Below are positions 1 through 64,000 of a DNA stretch of 64,000 bases, piece after piece. The notes beneath the pieces are model-generated. The model did not search any database and was not told the origin of the DNA. It was given only the letters and a program-made list of their open reading frames with translations. The first letter of the stretch is position 1; each line of letters opens with the position of its first letter. Position numbers and translations under genes: made by a program. Source of the DNA: Brachypterus glaber (Eukaryota; Arthropoda; Insecta; Coleoptera; Kateretidae); the NCBI GenBank assembly GCA_958510825.1, contig OY294046.1, forward strand, positions 50,449,794-50,513,793. The letters run 5' to 3'.

Positions 1-260
1 AGGGGTAGAGTTTTTTTTAGAGGCGAGGACCTAGTAATCAAAATTTTCTGTCAGGGGGTAATTTTTTTTTGTAGTCATGAACATTTTTCGCCAGGGGTTA
101 AGCTTTTTTTAGAGGCGAGATACGCTTGGAAGTACTTAGAGGCAAAATACATTGGAAGTACTTAAAAAATAGCAAAAAGCAAAAATGTGGAAGTACGTGA
201 AAGTACTTGGAAAAAAATGTGGAAATTTTTGTAAAAATGTGGAAGTACTTGAAACAAATT
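1..260. repeat. degenerate short tandem repeats at left edge
   Basis: Two loose copies of a roughly 60-base unit built on a G-rich CAGGGG-type core, a T-run and AGAGGCGAG occupy about 1-120. They are followed by scattered copies of GGAAGTACTTG to about 255. The first block resembles the 55-bp minisatellite at 30.87-31.08 kb, which also joins a CAGGGGTAA core to a T-run and a GTCAT motif. No coding potential seen. Confidence 0.5.
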
Positions 261-498
261 AATAATATAATTAATAATGTCTATATTGCCTAATAAAGAA
301 TAGAATAATATATATAATATAATAGAATTACTTTAAAAAATTGGAAGTAGTTGTATATTTTTCGGAATCGGAATCATTATTTGTAGCTTTTAACAAGGAC
401 TTTCCATAAAGATCGCAATCAGATACCGATCACTGGTACTTTGTTAAATTATTTAAAATAGAAAATACCAAACAGCTGGGGCTATTTTACTGTTCCTA

Positions 499-730
499 AT
501 TCTGTACCCCGGAGGTAAACGACACCTTGTCACAAAGACGTAATTTTTCAGGAGACAGTTTTCGATTTTTTTTTAACATTAAATGCATGGACATGGTTTT
601 GTTTTCCATTGTATTATTTTTGTTATTTATAGTAACTGGACATATCAATCGAAAAACGTTCAAGGACACTGTGCTAACTCTATTTCACAAAAAATGGACA
701 TGGTGTCCTCTACCTCCGGGGTACAGAATT
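499..730. mobile_element. short hairpin MITE
   Basis: Inverted ends match over about 30 bases: AATTCTGTACCCCGGAGGTA on the left is mirrored by TACCTCCGGGGTACAGAATT on the right, with CGACACC and GGTGTCC continuing inwards. The 82-codon ORF overlapping it has no recognisable similarity and is treated as chance. Superfamily not assigned. Confidence 0.7.
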
Positions 731-2372
731 TTTCATGAAAGCTTGTATTTTAAACGAAGCCTTACGGGGCATTGATAACAGGGCTCCACAAAAAAATTAA
801 TTCAGTTTTTAGGATTGAAATATTCGTATGGACTTCTGAATTTGAAATCTGCTTGCCGCAGAATTTCTCCACACGTCAGGTTTTCGAGAAAAATGAGCTC
901 TAAAACGTGAAAATTTGACAAATTTTCGTAATTTTGACACTGTTTTTATCGAAAACCACATAGCCAGATTTGGATTCAGCGATCAATTTTTTTTATAATT
1001 TGATAAAGTTGATATGAATACATCGATATTAGTATTAATATATAATTGACTTGGTGACGTTGGTGACGGCTCTATTAATTAATTTCGTTTCGAATATGTA
1101 TGCATAAATTGCAGTAAAATGGATGTGATATTATAAAAAGCACGTTTTGCTTGTTAATCAAAACGTTTTAATGCATTTGTCTAATCTTTATGTTCTCATA
1201 TTGTTATACTGAAGATAACAAGTATTCTTAGAAACAGTAACAATGAATGTTATTTTCTTTTTTATTCTTATTAAATGTTTTGGTAATTTGTTTACAAAAT
1301 TAGTTCCTGAATAAACAAAAAATATTTCTTTTAATTACTGATTAAAATGTCTCCAATTATTTTTGTAATTGTGCTTAGTTTTTTTAAACTTTAGTTTAAT
1401 GGTAAAACCAAAACAAATAAAATAGATATTTTTTGTTCCATTAAATAAAAATTTAAGCAATACATACTATTTGATAGAAAACTGGCTCTAAGAAGCTAAT
1501 TATAAATATTGCTGATAATACGGCTCTTTAAAAATTCCAAAAAAAAAATCATTTTAATAATGACAATAGAAGGTTCTAGAAAATATTCTGAAAAGTTTAA
1601 AAAACTGCAAAAATTATGAATAAATTACTTCACCAGAGGCACCTTACAACCAAAAGTTGAACGTAAAAAATTGAAGAGATAATTCAGAAAAATTAAGTAG
1701 ATATGATAAAACATAGCTATAAGTAAGTATAGAAAATGGCGCATTTTACACTGGAGCCTTTGCCAATTTAATCATAATGATAATAAATAAAAGACCAAAC
1801 GAGAGTGCAAGATTGACTTTCTAAAATAGAGATGAGCTATAATAAGCTTAAAAAGTGATAATCTTCGATTATTCATAGGACCCTCAAATTATCTGGTAGA
1901 GTGTCTATTCTTGAAGACACTCTTAAAATTGCTGGCAAAATCTAACTCAGTCCAGCGGCAGCTTGCTGCTGCTGTCTACGGTGTTGTCGAAAACCCACCG
2001 CTAGATGGAGTAACCCCAGTTCTGATAAATCGTATTCACAGTGGTCTGTGACCACTGATCATTGATTAGTGATCATATTTCACATGTGTCATTCTGACAT
2101 CAGTTTTGAAATAAAGTTTTGTGTTAAACTAAGATGAGTGTCCCAGTTATCGTTCATGTCCCAATTATCGACCGCCTCTATAATATTTTGAAAAAATATG
2201 CGATTTAAAAAAAGATTACATATATTTTCGTATTAATCTATTTTTTTTGCGACAAGTTAATTTTAAAATTGATGAATGTCAAAATGAAATGACAAATCCA
2301 ATTTTTTTTACCTTTATTAAGGGCCAGTTCAAATACGACTTATTAGATGTTTTTATGTAACGTATGGCGAGG
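731..2372. other. AT-rich intergenic DNA, no gene seen
   Basis: No ORF worth calling, no RNA gene and no clear inverted-repeat element. Small dyads occur near 2037-2080 (AGTGGTCTGTGACCACT, then TGATCATTGATTAGTGATCA). A CGCTAGATGG motif near 2000 recurs in other repeats of the window. Confidence 0.5.
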
Positions 2373-2850
2373 GCACGGTAGTCTTGAAGCCAACGTTTAA
2401 AATAATGGTCAAAGTGAACAGCCATATTGGTAAAAGGGTATCTGGGCTATTTATATCCATCAAAATCGTAGCAGATCATTTTCGGAGGATACCGTTAAAT
2501 GTTCTTCGTGTTTCTTTACTTTGGGTATAATTTTGAAATTTATATAACAATTATATTTATTTTTCTGTAGAGTTCAAATCCGTTCACATAACTCGATTTC
2601 TTTCGAAAACAAAAATCGATCTGTGAACGGATTCGGATTCTACGCTCAAAACTACAATCGTTATAACAATTCCTAAATTATACCTAAAATTGTAAAGAAA
2701 CAGGGCCATCACCAAGAACTTTTAACAGTATCTTCCAAAATCGATCTGCTGCGATTATCTGGATGATTATAAATAGCCCAGACCCTATTCTACCACTGGT
2801 TGTTCGCTTTGACCATTCTTCAAACTTTAACTGGATTCACGACTAGCGTG
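2373..2850. mobile_element. foldback MITE, about 480 bp
   Basis: Left and right arms are inverted copies: AATGGTCAAAGTGAACA..., CTGGGCTATTTATA and GCAGATC...TTTTGGAAGATAC recur in reverse complement at 2730-2830. Mismatches are spread along both arms, so the element is old. No coding capacity. Confidence 0.7.
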
Positions 2851-3312
2851 AGGAGTCTTATGAACAATTGAAGATAGTTCACCTAATAAATTAGTGCATA
2901 ATATTTTGTTGTGTTATACATAAAAAATTACACAGAAAGCAGTGCCGTAGCACATAAGGCTTTATGTTGCAAACAAGGATTCAAAATATCAGTAAGTTTA
3001 TATTTTTTAATATAAATGTTTTTATTATTCTGAAAAACGAAAATAAAATGACAAGTTTTTCTCATTTCCTTTTTTATTTTCGTTATTTTTTCATGAAGCT
3101 TCAAAGTAGTTTTAAAGAATTTCATTTTTAGTTTCTCTTATTTTTCTTTTTGTTTAGAGTGTTGTTTTAAAATATACAAGTTATTTCATACGTAATGAAT
3201 AATTTAAAACGGTAATTTAAAAAAGCATAAAAAAAATCACTACCTGTGAAAAACTTGTACTTTCTACCCTGCTTAGTTAAATTTCCATAACATACATTCC
3301 TACTACAACTAG
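2851..3312. other. AT-rich DNA, no gene seen
   Basis: The 65-codon minus-strand ORF at 2928-3125 is lysine- and phenylalanine-rich, matches no family I know and is treated as chance in AT-rich DNA. Confidence 0.4.
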
Positions 3313-3550
3313 ATATTACTCAATTTTGGCAATAAGCAAGTTTGTAACAAGACGAAATAGAATGTGAGTTTGACTGGTCAGTCACCACGTTTACATATAC
3401 CCGCTAACTATTGTGGTTGTAAATCTAGATAGCAGTCTGTCTTTTTCTATCAGGTTGTTTTAGAGAAAGATACAATAGTTACGGGTGTATGTAAACGTGA
3501 TTAGTTTTGTCTTGCTACAAATTTTTATATTGCTAAAATTGCATAATGTC
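3313..3550. mobile_element. hairpin MITE
   Basis: Inverted arms: CAATTTTGGCAATA...TTTGTAACAAGAC on the left against the reverse complement of the sequence near 3510-3550, and CACGTTTACATATACCCG against CGGGTGTATGTAAACGTG inside. Roughly 240 bp, no ORF. Confidence 0.7.
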
Positions 3551-3972
3551 AGTTAGTTACGGCATTTTAAGCAAGCAGAGCAGAATGGGTCTACAATTTT
3601 TAAGGCGTTTACGTAAAAAAATAATCGTTGAAAAATCTTAAAATTACTATAAGACTCTCTTTTACACTCTTTCTTTTAAAAAAATCCATAATCAAATAAC
3701 ATGGTTGGAAAACCCCGGGATTTTGATCGAGAAAACTGCTAAAACTCACTGTTTTAACCGTTTAAAACCACATTTTTTTCTTTTTAACCACTGGTATTTT
3801 CCGGAACCTGCCAAATTAAATCTCGAGATTGAGTGGGAAAGAAGAGTTCATATTTTACAAATATCTACTTTGCTAGTTTTTGATGTAGGTAGTTTCAAGG
3901 TAAAAATGTTCAAAAGTTATGGAACATCGTGTAAAACGCTTTACAAATTACAAAAACACTTAACTCTTGCCT

Positions 3973-4203
3973 ACACTGAAAAAATTATTTTTAGTGAAAC
4001 GTAAAGAAAATTGGTCTTTAAAATGACGTTTCCAATGATGCAATGCCTATTTAAATATGCTATGTAATATTTACATTTTCGTAAATTTAATTTAATATTT
4101 TATTATAGGAAACATTATTTTACAGAAAATAACGATATATCGAAAAATTTATTTCTTACGCCATATAAATTTACGTTTTGCGACAGGTTATTTAGTTCAG
4201 TGT
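3973..4203. mobile_element. MITE with CACTGAA termini
   Basis: Terminal CACTGAA at the left and TTCAGTG at the right, with subterminal AAACGTAAA and TTTACGTTTTG in inverted positions. A second MITE beginning with the same CACTGAA starts only 67 bases downstream. Confidence 0.55.
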
Positions 4204-4270
4204 GCATTCATAAGTGATGATTAATGGTTAAAATATGTCAGAACTGTATGAACATAATATCGGTTAATAA

Positions 4271-4891
4271 CACTGAACCACAAAAGAAAAATACTACTCA
4301 GACTAGACATGTCATTCCTAAAAAACTTCCGAAAATGATGTCCATATTCTCCCATCGAATTTTCTTGCTGCATTAGGTAAAAAGGCTCAAATTGCAATAT
4401 TTCGCAGTCTTCTTGAAGCTCTAGTATTTTTAAATCGTTAGACCTCTAAGGTGTCATATCATTCGAATCAGCTAATCGAGTTCTACCAGGGTGCCAACTT
4501 TCTTTTTTTTTTTTTTTTCGAAAAAAAATGTTTATATTTTCGATATTTGGCACACTGTTCTAATGTAAATAGCATATAATTCCAGAGGTGTAATATTTAA
4601 AGGCCGGAGCCTAAATATTCGAAAAACACGACTTTTCGGACGCCATTGGCGCCATTTTGCAAGAAAAGCATTATAGTTTTAAAGTATCATATATCCGATA
4701 CTAACGGCTTTAGCTACAAATTTATCTAGCATTTTTGATCAATTTCCCCCCCCCCCCCTTTTTTGGCCTTTTCACCCCCTGAACAAAAAAAATTGCCATT
4801 ATGGGAGAAAATGGACATCATTTTCGGATTGAGCAGGTCGAATTTTATTAGAGATATGTCTATTTTGAGTATTTTTCTTTGTAATTCACTG
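4271..4891. mobile_element. MITE, CACTGAA...TTCACTG, about 620 bp
   Basis: Ends are inverted: CACTGAACCACAAAAGAAAA on the left, and TTTTCTTTGTAATTCACTG on the right. A second inverted pair, CCGAAAATGATGTCCAT and ATGGACATCATTTTCGG, lies about 60 bases in. The interior is T-rich with a C10-type homopolymer run near 4746. A terminal TA target duplication is plausible but not clean. Confidence 0.7.
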
Positions 4892-6992
4892 TAATTTATA
4901 TCTACGAATTTTAACAGACATCTGTTGAAGTACTTCTGCTAAAATGCTTAAAGGTGTTCAGTTTACAAGCACGTTTGCATTGATTTAGGAGTCGGTAATA
5001 CGGGGACAGTAAATATAATTTCGAAGGCCACAAAGTAAGTGCGCTTTCTGAGCTTACAGGACTTGATGTTTATTTTGCGATGACTCGCCAACGAGACAAT
5101 CATTTTTAAACAAACCAGATAACTTGTCAACTTTTCAACTCTTATAAGTGGTCTCGTAGAAAAAGGGACATCATTCACATAAAGCGAAAAAAAAAATCGT
5201 CTGACGGTCTGTCCCTCTTCAGTACCAAGAGTCATCTCTGTACGCTAATTAAGAAAACAGTCCCTGACCTTACTCGCAAAAGAAGTAATCAGATTGATGT
5301 ATACTTGTGCGCCATCTAGTGCTAGATATAGACAACTACTCATACTTCTCCTGGTCTGGAGACGCTGGTGGTTGCAAATCTAAATTTTAAATACAATCGC
5401 AGGCCCCTTTTTTTATGACGCTAGTTGTGAATTGAAAAGTTGGCGATTTTAAAAGATAACACATTTTTTGCAATCCTAACATCCTAGGACACAGTTTGAA
5501 GGTCTTGGACCTCATCCTAGGAAACAATTTGAAGGACTAAGACCGTCTACTTACATAAATCGAAAATTATATTTTACTTCCCACTCCTAACTGAATGGTG
5601 TTAGTAGCTTCATATCTTCGCTTTTAGGCAGAATCAAATTTAGACAGATGTTTACTATTTTTTATCACTTATGTTGTTAGGTTGTTCAGAATTTGCGTAC
5701 CATGCCAACGAATTGAGAAATAATTTTCCAAACTTCTTAAATATTTCTCATAACAAAATGGCGTTGTGAGACAAGTCCATTTTGATGCGACACATTAATA
5801 GGAAAAGTTTAAAAAACATCTGGTCCCTAGAACGAGCATAGGGTTGTCAACAAATTCTTAAAAAAATGACAAGGGTTATAAATCCAGGTCGTAGGATTTA
5901 TGGTATATTAACATTATTTAGTTTACTATCGTGCTACGCACAGAGGAGTAACTGTATTTGACAGTTTTTTAACATTTCATGTCATTTAAATATTGTAGCA
6001 TTGTAGCACGCTCCAAAATAGGCCCAAATCCCGGACTTCCTAATCCAGGTCGGTCGGCAAACCTAAACGAGCATAAACATAATAGTATATTAAAGTACTA
6101 GTTTCATAACGTACGTTTTTAGCACACAAGTTGCGAAGTGTTATGAAACGAGTGCTTTATACAATTTTTTCTATTTTGCTCTAAAATAAAAAAACTTACA
6201 TTTAAATTGATGACTGATTTAGGGATTTTTGTTTCGGGTTGGCATTACAGTTTTCGCTAAGCTTAAAATTCTAAGAACAAATGATATTTTGATATATTTC
6301 ATAGTCATGTCTTCGCTTTTTTACTGCCACAACGGAGCCACAATTTAAACACGGTAAAAAATAACGTAAACACAAAATTTTGTAGAAAATTAAACTTGAC
6401 GTTGAAATTTGCACGGAAAACGTCAAGCGATACGCTTTTGTTTGTTGCCAACCCAAAAGAAAAAAGTACATACCTCTTATAGGCCTATAAGAACACGCAA
6501 AATGCTTGTGATTATGAGCTTATAAGAGTCGCAAAATAGAAAAAACAGTTACAAAATATTTGAAGAAGCCTAAATTTTTTATAAAAATTTTTTATTTACT
6601 TAGAGAAAATAGATTCGAAATTTTAATACGGGGAATTTAATTAGACAGGCCCACATAAAAAACGTCAATTACTATCGGACTATACTTTTCTTACGTATTT
6701 TTGTGCGCTGAAAACGAATTTGACAGTGAAAACACACAGCTTTTTCACAAAACTGCAAAAATAATTGGATAAGCTAGATTTAGATCTTCAAAGTTCTCTA
6801 GCGCCCAAACCATTGATTTTTGGGAGTTAGATACTTTTTATCAGAATATGAACTATATTTTCAAAATTCAACCAAACCTAACTGAAACCACTTTTACATA
6901 AGAAGGGAGCGAGCATTTTCATTTTCAAATTTGTGTTCAGCGCCCAAAAGTGTGTAAGAAAAATAAAGTATGGTTAACAGTATAGGAAAGAT
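4892..6992. other. intergenic DNA, no gene recognised
   Basis: Several ORFs of 66-90 codons lack recognisable similarity. Small features only: a degenerate direct repeat of about 42 bases at 5478-5545 (CATCCTAGGA..CA.TTTGAAGG twice) and mirrored TAGCACG motifs near 5930-6010. Nothing supports a gene. Confidence 0.4.
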
Positions 6993-7530
6993 GCCTAATT
7001 TCGGTTTGTTTCCCAATTTCGGACAGTAGTGTATCTGAGATACTATCTGCAGAGGTAAACGAAAACCTACTTTTATGTGAAGCCAAAAGTCAAATATCCG
7101 TCCTGTAATATGGTAACGGTAGAACCTCTCCCCGTTTAAATGGCAGCACAAATCGTTTAAATTGCAAATGGCAAAATTATGGCTCCTATAATAGTATTCA
7201 TAAAAAAATTCCTAATGATTAAATTCGAGATTAAATTACTTCTTATTTGCAGAACGAAATGTCAAGGAATAACAAAAAATATAAGCAATGAAATTCAGAT
7301 CTATTTTGAAAAAAAACTTCGGATATTCCCGAAATTAGTAACCCTTTTTCAAATGCACAAAAATGCGCAAAGTTTTTTTAAGCGTGTTTTTTGGAAAAAA
7401 TAAACTAATAAAATTGTTTCCATAAATCATGGTTTGTTATAAGTTGAAAGTGGTTATATAAAAAAAATGTCAAAAAGTAATACCGCCTATTAAATATTGG
7501 TAAAATTTTAAATGGTATCCGAAATTAGGC
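6993..7530. repeat. possible old inverted-repeat element
   Basis: GCCTAATTTCGG at the left is mirrored by CCGAAATTAGGC at the right end, with additional CCCAATTTCGG / CCGAAATTAGT inside. The arms are short and diverged, so this may be a decayed MITE or coincidence. Confidence 0.35.
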
Positions 7531-7947
7531 GACTTTAATTCCCATTAGGTATTTTTTTTTGTGGGTCGATGTTATTGATTAAATACTTTACTGTGGGTTT
7601 ATCTCCGATTTAACGGAACTAACTAGGAAAATTTATTACCACACGCACGCTGGTATAAATATATAATAATATAATGTATAAATATACCTAATAAATAAGC
7701 ATGCGCAGTGAGGTGACAATTTTTCTAGTTAATTTGGAGCTGCTCTAGTTGCTTTTTTTTTCGTGGACCCTAATTATGATTTTGATAAAATAGTGGCATC
7801 TATAGCCCTATAGAATTTGTAGAATATTTGACATTGGTTAATTCTGAACAACCCACCTTTCCTACAACCATAAAAGAAAAACGAAACAACGTTGTTGTTT
7901 TACTTAAAATTATACAATGCTTAATGGATTAATGTTTTTGAATATAG
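7531..7947. other. region just upstream of first visible NUFIP1 exon
   Basis: No initiator codon in frame with the downstream NUFIP1 exon occurs here. A stop (TAG at 7945-7947) directly precedes the exon in frame, and TTTTTGAATATAG reads as a splice acceptor. The NUFIP1 first exon must therefore lie further upstream or be a tiny exon I could not identify. Confidence 0.4.
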
Positions 7948-8509
7948 GGTGACACGACAGATGAAGATGGTATCTGCGCTGGTTGTGCAGAATGTGAAGA
8001 TTATGAATTTGAGGAAGAATCCGCTGAAAACTACGAAGAATGTCCTGAAAACTATGAAGAATATACTGAGGCTTATGAAGAATATGCTGAAAGCTGTGAA
8101 GAATATGCTGAAAATAACGCTTACTCGTACACTGAAGAAAATTACAACGAACATAACGCAGAAAATCCATCTTTTTCTTGTGAAACTTGCGATAGAGATT
8201 TTTACAATAAACAGTACTATGACAAACATATGTCAGAACATCGAGTTTGCAATATTGACGGTTGCCAGTTTACCGCTCACGCAAAAATCGTGGATAAGCA
8301 CATAGAAATGCAACACTGTACGGGGCTGTACGACAAAATAAGAAATATTAACACTCCCGAAGATATAGCCAAATGGAGGGAAGAGAGAAAGAAAAAGTAT
8401 CCGAATAAGGAAAATATTCTTAAACGATATGAGCAACAAGAAGAGAAATTGAAACGCGGGGCTACCATTAAGAAGAAAGATAACAAATTTGGAAAGGATA
8501 AATTTAGGT
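7948..8509 (+). CDS. NUFIP1: NUFIP1 internal exon: E/Y-rich stretch, zinc fingers, PEP-like motif
   Basis: Acceptor TTTTTGAATATAG precedes 7948. The frame opens GDTTDEDGICAGCAECEDY and continues through an E/Y-rich run and both zinc-binding motifs. The donor is most likely AGGT|GTAAGT at 8509/8510; an alternative GT three bases upstream (TTTAG|GTGTAA) would break the phase with the next exon. The E/Y run (YEECPENYEEY-type units of about 7-10 residues) is repetitive. Confidence 0.88.
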
Positions 8510-11500
8510 GTAAGTATTAAAATATTAAGTTTGTCATGAAAAAGCTGTGATAAAATTGTACGTCTGTCTGTCCATTTATATACAAGCTAAAGATTTAAAC
8601 TTTAACTAGATGCAACGTTGCAAGCACCCTGTAAAAACATCGGCACTATTGTACACTAGAGCCATCTAGTTTGCAAATTTTAAACTAGGTGTTTTGTTTG
8701 ATTTTAAATTCTGTATCTTTAAAACATTATATTCTAGCAAAAAACTGTATATAACATTTTTTATAGGGCTTAAAAAGAGATTTTATATAAAATATTTTTT
8801 TTTTGAAATCGGGTTATAAATATATGAGATATGCTAAAAAAACCTTTTACTGCTTTAAACGCCAATATCTAGAAAACAATGCGTTTTAGGACAGGGTTCC
8901 CACCAATCCTGGAAAACCTTGAAAACCTGGAAAACGCATGGAATTTAGATTCCCACCTGGAATACCTGGAATTTAACATGTTTTTCTTAAAAAACACGTT
9001 TTTTACCTGGAATTTTGTAATAGAACCTGGAATTTAACATACAAAAATATAATTTGTTTAAGAAAATACCCTTAGCACAAAAATTAAAGGATATAAAAAA
9101 ACATCCTAAATTTTTAGATGGTTTTAAAAGCCTGCAACTTGGCGAAAAATGGTCGTAGAGCAATGATAAAATAGTATATTACGCACCGAGTACGCGAACC
9201 TAGTTTTTTAGTACATGAGAGTGCTTTTTTCTTACGAGGTACAGCCGAGTAAACAAAGTACTTTTTTGTTTTTTTTTCAAACTCAAAGTATCCCACAGAA
9301 ACCCCCAAAGAAACCCTCAAACGTTCAAACCATATTTTTCATTGTGATCCGAATGATTGAAATTGTCACTTTTACTAAAAATCAGTTTTTCTTGTTTTTT
9401 TTGTTCATTTTTTGAAGATTTTTTTTCGAAAAAAAAAATTATTTTACAAAATTTACAATGCTACGAGGAACATCAATTACAATCAATTACCCCAAAATGA
9501 TTTTTTTTTTTTTTAAAAATCGAAAAAAAAAAATATATATTTTTTTTGTCACTTTAATATTATTATTATATACTAACACTATTTTACTATACCTGGAATT
9601 TTAATAATTTTTGCCTGGAAAATACCTGGAATTTGAATGTCAATTTTTGGTGGGATCCCTGTAGAACGTTGTTTATAACATTTTTTGACCAATTTAAAAT
9701 TATCTTTTATATAAGTGCTAAATTAACCAAATACAATAATAATTGCCTTAATTATAAACAAAAAACGCTAAAAATAGGAGTTTTACCCAAACAGACGCAA
9801 AAATTTTTTTTACTGATTTCGACTCAGAATGGTCTAAAACGTCGAGAAATGTGAAAAAAACGTGGTCAAAGATTTTGACTTTTCGGCGAAGATTTCAATA
9901 CATCGGCACTCTTAGTAGCACTAAGTGCATGAAGCTGAAAGTGGCAGACACTTCTAGCAGACGATTTTTTAAAATGTCAAAATATTGTCAAATTTTTTGT
10001 AGTATATGGGTAATTCCAAGCAAAAATATTTTTATTTATTATGTGTAATAAATGTATTTATAAGCTACAATGTTATAATTTATTTACAAAAGTCCAAACC
10101 AAACACCCCCTCCACATTCAACTGCAGGCTATTCTTCTTTAAGCATAGAAAAACCGGTGTTTTCTGTAATTAGCAACTTTTTGCCAATTTTCTACCAGAT
10201 TCCATTTCTGCAAATCATGCGCTTATTTTCCCGAAGATTCCTTACCAATCAGACTACCAAATGGCAGAAACACATTTTCCACATTCGACTGCAGGCTATC
10301 CTTCAGCGAGCAAAGAAAAACGCGTGTATACTGTATTTGGCTATTTTGTTACGTTTTCCACCACACATCCTAGTTGCAAAATGTCTGCTGGTACCCACGA
10401 AGATTACTTACCAATACGACCACCTTATGGTAAAATCAAATCTATTACATTCGACTGCAGGCTATCCTTCCGCGCGCTACGAAACCTCATGTATACTGGC
10501 TAGTTTTTGGCCGTTTTTCACCAGAAAACTCTCCTGCAAATCGTAAGCTTGTACACCAAAAGAATCTTTATCAATAGTACCACCATATGGTACAATCATA
10601 TCCTCCACTTTCGACTGCAGGCTATTCCTCCACAAACAAAGAAAATACGCGTTTTCGTCACGTAGCAAGTTTTTGTCTGTTTTCCACCAGAAATCCTTCT
10701 TGCAAATTGTCTGCTGATACCAACAAAGATTTCTTACCAACACGACCACCATATGATACAATCAAATATTTTACTTTCGACTGCAGGCTATCCCTCCGCG
10801 CGCAAAGAAAACTTATGTATACTGCACTTGGCTAGTTTTTGCCCGTTTCCCACCAGATAACTCTCCTGCAAATCGTAAGCTTGTACACTAAAAGAATCCT
10901 TATCAATATTACTACCATATGGTACAATCACATCCTCCAATTTCGACTGCTGGCTATTCCTCCTCAAACAAAGAAAAATATGTGTTTTTGCACATAGCAA
11001 GTTTTTGCCTGTTTTCCACCAGAAATCCTTCTTGCAAATTGTCTGCTGATACCAACAAATATTTCTTAGCAACACGACCACCATATGGTACAATCAAATA
11101 TTTCACTTTCGACTGCAGGCTATCCCTCCGCGCGCAAAGAAAACTTATGTATACTGCACTTGGCTAGTTTTTGCCCGTTTCCCACCAGATAACTCTCCTG
11201 CAAATGATAAGCTTGTACACCAAAATAATCCTTATCAATATTACTACTATATGGTACAATCACATCCTCCAATTTCGACTGCTGGCTATTCCTCCTCAAA
11301 CAAAGAAAAATATGTGTTTTTGCACATAGCAAGTTTTTGCCTGTTTTCCACCAGAAATCCTTCTTGCAAATTGTCTGCTGATACCAACAAATATTTCTTA
11401 GCAACACGACCACCATATGGTACAATCAAATATTTCACTTTCGACTGCAGGCTATCCCTCCGCGCGCAAAGAAAACTCATGTATACTGCACTTGGCTAGT

Positions 11501-14500
11501 TTTTGCCTGTTTTTCACCAGACAACTGTCCTGCAAATCATAAGCTTATACACAAAAAGAATCTTTATCAATAGTACTACCATATGGTACAATCACATCCT
11601 CCACTTTCACCTGCAGGCTATCCTTCCACGGGAAAAGAAAAACGCGGGTATAGTGCACTTGGCTATTTTGTTACGTTTTTCACCAGACATCCTTCTTGCA
11701 AATTTTCTGCTGATAGCTACGAAGATTACTTACCAATAGGCCCACCTTATGGTACAATCAAATATTTCACTTTCGACTGCAGGCTATCCCTCCTCAAAGA
11801 AAGAAAATACGCGTCTTCTGCACGTAGCAAGTTTTTGTCTGTTTTCCACCAGAAATCCTTCTTGCAAATTGTCTGCTGATACCAACAAAGATTTCTTACC
11901 AACACGACCACTATATGATACAATCAAATATTTTACTTTCGACTGCAGGCTATCCCTCCGCGCGCAAAGAAAACTTATGTATACTGCACTTGGCTAGTTT
12001 TTGCCCGTTTCCCACCAGATAACTCTCCTGCAAATCGTAAGCTTGTACACTAAAAGAATCCTTATCAATATTACTACCATATGGTACAATCACATCCTCC
12101 AATTTCGACTGCTGGCTATTCCTCCTCAAACAAAGAAAAATATGTGTTTTTGCACATAGCAAGTTTTTGCCTGTTTTCCACCAGAAATCCTTCTTGCAAA
12201 TTGTCTGCTGATACCAACAAATATTTCTTAGCAACACGACCACCATATGGTACAATCAAATATTTCACTTTCGACTGCAGGCTATCCCTCCGCGCGCAAA
12301 GAAAACTTATGTATACTGCACTTGGCTAGTTTTTGCCCGTTTCCCACCAGATAACTCTCCTGCAAATGATAAGCTTGTACACCAAAATAATCCTTATCAA
12401 TATTACTACTATATGGTACAATCACATCCTCCACTTTCGACTGCAGGCTATTTCTCCTCAAAGAAAGAAAATACGCGTTTTCTGCAGGTAGCAGGTTTTT
12501 GCCTGTTTTCCACCAGAAATCCTTCTTGCAAATTGTCTGCTGATACCAAAAAAGATTTCTAACCAACACGACCACCATATGGTACAATCAAATATTTTAC
12601 TTTCGACTGCAGGCTATCCCTCCGCGCGCAAAGAATACTTATGTATTAGTTTATATCATAGGTAGGCCATGATTACTTAAAATTAATAGAAATGATCTAA
12701 GTAATCCTAGAAAAATACATTTACGCTAAAAAAAACATTTATAACTCAGTTGCACCATTTTAAAGTTTTAGAAAATGGTTTTTGTTTAAAAACTCAATTT
12801 TTTTTAAATGGCACCATATTGGTAAAAAGTACCGCCTTTTAGGAATCTACCAATATCCTTTATTTTAATGTAGGGTAAATACAGCCGTTTTTATAAATTA
12901 AAATCAATGATAATTATCATATTTTTAATTATTGCGTGATTTTAGTTAACAAAGTTGGCTTTGACAAATAAAAAGACAAAATACTGCTTTCTGCTTTCTG
13001 TCAAATTTAGTGTTATTAATTTTTGAACGTTTTTGTAACATACATAATTTTGTTTATTAAAAATGGTACATTATACTAGAGACGAAAAAATTGACATGCT
13101 TTTAATTTATGGGGAGTGCAGGAAAATTCTGTACAAGCACAGTTACTTTACATTGAAAGATATCCGGAAAGGCAAGCCCCCTTGACAGCCTAAACTGCTT
13201 GACCGCTTATTAGAACCATTTTTAATTACAGATTACATAAAAAACCGAAACAAATCAACAAAATTTAACCTGACAGATAAAAATAAAGGCATCCTGTCTT
13301 TTTGGTTATCAAAGCCAGCTTTGTTAACTAATATCACACAATAATCAAAAATATGATTATTATCATTTATTTTAATTTATAAAACCGGCTGTATTTATCC
13401 TACATTAAAATAAAGGATATTGGTAGATTACAAAAAGGCGGTACTTTTTGAATGTAACAGTGTACCAATATGGTGCCATTTAAAAAAATTGAGTTTTTGA
13501 GCAAAAACCATTTTTGAAAACTTTAAAATGGTGCAACTGAGTTATAAATGTTTTTTTTTTAGCGTAAATGTATTTTTCTAGGATTACTTAGATCATTTCT
13601 AGTAATTTTAAGTAATCATGGCCTACCTATGATATAAACTAAAAATTAAATTAAAAAATACATTGACATCGTAAATGTCACTTTTTTGGTATCATTGTAT
13701 TCAGAATAAAGCGCAGAATTGAAATATGTAAAAATATATAGGGTGTCCCATTTAAAAATCAAAAGTTGATATCATTTCCGGTTAAACCGGAAGTGGCTGA
13801 AATGTACAGTTTATGTTAAAAGTTGACAATTTATGGCTATAAGAGACCCTCCAAATTTGAAATCTCTAACTTTTAAAATAAAGAAAAAAAGGGGGTGTAC
13901 CTTGGTCTTGTAACACCCGGTATGTGTACAAAAAATTAATGTCGTAAGTAAAAAACAAAACATTAAGTACAAAAAAAATTAAAAAAATAAAAAAAAAAAA
14001 AAATAAAAAAAAAAAAAAAAAAAATAAAGAAAAATTAATAAATAAAACAAAAAAAATATATTGAAATGAAAACAAGTCTTAATGACAATGGTTTCATTTA
14101 AAACAAACAGAAACAATAAATTGAATACCCAAATTGAAACACATATTTCACCTTATGTAATTCATTATTATGATTAAGGTGAGTTGTACTATTTTTTTTA
14201 CTTTTAATAATTTTCATTGAAAATTAAAAAAATAGTTTTATGTCGTGACATTTTTCCTTTCAGTATCATATAATAAACCTATGACAAATTACCATTAAAA
14301 AAGCTACATAAATAAAATCACCAATCTATTGCTTAAATTTTAGGTGATTATTTTCAACACTCAATATAATATATTATGATGGCAGTTTACTTAGAAACCC
14401 TCTACATTTTGAAGTCTATTTAAAATCATCAAACTCCATTTCAAGGTATAAACTATTTTTAACAAAATTAAATTGTAATTTAAATATTTATTGTAATAAT

Positions 14501-15505
14501 TAACATCTTTGTTCCCTTTTTAGATTCAAAATTATATGATGAAAGTTTCCAGAAATTATACCCATTTTTCTTTAGATGAATTTATGTTTTTCCTAAATTT
14601 ATTCCACCATTATATTTATATTAAAATTCATGGCTTTTTTCTCTTTGCACTATTTTTAAGATTTTTTTTTTATTATAAGTTATTGTTATTATTATCATTA
14701 TGTTAGTTCTACATACTAATAAACAGATTAAAATAAAATTGTTTTCTTTTTCATTTAATCTTAATGTCTTTAAATATTATAATTTAAAACTATTTTATTC
14801 ATTGTTTAAAAAAATTAAATTTTAGGAATTATAGATTATACAGGGTTATCAGTAACTGTCATGTCAAAATTTAAGAGGTGATTCCACATCCAAAAATATC
14901 TAAATAAGTTCTTCTAAAGGTTGGTACGGAAATAAGCCCTTATGGGGTTTCGGACCTTCGAAGATAGACATATTGAATGGGGAACAAAAAAAGCACCAAA
15001 AAAATATAATGGTTCAGGGTAATTTTTCATTTAAAACTTTTTAGTATTCTCCATCAAAACACTTAAATTTAATATTTAAGGACAAAATGTTACTTCCTCT
15101 TAATTGAATTTTTTTTGAAAACAGTTGCTCCTATATGACATTTTTTATGTAGGTATTTTTTACAATGAATCTATATTTAAAAAAAAAATCCAAAAAAATA
15201 CACATAAAAAAGTTTGGGGTAAAAATGTGTTAAGCCACACATTTTCTCCGTCTAGGCACGCCTATTGATAAATAAAAGAAATAAATTAGTATAAACTAAT
15301 TGCCCTTATTAATGCCAGTATACATGCAAAAGTTTTGCAGCAAAACCTCGTCGCTCTAGCTTAAAGGTTACCAGAGTTATCAACTCAAAACCTTATTTTT
15401 AGTATAGTTTTAAAGGGCCGTAGCTCCCTTAGGACTCATTTCCGAAACCAACCTTTATAGCATTTTTTGTGATACTTTAGGATGTAGAATCACCTCTTAA
15501 ATGTT

Positions 15506-15540
<35 letters not shown>

Positions 15541-18500
15541 TCATATTCCATCAATAGGGAGCCCGAAATTGCATGTTCGACCTGCGATACGAAGCCCACT
15601 ACCGACATACGAGGCCCGGTTTTGGGCTTCGAATTTTTTATAGTGTATATCGTTTTATTGGACCTTAAATATAGTAGAAGAAGAAGACTTGAAAAATTGC
15701 CCAGGGCTTCCTATTATTCTAATACCCATCAAAATATACGCGCCTGTGTTCACGGAAGTTGAACTAGATGGCGACACAGTAGAACTGTATGTTGCATGTA
15801 TTTTTATGTAGTTGTCATATGATATGAGTCCCTAAGATTTGGCAACGTTGTTGACTACTTCAACTTAAATTGTTCAGCACTGTAGTATTAATTGGCGCTA
15901 AATCTTTTGTGGTCATGTGCTTGTTAAAGAAGAAATGAATAGGTCTAAGAAGATATTAGAGCTTGCTTTAAAAGCTCAAGGTAAGTTAACGTAACATACC
16001 TAAATTCAATAAATAACTTTAAATATTTTCTATATTTCAAAGAGTTTTTATTGTAAGAAAAAAACTGTCTATCAAGTTCCGTTAACGGACTCTTGTGGGA
16101 TTCACAGTGGGAAATAACGATCTTTTCCTGCGGAACGGTAAAAAAAGAGTACTTTAAATTATCCGATCGGGCTGAAATTTTGTACGCTGACTTAAGGGAC
16201 CTTTCTGCACCCCATCATGAAATTTCAACCCCATCAAACAATATTTAAGGGTGGCTTCCCCCTTTAAAACAATTTTTTTTCAGCGGAACGGTAAAAAAAG
16301 AGTACTTTAAATTATCCGATCGGGCTGAAATTTTTTACAGCGACTTTAAGGACCTCCCTGCACCCCATTCTAAAATTTCAACCCCATCGGAAAATATTTA
16401 GGGTTGGTTTACGCCTCCGAAACGATTTTTTCTGCGGAATGGTAAAAAACGAATACTTTAAATTATCCGATCGGGCTGAAATTTTTTATGCTGACTTTAG
16501 GTACCACCCTGCACCCCATTCTAAAATTATAACCCGATCGGAAAATATTTAGGGTTGGTTTACGCCTCCGAAACGATGTTTTCTGTGGAATGGTAAAAAA
16601 CGAGTACTTTAAATTTTCTATGCTGACTTAAGAGAACTTCCTGCACCCCATCCTAAAATTTAAACCCCATCGGAAAATATTTAAGGGTGGCTTCCCCTTT
16701 GAAACATTTTTTTTCAGCGGAACGGTAAAAACAGAGAACTTTAAATTATCCGATTGGCCTGAAATTGTTTGTGGTGACTTTAGGGATCTTCCTGCAACCC
16801 ATTCTAAAATTTCAACCCCATCTGAAAATATTTAGGGTTGGTTTATGCCTGCAAAACGATTTTTTTCTGCGGAATGGTAAAAAACGAGTACTTTAAATTA
16901 TCCGATCGGGCTGAATTTTTTTATGCTAACTTTAAGTACCCCCCTGCACCCCATTCTAAAATTATAACCCGATCGGAAAATATTTAGGGTTGGTTTACGC
17001 CTCCGAAACGATGTTTTCTGCGGAATGGTAAAAAACGAGTACTTTAAATTATCCGATCGGACTGAAATTTTGTATGCTGACTTAAGAGACCTTCCTGCAC
17101 CCCATCCTAAAATTTGAACCCCATCGGACAATATTTAAGGGTGGCTTCCCCCTTTGAAACATTTGTTTTCAGCGGAACGGTAAAAAATAGAACTTTCAAT
17201 TATCCGATTGGGCTGAAAATTTTTGTGGTGACTTTAGGGACCTCCCTGCACCCTATCCTAAAATTTCAACCCCATCTGAAAATATTTAGGGTTGGTTTAC
17301 GCCTGCAAAACGATTTTTTTTTGCGGAATGGTAAAAAACGAGTACTTTAAATTATCTGATCGGGCTGAAATTATTTATGCTGACTTTAGGTACCACCCTG
17401 CACCCCATTCTAAAATCATAACCCGATCGGAAAATATTTAGGGTTGGTTTACGCCTCCGAAACGATGTTTTCTGCGGAATGGTAAAAAACGAGTACTTTA
17501 AATTATCAGATCGGACTAAAATTTTGTATGCTGACTTAAGAGACCTTCCTAAAATTTGAACCCCATCGGACAATATTTAAGGGTGGCTTCCCCCTTTGAA
17601 ACATTTTTTTTTTCAGCGGAACGGTAAAAAATAGAACTTTCAATTATCCGATTGGGCTGAAAATTTTTGTGGTGACTTTAGGGACCTCCCTGCACCCTAT
17701 CCTAAAATTTCAACCCCATCGGAAAATATTTAAGGTTGGTTTACGCCTGCGAAACGATTTTTTTCTGCGGAATGGTAAAAAACGAGAACTTTAAATTATC
17801 CGATCGGGCTGAAATTTTTTAGGGCGACTTTAGGGACCTCTCTGCACCCCATTCTAAAATTTCAACCCCATCAGAAAATATTTAGGGTTGGTTTACGCCT
17901 CCGAAACGATTTTTTCTGCGGAATGGTAAAAAACGAGTACTTTAAATTATCCGATCGGGCTGAAATTTTGTATGCTGACTTTACAGACCTTCCTGCATCC
18001 CATCCTAAAATTTTAACCCCATCGGAAAATTTTAACGGTGGCTTCCCCTTTGAAACATTTTTTTTTCAGCGGAACGGTTAAAAAAGAGAACTTAAAATTA
18101 TCCGATTGGCCTGAAATTGTTTGTCGTGACTTTAGGAATCTTCCTGCACCCCATTCTAAAATTTCAACCCCATCTGAAAATATTAAGGGTTGGTTTACTG
18201 CTGCAAAACGATTTTTTTCTGCGGAATGGTAAAAAACGAGTACTTTAAATTATCCGATCGGGCTGAAATTTTTTATGCTGACTTTAGGTACCACCCTGCA
18301 CCCCATTCTAAAATTATAACCCGATCGGAAAATATGTAGGGTTGGTTTACGCCTCCGAAACGATGTTTTCTGCGGAATGGTAAAAAACGAGTACTTTAAA
18401 TTATCCGATCGGACTGAAATTTTCTATGCTGACTTAAGAGACCTTCCTGCACCCCATCCTAAAATTTAAACCCCATCGGAAAATATTTAAGGGTGGCTTC

Positions 18501-21212
18501 CCCTTTGAAACATTTTTTTTCAGCGGAACGGTAAAAACAGAGAACTTTAAATTATCCGATTGGCCTGAAATTTTTTGTAGTGACTTTAGGGATCTTCCTG
18601 CAACCCATTCTAAAATTTCAACCCCATCTGAAAATATTTAGGGTTGGTTTACGCCTGCAAAACGATTTTTTTCTGCGGAATGGTAAAAAACGAGTACTTT
18701 AAATTATCCGATCGGGCTGAATTTTTTTATGCTAACTTCAAGTACCCCCCTGCACCCCATTCTAAAATTATAACCCGATCGGAAAATATTTAGGGTTGGT
18801 TTACGCCTCCGAAACGATGTTTTCTGCGGAATGGTAAAAAACGAGTACTTTAAATTATCCGATCAGACTGAAATTTTGTATGCTGACTCAAGAGACCTTC
18901 CTGCACCCCATCCTAAAATTTGAACCCCATCGGACAATATTTAAGGCTGGCTTCCCCCTTTGAAACATTTTTTTTCAGCGGAACGGTAAAAAATAGAACT
19001 TTCAATTATCCGATTGGGCTGAAAATTTGTGGTGACTTTAGGGACCTCCCTGCACCCCATCCTAAAATTTCAACCCCATCGGAAAATATTTAGGGTTGGT
19101 TTACACCTGCGAAACGATTTTTTTCTGCGGAATGGTAAAAAACGAGAACTTTAAATTATCCGATCGGGCTGAAATTTTTTACGGCGACTTTAGGGACCTC
19201 CCTGCACCCCATTTTAAAATTTTAACCCCATCGGAAAATATTTAGGGTTGGTTTACGCCTCCGAAACGATTTTTTCTGCGGAATTGTAAAAAACGAGTAC
19301 TTTAAATTATCCGATCGGGCTGAAATTTTGTATGCTGACTTTGCAGACCTTCCTGCACCCCATCCTAAAATTTTAACCCCATCGGACAATATTTAACGGT
19401 GGCTTCCCCCTTTGAACCATTTTTTTTTTCAGCGGAACGGTAAAAAAAGAGAACTTTAAATTATTCGATTGGGCTGAAATTTTTTGTGGTGACTTTAGGG
19501 ATCTCCCTGCACCCCATTCTAAAATTTCATTCCCATATGAAAATATTTAGGGTTGGTTTACGCCTACGAAACGATTTTTTTCTGCGGAATGGTAAAAAAA
19601 CGAGTACTTTAAATTATCAGATCGGGCTGAAATATTGTATGCTGACTTTAGGTACCACCCTGCACCCCATTCTAAAATTATAACCCGATCGGAAAATATT
19701 TTAAGTTGATTTACGCCTGTGAAATGATTTTTTCCTGCGGAAGGGTAAAAAAAGAGTACTTTTAATTATCCGATCAGTCTAAAATTTTGTACGCTGACTT
19801 TAGGCACCTTCTTGCACCCGATCCTAAAATTATAACCCGATCAGAAAATATTTAGGGTTGGTTTACGCCTGCGAAACGATTTTTATCTGCGGAATGAAAC
19901 AAAACGAGTACTTTAAATTTTCCAATCGAGCTGAAATTTTTTATGCTGACCTAAAGGACTTTCCTGCACCCCATCCTAAAATTTCAACCCCATTGGAAAA
20001 TATTTAGGGTTGGTTTACGCCTCCGAAACTTTTTTTTCTGTGGAATAGTAAAAAACGAGTACTTGAAATTATCCGATCGGTATAAAATTTTTTATGCTGA
20101 CTTAAGGGACCTTTCTGCATCCCATCATAAAATTTAAACCCCATCGAACAATATTCAAGGGTGACTTCCCCCTTTGAAACAATTTTTTTCAGCGGAACGG
20201 TAAAAAAAGAGTACTTTAAATTATCGGGCTGAAATTTTGTATGCTGACTTAAGGCACCTTCCTGCACCCCATCCCAAAATTATAACCTGATCGAAAAATA
20301 TTTAGGGTTGGTTTACGCCTGCGAAACGATTTTTTTCTGCGGAATGGTGAAAAACGATTACTTTAAATTATCCGATAGGGCTGAAATTTTGTATGCTGAC
20401 TTTATAGACCTCCCTGCACCCCATTCTAAAATTTCAACTCTATCGGAAAATTTTTAGGGTTGGTTTACGCCTGTGAAATAATTTTTTCCTGCAGAACGGT
20501 AAAAAAGAGTACTTTGAATTATCCGATCGGGCTGAATTTTTTTACAGCGACTTTAGGGACCTCCCTGCACCCCATTTTAAAATTTTAACCCCATCGGAAA
20601 ATATTTAGGGTTGGTTTACGTCTGCGAAACGATTTTTTTCTGCGGAATGGTAAAAAACGAGAACTTTAAATTATCCGATCGGGCTGAAATTTTGTATGCT
20701 GACTTAAGAGACCTTCCCGCACCCCATCCTAAAATTTGAACCCCATCGGACAATATTTAATGGTGGCTTCCCCCTTTGAAACATTTTTCTAAATAAACGT
20801 TAACCTTATTTATTCCAAATTATGTTGATATTTTTTTACACCAGACCAAAACATCACTTTTTTAATAAAAAACAAAATAGTTTCATTACATTTTAAACAT
20901 TTTAAATATTAAAAATAAAAACTACTTTTATAACAATATTATTCATTTATCATTAAAAAACAAGCGTTAAACTTTCATACAAAGACAACTTAAATAATTA
21001 TTATATCGAATTTATAAGTAGGAAATATTGGCAACATCGCAGGGCTTCAAATAACTGTGAAAAATCAAAAAAATATGCATTTGGGCTTGCTATGACCGGA
21101 AAATATAATAGGGACTCGTATTAGCGTTACACATATATCTTTTTTCCTTGCCCCTAAACCCGGGCTTCGAATCACCTATGCTATGTATCGGGCCTCCTAT
21201 TGATAGTTCTAC

Positions 21213-21259
<47 letters not shown>

Positions 21260-24200
21260 ATTTTTAATTTAATTTAATTTTTCATTTGAAAGTCACGTAA
21301 TATTTTCTTTTTACATTTCAATTTACTCCATTAAAAATATATATTAAACTCGATTTAAAAAATTGAATTAAAATAAGCAAAAAATAAAAAAATAAATAAA
21401 AAAATACCATGTAATTTTCTTTGCCCACGGCGGAAAACGATGTGCTGTACCATATAGTACTCATATGAATAAAGGTTGGTTTTATCAGCAAATGATTTGC
21501 AAAAAGGGATTTGGTACGAAAACGGAATAAACTAGCTAAGCGTATTAGTTGCGTTTTTCTTTGTCTGCGGAGAAATAGACCGCAGTTGAATGTGAGATAT
21601 TTTTTTGTACTATAAGATAGTCTGATTCAAAAGAATTCTTTTGGTGTATAAGCAGTTGTTTGCAAAAAGAACGTCTGGTGAAAATCGGGCAAAAACTAGC
21701 CAAGTACGCGTTTTTCTTTACCCTCAAGGGGATAGACATGAGTTTCCTTTGCCCGCGAAAGCATAGCCTGCAGTCGAAAGTGGAGGATGTGATTGTACCA
21801 TATGGTAGTGCTATTGATATGGATTCTTTTGTTGTACAAGCTTACGATTTGCAGGAGAGTTATCTGGTGGAAAATGGCCAAAAACTAGCCAAGTGCAGTA
21901 TACATGAGTTTTCTTTGCGCGCGGAGGGATAGCCTGCAGTCGAAAGTGAAATATTTGATTGTACCATATGGTGGTCGTGTTGGTAAGAAATCCTCGTGGG
22001 TATCAGCAGACAATTTGCAACAAGGATGTCTGGCGGAAAACAGGCAAAAACTTGCCATGTGCAGAAAACACATGTTTTTCTTTGTTTGAGGAGGAATAGC
22101 CTGCAGTCGAAAGTGGAGGATATCATTGTACCATATGGTAGTACTATTGATAAGGATTCTTTTGGTGCACAAGCTTACGACTTGCAGGAGAGTTATCTGG
22201 TGGGAAACGGGCAAAAACTAGCCAAGTGCAGTATACATGAGTTTTCTTTGAGCGCGGAGGGATAGCCTGCAGTCGAAAGTAAAATATTTGATTATACCAT
22301 ATGGTGGTCTTGTTGGTAAGAAATCTTTGTTGGTATCAGCAGACAATTTGCAAGAAGGATTTCTGGTGGAAAACAGGCAAAAACTTGCTACGTGCAGAAA
22401 ACGCGTATTTTCTTTGTTTGAGGAGGAATAGCCTGCAGTCGAAAGTGGAGGATGTGATTGTACCATATGGTAGTAATATTGATAAGGATTCTTTTGGTGA
22501 ACAAGCTTACGATTTGCAGGAGATTTATCTGGTGGAAAACGGCCAAAAACTAGCCAAGTGTAGTACACGTGAGTTTTCTTTGCGCGCGGAGGGATAGCCT
22601 GCAGTCGAAAGTAAAATATTTGATTGTACCATATGGTGGTCGTGTTGGTTAGAAATCTTTGTTGGTATCAGCAGACAATTTGCAAGAAGGATTTCTGGTG
22701 GAAAACAGGCATAAACTTGCTACGTGCAGAAGACGCGTATTTTCTTTCTTTGAGGAGGAATAGCCTGCAGTCGAAAGTTGAGGATGTGATTGTACCATAT
22801 GGTAGTGCTATTGATAAGGATTCTTTTGGTGTACAAGCTTACGATTTGCAGGAGAGTTATCTGGTGGAAAACGGCCAAAAACTAGCCAAGTGCAGTATAC
22901 ATGAGTTTTCTTTGCGCGCGGAGGGATAGCCTGCAGTCGAAAGTGAAATATTTGATTGTACCATATGGTGGTCGTGTTGCTAAGAAATCTTTGTTGGTAT
23001 CAGCAGACAATTTGCAAGAAGGATTTCTGGTGGAAAACAGGCAAAAACTTGCTATGTGCAAAAACACATATTTTTCTTTGTTTGAGGAGGAATAGCCAGC
23101 AGTCGAAAGTGGAGGATGTGATTGTACCATATGGTAGTAATATTGATAAAGATTCTTTTGGTGTACAATCTTACGATTTGCAGGAGAGTTATCTGGTGGA
23201 AAACGGCCAAAAACTAGCCAAGTGCGGTATACATGAGTTTTCTTTGCGCGCGGACGGATAGCCTGCAGTCGAAAGTAATGGATTTGATTGTTCTATATGG
23301 TGGTCGTATTGGTAACTAATCTTCGTGGGTATCAGCAGACAATTTGCAAGAAGGATTTCTGGTGGAAAACTGGCAAAAACTTGCTACGTGCAGAAAACGC
23401 GTATTTACTTTGTTTGAGGAGGAATAGCCTGCAGTCGAAAGTGGAGGATTTGTTTGTACCGTATGGTAGTGCTATTGATAAGGATTCTTTTGGTGTATAA
23501 GCTTATGATTTGCAGGAGAGTTATTCGGTGGAAAACGGGCAAAAACTAGCCATGTGCAGTATACATAAGTATTCTTTGCGCGCGGAGGGGTAGCCTGCAG
23601 TCGAAAGTGAAATATTTGATTGTACCATATGGTGGTCGTGTTGGTAAGAAATCCTCGTGGGTATCAGCAGACAATTTGCAACAAGGATGTCTGGCGGAAA
23701 ACAGGCAAAAACTTGCCATGTGCAAAAAGTCCAAACACATGTTTTTCTTTGTTTGAGGAGGAATAGCCTGCAGTCGAAAGTGGAGGATATGATTGTACCA
23801 TATGGTAGTACTATTGATAAGGATTCTTTTGGTGCACAAGCTTACGATTTGCAGGAGAGTTATCTGGTGGGAAATGGGCAAAAACTAGCCAAGTGCAGTA
23901 TACATGAGTTTTCTTTGAGCGCGGAGGGATAGCCTGCAGTCGAAAGTAAAATATTTGATTATACCATATGGTGGTCTTGTTGGTAAGAAATCTTTGTTGG
24001 TATCAGCAGACAATTTGCAAGAAGGATTTCTGGTGGAAAACAGGCAAAAACTTGCTACGTGCAGAAAACGCGTATTTTCTTTGTTTGAGGAGGAATAGCC
24101 TGCAGTCGAAAGTGGAGGATGTGATTGTACCATATGGTAGTGCTATTGATAAGGATTCTTTTGGTGTACAAGCTTACGATTTGCAGGAGAGTTATCTGGT

Positions 24201-26393
24201 GGAAAACGGCCAAAAACTAGCCAAGTGCAGTACACGTGAGTTTTCTTTGCGCGCGGAGGGATAGCCTGCAGTCGAAAGTAAAATATTTGATTGTACCATA
24301 TGGTGGTCGTGTTGGTTAGAAATCTTTGTTGGTATCAGCAGACAATTTGCAAGAAGGATTTCTGGTGGAAAACAGGCAAAAACTTGCTACGTGCAGAAGA
24401 CGCGTATTTTCTTTCTTTGAGGAGGGATAGCCTGCAGTCGAAAGTAAAATATTTGATTGTACCATAAGGTGGGCCTATTGGTAAGTAATCTTCGTAGCTA
24501 TCAGCAGAAAATTTGCAAGAAGGATGTCTGGTGGAAAACGTAACAAAATAGCCAAGTGCACTATACCCGCGTTTTTCTTTTCCCGTGGAAGGATAGCCTG
24601 CAGTTGAAAGTGGAGGATGTGATTGTACCATATGGTAGTACTATTGATAGATTCTTTTTGTGTATAAGCTTATGATTTGCAGGACAGTTGTCTGGTGAAA
24701 AACAGGCAAAAACTAGCCAAGTGCAGTATACATGAGTTTTCTTTGCGCGCGGAGGGATAGCCTGCAGTCGAAAGTGAAATATTTTATTGTACCATATGAT
24801 AGTCGTATTGGTAAGTAATCTTCGTGGGTATCGTCAGACAATTTGCAGGAAGGATTTCTGGTGGCAAACACGGAAAAACTTGCTATGTGCAGAAAACGCG
24901 TATTTACGTAGTAGGGCTAAAAATTAATATTTTTGTCCATTAAAGTGTACCCATATATTAACATAAGTGCAGTATTATCCCTTAATTTGTCCTTTAATTA
25001 ATAAATTAAGCTTAAATAAAATAAAAATACAGAAATAAAATATTTTTATTAGGAATTACCCATATAATCACATTTTGACATTTTAAAAAATCGTCTGCTA
25101 GAATCGTCTGCCAATTTCAGTGTCATACTAAGTGCCGATGTAATACGAATTTTTCATATAAAGGGGGAGCTGATTAGATTTTGGTATAAAGTTGAATTCA
25201 CAGCTATTTCAACTGACGTAATCATACATTAATAACTGAATACCGTCAAATTTTGAATTTTACCATGCAAATTTTCTCTTGTGGATGAAAATAGCAAAGT
25301 ACCAGAGTACCATGCAAAACAACGGTATTTAGGTGTTTTGTGATGACGTCAGCCAAAGTAGCTGTGAATTTAACACCAGAACAAAAGTTGAGTAAAACAG
25401 CCATCGTACTTTTTCAAATGCAAAAAATGAGAAAAAAACTGTGTTTAATAATTTTATAATTTTAACTCTTTTATTTTTGTTTCAGTATCTTTAGATAAAA
25501 GAAGAGCTGAGCCTCATCAGCGAAACGTAGCGCCAATTAAAACCAGAAAACGACAAAAAAAGCCTCAGAAAGCAAAATCAATGATTAATGAGAAAAGCGA
25601 CTGGAATGGTACCATGTTTCCTTTTAGAGGTACCAGCGAATTATTTGAGGAAATTAGAATAGAAGTCAGCGACTACGAAGATGACGAGTGGGAAAATCCC
25701 AAACCAGTAAAAGAACATTTGGAAAAACCAGCAAAAAATAACTATTGTGCTGGAATTAAACTGAACAACGCTTTGGGTGCTTTGATGGGTGCGTATGGCT
25801 CTGATGACGAATATGATGATATTTTGCCAGAATTTGAAGAAAAACCAGTTAAAAATGAAGACAAAACGGTTAAAATTGAGGATAAAATCGAAGAAAAAAT
25901 ACTAGATGATATTGAAATGGATGACGGAGAAAAACCTGAAGAAATAAAAATGGAAAAGATTAGAGAAGAAAATATAATAGTAAAGGAAGAAAAAATTGAG
26001 GAAAAACTGAAATTAGACAACCCATTTAAGATTGGTAATAAAGATGATGAAAAACCCGAAAAAAATAACACAAAGAAATTGACAGAAAAAAATATATCAG
26101 GAAAAGCAGAAAACTTTGAAGAAAAATCATTCGTAAGGCAAGAACATAGAAGAAAACGAAAACGTACCCGTCCTACACAAGCAAATCAAAATAAAAAATC
26201 AAAAATGTCTGCAGAAAAAAATAAATCAAAAATAATCGAAACAAAACAAACGGATAAATTCCCTCATAATAACTTCAGAAAGAGAAAAGTAACTTTGTTA
26301 GAAAAATTGTTAGATAGTGAAATTAGAAGGGAAAGAAATATTTTATTACAATGTGTCAAATATGTTATAGATAATAATTTTTTTAGTAATTAA
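7948..26393 (+). CDS. NUFIP1: NUFIP1 homologue (box C/D snoRNP assembly factor), 2 visible exons
   Basis: NUFIP1 (yeast Rsa1 counterpart) is a nuclear RNA-binding adaptor that helps the R2TP machinery load SNU13/15.5K and core proteins onto box C/D snoRNPs. Visible coding parts are 7948-8509 and 25486-26393; the phases fit (1 base plus 2 bases). In order: an E/Y-rich run; a C2H2 finger (C-x2-C-x12-H-x3-H); a second atypical C-x4-C-x11-H-x4-H finger; the family's PEP-like motif TPEDIAKWREERKKKYP; a basic linker; LGALMGAYGSDDEYDD; a long K/E-rich tract; and a C-terminus LLDSEIRRERNILLQCVKYV, where family members bind ZNHIT3. The start exon was not found: the first exon opens on an acceptor with a stop right before it. 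The two exons are 17 kb apart, and the intron is almost wholly transposon and satellite. Identification rests on two separate conserved motifs, one per exon. Confidence 0.9.
8510..8890. other. NUFIP1 intron, proximal segment
   Basis: Low-complexity AT-rich intron. TGTCTGTCCATT near 8568 recalls other CTGTCTG-bearing repeats in the window. A CATCGGCACT decamer at 8639 matches the outer foldback terminus but lacks any partner. Confidence 0.4.
8891..9662. mobile_element. hAT-like MITE with ACAGGGTTCCCACC ends
   Basis: Left end ACAGGGTTCCCACCAA; right end TTGGTGGGATCCCTGT, an inverted repeat of about 16 bases. Repeated CCTGGAATTT motifs lie subterminally on both sides. CAGGG...TCCCACC termini are typical of hAT-superfamily MITEs in insects, but I see no clean 8-bp target duplication. 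The centre is A/T homopolymer-rich and non-coding. Confidence 0.65.
9663..9900. other. NUFIP1 intron between hAT-like MITE and foldback
   Basis: AT-rich, non-coding by inspection. The TA at 9899-9900 is the left target dinucleotide of the outer element. Confidence 0.4.
9901..10085 (+). repeat. left terminal module of the foldback
   Basis: Non-satellite end sequence, inverted relative to 24905-25140. Best conserved over the first 120 bases; the A/T-rich remainder diverges before the satellite begins near 10086. Confidence 0.7.
10086..12646 (+). repeat. satellite 1, left array: 166-bp monomers, dimeric higher order
   Basis: Sixteen CTGCAGG/CTGCTGG anchors occur between 10121 and 12607, a mean spacing of about 166 bp. 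Two monomer types alternate in the better-preserved part: one carrying CCCTCCGCGCGCAAAGAAAA, the other TTCCTCCTCAAACAAAGAAA, giving a 332-bp higher-order unit. Nearly every monomer has ACCATATGGT (NdeI site) and most have CTGCAG (PstI site). The outermost three monomers are the most diverged. ORFs of 65-130 codons in this block are fortuitous. Confidence 0.9.
12649..13639. mobile_element. 1-kb TIR transposon remnant inserted in satellite 1
   Basis: Perfectly mirrored ends GTTTATATCATAGGTAGGCC / GGCCTACCTATGATATAAAC with TA on each side. The inverted arms extend about 345 bp each (12649-12995 and 13293-13639), leaving about 300 bp of interior. The interior carries the remnant of a DUF4817 helix-turn-helix ORF. 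It interrupts a satellite monomer, so it is younger than the array. Confidence 0.85.
13063..13190 (+). pseudogene. DUF4817 transposon-protein remnant, frameshifted
   Basis: The frame opens at an ATG and reads MVHYTRDEKIDMLLIYGECR, the conserved start of the DUF4817 helix-turn-helix domain found in insect transposon proteins. After about 22 codons the match continues in another frame (ERYPERQAPLTA), so a single-base indel lies near 13123-13130, followed by stops. Only the N-terminal domain is left; no catalytic domain is present, so the element cannot move by itself. Confidence 0.75.
13640..14860. other. AT-rich interior of foldback, no gene
   Basis: 13736-13935 holds fragments resembling MITE ends (TATAGGGTGTCCCATTT and TTGTAACACCCGGTATG). 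13960-14065 is an A-rich tract. 14075-14860 is low-complexity A/T DNA with no ORF. Confidence 0.45.
14861..15510. mobile_element. 650-bp hairpin element
   Basis: TTTAAGAGGTGATTCCACATCC at the left mirrors GGATGTAGAATCACCTCTTAA at the right. Subterminal TTATGGGGTTTCGGA and GGGCCGTAGCTCCCTTA continue the arms. The subterminal core (TGATTCTACATC, GGGAGCTACG) recurs in the hairpin at 60.66-61.81 kb with different outer ends. Confidence 0.75.
15512..15540. repeat. (TA)n microsatellite, left
   Basis: Alternating TA directly outside the inner element. A matching (TA)n flanks its other end at 21213-21256. Confidence 0.9.
15935..15980 (+). CDS. candidate orphan first exon beside satellite 2
   Basis: An ATG in favourable context (AAGAAATGA) opens MNRSKKILELALKAQ and runs straight into CAAG|GTAAGT, a strong splice donor at 15980/15981. 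No partner exon is recognisable downstream, where satellite 2 starts 130 bases later. Short, basic-amphipathic N-termini of this kind occur on multi-copy insect transposon genes. It could be the start of the inner element's lost gene, or chance. I assign no function. Confidence 0.3.
16110..20790 (+). repeat. satellite 2: ~151-bp monomers in 453-bp trimeric higher-order repeat
   Basis: About 31 head-to-tail monomers with anchors GCGGAATGGTAAAAAACGAG and TATCCGATCGGGCTGAAAT. The variant CTTCCCC(C)TTTGAAAC recurs at 16691, 17144, 17587, 18042, 18497, 18951 and 19402, spacings 443-455 bp, so every third monomer is of that type. Regularity breaks down after 19.4 kb. Each monomer holds two CCGATCGG palindromes in inverted context (ATTATCCGATCGGG and CCCGATCGGAAAAT). 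ORFs of 60-90 codons in the block are shadows. Confidence 0.9.
20791..21206. other. right unique part of inner element
   Basis: AT-rich sequence ending in CGGGCTTCGAATCACCTATG and the mirrored terminus. No ORF or splice signal stands out on either strand. Confidence 0.4.
21213..21256. repeat. (TA)n microsatellite, right
   Basis: Uninterrupted alternating TA adjoining the right end of the inner element, followed by TTTAATTT-type low complexity to about 21415. Confidence 0.9.
21420..24904 (-). repeat. satellite 1, right array (inverted)
   Basis: About 19 clear anchors (GCCTGCAGTCGAAAGT) from 21768 to 24761, mean spacing about 166 bp, plus two degenerate monomers at the inner edge. Orientation is opposite to the left array, and monomers from the two arms look nearly identical in reverse complement over most of their length. 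The same two monomer types alternate (GCGCGCGGAGGGATAGCC and TTTGAGGAGGAATAGCC). Blocks such as 21.93-22.60 and 23.60-24.26 kb are near copies, so local segmental duplication has occurred. Confidence 0.9.
24905..25140 (-). repeat. right terminal module of the foldback
   Basis: Reverse-complement partner of 9901-10085, conserved mainly over 25020-25140 (GGAATTACCCATATAATCAC, TCGTCTGCTAGAATCGTCTG). It ends AGTGCCGATG, then TA. The stretch nearer the array has no counterpart in the left arm. Confidence 0.7.
25141..25485. other. NUFIP1 intron, distal segment
   Basis: AT-rich intron with a normal T-rich acceptor. CAGCTATTTCAACTGACGT and ACGTCAGCCAAAGTAGCTG form a loose dyad around 25201-25370, possibly another old MITE. 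Confidence 0.4.
25486..26393 (+). CDS. NUFIP1: NUFIP1 terminal exon: basic linker, acidic K/E tract, conserved C-terminus
   Basis: Acceptor TTTTTGTTTCAG ends at 25485, and two bases complete the split codon from the upstream exon. The exon reads SLDKRRAEPHQRN..., then the conserved LGALMGAYGSDDEYDD patch, a long K/E/I low-complexity region, a basic patch (RRKRKRTR) and the conserved C-terminal helix before TAA at 26391. The intron sequence next to the acceptor is ordinary. The ORF alone could start at the Met at 25581, but the open frame and phase match upstream argue that it is an internal coding boundary. Confidence 0.9.
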
Positions 26394-26450
26394 GTTTCAA
26401 TTTAAATAGCTCTGTCTGTGATTTGTCTTTTTTATTTATGCATTTTTTAA

Positions 26451-26456
26451 AATAAA
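26451..26456 (+). terminator. NUFIP1 polyadenylation signal
   Basis: Canonical AATAAA 58 bases after the NUFIP1 stop codon, followed by A-rich then T-rich sequence. Confidence 0.65.
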
Positions 26457-26459
26457 ACG

Positions 26460-26842
26460 AAAAAAATGTATTTGGAGTTTTTTTTTTGTTTAATTTCAGA
26501 AATTATAAATTTTGCGTAAAATACATCATATAAATAATAATATTTAACCGTATGTAGGTGCCAACAATTTTTTCTTGGCACTGGTTAAATTTAAATAAGT
26601 TGTTGACTTCATGTGAATTTTCTTGATAAAATATTCTATTTTTGATTTTATTTTTTAAAATTACTAATTTTTATAAAATTTTTAAAGAATTTGTTTTAAA
26701 ACAAAAATAAATTGTAATGTTTTCTTTCTTATTAATCAAATCGTTTATTAATAGTAAATTATTCAATGAGAATGTCGGTAATTTTTTTTTGCAAATTGTT
26801 TTTTTTTTGTTATAGTGTACACAATCCACAACTATTTACACA
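26460..26842. other. AT-rich DNA downstream of NUFIP1
   Basis: No gene, RNA or clear repeat seen. Confidence 0.4.
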
Positions 26843-27277
26843 ATGAAAAAAATAAACGTCATAAATTGGGAAGTGTCAATTTCCGCTTTAAAGTACATAA
26901 GGTACAATGAGCAATTACGTATGCTTAAAAAAGTTACGCACATGCCGCAAGGAATGTACACTTTTTCTACGACCATAAAAACCAACAAAATATGTCTGGA
27001 AATTTCCACAAAAATTAAAAATCATATATTTTTGCCGATATGTTTGCTATTATTCTTTATACGTCGTACCAAGAGGGCCCTGATGTCATGTTTTCTTAAC
27101 AGAAAATATAACTGCCGTACCAGCAGACTTTTGTGGCAAACTTGGCCTGTTCAACTAATTTGGTGGTGTATTCGTCAACTCTTTCGCTTGACATATCTAC
27201 AATGGTTAAAAATTAGTAATATTACACTTTTACAACCGTTCTTCGGAACTGTCAAAATGAAGTTCAATTACTTGTGA
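26843..27277 (+). CDS. unrecognised 144-codon ORF, doubtful
   Basis: An open frame unusually long for this AT content, with a basic, Cys/Trp-rich product that matches no family I know. One hydrophobic stretch (IFLPICLLLFFI, residues about 61-72) is present. The opposite strand carries a short ORF starting near 27191 (MSSERVDEYTTKLVEQAKFA...) just after an acceptor-like TTTTTAACCATTGTAG. That reading looks more protein-like but stops after about 32 codons. Either strand could be a decayed gene, and chance is the simplest explanation. Confidence 0.2.
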   Translation: MKKINVINWEVSISALKYIRYNEQLRMLKKVTHMPQGMYTFSTTIKTNKICLEISTKIKNHIFLPICLLLFFIRRTKRALMSCFLNRKYNCRTSRLLWQTWPVQLIWWCIRQLFRLTYLQWLKISNITLLQPFFGTVKMKFNYL

Positions 27278-27434
27278 AGTTCGATTCAAACACTAATATT
27301 TTTAAAGTATAAAAATATCAATAAAAAAAAATAAAAAAAAAACAGTCACTAAAAAGAAAAAGATTAAATATTTTAACAGGTTCGCTGCCGACAATCCGCC
27401 TGGTTGGTCCATCCCCTATTTATAGTCAATAACG

Positions 27435-27453
27435 AGAGCCCGCCTGGCGGGCT
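27435..27453. repeat. GC-rich perfect short palindrome
   Basis: GAGCCCGCC and GGCGGGCTC are perfectly inverted around a single T. It stands out in AT-rich DNA. No function can be assigned. Confidence 0.6.
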
Positions 27454-27842
27454 CACTGTAGACTTGGATATAAGTAAAGTTACATCGTTTAAAGCCTAAA
27501 CATTCCTCTACAAAATAAAATTAAATTCACTTTCATATCTCTACTAATAAAGCGGGAAATTAATTTTGAACGCGACCGCTACATTCTATACAGCGAACGT
27601 GTTAAGTAGTACATAAATTTCTAGAATCAATGAAATTCCCTACCCGTAAATTTGGCCAATATAACGCACGTGAGTAATCGCTTGTTTACGAAACAAAAAA
27701 GAAATAGACATTTACAAAATAGGCGAAAAATACTGCTTTTTTACGGTTGCCAATCTTACTCTCTGATCTCGACTGGCAATCTCCGTAATCGCCCTATCCC
27801 TTAGTATCATAAATTATTTTTTATTCGGTTGTAATATCTTAA
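27454..27842. other. intergenic, no gene seen
   Basis: Locally less AT-rich sequence without an ORF or recognisable repeat ends. Confidence 0.4.
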
Positions 27843-27966
27843 GGGCCACTTGCACCAACTTTAACCTTGGATTAAATTGACGGTCAACCAATCAGAACGC
27901 AGCATTTTTAACTTAAACTCGGTTTAGTCGTGATAATCCCAGAACAAAAGTTGGTGCAAGTGGCCC
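27843..27966. mobile_element. PIF/Harbinger-type MITE with TAA target duplication
   Basis: Termini GGGCCACTTGCACCAACTTT and its mirror AAGTTGGTGCAAGTGGCCC, flanked by TAA at 27840-27842 and 27967-27969. A 3-bp TAA-type duplication and GGGCC...TGCACCA ends fit the Harbinger/Tourist group. 124 bp, no coding. Confidence 0.85.
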
Positions 27967-27969
27967 TAA

Positions 27970-28851
27970 GTAAATTAATACTTAAGTAAATTTGTATTTG
28001 ACAAAAAAATGACGTTCGAGTTCAAATGTCAATTTCAAATATCAATCAACGTCGACTATTTTACTTTCCGCACTAGTGCAAAAAATCAACTTTCCGTACA
28101 GACTGGCGAATTAAGATACAATTAAAATTTAATAATTTAGAATAAGACATATTTAATATAAAACTTATTCTAAAGTACAAATTACTACTAATTAATTTTG
28201 TTTCTCATTGTAATAAATTAGTGTAAAACTATTTATATAATAGATAAACTGAATGAAATGTTCGAGATATATTTTTAGAAATTAAGATTTAAATACCTAC
28301 AGTGAGTATTGTTAATTGCACAGAAAACAATGAGAATTTCGCAAAAATGTCGTTCACACACTAAATTTTCCATGAAGCATAAAAAAACACATTTAAAAAA
28401 AGAATTTCACCTGTTTTGTTATGACTCCAAATATTTGATTTAGGTCCAGTTCTGTTAAATAAATCATAAATTATTAAGAATGGGACAGATAAAAATACTT
28501 TAGCCAACAAAAGAATTGTTTTCCATATGATTCATATAAAACAAGTAAATGAAAAAAAAAATTGAAAAAAATAGAAGAAAATCACTCGCAACTATTTATG
28601 TAGCCGAACCTTTTTAATGTTTTACTTCTTGCTCTTTTTATTTGTATTTTTCATTTAATTTAAAAGTACAAAAAAATGCATAAAAATGTTTTCATAAAAA
28701 GATGTATTTTTTACTTCGGGCGACCTTGGAGAGAAAGAATTATGGAGAAAAAAACTTTTCCAGTTTGATGAGGATGATTAATTTTAATGTACATTCAGAA
28801 CAACCGATTTTTCTTTTCGATGTCCGTCCAAAGGCCGAAAACTTTAAACTT
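27970..28851. other. AT-rich intergenic DNA
   Basis: No ORF, RNA gene or inverted-repeat element recognised. Confidence 0.4.
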
Positions 28852-29940
28852 CCCTGATAACACACTTCATCCTAAGAAGGTTGTTTAATCGTTCCCTTGA
28901 AAAGGTTCTTAGCATAATGCTGTAAACATGCTAAGCATGTTCTTAAAAGGCGCACTGATGTAGTAGCATAAGTGCTTTTACTCTAAACATTCTTAGCATG
29001 ATTAGAGTATTTTGCTAAGGGTATTCCCAAAACATATTCTTAAAATATTCTAATGGGAGTATTTTTAGAATAATGCTATAGTGCACATGCTAAGCATGAT
29101 TAGAGTATTTTGCTAAGAATATTCCCAAATACATATTCTTAAAATATTCTAATGGGAATGTTTTTAGAATAGTAATATGGCGTTTATATTATTTTAATTT
29201 TATTAGGTTAGAATTACAAATATTCTTAAAATAACTGTAAATAACATAAGTTTTATCCTTAAGTAGTCGAAATGGATGTATTTTTAGACAAAGTGATTTT
29301 ATATAGTTTTAGACAAAAAATTAAAATTATTATTTTTTGAAATGATAATTTTCTCTCTAAATATTGGATTTTTGTGTGGCGCATGATTTTTATGTGTGGT
29401 AGAAAGTTTGCTTTCACAGTAAAACTGCATATCGCATATGAATCTTACCTGATGGATGCTATATCTAAAGATTTTCATATACTTTAATTATTACGTTTAT
29501 CACAAAGACGTAAAAATTTTCGCCATGTCCAAAGTTATGATATCACTCCATAAAAAGGATCGAGTATCATAAAATATATTTGAAAGAAAGAGAAAAATTA
29601 CATTAATTTCTGAAACGCCTACCTACTTTGTTTGCGCATGCGCAATATTGAATATTATTACTTAAATGCATCAAATAAAAATATTTTAAGAAGCATGCCA
29701 AGAATATTCTTAAAAGTACATGTACCTACTTCTAAGAACATTCTTAAAACATTCTTATTTGATACAGAAGCTTATAAGAAGCTTCTTATGAACTCCCAGA
29801 ATGATTAAAATGGTATCCTTTGCATTTCTTTAATCGTTCTTAGAATATCCTGAGCAAAATAGATATGCTTCTAAGAAGCATGCTGTCCTTCCGGCTATTT
29901 ATTTTAAGAATCTTCTTAGAAGGCTTTTGTGCTATCAGGG
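28852..29940. mobile_element. 1.1-kb TIR element with CCCTGATA ends
   Basis: Begins CCCTGATAACACA and ends TTTTGTGCTATCAGGG. Subterminal AAGAAGG / CCTTCTAAG motifs mirror each other. The interior has a direct repeat of about 99 bp (GCATGATTAGAGTATTTTGC at 28997 and 29095) and is rich in ATTCTTA-type motifs. No coding capacity. Confidence 0.65.
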
Positions 29941-30172
29941 TTAAGGTTTTTAGGGCATTGCTCAGGGGGCTTTTTTAATTTTTCTAAGCCGTACCCCACC
30001 AAATAAGGCCTTAAGGGTTTACTAATTAACAAAAAATCGAAAAAGGGCAAATCCATAGTAACCGACGTTACAGCTGAAGAAAAAATTACATTTTCTTTTA
30101 AATATTTCATTACATTATTATGTTTTAATAAACAAGCCGTGAAGATATGTAATGCTACGCATTCCATAATAT

Positions 30173-30425
30173 ACTATTCACAGTAAATAGTATATTGTAT
30201 TTTTCCAACTTAAAAAAAAATATTTTCAAAAGAAATACATTTTTTTTTCAAAATATCTTTTTAAGCGATAAATAAAAAAAAATCTAAAATTCATTCTTTT
30301 TTAAATTTTCTTTTTGCGAAAAATCATTTTTTTTTGTAAATTATAGTTTTTTTTATTTTTTTTTGTTTAATCCATCGGCCCTACCGTGTCTATAATACGA
30401 TTCTAGCGCAGGCGCTGTGAATAGT
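30173..30425. mobile_element. short TIR element, ACTATTCACAG ends
   Basis: ACTATTCACAGT at the left mirrors GCTGTGAATAGT at the right, within TA-rich flanks. A diverged relative in opposite orientation lies in the HP1 intron at 57.88-58.41 kb, sharing GCGCCTGCGCTAGAAT, TTTTTCGCAAAAAGAAAATT and CATATCTTCAC.GCTTGTTT. Homology extends past the inverted ends, so the repeated unit is larger than this element. Confidence 0.6.
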
Positions 30426-30869
30426 ATAATAACAAACAATCTTTAATAACACTGGGCAACACGGTTTCAACTCTGATTTAAGTCATATGTTTTTTAACAA
30501 ATTTTGGGTCGCTGAGACCGAATCTGGCCTCAGAATATTTATATTACCTCAGGTTTCTGAAAAAAATGGGATAAAAGTGGCAAAAAGCATTATTTTAGCA
30601 CTCGTTTGTTCTAAAATCATGATACCTAAAAATATTTATAGGACAAATTTGGATTCGGCGACTCAATATTAGTTAAAAAACACACAACCTAGAAAATGGA
30701 AACTTTAAATTTATAGGTAGAATAAATAGGGATACTAGAGAAAAAAAATGGATCCTGTGACACAACCATTAGTTGCTTAAAGTAGGGGTGGAGGGTAAGG
30801 AGATGGGCAGTGTCGGACTGGACAGGTGAGATAATGAGAAAAATATCACGCCCCCTCCACACATTTGGT
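30426..30869. other. intergenic, no gene seen
   Basis: The ORFs of 61-65 codons lack any recognisable similarity. CTGCCCATCT-type and CCCTCCAC sequence precedes the minisatellite. Confidence 0.35.
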
Positions 30870-31085
30870 TTTTTTTTAGTCATCAAAAATTTCTGGGCAG
30901 GGGTAAAAAAATTGAGGTGATGACCTTTTTTTTAGTCATCAAATTTTCTGGGCAGGGGTAAAAAAATTGAGGTGATGACTTTTTTTTTTAGTCATCAAAA
31001 TTTCTGGGCAGGGGTAAAAAAATTGAGGTGATGACTTTTTTTTTTAGTCATCAAAATTTCTGGGCAGGGGTAAAAAAAATAAAAA
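30870..31085. repeat. 55-bp minisatellite, 4 copies
   Basis: CTGGGCAGGGGTAAAAAA recurs at 30893, 30948, 31004 and 31060, separated by GAGGTGATGAC, a T-run and AGTCATCAAAATTT. The unit contains GTGATGAC / GTCATCA, a short dyad around the T-run. Copies are nearly identical. Confidence 0.9.
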
Positions 31086-32755
31086 ACAATGTTTGAGGTG
31101 ATGACCTACACATGACCAAAAATAAATAAAAATTGATTATAAAAATAACCAAGTAATCAAAAGTAAAATATAAGCGAGCATTAAGGCACGAGAAAGTAAG
31201 TGCGATGGAACCGTCCCATTTTTAGTTTATTTTATTTATATTAATACTTTATTTTAAACCCTATAGGGTTATCATAATAGGCCATGTGTCATTTTGACGA
31301 TTTTTTATTTTTCTAATCGTAGTATAGTGTCAATTTTAATAAACATGGTACTATTTTAGCTATATATAAATTCCACAACGCCATGGCACGCCACTGCAAA
31401 AATCCTCTGTGAAAAGAAAATATATCTGGACCCCACCCCCAATTTGTGACGTCACATTAGATCTGTTTTTGATCACGCTGAAAATCTCTGGAGCTGAAAA
31501 TCTTCGCATTTCAGTTTTAAAGTTTTGGTTGTGCGTGACTGAAGTCAGGTTTTTTGAGTTTTCCAACAAAAGCTATAAATAAGGTAATAAGTAATTCAAA
31601 ATTTTCTATTTTTAAATTTAATAAGTTTTTATATTATAAATTAATTTTTTGCTCGATCAAATTACCTGATTTTTTAAAAACCCCTTTTTGTCAAAATAAA
31701 AATGCTCAATTTCTTATTTTTTTTTAAGCTTTAGTAGACCAGATAAAGACCAGCTAAAGAAAGAACACAGTTTTTGAGAAAAGTATTTATTAAAAATCTG
31801 TCCATCTGTCTGACCGGATAACTTGAGAGCGCTTTGAAACAAAGACTTCAAATTTGGACTATATATCGTTGGGCATGCTTTTGGTAAAATTTAGGGTGGA
31901 ATAAGAGGGTGGATCCTGTTACTTTGATGACTCGCTTAACATTTTCTCGTATGACTAAAAAAAATTTAATAAAATTTATATTGATTTTTTTTTAGATTTT
32001 ATTTTATTGATATTAGTTTTGGATTTTTCGTCTTTTTTTTACTCAATTTTCAGAATTATTTACCAGGTTTTGATTTTTTTTAGATTCTCATTATTTTTTT
32101 TACAATCATTTTTACATCATTTTATTTTTTTAACACCATCATATAATGCCTAATTTTTGCGCGTTTGGACAGAGCGAAAGAGAAATTTTGTGACTCATTT
32201 GGAGTTATCCAACTTGTCAGTCAAACCTGAAGCCAGGCTTGCATTAAAAGCAATTTTACTGCTAATATATTATTTCATGTTTCATTGCAGTTCAGTCAAA
32301 AATGCAATTGCGTTTCCCGGCCTTTACATATTAATATATTACCTAGGCTAATATAAAACGTTTTTTGTTAAATATAGGTCATGCCCATTAAAGTAAAATT
32401 TATTTTAAAGATTTTATATTTATCTCGAAATGTATTCCGCGGAAAATTTTTGTGTAAACTAATTCAAAAACTAATTTTACCAGCTAGTTTCTTAATCAAC
32501 CCTTTAACGCATAACTTTTTTTAATTTTCATTTATCTAAAAAGTGTTTAAAATCTTAATGTGCATAAAAATGGTAAAAAATAACAATAATATAACATAAT
32601 AAGACTTTGAGAAATAACATTTATTTTTAGTTTTGTTTTGCACATTGCACTTTTCGCACTCTACGTAATTAATTGCATCCAATTTGCTCACTTTTACTCT
32701 ATTTTTAGTCCAAATAGACAAGTGTGAAAATTAATCATTCTGAATAAATATATTA
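31086..32755. other. intergenic, no gene recognised
   Basis: 31.80-31.93 kb contains a TCTGTCTGACCGG... fragment of the widespread GACAGAC-bearing repeat. 31.97-32.15 kb is T-rich. ORFs of 61-69 codons are unsupported. Confidence 0.35.
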
Positions 32756-32959
32756 TAGTATTATTAAGTGTTCAGGTCGCTTGCAAAACAACTTTACACT
32801 TCGATATTTCAAGAACGTTTGACATGGGGACTTTAAATTTTGACCAAATTTTTTTTGACATGTTGAAAATCTTTGGTCCAAAATTTAAGTCTCTGTGTCA
32901 AGGCGTTCTTGAAATATCGTAAAGTTGTTTTGACAGCGACCTCCACCATTAATAATACT
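32756..32959. mobile_element. 200-bp hairpin MITE
   Basis: Near-complete foldback: AAAACAACTTTAC...CGATATTTCAAGAACG on the left and CGTTCTTGAAATATCGTAAAGTTGTTTT on the right (the latter in two parts), with TATTATTAA / TTAATAATA outermost. Confidence 0.8.
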
Positions 32960-33055
32960 TTGGGCCTTGATTCACAAAACTTTTTCGCTTGGGATGTACT
33001 TTAACAAAACCTATTAACGGGAAGATTAACTAGAATAGAGATGTGCTAAATAAAG

Positions 33056-33199
33056 AAATAGTATATTATGCATCTAGTATGCGAACTAAGTCTCTAGTGT
33101 TCAAGACTGAAGTTTTTTTTTGAGACCGAGTCGAAGCAAAAAATCAGTCGAGAAGACTTAAGACAGTTCGCTTACGTGGTGCATATACTATTTTTTCTA
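33056..33199. mobile_element. 144-bp hairpin MITE
   Basis: AAATAGTATATTATGCATC and GCGAACTAAGTC on the left mirror GACAGTTCGC...GTGGTGCATATACTATTTTTT on the right. A solo relative of one arm lies at 9168-9240 (AAATAGTATATTACGCACC, ACGCGAACC). Confidence 0.75.
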
Positions 33200-35029
33200 C
33201 TACCCAAAGGTAGTAACTCCAAATATCAGTAAAAAATAAAGTTTAAAAATTATTTTGACATAGCTGTCAGTTTGACAAATAAGTTGAAAAAAGTTAGTAG
33301 TCTCAAAAATTTTTCATTATAGACCGTCGTCAATAAACAATGCTTAACAACGGTCAATAATAAATGAGTTCACTGATTTTATTGGTTGCCAAGGTAAACA
33401 AGCATTGACAACGGTAGATAATATGTAAGCTAGCACTTACTTAGGTAATAGAAAAATTATTTTTTTCTTGGGTAAAAGATTAACGAGATGCATGTTTGGC
33501 AAAAATTAAACCTCGTCTATCTCCTGTGAAACAGAATGCAGTAGAGGGTTAATTATTTCTGATTATCAGTAGTCGGCGTAAACTCAGATATGACTCATCA
33601 ACGTTGAAAATAAACAAAGAAACATAGGCTTACGGAATAATTTTGCCGAATTATGACAGAAATTTTTATAAAGGTCACTAAATCGAAACATTTGACGACT
33701 AATTTGTTACACACAACAATATTGACTACACATGTTAACTATACATATGTTTCTATATATCGGTGTTTTTCAAAGAAAAAACCGACATTCGATTTTTATA
33801 TTTTAATAATACGAAAGTTTTTAATTTTTATTTATCTATAACTTTTTTTCCACCTTACTCGTTTAAATGGAATCATTAAAAAAAATCAAAACAAACAGAA
33901 ATAAAAATGTAAATATTTAAAACCTCGCGTCAACGCTAGAGTCGACGCGGCGCCTATGCGAGTACTGAAAATTCGCCGAGTACTGCTGATTATATTGTCA
34001 AGAGTTGGCTAGGTAGCCATACAGGCTTTACCTAAATTTCATAAACCAATTTTATTATTTATAAATTAGTACCTTGTATTGCATACAGATGTTTTGCACA
34101 CCAAGCATTCTTGTGTTATTGAACTTAAATAAACTAGGTTTGTTTGTAAAACATTTTTGTATAAATACGGTACGTAGAATTAGAATTAATTTATTAGATT
34201 ATCAGATTGAATAGCGTAGAGTCGATAGTTGGGTAGTCCCCAAAGTGGGCAGTGCCCATTGGGCAAAGTAACTCTGACATCTCAGTAACCTAAAGTGGTA
34301 AGAACGTGTGTTATTAAAAAGTGTTTCAATTACCCCAACCCTTATCCAGCAAAATGGCAAGGAAGCACCATTATTCGTAACACGAAGACCACAGCATACG
34401 TGACAATATCTCCATGTTATTTTCTAAATAATTTGTATATTCTTTAACTAGATTCGGAGACTGTATAACAAAATTCTGCGGAATACCGCTCGATTTGTCT
34501 TAATATTGCCACATACTCTAAAGATACCTGCGTCTAAAAATGTTTATTTAAAATAAGTTAAATCAAGTAAAGTGGCAGCAAATTCGTTGGAGAGCGTCCA
34601 AACATCAGTCAGTCATGTCTAAGAAAAAAAATAAAAGATTTTTTTCGTACTAAAATACTCATAAATGCACCTTTATTCGAATTACACATTTTATTTATCA
34701 CCTTGTTTATTTTATTCATGTATCATTCTGCCAAAATAATTACAGGTCGTTTTATTTTTACTTAAAACGAATATTTTCGTAAATAGTAGAGCAAAAAACT
34801 AAAATTAAGCACCTAAAAAAATTTCGAACTGCGTTGTATGCAGACAAGGAAAGACCTCCAAAGCCGTTGCGGAATACTGTGATAAATGTGCCTAGCGCAT
34901 CTGAGATAAACTTGCACATGCGCACTACTATTGTTGTTTTTGACAAGTATTTTTAACCTTAGTTTTATGTGTCAAATAAAAATTGTAAAAAATTCAACAA
35001 AAAACAATAAATATCTACGAAGAAACGTC
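33200..35029. other. intergenic, no gene recognised
   Basis: Contains GC-rich GTCGACGCGGCGCC at 33940-33958 and a G-rich stretch near 34228-34262 ending in a donor-like GTGGTAAGAAC at 34297. This could be a 5' exon of the downstream micropeptide gene, but nothing proves it. Confidence 0.3.
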
Positions 35030-36137
35030 GAAATAGTTTTTTTTAATTATTTTATAAGAATTATTCGAGGTGTGTTTGAATTTCGGGATTTTGTACACCT
35101 ACTTTGAGTACACCAGGGATTGACCCTCTGCTCTTCATAAAGCAACAATACAGGTCATGTTTAAAGTTATAAACAAATTCAGCAAAAAAATAATTAAAAC
35201 ACAGTAGAAGTCGAAAAATGAACAGAAACAAACGACGATCTGACAGTACTGACAGTATAAACAAACTACTAATAACTCGTCACCCCAGTATTGGTTTGCC
35301 ATATCTCTATTTTCGGACATTTTAAGATTTTTACTGGGGGACTTTTGAAGATAAGGCAAATGAATATTGGGGTGACGAATTGTTTAACGACTGACAGCAT
35401 TTCACAGCTGATAGAGATGCGTACTGCGCAAGGTCAGATATATTGCGTTACGTCATTTCGCTGCCCCGTTCTGTCACAAAATAATCTTGCGCAGGCGGGA
35501 CTTTTAGTCCTCTTTTATTCTCTATGGTTGTATGGCATGTTTAGGGTCACTTTATATAAACTTACTTTGTTCTTTTGTTCAAACGAAATAGTTTTTTTTA
35601 AATTATTTTATAAGAATTATTCGAGGTGTGTTTGAATTTCGGGATTTTGTACACCTACTTTGAGTACACCAGGGATTGACCCTCTGCTCTTCATAAAGCA
35701 ACAATACAGGTCATGTTTAAAGTTATAAACAAATTCAGCAAAAAAATAATTAAAACACAGTAGAAGTCGAAAAATGAACAGAAACAAACGACGATCTGAC
35801 AGTAATGACAGTATAAACAAACTACTAATAACTCGTCACCCCAGTATTGGTTTGCCATATCTCTATTTTCGGACATTTTAAGATTTTTACTGGGGGACTT
35901 TTGAAGATAAGGCAAATGAATATTGGGGTGACGAATTGTTTAACGACTGACAGCATTTCACAGCTGATAGAGATGCGTACTGCGCAAGGTCAGATATATT
36001 GCGTTACGTCATTTCGCTGCCCCGTTCTGTCACAAAATAATCTTGCGCAGGCGGGACTTTTAGTCCTCTTTTATTCTCTATGGTTGTATGGCATGTTTAG
36101 GGTCACTTTATATAAACTTACTTTGTTCTTTTGTTCT
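35030..36137. repeat. recent ~555-bp tandem duplication
   Basis: Copy 1 (35030-35584) and copy 2 (35585-36137) are almost identical; I see a single substitution in the core (GACAGTACTGACAG versus GACAGTAATGACAG) and one A indel near the start. Both begin GAAATAGTTTTTTTTAA. Each contains a small dyad, CGTCACCCCAGTATTGGTTTGCC-type (35279 onward) mirrored by GGCAAATGAATATTGGGGTGACG, split here for length. Paired ORFs of 67-114 codons are duplicated shadows, not genes. Confidence 0.9.
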
Positions 36138-36179
36138 TGGTGGTTTGTTTTTGCTTTTTTTGACAAAAATTTCCAAACC

Positions 36180-36523
36180 AAAATCTTCTAAGGGACATGC
36201 CTAAGCTACACATAAAGCAAAATTTTGGTTTTTCGAAAAGAAAATTACAAATCTAAAAACCTATAGTGTAACGTTTAAGGCGGTGCCGTGAATAAGCTAC
36301 AATACAAAAAATACATGGAACAAAAAATGTTGTTAAAATTCGTTAAAAAAATTACAGTTCCAAATCGAGTTTAACGTCGCAAAATTGTTTCTTTTTATTT
36401 GTGGCCTTAAACCCTACCCAACCAAATATCAAAACTCCCTGAATTATTCCCAGGTAAAGACCATTTTATTGACCTGAAGTCTGGACTATAACTGGAAATA
36501 TGCCGGGTACTGGCCATAAGGTG
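36180..36523. repeat. partial copy of the 53.26-kb foldback family
   Basis: Shares AACGTCGCAAAATTGTTT, AAACTCCCTGAATTATT, CCAGGTAAAG and TGACCTGAAG.CTGGACT with 53.26-53.98 kb. Here only one arm plus part of the centre is kept. It ends about 25 bp before the acceptor-like T-run in front of the micropeptide ORF. Confidence 0.65.
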
Positions 36524-36558
36524 TAATTAATAATTGTTTTTTTTTAAGTTACTCCAAA

Positions 36559-36657
36559 ATGCCACACGCAAATGAAGGAACCAGTCTACTGACCACCTAT
36601 ATGATCCTGATAGCCCTTTTAATAGCCCTGTGGGTTTTATATTCCGGACTTTTATAG
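36559..36657 (+). CDS. scl: sarcolamban-like SERCA-regulating micropeptide, 32 aa
   Basis: A 33-codon ORF (ATG at 36559, TAG at 36655) far below usual size cut-offs. Sarcolambans are single-pass sarcoplasmic-reticulum micropeptides of about 28-30 residues that bind and dampen the Ca2+ pump SERCA in insect muscle, the counterpart of sarcolipin/phospholamban. Seen here: a polar N-terminus with NEG, then LLTTYMILIALLIALW and a near-terminal Tyr. This matches the family pattern E-x3-L-F/L-T-T-F/Y-x-I-L, a helix of L/I/A, an aromatic, then Y near the end. Start context CCAAAATG is an excellent insect Kozak. TTTTTTTTTTAAG ends at 36548 like a splice acceptor, and AAAT|GTAAGTAT at 36673/36674 reads as a donor in the 3' UTR, so the ORF probably lies in one internal exon. 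Codon use is less AT-biased than the surroundings. Confidence 0.8.
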   Translation: MPHANEGTSLLTTYMILIALLIALWVLYSGLL

Positions 36658-37172
36658 ATTTAGGTACTAAATGTAAGTATACATATAGTTATGTTTTATA
36701 AAATAAACTACGCATTATATTCGCACATCCAATATTCGAATCTGTTTTAAAAATATTCACTGTGCGATTTTTAATTTACTATCTTGCTTGAAAAAACAGA
36801 CCATAGCACAGGCATAAGCTTATTAAATAAATTTTGACTTAACCAATGATAAATAAAGATCTATACATAATTTTTGCAATTTTTGAACTCCCCACGCAAA
36901 CACAAAACATGAACTAAAAAAACTTATGTAGGCCAACATAATATGATGTTTTCTATATTTAAATCATAATCAATATTTTATTTTATTTTTTATTCTATAT
37001 TTAACTAGTAATAATAGTATATTTCTAAGTAAACATGTGCGTTATCTAAAAACCAAAAAGCATTTACATATAAATAGTAAATCATGGTATTTTAAGAAAG
37101 CACACAAAATTAAAGAAGTACAGCAAAACAAGTTCGCAGATCAAAAAATACGTTTTTCGTTTTTTTTTTATA
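36658..37172. other. putative intron after micropeptide exon
   Basis: Starts with the donor-like GTAAGTATAC at 36674. AT-rich, no other ORF of note. Confidence 0.35.
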
Positions 37173-37889
37173 CAGAGCGGTCCAAAAGTCACCTCCCCCC
37201 CTCTTAACTTTTGAACGAGTTTAGATATCGACTTCAAATTTAGAACTCTTAAATAAGACAACTTAAACTATCTTTAAGCATATATTTGATACTTTTAGCT
37301 CTTAAAATGTGGGCAGGGGGGCATGGGGCGACATTTTTTTAAATGGAAAGGTGGGTCGTGTGATACATCATTTTAAAGCTTATAAAATTCTCCATTTAAC
37401 TGTTTATTTTTATTTTTTTAAAACATTTTTTTTTAAATACGGTTGAAAATGGGTATTTTTGTCAAAATTTCTCTAAAAAATCCAAACAATTTTTTAAAAA
37501 TGCGTAATTTCATAATGAAAAAAAGTAAATTATACTTTTAAACTAATTTTAGTTGACATAAATAAAAATTAACAAAAAAAAACTTAAAAATTTATTTTTT
37601 TAGCACAAAAAACTGAAAAATCAAAACCCTTAAAAACATGTTTAAAAATTTTAAAAATGTATGGTTATATAGAGAATTTTAAAGGCTTTGAAATGATGTA
37701 TCACACCACCCCCCTTTCTATTTAAAAAAAAATCCCCCCATGCCCCCTGCTTACATTTTAAGAGATAAAAGTATCAAATATATGCTTAAAGATAGTTTAA
37801 GTTGTCTTATTTAAGAGTTCGAAATTTGAAATCGATATCTCAACTCGTTCAAAAGTTAAGAGGGGGGGGGTGACTTTTGGACCGCACTG
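37173..37889. mobile_element. 717-bp full-length hairpin, TA flanks, mariner-like ends
   Basis: CAGAGCGGTCCAAAAGTCACC at the left mirrors GGTGACTTTTGGACCGCACTG at the right, with TA on both sides. The whole element folds back, with interior TTAAATAAGACAACTTAAAC and GATACATCATTTTAAAGC in both arms. The core, but not the outer 65-70 bp, is shared with 50331-51054. TA duplication and CAG...CTG ends suggest a Tc1/mariner-mobilised MITE. Confidence 0.85.
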
Positions 37890-37906
37890 TATAGTTTTTC
37901 GTATTA

Positions 37907-38160
37907 GTCTGGACCAACGAACTAATAACTCTTCTTCTAGAATACGCATACCGTTAAAATAAAGTATCTCCAACATCTCGGTTTGTTTGTAAACAAATAG
38001 TAGGTATATTCAGGCCTGAACAATAACAATTACCAGTAACTGGCATTGTTGTCTCTGTTAAAACAAAGATGTGCGAGTAAAACAGACGAATGTTTATGTT
38101 TTAACGAATGAAATGCCTATTCTATATAGAGAGAAGAGTTATTAGTTCGTTGGTCTGGAC
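37907..38160. mobile_element. 254-bp hairpin MITE
   Basis: GTCTGGACCAACGAACTAAT and AACTCTTC at the left mirror the right end GAAGAGTTATTAGTTCGTTG, GTCTGGAC. Very well-conserved arms, so probably young. It lies 17 bp from the preceding element. Confidence 0.9.
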
Positions 38161-38432
38161 ACCAAATAAATTGTCTAGTTTCGTCTATAAGGCTTTATTC
38201 CAAATTAAACTTGAACTCGAGATAATAATGGCCTGTTTTTATTATAATAATAAATGATCGAGGAGGGAGTCGAACTCATGTTCCCACGGGGTTCGACGTA
38301 AGAATTGGCAATATAGCTTTTATTACTCGAATTCATGATCTTTTGGAGAGGGGCAAACTTGCAGCTAATTTTAAAAACTGCTGCCAACAAAATTTTTCAA
38401 ATTTTTTTTTTTAAGTTTCTTTTTCCGTAAAA

Positions 38433-38830
38433 CAAAAAATAAATTGGAAAAAATATGTTTTTAAAAAAAATTGTTTTTACCACATTTTACACCCTTACCC
38501 CAACCCGATTTTTACGAAAAACAATCCTAGCCTAGAACTTTAGATAATCTACCCGTGGTCCAAATTTGAAGTCTTTAGCCCGAAGCGTTCTTGAGTTATC
38601 GTGGTCACAAAACAAAACAAAACGAAAAATAAATTGGAAAAAATGTGTTTTTGAAAAAAAATTGTTTTTACCACATTTTACACCCTTACCCCAACCCGAT
38701 TTTTACGAAAAACAATCCTAGCCTAGAACTTTAGATAATCTACCCGTGGTCCAAATTTGAAGTCTTTAGCCCGAAGCGTTCTTGAGTTATCGTGGTCACA
38801 AATTTCCCGGACATACAGACCGACCGACAG
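38433..38830. repeat. 190-bp tandem duplication with GACAGAC tail
   Basis: AAATTGGAAAAAATATGTTT... recurs 190 bp later, the two copies almost identical through TTGAGTTATCGTGGTCACAA. The second is followed by TTTCCCGGACATACAGACCG ACCGACAGACAG. A single relative lies at 44235-44430. Copies of this 'CAGACAGAC ... AAAGTAA' repeat are common in arthropod genomes. Confidence 0.8.
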
Positions 38831-39548
38831 ACAGATTTTTTTTTACGGAAATTATATTTTTTGGATATAAAACGTCCAGAAACGGAAAAAAACAATAATT
38901 TTTTTTCGAAATTTTTTTACTAACGCAAGACTTTCCCTTGGCGAAAGTAAAATAAATATAATTTTCTCAAAAATTTAAAATTATTTTATTGTGATTATTC
39001 TTTTAAGAATTATTACTAAATAAATATTTTCATTTGGTCGCATAAATTTTCCTTCTTAAACATAATTTACCAATTTTATTATGCAATAAAACAAATTTAA
39101 ATATGTCATTCAACGAGAAACAATTTATTGTATTTAAAGAGACTGGAATGGTTGCCAAAACATTTTAATCATCCGTAAGCCTAAAATTGAAATACCATAA
39201 AAAATCGATAAATTTATTTCTACTAAAAACTGTTCTGAAAAAATCACGTACCTACTTTTTATCAAATTCAAAACAAATTTTAAAATTTTTCGATAAATAT
39301 TAAATTTTTACATACATGCATACGGACAGACGAAGTTTTTTTTCATATTTTAACTCAAAACGGTCCGAAATGCCAAAAAAAGTAAAAAAAAAACATTATA
39401 AAACATTTTTAGCCGTCATGCAAGAATTTTATACTTTACACCATTTTGTGTATGCCCAAGTAATAGACATACTGTATAAACAATTATGACACCCGAGGAA
39501 TTCACACCTTTATAAAGCATAACTTTCAGTAAAAATTGATGCTCTATA
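38831..39548. other. AT-rich intergenic DNA
   Basis: Only low-complexity A/T sequence and another ACATACGGACAGACGAAG fragment near 39313. No gene seen. Confidence 0.4.
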
Positions 39549-40642
39549 GAGCAAGATTATAATTAGACATAGGATTTTAGCGAGTCGTGACGTCAAAATG
39601 CATAACCGGGTACAAATTCATATTAATTTTATAAAAATGTTTAATATGTTGCCAAACTACTACATTACCAAAGAAAATTATATAAATATTATGAAAATCC
39701 CGTAATGTTTTATTTAAGTAAAAGAAAATTGAAAAAAATAACAATTTTGAAAATTACGATTTAGTTGGGCTCTTTAATAATACAAATTTTATTTTATAGT
39801 ATTGTGGCATGGTGGCTGGGTATTACTTTTACCAAGTTAAAAAAAGATCTGCCTGGCCAATCGTTTTTTATTCGCAATAAAAGGTCACGTGACGTTTATA
39901 ACTTGTGATTAAAATTAATTTTGTATCTTTTTACTTACTTTAAATATTAAATTGTCCTTGCCCCTCATCTCCTTTATGGGTTTTTGTATTCACATGTCTT
40001 AAAATATTAGTTTTTCTTTCCCAAGTTAAGTCTTTTTTACAAAATATGCAGTGTAAATATTGCCGTCAAACTCTAGTTCTGAATAATTTTCAATCCACGA
40101 TTTAAACGTAGTAAGTAATGGTTTTACGAACTAAGGAAATGAACGGTAACAGATAAATATTAGATTAGGCCCAATAGGTATATTAAAAACAAAAAGTTAG
40201 AGCAAAAAAGAAATTAATTCGCACTGCTAAGTTACAACATAAAAAGATTTAAGTAAAAATAATAATTTCGAAGAAATTTTAAAAAAAGTTATAAACGTCA
40301 CGTGAGCTGTTATTGCGAATAGAAAAAGATTGACCAGTCAGATTTTTTTTAACTTGATAAAATTAATACCCAGCCACCATGTTACGATATTATTAAATAA
40401 AATTTGGATTATTTAAAAATCCTACTAAATCATAATTTTCGGATCTGTTATTTTTTTTTAATTTTCTTTTACTTAAATAAAAACTTTAGGGGATTTTCAT
40501 ATTTATATACTTTTCCTTGTAAATGTAGTAGTTTGATAGCTTATAAAACATTTTTATAAAATTATTATTAATTTGTTGTACCCGGCTATGGACTTTGACG
40601 TCACGACTCGGTAAAATCCGATCTCTAATTATAATCTTAGCT
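39549..40642. mobile_element. 1.1-kb full-length hairpin
   Basis: AAGATTATAATTAGACAT.. and GAGTCGTGACGTCAAA at the left mirror TTTGACGTCACGACTCGG and CTAATTATAATCTT at the right. Inner matches AACGTCAC / GTCACGTGACGTTTATAA and CCCAGCCACCATG / CATGGTGGCTGGG carry the arms to within about 170 bp of the centre. No ORF. Confidence 0.85.
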
Positions 40643-40724
40643 ATTTTCAAGATACAGACTATTAATTTATGAAATGCAAGGAAAACAGGCCTGTTTTTAA
40701 ACGGTTATTGCACCAAAACGGTTG

Positions 40725-41151
40725 CACGGCGGGCTTGGATCAACTTTAAAACACAAGTCCTTGCACCGATGGGATTTTTTCATAAATATCTTCTGCGATG
40801 TCTCACGAGTATTTATTGTCAATGCGATTAACCGAATTTCATTTGTTTTTATATTTTTTTCAGTGTATGTTAAATGTTTATTACGGATATCGAAAGAGTT
40901 TTTTAAGCAATTTTGCAGAATTGAAAATAAAAACAAAGATATTCTACAAAATTTCTTAAATAAATAAACTCTTTCGATATCCGTAATAAAAATTATACAC
41001 ACACTGAAAAAATATTTAAAAAAATGAAATTCGATTTATCTCACGAATCCCTCTACCCAAAGAATACTCGTGAGACATCGTAGAAGAGATTTATGAAAAA
41101 ATCCCATCAGTGCAAGGACTTTTGTTTTAAAGTTGATCCAAGCGCGCCGTG
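40725..41151. mobile_element. 427-bp hairpin with nested palindrome
   Basis: TTGGATCAACTTTAAAACA, AGTCCTTGCACCGATGGGAT and CTCACGAGTAT are mirrored on the right (ATACTCGTGAG, ATCCCATCAGTGCAAGGACT, TGTTTTAAAGTTGATCCAA, last one by one base). The centre holds a second palindrome (TTACGGATATCGAAAGAGTT / AACTCTTTCGATATCCGTAA) whose ends carry CAGTGT / ACACTG, suggesting one MITE inside another. Confidence 0.85.
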
Positions 41152-42303
41152 GTTGATCAGCCTAGACGGATTTGTTTAGAGTACTACGGACTACAACATA
41201 TCAAAATTTCAGCCAAATTCGCGGTAAGACGTTTTCCTCAGTAAAAGTGGCCAAACTTTTCCATCTGACCAAACATGTTACAAACTATTTTTTCCTAAAA
41301 TGCATTGTTTTCGAGATATTGGCGTTTAAAGCAGTAAAACGTTTTTTAGCAAATCTCACTTATTTATAACCCGATTTTAAAATATATTTTAAATGAAAGC
41401 TGTTTTTAAGCCCTATAAAAAATGCTATATACAGTTTTTTGCTAGAATATAACGTTTTGGAGATTGATAAAACTTTGAAACATGGGGGTCATGCCTCCCC
41501 CCCCAGCGAGATATATTAGCATAGAAATACCTTCAAAATTATATTTTTGGTGAAAGCGCAATATTTTTTCCTTATGAATGCCCCCCCCCCCTTAAAATTA
41601 AATAAATCCGCCCCTGATCTAAATACATACAATATTATTTAATTAAACATTTTAATTTATCGAATTTTTCTAGCACATAGAGCTAAACTTAACTCGGTAT
41701 CTCAATTGTGGGGAATAACGTTTACCGCTAAATTTAACTTCTGGACGTAAATTAGTTTTTCAAGTAACATAAATATTGACTTGCGAGAAATAACATTTGT
41801 TGAAATTCCACTAATGTTTTTCAAAACTAGTAGAACCAACTATTTTTGTACGATTGCAAAACCATACGTTACACTACATAGTTTTACATTGGCACCACAG
41901 GTAAAAAAGTATTGCACTCAAGGCAGATAAAATATTAAAAAATTAAAAATGATAATACTATTTGTATCGAAGTTTTAAAAATTTGCAAAAATAACAGCCA
42001 CACAAAAAAAGGTCAGCAATTTTTTCGGAGACCATTGTATTCAAATGTATTTTGAGGCGCTGAATCCGAATTTGAGATTAAAATAGCACCTCGTCCGATT
42101 AGTTCTGGAGATATCCTCAAAAAACTTTATTTTCAAGTATATGAAAGCAAGATGTCGCCCTGTAAATTTCAAAACATAAAATCTGAAAAAAAAAATATTT
42201 TCGGTTTCTTGTACTAATCAGGGCGATGTGCAAGTTTGATTATCTGCGAAATTAACCAATCAAATACTGAAAATAATATTCATAGATTTGATAGGTTTCT
42301 AAA
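41152..42303. other. intergenic, no gene recognised
   Basis: Contains C-homopolymer runs (about 41502 and 41580) and an AAAACGTTTT.. motif resembling 8.82-8.88 kb. 42010-42230 shares GAGATATCCTCAAAAAAC with 43665-43690, another dispersed repeat. Confidence 0.4.
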
Positions 42304-43364
42304 CTAATCAAATTTTGAAGTGGAACACCTAAAATTTTTCATTAAATTCAAAGTCAAATATCTCCAAATTTAATAAACGGATTTATATAATTATTTTTTT
42401 ACAAGAAAGGAACATTTTTTGACTATAATTCTGTCTACTTAGAGATACCAAAAACTTAACAGTCTACAGGGTATTACAGAATAAATGTGACTATGTTTTT
42501 TTGCTTAAACTTTAAATGTGCACCCAACATGTTTTAGAGAATTATTAAAAGTTTTTCTTCTTTAGTGTGATTAACACGTTCAGTTTAAACAATTTATTTT
42601 TTGAATTTTATTTCTATCTCGTTTTAAATAGGGAGCCTGGGAAAAAAGTTTCCCCATGGCTTTGACTGGCTCGGTCTGGCCCTGGCTATAGATAAGTGCG
42701 ATAGAATAAGGATTTAAAATGAAAGATTTGCGCTTTTTTGTCCAAATATTTTGTCATAAAATTGGTCATAAAATGCCTAAAATTGTCATAAAATCATAAA
42801 AAAAATTGAACATTTTCGGTGGGAGCCCTGGGATTAGCAAAATTACAAAAAACACTCTGTAGATGGGGTTATTGGGACCAATGCAAGTTTATCGTTTTGT
42901 ATGTTAGTACCTACCTAGGGTTTTGTCTTACTATTGCGGTAGAAAAAGAACTAAATTATCTCTATCGTAGTATTTTGACGCAAAAATGAGAAATAAATCA
43001 CCATTTCAACAAAATCCTTAACATCTTTACAACGAAACGAGATAAAAACAAAATTAAAAAAAAAGTTAAAAAAAAAAAGTTTAAAATAAACGTGGAAATT
43101 GCATTAAAGCAGTAAAACTTTTAAAAATTCTCTAAAACGTGTTTGGTGCACATTAAAAGTTTCACCAAAAAAACATATCAAATTTATTCTGTAACACCCT
43201 GTAGACTATTAAGTTTTTGGCAACTCTAATCAGAAATAATTATAGTTAAAAGATGTACATTTTTTGTAAAAAAATAATTGTTTAAATCCGTTTATTAAAT
43301 TCGGAGATAATTGACTTTAAATTTGTTGAAAATTTTTGGGTGTTCCACTTCAAATTTTGATTAG
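42304..43364. mobile_element. 1.06-kb full-length hairpin
   Basis: TAATCAAAATTTGAAGTGGAACACC-type left end (with one gap) mirrors GTGTTCCACTTCAAATTTTG ATTA at the right. TACAGGGT.TTACAGAATAAA and ACTTAACAGTCTACAGGG match inwards. A second repeat pair, GGGAGCCTGGG (42631) and GGGAGCCCTGGG (42822), marks another insertion near the centre. Confidence 0.8.
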
Positions 43365-43710
43365 TAGCAACTTGCAATAAACTGTTATATCACCAAAACT
43401 CGCCAAAACCTCGAAAATACGACTAGATTTAACTTTTGGGCGCTTTGACCTAAATGCTTTAAAAGCATGGAAATTTATAATTTTCCAGATTTCCGTCAAA
43501 TTTAAAGTCTTTAGGCCAAGCGTTTCAATGTTACGTAAAAATTTAAAATTATTATGTCAAAAAGCTTTTAGAAAATATTTAAGAAAAAAAATTAAAAAAT
43601 AATAACATAGCCACACAAAAAAGGCGAAATACCCTTTACGAAATAGCACTTCATACGATTAGTTTTCGAGATATCCTCAAAAAACGTAGTTTTTGAGTAT
43701 AAAAATAATT

Positions 43711-44220
43711 TTTTTTGAGGTTATCTGGTATCCATATTACAATCAGCATATAGATAGTATTGAATCTGTTCAGCGTAGATTTTTAAAATATTTTTCGCTT
43801 AAGACAAATGTAGTTTATCCTCCCAGAGGAGCTGATTTAACGGGCTTAATGGCACAATTTGAATTTCAATCACTAAACACGCGTAGAGTTAAAATATTAG
43901 TTTCTTTTTTATACAACATTTTGCATAATAATATTGACTGCAATACGCTTTTGTCTCAAATTAACTTTTTAGTGCCGAATGCCACACGACACTCTACTAC
44001 ATTTTTTCTTTCCAGACCAAATACTAATCTAATGCTTAAGTCTCTTATATATGTGATGTGCAAGAATTTTAATAATATTTCAGGTCTTTGTGATATAAAT
44101 TTTTCTAATTTAAAATGTATTATTAGTTTTATAAGTTAACTTTTTTGTATTATATGAATGTCCTGTTTGTATTTACTGTTGGGCAACAAAAAAATATATT
44201 ATTATATTAAAAAAAAAACC
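43711..44220 (+). mobile_element. 5'-truncated non-LTR retrotransposon (LINE) 3' end
   Basis: The frame from about 43718 reads WYPYYNQHIDSIESVQRRFL, then LNTRRVKILVSFLYNILHN and further, ending about 44139. This is the post-reverse-transcriptase C-terminal region of jockey/CR1-like LINEs. It is followed by a short 3' tail ending in an A-run (44208-44218). All of the RT catalytic region is missing, so this is a dead 5'-truncated insertion; the remaining frame is intact, so it is fairly young. Clade is uncertain. Confidence 0.8.
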
Positions 44221-44224
44221 TAAA

Positions 44225-44430
44225 AATGTTTTGTTTGAAAAAAATAGTTTTTAGCCCATTTTACCCCCTTCCCCATCCCGATTTTTAAGCATTAGTGTTC
44301 AAATTTGAAGACTTTAGCTCAAAGCGTTCGCGAGTTATCGCTGTCACAAATTTCCCGGACACACATCCCGAACTATATTTTTTTTAAATTTTTTTACTGA
44401 CGTAAGACTTTTCTCGGAGAAAGTAATAAA
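44225..44430. repeat. dispersed repeat related to 38.4-38.8 kb
   Basis: Shares TTTTTAGCCCATTTTACCCC-type, TTCAAATTTGAAGACTTTAG, GCGTTCGCGAGTTATCG and TTTCCCGGACA with the 190-bp duplicated unit, in the same order. Confidence 0.65.
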
Positions 44431-44893
44431 CAAATAAGGGGAACGCTTGTAAATGTTTATCTTCTTTTAAACAACCACGCTGATTTGCATTCTGTCTTGG
44501 CCAAAATAATACAATAATTAATCATCAATGTAAATAATGTGACAAGTAATAACATAAACATTCTTTTCTTTGAGAAAGAGTTTTCTTAAAACCGCATTGC
44601 TTTAAATAAATTCTCAGTAAAATTTTATTTAACAAAATTTTAATAATATTGTATTGAATCAAAGAAAATGCTTATAAAAGAAAAACTTATCAATAAAATT
44701 GTTTACACAATTTAATTTAATTTTAATTATGTTTGTATTAAAGTAATGCACAGTAGCTTTCTTGTCTATCTAACACATTATTATTATTAATACTTGTTTT
44801 GCACACATTTTCTCTTTAAAAAGTTCCCGAGTTATCGAATATATTTTAATGTGCTCTTTTACCTTTCATTGACCAATTTATTTTCTTTTTCAG

Positions 44894-45395
44894 GGCATTT
44901 ATTAGAATAAACCTCGAAAAAATCACCAGAAATAATCCATATTAACCAAGAAGAAGAAACAACACATCATGTCAAACTATTAGTGTATGTTAAAAGCGTG
45001 AATGTATCCAAACTAGCTTTATATTATGCAATTTTGCCGGAGTTCAAGTTTGTAGGAAGATGAAAATATCCAATCCAATCGTTGACTTTAGTTTTCAGCG
45101 TATCTGATAGGGCAGTTTTGTCTAGCTATGAACTAGCGTATCACCTAAATTGCATAATGTAAACATTCAAATAGAGTAGAGGGGCCTGTGTCACTCGTTT
45201 TTATTTGCTTGCACGCTGTGTTTTACACACACAAGCGAGACACCACGAGCTGCGCAGACGTCTCTATTGTTTTTGAATGCTATATTTGTAATTTTCCGAA
45301 ATGTGTATTTGTATTTTTATAATTAAGACATTAGATTTAGTAAAATATGTTATAATGTAAATAAGATTTGTTTATTAATAAATTACAGTAAAATA
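44894..45395 (+). other. possible 3'-UTR exon of the micropeptide gene
   Basis: CTTTTTCAG at 44885-44893 is a good acceptor. The following ~480 bp are of mixed composition, lack inverted repeats and contain no long ORF, and AATAAA lies at 45377-45382. It is the only such exon-like, repeat-free block downstream of 36.66 kb on this strand before TAF5, so it may be the terminal exon of the 36.56-kb gene. This is inference only. Confidence 0.25.
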
Positions 45396-45843
45396 TTATC
45401 TTTTATTTACTTAAACACCACTATATTGTCGTAGTTTATTAAAAATTAACATTAAAACAAATAAAAAAAAAACGAAATAGTAAAATATTCAAAAAATAAT
45501 ATCCTATAATTACATTTTAGACTTAATATAAGCCAAAAACTACCAGACTAATGGACTTATTTTCCTTTATTTTTTTACATAGATTTCTAAAAATTTTAAA
45601 CCAATGCGCAAAGAAGACTTTTGCAAAATATTGTAAATTAATATCCGCGCGAGTGTGTTTACGTTACCGCATAGACAAAGTTTATTTTGTTCTATGCGTT
45701 ACCGCTAGAAAATTTATTAAGATATTTTTTTGTATATAGGTCCGCAAAATCCACATAAATCTATCGCCTATAAATGCCTTAAGAGAGAGAGATAACAGCT
45801 ATATATCAAGAATGAGAAATATAGGCAACCAACCTAAATACTT
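45396..45843. other. AT-rich intergenic DNA
   Basis: No gene. A 62-codon ORF at 45551-45739 is unsupported. Confidence 0.35.
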
Positions 45844-46536
45844 CGCCATTTTGATACCCTGGCCGCGTAAATTTAAATTTATAATCTCTTATATCGTAGG
45901 CTTACAAGTAAAAGGCACTAAGTCACTTTTTTGCAAAAATGGAATTTTTATGGTACTGTAATTAATTTTTGATTATCTATGTACAGGTAAACCGAACTAA
46001 CCTCTAGGTGGACTGCCAAGAGAGTTACCCACTATACAAAACGCCACCACCACTTAGTGCACTTAGTGCGTTTAACTTGTAGATTATTTCAAATGTTTCT
46101 GCACTAAGCGACTTAGTGTTTGTTTGGCGAAACGTGCATTTTTGTAACAATTATTACAAAAATTAAAAACCAACAGCGAAAGTTAAATTTGTCAATATCT
46201 CAAAACCATGTTTTTGGACTTAGTGCTCTTTACTTGTAAGCCGACTATATGGTCTATTTCTCGCTATTGGTCTTTAAACAACACGTATATGATTATAAAA
46301 ATGTCAAAATGTCTTAAAAAACAAAGCATAAATGAAGAAAATTTAAAGAAAAACGTAAAAACTGTAAAAAATATACCACAAAAATCGCCTTAAAAAGCAA
46401 ACAAAGGACTTGCTAGACAGCGTTGCCGCTTGTTGACAATGTATTATTCGTCCTTACAGTTAGAAAGAGAAAACAACACACTTTGAGGAAAAAAAAACAT
46501 GAGATCTGGCAAATTGGCAGGGTATCAAAATGGCGA
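45844..46536. mobile_element. 690-bp foldback element
   Basis: CGCCATTTTGATACCCTGGC at the left mirrors GGCAGGGTATCAAAATGGCG at the right. GGCTTACAAGTAAA..GCACTAAGTC / GACTTAGTGCTCTTTACTTG continues inside. It ends 268 bp downstream of the TAF5 stop codon. Confidence 0.8.
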
Positions 46537-46803
46537 TTCTCTATCCTCTAATTATCCTGCACCAAAAGCTGCGCAAATGGGTAGATTCCGTTAAAGATTT
46601 ACTTATGTGGCAAAATCCCTTTACACAGACTTGCAGGGGTTACCCAACGGCTCGCCGTAAAAACGCACACTCACCCAACCTTTGTCACTCAAATAACTAT
46701 TTACATCTCACTGCGATGCCTACATTCCCTCAAAAAAATTGCATTTTTGATTTTATCAAAAAGTTATTTTAGACTATTAAAATTTTCCTTAATTCTGTAT
46801 TTT
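46537..46803. other. TAF5 3' flank
   Basis: Region following the TAF5 stop on the minus strand. I see no canonical AATAAA within it on that strand, so the polyadenylation site is undefined or uses a variant signal. Confidence 0.35.
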
Positions 46804-47328
46804 TCATGTACTAGTTTGAACGCTAGCCACGCCATCGAACATGGCAACCGCTAACAACAAATTCCTGCGCGTAAAGTGCAAATTTACCAAAGGACTACTT
46901 TTAGTGTGAAACGTCCTTAACAAATAACTTTCTCCTACTTTGACATCTGGATTGTGGGATACGTTAACGTCCTCGTTATTCGACTCTTCCGTTAATTTGG
47001 TGAAATCCCAAACTTTAACGGTACAATCTAGTCCCCCCGACACCAAGACGTTGCCACATCTACTAAACGAGAGACAATGTATTGTTTTCTCGTGGCCGGT
47101 CAGTTCGGCGACTAAATGTCCGTGGGATAAGTCCCAAATTAGTACCCTACAGTCCGTACCTGCTGAAGCCAAAAATCGCCCGCAAATACTGAAAGACAGA
47201 ACGTGAATGGGTGATTTGTGGCCTGTCATTAGTCTTACATGGTTGCCAGTTGTACAGTCCCAAAGACAAATACGACGGTCACTGCTGCCAGTTGCTATAT
47301 AGTTGGAGTTTGGATGGAATTGCACGCA
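46804..47328 (-). CDS. TAF5: TAF5 exon 7 (WD repeats 4-6 and C-terminus)
   Basis: Acceptor TTTTTTTTAG, then [20 protein letters not shown]. Two further WD blades ([12 protein letters not shown]..., [12 protein letters not shown]...) and the family's terminal [13 protein letters not shown]. Stop TGA at 46806-46804. 174 codons plus stop. Confidence 0.97.
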   Translation of the reverse strand, partial: CVQFHPNSNYIATGSSDRRICLWDCTTGNHVRLMTGHKSPIHVLSFSICGRFLASAGTDCRVLIWDLSHGHLVAELTGHEKTIHCLSFSRCGNVLVSGGLDCTVKVWDFTKLTEESNNEDVNVSHNPDVKVGESYLLRTFHTKSSPLVNLHFTRRNLLLAVAMFDGVASVQTST

Positions 47329-50300
47329 CTAAAAAAAAGAAAGGCGTTTTAATACTACATGTCTCTAAGCTAATCTTATCAGTAACTTATTTAAATCTAA
47401 GGCTTTCACGGTTAGACATATTTATAGAACTAGTAGTTTCGGGTTTTAACCGTGTTAATGAATTATTACTATCCGACGTTCGTTTTTTAATACTAGAAAA
47501 ATCTTCAGGGATATTAATTTCATTACAAAAATTTAAGAAAAGGATTAGGCTTATTAATTAAGTCTGAATTAAAATACAATAAAGGGGTCAATCAAATACC
47601 TGAAATAAAGTGGATTAAATATGTAAGGTCTTTCTGGTCATTAACTGAAAAGAAAATAAGGGAAGGTTCCATTCAGTTTTAATGTGATAATTAAAACTTT
47701 TTTTTTGCTTTTATTTAAACTGATTTTTTGATCATGTTTTGATTATTGTAAATAAATAAGTTAAAATCTGAGTAAGAACACCAACCATATCTTTTAAATT
47801 AAGCTACTTCCCCTTAAGGTAAATACAAAGTGTACCGTTAAACTCAGAATTCACAGTGCTTTTAAAATGACTAAAAAAACTATGCGAGTGCTTAAAAAAA
47901 GTTTGGGGTGAGTGACAATTATGAAAAAATCGTGGGAAAATGAAACTAAAAAATACAATATTAATAATAAAAATTTTCAAACTCCACCCCCGCGGGGGTG
48001 AGGGGGTAAATATTTTTAAATTTGTTCAATATTTTCGTCAAAATTGGTATATAGGAGTTTTTGTTGTCGACGAAACTGAGTCTGATAATAACATTTTTCT
48101 AATTCCACCCCCTGAGGGCGGGGGTAATTTTCGTGAAAACTGGTATATTGGGGTTTTTGAGGTTGATGAAAGTGAATCTGATAATAAAAAAATTCTAACT
48201 TCACCCCCTGAGGGGCGGGGATAAGTTAATGTATTGGGGTTTTTGAAGTCGCTAAAAATGAATCTTAAAATATTTTTTTCTAAATCCACTCCCTGGGGGG
48301 CGGGGTAGTTTTCGTGAAAATTGGTATATTGGTGTTTTTAAGGTTGCTGAAAGTGAATTTGATTATAAAAAATCCATTTCACGCGCGGAGGTGAAAAATG
48401 GGAAAACTTTTTTACTGGGCGGTGTATTTATTACCAGATTTACTTTAAGCAGTCTCAAAAACCCCTATATACCAATTTTCACCAAAATCAACCCCCACTC
48501 CTCAGGGGACGAAGTAATTTTTTTTTATTTTATTCAATTTCAGCTACCTCAAATACCCCTCTATACCGTTTTTCACTAAAATAATGTAAATATATAAAAT
48601 GAATTATCCCCGGCCCTCCGGGGATGGAGTCGGATTTTTTCTATTATCTGACTGTTTCAGCTACCTCAAAAACCTAAAAAAACCTAAAACGAAACTCGAG
48701 ACGAAACTATTTTTATTTTTTACAAATAATTAACCCCTAACCCAAGGGGGTGGGGTTAGATATTTTATTATCAGATTAATTTTTAGCGAACTCAAAAACC
48801 CCTATACAGGATTATTCTGTTAAATGGAACACCCCCCGTAACTTTTAAACGGGATATAAATTTTAAATTTGGAATATGCATATCACATAACAAAAACTAT
48901 CATTTGACATTATTTTCAATTTTTTATTGGGTAAGGCGGCGCCAGGGAGACACCCTAGGTTTTTTGATACGTCATTTTAAAAAGCTTAAAATTCTCTATT
49001 TAACCATGTAACTATTTATTTTTTAATAGTTTTTTCTTAAGATTTTTTAATTATTTATCATTTTCATGTAAAATTTTTAATATTTATGCACAGAACATTA
49101 AAAATTTAAATAATTTTGAAGAAAAAGAAATCTTCAAAAAAATATTAAAAAATAGTTTCACAGTTAAATAGAGAATTTTAAGCGTATAAAAAGACCTAGG
49201 GTGCCATTTAAAATATTGTCCCCCATTGCCCCCTGGCGCCGCCTTATCGCATAAAAAATTAAAAAATATAGCAATTGATAGCTTTTACTGTGTGATAAAA
49301 ATATTCCAAATTTCAAGTTTATATCTTATTCCGTTCAAAAGTTACGGAGGTGTGCCATTTAAGATTATTCACGCCCCACCCGCTCGGGCTGGAGTTAGAA
49401 AAATGTTATCATATTCAGTTTTGTTGACCTTAAAAACCCTTATATGCAAAATTTGACGAAAACATAAACATTTAAAAAATATTTCCACTTTTCCGGGGGT
49501 GGAGTTAGAACATTTTTATTATCAGGTTTACACTTAGCGACCTTAAAAATCCCGATATAAAAAATTTAACGAAAATATTGTAAAATTATGTTAATTTTGC
49601 CGGATCAAAAGGAGCCCATCTGCACGTGCCGAATCAAAAGGAGATCATCTTCAGCTTGTAAATTATCTAGTGGTTTACAGAAAATTTGATTTAAGTGATA
49701 TTATGTAGGTATATTGTATACTTATTGCCACGGGTCGCGAAGTAGCCATTACCGGGGGCATGCAAAAATTAAAATTTAAAAAAACTCTTTTTTCAAGTAA
49801 ATAGACACTTTAAACTATTATTCAGCAAGCGGAATGTCATGTCGACGCTGTTAATACTCAGTGAATCACTTGGTCATGGTCCATGACTCATGAAGAAGGA
49901 CTTAATTTTTTTTTAATTGTTTTTCTTTTCAAAAAACGAATACAAAAATATTGTGTTTTTTAATTCATTTATTCGTTTTTTGAAAAGGTAAACAATTTTC
50001 AAAAAAAAAATAAAGTCTTTCTCCATGAGTCATGGACCATGACCAAGTGACCCACTGAGTATTAACAGCGTCGACATGACATTCCGCTTGGTAAATAATA
50101 GTATAAAGTGTCTATTTACTTTTTTTTAGTATTAAAAAGAGTTTTTTTTCATACTAATTTTTGCATGCCCCCGGTAATAGCTACTTCGATCCGACCCGTG
50201 CTTATTGCTGTCTATCAGAATCAACTAAAATTTTATTTTTGTGCCGTTTAGAAATTATTACTATTGGCTTATACTGCAAAATGTAATTTAGTGCAGATGA

Positions 50301-53300
50301 CCCCAATTTGATCCGGCACTTCTCATATAACGGTTGTCCCAACTCTATTTACCCAACGATTTTCTCGAAAACTTAAAGAGACAATCAAATTCTGCGAATA
50401 GAATCTTAAATAAGACAACTTAAACTATCTTTTAGCATATATTTGATACTTTCAGTTCTTAAAATGTGGGCAGGGGGGCATAGGGGGACATTTTTTTAAA
50501 CGGAAAGGGGGGTCGTGTGATACATCATTTTAAAGCTTATTAAATTCTCCATTTAACTATATATTTTTAATTTTTTTTAAACAATTTTTTGTGTGTTTAA
50601 AATAGGGTTAAAAATGGGTATTTTTGTCAAAATTACCCTAAAAAAATCAAACAATTTTTTAAAAGTTACTAATTTCATAATGAAAAAACTTAAATTATAC
50701 TTTTAAACTAATTTTAAATGACATAAATTTTAATTTACAAAAAAAAACTTAAAAAGTCGAATTTTTTAGCACAAAAAAATAAAGAATCAAAACCTTAAAT
50801 AAATTGTTTAAAAAATTAAAAAATATACAGTCCAATAGAGAATTTTATTTGTCTTAAAATGATGTATCACACGACCTCCCTTTCCATTTAAAAAAATTCT
50901 TCCCCGTGCCCCCTGCCCACATATTGAGAGCTGAAAGTATCAAATATATGCTTAAAGATAGATTAAGTTGTCTAATTTAAAATGGTTTTCCAGAACTTGA
51001 TTATCTCTTTTAGTTTTCGAGAAAATCGCTGGGTAAATAGAGTTGGGTCACCCGATATATATATACTTACATCAACATCAGAAAAATGTCCAGCAAAAAT
51101 CCTCAACGGCTGATAATGATCCGTGACCCATAACCTAGCAGTTCTATCATAGGAACAGGAAGCAAAATAGTACCCCATCGGCGAAAATTTCACGTCCCAA
51201 ACTGGGAACATATGTCCTTTGTAGACCACCAGGCAGGTCCATATTTGGAGGCTCCACAGGCGAATTGTGGAGTCTTCCCCGCAACTTAGGAGTAGGGTGC
51301 GGTCGGGTGAAAAGGCCACCGAGTAGACTGGCCCGTTGTGGCCGTACAAGGAGCGAGAGGTTTCGCCGGATCGTTCATCCATCATTCGAACCTGGAAATT
51401 TCCCAAAAAAAATCTTTTAAAAATTAAAAAAACAAATATTTACCATTTTTTTTTGTATTAACTAAATTTTGTATCGACTAATAATTTTAAGTTAGTTGTT
51501 GTAAAAAATTATAGTTCTTAACCCCTTAATACACCCCATTTTTTATCACAAAAAAAAAGATAACTTTACATAATAAAACTATGGTCTAAATTTGAAGCCT
51601 GTAGCTTAAAGTGTTTTTAAGGACACAAGACTTTAGTGAGGAAAGCTCAGGGAAAAGAAAAAAATATTTTTATACAACCCTTAAAGGAAATCCCTTTTGT
51701 TTTAAGCAACACTTACGAGAACGTCCTCGGATTCCGTGTTAACTTCCTGCAGTTGCTCGGCGGATTTCATGGCCTTTAATTTTTGCGGAACCAAGGTAAA
51801 ACACTTAACAATTGAGTCGCTGAATCCAACTGCCAACATCGTCGAATCTTCAGTAATTTCTGCGCAACAAACCCTAAAACCAAAAAAAGAATACGTTTCC
51901 CTGTATACATGTACATTTACAATTTTTTTTTTCGAAAAACACAAATTACAAAAGAATACAGAAACAATTTTTAACACGTTGAAAGTCCCATGAATCACAT
52001 GTGATTCATGATACGTTTACCCCACACGTCCATAAGGTATATGTGATTCATTTCTATACCTATTAACATAAGTTTTATTTTTGAACGCTGTGGCCTAGGT
52101 AATTTCTTTAAAGTGGAAGTCTAGCTAAATTATTTTTTTTTTATAGTAGAATCATATTTGACTCATTGGGGAAGTTAGAGATAAAAAAACATATAGACAG
52201 GAAATAGACGTAGAAAATCTTTTATTACTGACAAAATAACTCTCCAAACAACTTTTTATGGTTGAAAAAAATTAAAAAACGGTTGGACGTATGGGGACGA
52301 AAAAAACATCCTACTTAACTAAAATTTTGGAGAGAGGGGAAAAATGAAAACTTTTTTTGTAATTTTATTTTGCCTTTTAGGGTTTTTAAATGTTTCTTCT
52401 ATTGTGAATAATAAAAAAGTTATGTCCAAAAACATTTGGATATTTAGGGGAAAGGGGGAGGGGCTGGAAAAAATATATAATTATATATTTGGTGTAATTT
52501 TATTTTACCTTTTATTTGATTTTTAATTTTTTCTTTTATTGTGTATAATAAATAAGTTATGTTCAAAAACAATTCTTTACATTTTGAGGGTAAGAGGAGG
52601 GGCGCTGGAAAAAAAGGATAATAACATTTTTTGTGTGGTTTTATTTAACGTTTTATATAATTTTCAAATGTTTCTTCTACTTTAAATAATAAAAAAAATG
52701 ACAACCAAAACAAACATATAACCCCCCTTCCCCCAAACCGATTGAATTTGCTTAAATACGAACTTGTCCAAGATATTATAAAAATATTGACAGAGGAAAA
52801 GCTATTGTGGACAGAGGAAAAAACTATTTTATATAATAAAGGGTAAAGGTCTAGATATTAGCCTTAATAGAGGCAAAGTAAAAAGCGGATAAATATTCTT
52901 TGACCCCTGTTGCAGCAATTTTTTCTGATAAATTAACCCCTCAAATTTATGTGTAACTTACGTGTGATTAGCATTCAATAATGTGTAACAGCAGACTGAA
53001 GGCAATGTTTCAGGGCCTAGGTTTACTCTTCTTGATGCTTCCCTCAAGGCTTTTACTTTTTCAATTTTATCATTATCTTTCCTGAAAACAAAATTGTAAA
53101 AACGACGTTATTTTTTTTGTTTAATGGTGCCTACACTTTAAATTAAATGCTTTGTGAGCTGAGATATTTAGTTAGAATAATTTAGCTACATACAATTGTC
53201 AGGAGCTAAATTTTAACTAAATTTTTAAATTTAAATATATCAGCTCAGTGCATTAACAGTACCCGGCGTAGTTCCAGTTATAGTCCAGTCTTCAAGTTAA

Positions 53301-55757
53301 TAAAAGAGTCTTTACCTGGAAATAATTCAGGGATCTTAGATTGTTGGTTTATTGGATAGGGTTTAAGTCCTCAATTAAATAATTTTGCGACATTGAACTC
53401 GATTTGGAACTGTCATTTTTTGAACTTATTTTTCACAAAATACAGACCTTTAAAATATCTCAATATTGGCGCATCCTAGAACAAAAAACTTTTGATATGA
53501 AAATAAAGAGGACCAAATCTCCAACATTTTTTGTGTCATGTATTTTTTGTACAACTTATAGCTAATTCACGGCACCGCCTTAAACGTTACACTGTAGGGT
53601 TTTAGATTTTTCTTTATGACTCGGTTAGGAAGATTTTTTTATGCTTAATGCAATGGTGATTCAATCGAAAATCGGTTTACTCGAGATAATGGGGCACAAA
53701 TTTGTGAATTATTTAAAAAAAAATAATTTTACGTAAATTAAAAAATTTTCACCCAAAATGTTCTAAGGGGCTTCCTAACCGACGATAAAGAACAATTTTG
53801 GTTTTTCGAAAAAAATCTTAAAACGTATAGTAACATTTAAGAGATATTTTAAAAAACGGTTCAACGTCGCAAAATTGTTTTTTTATTTGTGGCCATTAAC
53901 CCTACCCAATAAACTGAAAATCAAAACTCCCTGAATTATTTCCAGGTAAAGCCTCTTTTATTGACCTGAAGACTGGACTTTTTGGGATCTTAGAACCAAC
54001 CATCTTAGAACCAATCTCTAATAAAACCCGGTATTTAATCGAAATCTACACAGCAGAAAAAAATTTAAAACAAAAAATTTGGTTTCAGCAGACAAAAATA
54101 CTTAAGGCATGATAGGTTTAGTCATTGACATTTTTTTTTCTCTTTTGTGGAGTATAAAACATTTTTACTAAAAAAATATTTTTTGATCAATAAATACCAG
54201 GGGTTAAATAATTATTTTAAGTTTTTTTTCCTCTGTAAAATTTAAGAAGTATGTGGTGCATTCACTAAAATTCACCAAATCAAAAATTTGTTGATTTTTG
54301 ATCATTTAACAAACAGAGAATTACAATGTTGGATATTTTAGATTTTTAATTAGTATTAATTCACCAAATGCAATGCAGGCAAAAGTTTCGATTTTTTTAA
54401 GTTTAAATACAAAAATTTGTTGATTTTTGATCATTTAACAAACAGAGAATTACAATGTTGGATATTTTAGATTTTTAATTTAAATTTAAGAGGAACACAT
54501 AAAAAAATGTTAAAATGGTTGTTGATTTTTGTTCAAATAGGCATTTTACAGAAGAATCCTATAAAAATAACCAAAATGAAAATGCCATGCATATAAAAGA
54601 GTATCTCAGGTAAAATAATTGTTTACTATTTTTGTGACATTTTTAATTAATTTTTTTTATACTGAATAAATCCAAATTTCCCATAGCACATTTTGTCCAG
54701 CCGCATGTTAAATTAACCCCAGATAAGATTTTTCTATATTTAGTAAAGTAGTCCTTACAATTCTGGTACTGGTATTCTATCATTGGGAGGTGCATTGGGA
54801 TCAGATTTGGTCTTTTTGGAAAATGCTGGGTCTTTTTTAGCTTTTTTCTTCTTTGGTTTGTCAGGATTGTCCTGATCTGGCTGTTCCTCCTCATCTTCTG
54901 CCACTGGAGCAGTGGCTAAGGTATTGAGATCTGGTGCCTTTGGGAGCCCATAATACACTTTAGTTTTATTATCTAAAAAAAAATAATGGTGAAAATAAAT
55001 TTTAAATGCTTTTAGCTAAGGATTTTTTTTATTTAATTTTTTCATACCTGCCCTTTTGGCCTCACCCCCTACTGCTCCTGATGTGGCATCAATTTGACTC
55101 TTGTTTCTAGCTACACCTTCATACATATCAAAATACAAGTGCTCTTGAACAATATTTAGCATAACAGAAGCTTTTTTCTCATTCAAATGTCTTTTTAACA
55201 ATGACAAGGTGTCCCTCGACATTCTAATAATGAACTGGTTTGATTTAAAAGTATCTGTCAATTCATTGCCATTCATGTGATCACGTTTTGTGCACATCAC
55301 AAGTTTTTTGAGATCTTCTTGGTAATAAACATCCTGCTCTGGGCCAAATTTCTTCATTAAAGCTATTGCTTTTTCACTGTGGTTATTATATACAAGTTCA
55401 AGATACATGTGAACCAACACAGGGTACAGGATCATGCCTAATTCATGTTTATAAATGTCAAGAGAGTTATCAACAAATCTTCGTAGTTCCATGTAAGCTG
55501 CTTCATATGTTTCAGGGTCCCCATCACTTTTATAGCCTGTTAATACACTACTGACATCTGAATCGCCTTGTAAGTTTACCCCTTCACTTCCTTCTGCTAT
55601 ATTAGCTTCTTTTCTTAGCAATTCTTCGGTACCCTAATGAAATAGAATTATGTTATTTGCAATAAAATTTATTTAATATACGTATTACCTTTAAATTATA
55701 TTTTTTTAATACTTGTAGCACTGCAGCTAACTGGTTTTTATCTACTTCCATATCCAT
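46804..55757 (-). CDS. TAF5: TAF5, TFIID subunit with WD40 propeller (7 exons, complete)
   Basis: Scaffold subunit of the general transcription factor TFIID in the nucleus; it holds the histone-fold TAFs around its WD40 propeller. Exons join as 55757-55689, 55633-55048, 54972-54759, 53081-52962, 51873-51717, 51391-51071, 47328-46804. All introns are GT-AG and all phases agree, giving 663 residues, close to the family's usual size. Domains: LisH-like N-terminus (about 4-35), TAF5 N-terminal domain (about 60-200), acidic/lysine linker (about 225-285), conserved RIPVPEL at its end, then six clear WD repeats (about 331-640), with [19 protein letters not shown] and FTRRNLLL as strong family signatures. 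Intron 6 (3.7 kb) is almost entirely hairpins and minisatellite. It is divergent from HP1 with 461 bp between start codons. Confidence 0.97.
47970..49580. repeat. ~105-bp minisatellite with orientation switch, in TAF5 intron 6
   Basis: Four units from 47.97 to 48.39 kb read CACCCCC(T/G)...GGGG, TGGTATATTGGGGTTTTTGA, GAAAGTGAATCTGATAATAA. From about 48.41 kb the same unit continues in reverse complement (CAAAAACCCCTATA, ACCAATTTTCACC, CTCAGGGG) through 48.81, resuming at 49.37-49.57 after a hairpin insertion. So it is a head-to-head array broken by a MITE. Confidence 0.85.
48808..49372. mobile_element. 565-bp hairpin inserted in minisatellite
   Basis: GATTATTCTGTTAAATGG.AC and CCCCGTAACTTTTAAACG mirror CGTTCAAAAGTTACGG and GCCATTTAAGATTATTC on the right. 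GGCGGCGCCAGGG / CCCTGGCGCCGCC and CACCCTAGG / CCTAGGGTG match inside. Same general layout as the 37.17-kb hairpin (T/A arms around a GGCA..GGGG block). It splits the minisatellite array. Confidence 0.85.
49598..50319. mobile_element. 722-bp hairpin in TAF5 intron 6
   Basis: GCCGGATCAAAAGGAGCCCA / CAATTTGATCCGGC at the ends. Long inner arms: CGGGGGCATGCAAAAATTA against TTTTTGCATGCCCCCGG, and CATGTCGACGCTGTTAATAC against GTATTAACAGCGTCGACATG, GGTCATGGTCCATGACTCAT against ATGAGTCATGGACCATGACC. The inner arms look almost perfectly matched. Confidence 0.9.
50331..51054. mobile_element. 724-bp hairpin abutting TAF5 exon 6 donor
   Basis: CGGTTGTCCCAACTCTATTT and CCCA.CGATTTTCTCGAAAAC mirror the right end. 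The interior is the same as in the 37.17-kb hairpin (TTAAATAAGACAACTTAAAC, GTGGGCAGGGGGGCAT, GTGTGATACATCATTTTAA). The right end is 16 bp from the exon 6 boundary. Confidence 0.9.
51071..51391 (-). CDS. TAF5: TAF5 exon 6 (WD repeats 2-4)
   Basis: Acceptor AATTTCCAG, donor GAT|GTAAGT. 107 codons with GH...W-type blades: [10 protein letters not shown]...[16 protein letters not shown]...ARLWVT, and the start of the next after [17 protein letters not shown] hairpin element begins only 16 bp beyond the donor. Confidence 0.97.
51717..51873 (-). CDS. TAF5: TAF5 exon 5 (WD repeat 1)
   Basis: Acceptor TTTTGGTTTTAG, donor CTC|GTAAGT. Encodes [20 protein letters not shown] with the first blade, then [20 protein letters not shown]. 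Confidence 0.95.
52340..52715. repeat. ~138-bp tandem repeat in TAF5 intron 4
   Basis: Three diverged units, each with TTTTATTT.(G/A)C(C/G)TTTTA, TTTCTTCTATTGTGAATAAT-like, AAAAGTTATGTCCAAAAAC and a G-rich GGGG(A)GGGGC block, starting near 52355, 52493 and 52634. Confidence 0.65.
52962..53081 (-). CDS. TAF5: TAF5 exon 4
   Basis: Short 120-nt exon found by phase and similarity: acceptor TTTTCAG|GAAAG, donor CACAC|GTAAGT. Encodes [20 protein letters not shown] and [19 protein letters not shown], the conserved segment between linker and propeller. Confidence 0.92.
53259..53980. mobile_element. 720-bp foldback in TAF5 intron 3
   Basis: AGTCCAGTCTTCAAGTTAAT, AAAAGAGTCTTTACCTGGAA and ATAATTCAGGGA at the left mirror the right arm (TCCCTGAATTATTTCCAGGT, AAAGCCTCTTTTATTGACCT, GAAGACTGGACT). 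A partial relative is at 36180-36523. Confidence 0.8.
54285..54482. repeat. direct duplication of ~70 bp in TAF5 intron 3
   Basis: AAAATTTGTTGATTTTTGAT, CATTTAACAAACAGAGAATT and ACAATGTTGGATATTTTAGA occur twice without visible change, about 126 bp apart. Confidence 0.85.
54759..54972 (-). CDS. TAF5: TAF5 exon 3 (charged linker)
   Basis: Acceptor TTTTTTTTTAG after a 75-bp intron. Encodes [16 protein letters not shown], an acidic run, a KKKKAKKD basic patch and NDRIPVPE. Donor ATT|GTAAGG, phase 2. Confidence 0.95.
55048..55633 (-). CDS. TAF5: TAF5 exon 2 (N-terminal domain)
   Basis: Acceptor TTTCATTAG. Opens [15 protein letters not shown], completing the LisH-like segment, then carries the all-helical TAF5 N-terminal domain ([20 protein letters not shown] ... 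[15 protein letters not shown]). Donor GCAG|GTATGA, phase 1. Confidence 0.95.
55689..55757 (-). CDS. TAF5: TAF5 exon 1
   Basis: ATG to a phase-0 donor (AAG|GTAATA). Encodes [20 protein letters not shown] and NLK, the first half of the LisH-like helix. The intron after it is only 55 bp. Confidence 0.93.
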
Positions 55758-59565
<3,808 letters not shown>

Positions 59566-59639
59566 TTTTAAGCAAAGTTTATTCCTTTATTTTATAGTTT
59601 AACCTCATGTTCTTTCAAGTTCATTATATGTTTAAGACA

Positions 59640-59645
59640 AATAAA
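59640..59645 (+). terminator. HP1 polyadenylation signal
   Basis: AATAAA 74 bases past the stop codon. Confidence 0.7.
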
Positions 59646-59649
59646 AATT

Positions 59650-60250
59650 ATTTTGTAGTTAATTTATGAATATTTGTGATTCTGTTCACCCATTGCAAAT
59701 TCAAAATTTATTTTTTATAAAAAAACATAAAAATACTGCTTGCAACAAAACAATACCCAAAAAGTATTGATTTTGAACTACCATAGTTATTTTTTGAATT
59801 TGAAGTCTAAATTAAAAAAAAAACTGTGACCAATTTTAAGCAAGCTGTTGAAAAAAAAGCTTCCCCATTTGTAGCAAACCCTCCAGAGGCTCGCATGACT
59901 AAACAACGTATAGTCCGGGAGCCCACGCGCCACTAGATTTTTTTTTTAATTACCTCACTGTTGAGACTTTCTATATGTGTTCTTTATGTCAAGTCAAACA
60001 ACTTCTTACACAAGAATATTCTCGGTAGCGGGGCCTTTTTTTTTGGGGCCAACCCGCTAGGGGGCCTGACAACGGTATTGCCAGAAAAACTTTGTAGTAC
60101 AAGGTTACCAAGTTCCCCTTGATATTAAAGCTTGGTACCAAATTTGACAAACCTATCCATTACGGTTTCTGACATATCGACTTGTAACACTTTAAATGGA
60201 TCAACCAGTATAGGGATAAATTTTGGTTTAAAATAATCTAGGTTAATTGC
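59650..60250. other. HP1 3' flank, no gene seen
   Basis: AT-rich and then a less AT-rich patch (GGGGCCAACCCGCTAGGGGG near 60047). No ORF or complete repeat recognised. Confidence 0.4.
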
Positions 60251-60378
60251 TTAATAAATGTCATGGTCATAAGCGGCATGGGGGGTCAAGTGGCCCACCC
60301 CCTCTGGCCGATTTAGGGTGGGGCGTGCAAAAAAATGATGCCCCCCTGGTGGGCCACATGACCATAACTTTTATTACG
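60251..60378. mobile_element. 128-bp hairpin MITE, G/C-rich core
   Basis: TTAATAAATGTCATGGTCAT at the left mirrors ATGACCATAACTTTTATTA at the right. The inner arms are GGCATGGGGGG and CCCCCCTGGTGGGCCAC. Confidence 0.75.
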
Positions 60379-60499
60379 CAACTAACCCAGATTATATTAA
60401 GTCTTATCCATATAATATATATTTTTTTATTATAATACTATAATAAAAATCAACAATTTTTGAAAAAATACGTGGATTTAAAAAAAAAGAATTTTTGCT

Positions 60500-62430
60500 A
60501 GAAGCGACCTCTAGGAATGGTTCGATTTTGGCAAAATTTGGCCAGACATTTTTTTAAAGGGATTAAAAAAATGAGGGGGTGCCTGTTAACATCCCGAATT
60601 TTCGCATTTTAAGAAGCACACATACGGGGTTTTTGCTTAAGAAAAGAGCTCAATATACACGGTGTATTTGAAATAGCGTCGGAAATTTTAACAGATGATT
60701 CTACATCATAAAATATGACAATAGGTTCCTATAAACATATGTCTAAAAATGCGTCATAAGGGAGCTACGCCCCTTTGAAAGTGGCTAAAAAAATCGGTTT
60801 TTATTTAATATCTTAGGAACCATTTGATATATATCAACGAGGTTTTGCATGTCAACTAATCCTACCAAGGCCCGTTTTTGTGTGTTATTTTCATGTATTT
60901 ATTTCAACGGGGGGGGGGGGCTTATCAGTTTTTTGTCCCAAACTTTTTTCTGTTTAACTTTTTTGCAATTTTATTTTTGAAATATGATTCCTCAGGTCAA
61001 AATACATAAAAAAGGTACTCGTGTTGTAATACTGTAGGATTAACCGTTTTCGAGAAAAATTCATTTGAAGGTGAAATTTGACGGTTCAAGGACGAAAAAT
61101 TAAATACTAAAATGTTGAAAACCAAAATTTTAATGATGCAGGGCGAATGTACATTAAAAACTAAGAAAAAAACCTCATATACAGGTACTTCCAAAAATCA
61201 ATCCTAATGGAGCTATGGTCTCCTAAATATGCACCATTTTTAAAGGGCCATGGTAGCTTTAAAAGCGTTTTTTCGACCTACATGTATGGAAACTTTTTTT
61301 CTTAGTTTTTGATGTACAATAACATTGCATCATTAAAATTTTGGTTTTCGACATTTTAGTATTTAATTTTTCGTCCTCGAACCGTGGAATTTCACCTTCA
61401 AATTAATTTTTCTCGAAAACGGTTAATCCTACAGTATTACAACAAGAGTACCTTTTTATGTATTTTGACCTGAGGAATCATATTTCGAAAATAACATTGC
61501 AAAAAAGTTACACAGAAAAAAGTTTGGGACAAAAAACTGATAAGGCCCCCCCGTTTCGCACACCCCTGGTTTAAATAAGTACGTGAAAATGACATACAAA
61601 GATGGGCCTTATTAGGAATTATTCACATGCAAAAGCCTCGTTAATATATCTCAAAGGGTTCCTGAGTTATTAAATAAAAACCGATTTTTTTAAAGGGGCG
61701 TAGCTCCCTTATGACGCATTTTTAGACATATGTTTATAGGACTTTTTTGTCATATTTTATCATGTAGAATCACTTGTTAAAATTTCCGACGCTATTTCAA
61801 ATAGACCGTGTATATTATATATATATTTTTTGTCAAAATCATCTCAGAAGCGATGTAAAGAAACAGAAATGGGTTAATTTGAAATTGATATCGCAGCGTG
61901 TATGGTTATGCGAGCCTTACTTTATTTTTTATATGGGATTTGTTTTTGGTGAATTTTGAAAAATACAAACATTTTTATATGAAAAAAAAAGTTTATTATG
62001 TTTTTAAATTTGTGAGTTATTTTAAAAAGAAGTTATATAATCTAACATATACTTAACTAATAAAGTAATATACTTTAAAATTTCTTCCAATTATTTACAT
62101 AAAACGTATTAAAACCAGAAAATAAACAAGTACAGACAAACACTATTATTTTTTAATTATTAAATTTAATATTTAAATATTTTCTGGTAAAATATCCGGA
62201 TAATCCATTCTTTCACTCTAAAAAATTTCCTCAGACCTTACAGTACTGTCAATTTCTTTACTTTCTTCAATATTTGCAGATTCCGCGTCCATTCTTTCCC
62301 CCCAAAATATTGTCACTTATTTTTTGGGCCTCTTTTCCCAGATTTGGCAACCTCATTTTCGTTTTACATACTTTCTTCAGCTTCCTCTCTTTCAGGAAAT
62401 TATCGGGAACATTTTCAGTTTCAGTTAGAA
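60500..62430. repeat. duplicated unit, copy X (carries hairpin insertion)
   Basis: Copy X begins near GATTTTGGCAAAATTTGGCC (60523) and, leaving out the hairpin 60658-61810, is about 760 bp. It matches copy Y starting at GATCTTGGCAAAATTTGGCC (62438): the shared order is TTTTAAAGGGA.TAAAAA, TACGGGGT.TTTGCTTAA, GTGCTCAATATA, then GGGTTAATTTGAA.TTGAT, CGCAGCGTGTATGGTTATG, the 3' UTR-like tail, and the C-terminal coding remnant. Confidence 0.8.
60658..61810. mobile_element. 1.15-kb full-length hairpin with identifiable empty site
   Basis: CACGGTGTATTTGAAATAGC at the left mirrors GCTATTTCAAATAGACCGTG at the right, flanked by TATA on both sides. Almost the whole element folds back (TTTTTAGACATATGTTTATA, GTCATAAGGGAGCTACGCCC, AACGGTTAATCCTACAGTAT and their mirrors). 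The paralogous unoccupied site is at 62571-62580 (CAATATATTT). Confidence 0.92.
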
Positions 62431-62433
62431 ATG
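62173..62433 (-). pseudogene. decayed duplicate of the acidic gene's 3' end
   Basis: The reverse strand keeps recognisable words of the intact gene (TETENVPDN, KEAQKISDNILG) but has frameshifts and substitutions. It is followed by the same 3'-UTR sequence as the functional copy 780 bp away. No start, no exon context; it arose with the tandem duplication. Confidence 0.8.
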
Positions 62434-62953
62434 ATTTGATCTTGGCAAAATTTGGCCCGAGGCATCTTTTTAAAGGGAATAAAAATTTGGGGGGGTAGCC
62501 CGTTAATATGTCACTTTTTCGCATTTTAAGCACACTAATACGGGGTATTTGCTTAATAAGAAAAAGTGCTCAATATATTTTTTATTTTTTGGTCAAAATC
62601 GACTGTAGGTATCATAGAATTGATGTATAGAAACATAAATGGGTTAATTTGAAGTTGATTTAAAATGTCCTACTACCGCAGCGTGTATGGTTATGGAAGC
62701 CTGTCAACTGTGCCTTAATTTTGAATAGGAATTGTTTTTGAAAAATACAAACATTTTTATATAAAAAAAAGTCTATTATGTTTTTAAATTTGTGAGTTAT
62801 TTTAAAAAGAAGTTATATAATCTAACATATACTTAACTAATAAAAGTAATATACTTTAAAATTTCTTCCAATTATTTACATAAAACGTATTAAAACCAAA
62901 AAATAAACAAATACAGACAAACACTATTATCTTTTAATTGTTAAATTTAATAT
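62434..62953. repeat. duplicated unit, copy Y (empty site) and 3' flank of the acidic gene
   Basis: Matches copy X in order and without the hairpin. From about 62760 to 62953 it is the 3' UTR of the gene at 62954 and is nearly identical to 61975-62172. No canonical AATAAA on the minus strand was found. Confidence 0.75.
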
Positions 62954-64000
62954 TTAAATATTTTCTGGTAAAATATCCGAATAATCCATTCTTTCACTCT
63001 CAAAATTTTCCTCAGACCTTAAAGAACTGTCAATTTCTTTACTTTCTTCAATATTTGAAGATTCCGCCTCCATTCTTTCCCCCAAAATATTGTCACTTAT
63101 TTTTTGGGCTTCTCTTTCCAAATTTTGCAACACCTCATTCTCGTTTTTCAAACTTTCTTCAGCTTCCTCCCTTTCAGGAATTTCTTTATCGGGGACATTT
63201 TCAGTTTCGTCGTGAACACTTTCAGATTCTTCGTTTTCATCTTTAGCTTCAATAATGGTTTCAGCTTCTTCACTTTTATCTTGGATTTCTTCGTTTTGAT
63301 CTTCAATTACTTCGTTTTTATCTTCAATGTCTGTATTTTTATCTTCACTTTCTTCGGTTTTATCATTTTCAGTGTCCTCATTTTCATCTTCCAGTGCCGC
63401 GTCTTCATTTTCCAGTGCCGCGTCTTCATTTTCCAGTGCCGCGTCTTCATTTTCCAGTGCCGCGTCTTCATCTTCCAGTACCGCGTCTTCATCTTCCAGT
63501 GCCGTATTTTCATCTTTTTCTGTACTCTTTTCTTCTGTATCTTCCAATTTTTCTTCAGTTTTTGCATCTTCAGATTTATCTACATTTTCATCTTCGTGAT
63601 TTGATCTGGTTTCGTCATTACTGGGCGCTTCTTCGTCATTTTTAGATGCTTCATCATCTTTAGTTTCTTCAATAATTTTGGATGCTTCATTCTCCAACTC
63701 TTCTTCGTCATTTTTGGATGCTTTATCATCTTTAGACGCTGCTTCTTCATCTTTAGATGCTTCTTCATTATCTTTAGATGCTTCTTCACCATCTTTAGAT
63801 GCTTCTTCACCATCTTTAAATGCTTCTTCACCATCTTTAGATGCTTCTTCACCATCTTTAGATGCTTCTTCACCATCTTTAGATGCTTCTTTGTCGTTTT
63901 TGGGTGTATCTTTTTCGTTTGTAACCTTATGTTTGCTACTTTCCTCGTCAGTTGCATTTTTTTCCTGACTGTCTTCATTTAAACCAATTTTATCTCGACT
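62954..64000 (-). CDS. acidic Glu/Lys/Asp-rich repeat protein, 3' part (runs off window)
   Basis: Open for 348 codons from the window edge to TAA at 62956-62954; the 5' end is outside. I do not recognise the family. Visible: about six tandem ASKDGEE heptads (63.77-63.90 kb), a stretch of ASKND/DDEASK variants, then tandem ALEDEDA / ALENEDA heptads (63.38-63.50 kb), then non-repetitive E/K/D-rich sequence with EDKNEVIEDQNEEIQDKSEE, and a less repetitive end (REAQKISDNILGERMEAESS, ERMDYSDILPENI). Predicted strongly acidic and disordered, with possible coiled-coil stretches; no membrane segment or signal is seen. The 21-bp repeats are near-identical, so copy number probably varies. The frame matches across both repeat blocks, so it is a true CDS. 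No intron is visible in this part. Confidence 0.75.
   Translation of the reverse strand, partial: SRDKIGLNEDSQEKNATDEESSKHKVTNEKDTPKNDKEASKDGEEASKDGEEASKDGEEAFKDGEEASKDGEEASKDNEEASKDEEAASKDDKASKNDEEELENEASKIIEETKDDEASKNDEEAPSNDETRSNHEDENVDKSEDAKTEEKLEDTEEKSTEKDENTALEDEDAVLEDEDAALENEDAALENEDAALENEDAALEDENEDTENDKTEESEDKNTDIEDKNEVIEDQNEEIQDKSEEAETIIEAKDENEESESVHDETENVPDKEIPEREEAEESLKNENEVLQNLEREAQKISDNILGERMEAESSNIEESKEIDSSLRSEENFESERMDYSDILPENI

What the first reader, a model, noticed from the sequence alone, without database searches (positions are those of the whole stretch)
9901..25140. A 15-kb foldback element whose inverted arms are satellite arrays, buried in a NUFIP1 intron
Seen: mirrored CATCGGCACT termini, TA on both sides, about 120 bp of conserved non-satellite end sequence, then the same 166-bp satellite in opposite orientation on each arm. 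Shared non-satellite ends plus TA flanks argue for one mobile unit rather than two unrelated arrays. Known: Foldback and Galileo elements have inverted arms with tandem repeats, but I know of none with this terminus and TA target. Inference: a transposon that spreads satellite DNA, and a pre-mRNA able to form kilobases of double-stranded RNA.
Basis: partly seen in the sequence, partly recalled or inferred. Interest (0 to 1): 0.88.

Follow-up and report, generated by a model that had tools for sequence, protein, structure and literature searches.

The report
Foldback transposon built of satellite arms
In an intron of the NUFIP1 gene, in what is probably a beetle genome, sits a 15-kb mobile element whose two mirror-image arms are satellite DNA; copies elsewhere in the genome, two of them identical to each other yet flanked by different 9-bp target duplications, are best explained by whole satellite arrays moving as one block, likely driven by a transposase supplied from elsewhere.

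Summary
The element is window 9929-25126 (15,198 bp), flanked by the 9-bp duplication ACTAAGTGC. CATCGGCACT/TA is part of a palindromic pre-insertion site. Ends of 171 and 221 bp flank opposed arrays of a 166-bp satellite (332-bp dimer). The genome search scored 40 copies of each end; 22 of 28 loci examined have perfect 9-bp duplications. Copies on contigs C11 and C4 are 100% identical over 4,910 bp. A C1 locus matches the window element at 99.8-99.9%, across one assembly gap. Monomers within one arm are no more alike than monomers of different elements, while position-matched left-arm monomers are 98-100% identical in 4 of 8 elements compared: arrays are copied en bloc. 30 of 31 satellite clusters in the listed matches lie beside these ends. 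The middle holds a second, unrelated satellite carrier: 5,674 bp, 151-bp satellite, inserted in (TA)n, abundant. The element is apparently non-autonomous; no partner transposase was found. The anatomy fits foldback/Rehavkus-type MULEs (9-bp duplication; Rehavkus-1_TC of Tribolium carries a 164-bp satellite in inverted termini), but membership is unproven. The dsRNA idea is untested.

The parts
9920..9928 (.). Left copy of the 9-bp target site duplication, ACTAAGTGC
25127..25135 (.). Right copy of the 9-bp target site duplication, ACTAAGTGC
9929..10099 (+). Left end, 171 bp, non-satellite, starts ATGAAGCTGAAAGTGGCAGAC
   Evidence: 40 genomic copies scored; same first base at other copies; limits
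24906..25126 (-). Right end, 221 bp, non-satellite, reads inward ATGACACTGAAATTGGCAGAC; shares a 32-bp identical block with the left end
   Evidence: 40 genomic copies scored
10100..12646 (+). Left arm: 166-bp satellite array in 332-bp dimers, edge monomer order 1-3-2-4-2-4
21439..24905 (-). Right arm: same satellite in opposite orientation, edge monomer order 2-3-4-2-4
12646..13642 (.). Nested element with inverted repeats (394-column alignment, 87%) at the inner edge of the left arm
14861..15510 (.). Nested MITE-like unit with 99-bp inverted repeats (78%)
15540..21213 (+). Nested second satellite carrier, 5,674 bp, short inverted termini (CCATCAATAGGGAGCCCGA / CTATCAATAGGAGGCCCGA), inserted in (TA)n
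   Evidence: same left boundary at 5 of 5 other loci sampled; right boundary identical at 3 of 5, one base changed at 2 of 5
16116..20788 (+). 151-bp satellite array (454-bp higher-order unit) inside the second carrier
21353..21440 (.). Right remnant of the foldback element's middle; the same letters stand between the arms of the C2:78.05 Mb copy (L017)
9899..9919 (.). Left part of the palindromic target (TACATCGGCACTCTTAGTAGC); not part of the element
25136..25142 (.). Right part of the palindromic target (CGATGTA); not part of the element
8510..25485 (+). NUFIP1 intron that holds the element (donor GTAAGT at 8510, acceptor CAG ending at 25485; splice sites chosen by eye)

Best explanation
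Window 9929-25126 is one copy of a multi-copy foldback transposon family, apparently non-autonomous, whose inverted arms are arrays of a 166-bp satellite; it has 9-bp target duplications and is likely moved as a block by a Mutator-like (MULE/Rehavkus-type) transposase encoded elsewhere. Shown: exact common ends, 9-bp duplications, many dispersed copies, identical copies with different flanks, and conserved monomer order along the left arms. Inferred: the transposase would bind the terminal block shared by both ends, cut out everything between them, and insert it into AT-rich DNA. Arrays would then grow or shrink by unequal exchange in steps of about 166 or 332 bp, and internal deletions would fuse the arms at several points, each fused form being re-amplified by transposition. 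The window copy kept a longer middle that collected nested elements, including a second satellite carrier, before the composite was duplicated to another site. Its effect on NUFIP1 RNA is untested.
For: Ends: 40 left-end and 40 right-end copies scored, of 94 and 96 candidates; 30 left ends pair with 29 right ends, spans 1.9-20.9 kb, median 4.9 kb. Duplications: 22 of 28 loci exact at 9 bp, 2 more within 2 mismatches; target AT-rich, GC 22% in the duplication against 34% in flanks, 24 sites. Recent block movement: the C11 and C4 copies are identical over 4,910 bp with different duplications. Window and C1 copies at 99.82% over 3.9 kb and 99.86% over 11.8 kb with different duplications; the C1 flank tested (200 and 1,505 bp) has no match to the window flanks beyond one of 25 bp. 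Arrays copied, not regrown: monomers of the same arm 93.2% alike, of other elements on the same side 93.3%; the first eight left-arm monomers of the window copy match those of L011, L021, L015 and L016 (4 of 8 elements compared) at 97.6-100% by position. Shared arm-junction forms at different sites: L015 with L021; L023, L024 with L028; L009 with L014. Satellite found at these elements: of 31 clusters in the listed part of 470 matches, 30 lie within 2.2 kb of a mapped end.
Against: No transposase was recognised in the interiors read, and many interiors were not read. The 18 MULE-domain (PF10551) matches in the genome all lie more than 100 kb from the mapped ends (coordinates compared by eye; unscored ends could not be compared), and the one fetched lacks these ends. 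PF20700 matches belong, as far as inspected, to an element with other ends. Of 28 loci, 2 fail the duplication test (C1:26.73 Mb beside an assembly gap; the C1:47.10 Mb cluster, where the nearer right end gives 7 of 9 bases) and 2 had no right end in the stretch read. By position L023 and L024 are clearly more diverged (90-99%), and L009 and L014 drop to 92-93% at positions 7-8. The C1 copy has a 200-N gap followed by a stretch with another left end and another flank, so its inner part may be mis-joined; the lack of differences from 14338 to 24445 could in part reflect assembly.
Confidence: 0.87

Rival explanations
1. The foldback family is mobilised by a transposase of another superfamily (P/Galileo-like, hAT, Merlin), and the foldback anatomy is convergent.
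For: No partner transposase was found. Foldback anatomy is known to arise in different superfamilies (passages of PMC3169594 and PMC4079207).
Against: The duplication is 9 bp at 22 of 28 loci; Galileo copies have 7-bp duplications (passages of PMC3573991), hAT and P usually 8 (recalled). 9 bp is the length listed for Rehavkus and several MULE groups (passages of PMC6446971).
Confidence: 0.15
2. The satellite arrays expanded in place at each site after insertion of a small element.
For: Arm lengths differ between elements, with gaps of 166, 332 and 1,328 bp among others.
Against: Monomers in one arm are no more alike than monomers of different elements, while position-matched monomers are 97.6-100% identical in 4 of 8 elements compared. 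Two 4.9-kb elements are fully identical at different sites.
Confidence: 0.04
3. The dispersed copies arose by segmental duplication or assembly duplication rather than transposition.
For: Some loci look duplicated or mis-joined (C1:69.63-69.64 Mb spacing of 9,701 bp; C1:55.26 Mb gap).
Against: Different flanks with matching 9-bp duplications at both ends at 22 of 28 loci.
Confidence: 0.03
4. One reading: an element ending in CATCGGCACT that targets TA.
For: The window copy alone has CATCGGCACT next to TA on both sides.
Against: Other copies start 28 and 14 bp further in, and the 10-mer is in none of the 97 loci held other than the window's own two. The palindrome is strong at this site (0 of 200 shuffles reach its score) but 20 of the other 23 sites are reached by at least 28 of 200 shuffles.
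Confidence: 0.01

Closest known systems
Rehavkus-1_TC (Tribolium castaneum), Rehavkus clade of MULE-like transposons
   Same: Inverted termini carry a satellite of about the same length (164 bp, TCsat23); beetle host; Rehavkus is listed with 9-bp duplications and a minisatellite (passages of PMC10218199 and PMC6446971).
   Different: Rehavkus-1_TC is 9.5 kb with arrays of mostly 5 and 8 monomers. Rehavkus elements encode one transposase with a PHD finger; none was recognised here. Here the arms are often joined head to head with almost nothing between. Sequence relatedness could not be tested.
Tetris (Drosophila virilis)
   Same: Non-autonomous foldback element, about 220-bp tandem repeats in inverted arms, 8-10-bp duplications, assigned to Mutator by duplication size, autonomous partner unknown (passages of PMC4079207).
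   Different: Three structurally complete copies were reported there, with inverted repeats up to 1,735 bp and satellite amplified outside the element. Here 30 left ends pair with 29 right ends, arms reach several kb, two copies are identical at different sites, and 30 of 31 listed satellite clusters lie at element ends.
Galileo (Drosophila, P superfamily)
   Same: Long, internally repetitive inverted repeats with size variation (passages of PMC3573991).
   Different: 7-bp duplications; P-type transposase.
Tm1 (Meloidogyne), Mutator/foldback
   Same: Composite inverted repeats and 9-bp duplications (abstract and passages of PMC3169594).
   Different: Internal repeats of about 14 bp; an element encoding a Phantom-type MULE transposase is known.
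Macro-dyad symmetric satellite arrays of Tribolium
   Same: Multi-kb satellite arrays in inverted pairs with conserved inversion points, in a beetle (abstract and passages of PMC13081366).
   Different: Those are megabase regions, likely (peri)centromeric, and the passages read do not tie them to a transposon. Here each dyad is a dispersed transposon with its own ends and target duplication.

Membership tests
Foldback-type transposon (structural class) | Long inverted arms made of tandem repeats | tested here: met
Foldback-type transposon (structural class) | Common ends with target duplications at dispersed sites | tested here: met
   22 of 28 loci exact
Rehavkus / MULE | 9-bp target site duplication | tested here: met
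   feature as listed in PMC6446971
Rehavkus / MULE | Terminal inverted repeats of 26-400 bp | tested here: met
   109-column imperfect match (78%) between ends of 171 and 221 bp, with a 32-bp identical block
Rehavkus / MULE | Satellite or minisatellite near the ends | tested here: met
Rehavkus / MULE | MULE-type transposase (with PHD finger in Rehavkus) encoded by an element with the same ends | tested here: inconclusive
   None recognised in the interiors read; 18 PF10551 matches, none within 100 kb of a mapped end; one fetched lacks the ends
Rehavkus / MULE | Sequence relatedness to Rehavkus-1_TC | not testable with these tools
   Repbase is not held
Galileo / P superfamily | 7-bp target site duplication | tested here: not met
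   9 bp
Tc1/mariner-like (TA target) | TA duplication directly at the element ends | tested here: not met
Tetris | Sequence identity of ends or repeats | not tested
   Tetris sequence was not fetched; repeat length differs (about 220 against 166 bp)

The most novel reading that the evidence does not exclude
In this genome two unrelated satellite DNAs are transposon cargo, one carrier nested in the other: the 166-bp satellite exists essentially only as arms of a recently active foldback transposon, and the 151-bp satellite is carried in constant form by a second, far more abundant element that inserts into (TA)n. Transposition, not local amplification, spreads both, and moving inverted satellite pairs could seed the macro-dyad satellite regions described in Tribolium.
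Probability: 0.5. Interest if true: 0.75.

Novelty: new variant of a known kind. Interest (0 to 1): 0.6.

Why it matters
How satellite arrays spread through euchromatin is an open question, usually argued from partial similarity between satellites and transposons. Here the argument can be made base by base: exact ends, exact target duplications, identical copies at different sites, and arrays whose monomers correspond position by position between elements. It gives a ready system for timing satellite movement, for asking whether arms change length during or between moves, and for testing whether mobile inverted satellite pairs explain inverted satellite arrays elsewhere in beetles. A 15-kb element with kilobase inverted arms in the intron of a conserved gene is also a natural test of double-stranded RNA or small RNA effects.

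Tried and rejected
CATCGGCACT as terminus: rejected after comparing copies. A palindrome preference of insertion: not supported; apart from the window site, 3 of 23 sites (L069, L075, L028) are reached by only 4-6 of 200 shuffles and the other 20 by 28 or more. PF20700 transposons as partner: rejected for the 8 of 13 matches whose surroundings were fetched (no strong match to our ends within 1.5 kb); two of them inspected have GGGGTCTACCC-type inverted ends next to TTAA. One PF10551 MULE (C17) as partner: rejected, no shared ends; the other 17 were not read. Satellite monomers as extra transposase sites: the end motif AGCAGACNATTT recurs (on the opposite strand) in 107 of 115 type-4 monomers, but 14 of 60 shuffles reach the same match score, so chance is not excluded. 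Middle of the window copy as a decayed transposase: longest non-satellite frames are under 100 aa and none was recognised by eye. The 12.7-kb C15 copy as autonomous: its extra length includes frames that look like a non-LTR retrotransposon (by eye). Frames beyond 200-N gaps in L010, L013 and L019 (retroelement-like, and in L013 a helix-turn-helix-like frame, by eye) cannot be assigned to the elements across the gaps and were not followed.

Paper searches used for novelty.

Full report
What was claimed.

What is there. Tandem repeat finding gives a 166-bp array at 10234-12635 (14.5 copies) and 21736-24892 (19.0 copies; 332-bp period at 89%); similarity searches put the arms at 10100-12646 and 21439-24905. 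Self-comparison shows them in opposite orientation, with registers of 2,557 bp at 81.9% and 1,348 bp at 93.8%. The flanking exons belong to NUFIP1: 7948-8517 carries the PF10453 motif and matches Diorhabda NUFIP1 residues 114-238; 25452-26390 matches residues 247-433 of the same protein. Splice sites chosen by eye give an intron of 8510-25485 (16,976 bp).

The true ends. A genome search with the left end gave 41 matches (40 of 94 candidates scored); leaving out the last, weak match, which is the other end, 35 of 40 begin at query base 28 or 29, not 1. The right end gave 41 matches (40 of 96 scored); again leaving out the weak cross-match, 35 of 40 begin at base 14 or 15. The shared ends are ATGAAGCTGAAAGTGGCAGAC (window 9929) and ATGACACTGAAATTGGCAGAC (window 25126, inward). 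Directly outside lie two copies of ACTAAGTGC.

Target duplications. I compared left and right flanks at 28 loci (holding 30 of the 40 left ends; the other 10 left ends were not tested). 22 have an exact 9-bp duplication, 2 have one or two mismatches (C1:38.30 and C15:32.28 Mb), 2 do not match (C1:26.73 Mb, next to an assembly gap; C1:47.10 Mb, a cluster that paired with its farther right end; with the nearer one 7 of 9 bases match), and 2 had no right end in the stretch read (C16:18.65 and C1:69.64 Mb). In 24 joined empty sites the duplicated 9-mer is AT-rich (GC 22% against 34% in flanks). The window target is an unusually good palindrome (0 of 200 shuffles reach its score); of the other 23 sites, 3 are reached by only 4-6 of 200 shuffles and 20 by 28 or more. 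CATCGGCACT is therefore target sequence of this one site.

Copies and block movement. 30 left ends pair with 29 right ends (both C1:55.26 Mb left ends fall to one right end), spans 1.9 to 20.9 kb, median 4.9 kb; 10 left and 11 right ends stayed unpaired, perhaps because only 40 of each were scored. The C11:8.62 Mb and C4:6.87 Mb elements are identical over 4,910 bp with no gap, and their duplications differ (AAAATTTAC, AAAATAAAC). On C1:55.24-55.26 Mb, an element with duplication ATTAAAAAA matches window element positions 1-3897 at 99.82% and 3412-15198 at 99.86%; of its flanks 200 and 1,505 bp were compared with the window flanks, with one 25-bp match. That locus has a 200-N gap followed by another left end with another flank, so part of the C1 scaffold may be mis-joined; I read it as at least one further copy of the 15-kb composite, not as a perfect one.

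How the arrays travel. I cut 269 monomers from 24 arms of 12 elements, some arms incomplete in the stretch held. They fall into four types. All 12 left arms begin 1-3-2-4. Right arms begin 2-3-4 in L011, L012, L021, L015, L009, L014 and the window copy, 2-4-2-4 in L023, L024 and L028, 3-2 in L027; the outer right edge of L016 was not read. Within a type, monomers of the same arm are 93.2% alike and monomers of different elements on the same side 93.3%. Matched by position, the first eight left-arm monomers of the window copy are 97.6-100% identical to L011, L021, L015 and L016 (4 of 8 elements compared); L009 and L014 fall to 92-93% at positions 7-8, and L023 and L024 to 90-99% throughout. So arrays were inherited as blocks, with no sign of local homogenisation. 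Arms join head to head at several different points, and some junctions recur at different sites: L015 with L021, L023 and L024 with L028, L009 with L014, besides the identical L011/L012 pair. L017 keeps 85 bp between its arms, and window 21353-21440 occurs there letter for letter. Length differences between elements include 166, 332 and 1,328 bp, among others that are not multiples.

Where the satellite lives. A search with a 332-bp dimer returned 470 matches (34 of 71 candidates scored, only part of the matches listed). The listed ones, grouped by hand, form 31 clusters; 30 lie within 2.2 kb of a mapped end, and the last, at C1:69.63 Mb, repeats a nearby cluster at a spacing of 9,701 bp. The list favours the best matches, so distant stand-alone arrays are not excluded.

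The second satellite carrier. Inside the window element lies 15540-21213, 5,674 bp, with a 151-bp satellite (454-bp higher-order unit). A 303-bp piece of it gave 357 first-look candidates, of which 40 were scored, and 585 matches; 40 listed matches are 100% identical over the piece (the window and the C1 foldback copy among them), and weaker matches sit at constant offsets from locus to locus, seen by eye in the list. At 5 of 5 other loci sampled the left boundary is the same base next to (TA)n; the right boundary is the same at 3 of 5 exactly and at the other 2 with one changed base; length was measured at those 3 loci and is 5,673-5,674 bp. Its class remains unassigned.

Mechanism. Shown: shared ends, duplications, dispersed and identical copies, block inheritance of arrays. 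Inferred: cut-and-paste by a transposase acting in trans. The two ends share a 32-bp identical block (TTCTAGCAGACGATTTTTTAAAATGTCAAAAT), a candidate binding site. No transposase frame for this family was recognised in the interiors read; frames of other elements lie beyond assembly gaps in L010, L013 and L019. 18 MULE-domain matches exist in the genome, none within 100 kb of a mapped end (compared by eye), and the one fetched has other surroundings. PF20700 matches, as far as inspected, are a different element family.

Comparison. [quoted passage not shown] PMC6446971 (passages) lists Rehavkus with 9-bp duplications, 26-400-bp inverted repeats, a PHD-finger transposase and a minisatellite. PMC4079207 (abstract and passages) describes Tetris, a foldback element with about 220-bp repeats and 8-10-bp duplications. 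The present family works like these and meets the structural features tested, but the transposase and sequence relatedness are open, so I do not file it as Rehavkus. Galileo is excluded by its 7-bp duplications (PMC3573991, passages). PMC13081366 (abstract and passages) states that macro-dyad satellite arrays had been documented only in Tribolium; the inverted satellite pairs here are a dispersed, mobile counterpart, and a link is only a hypothesis. Passages of PMC13359780, PMC12628747 and PMC11049206 were also seen and add background only.

Verdict. New variant of a known kind.

Noticed in passing
window 15540-21213: A second satellite-carrying element (151-bp satellite) in (TA)n, in a very large family: 40 listed matches are 100% identical over 303 bp (357 candidates, 40 scored).
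   Followed up: partly
G000 C1:69.63-69.64 Mb: Satellite matches repeat at a constant spacing of 9,701 bp, suggesting a tandem duplication or assembly repeat of a foldback copy.
   Followed up: no
L022 2821-2828 (C1:47.10 Mb): A left end and a right end of the family lie back to back only 6 bp apart inside a cluster of elements.
   Followed up: partly
window 8638: A further CATCGGCACT on the + strand, not next to TA and not part of the element.
   Followed up: no
L085: A foldback copy with exact duplication holds long frames that look like a non-LTR retrotransposon between its arms (by eye).
   Followed up: no
L059, L060: PF20700 elements with inverted ends GGGGTCTACCC next to TTAA on both sides, which suggests a TTAA-type target.
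   Followed up: no
L013, beyond its 200-N gap: A frame that looks like the helix-turn-helix part of another insect transposon (by eye).
   Followed up: no
window 38429-38802: A 191-bp unit tandemly duplicated at 98%.
   Followed up: no
window 35276-36191: A 119-aa frame occurs twice 556 bp apart with the same first part.
   Followed up: no
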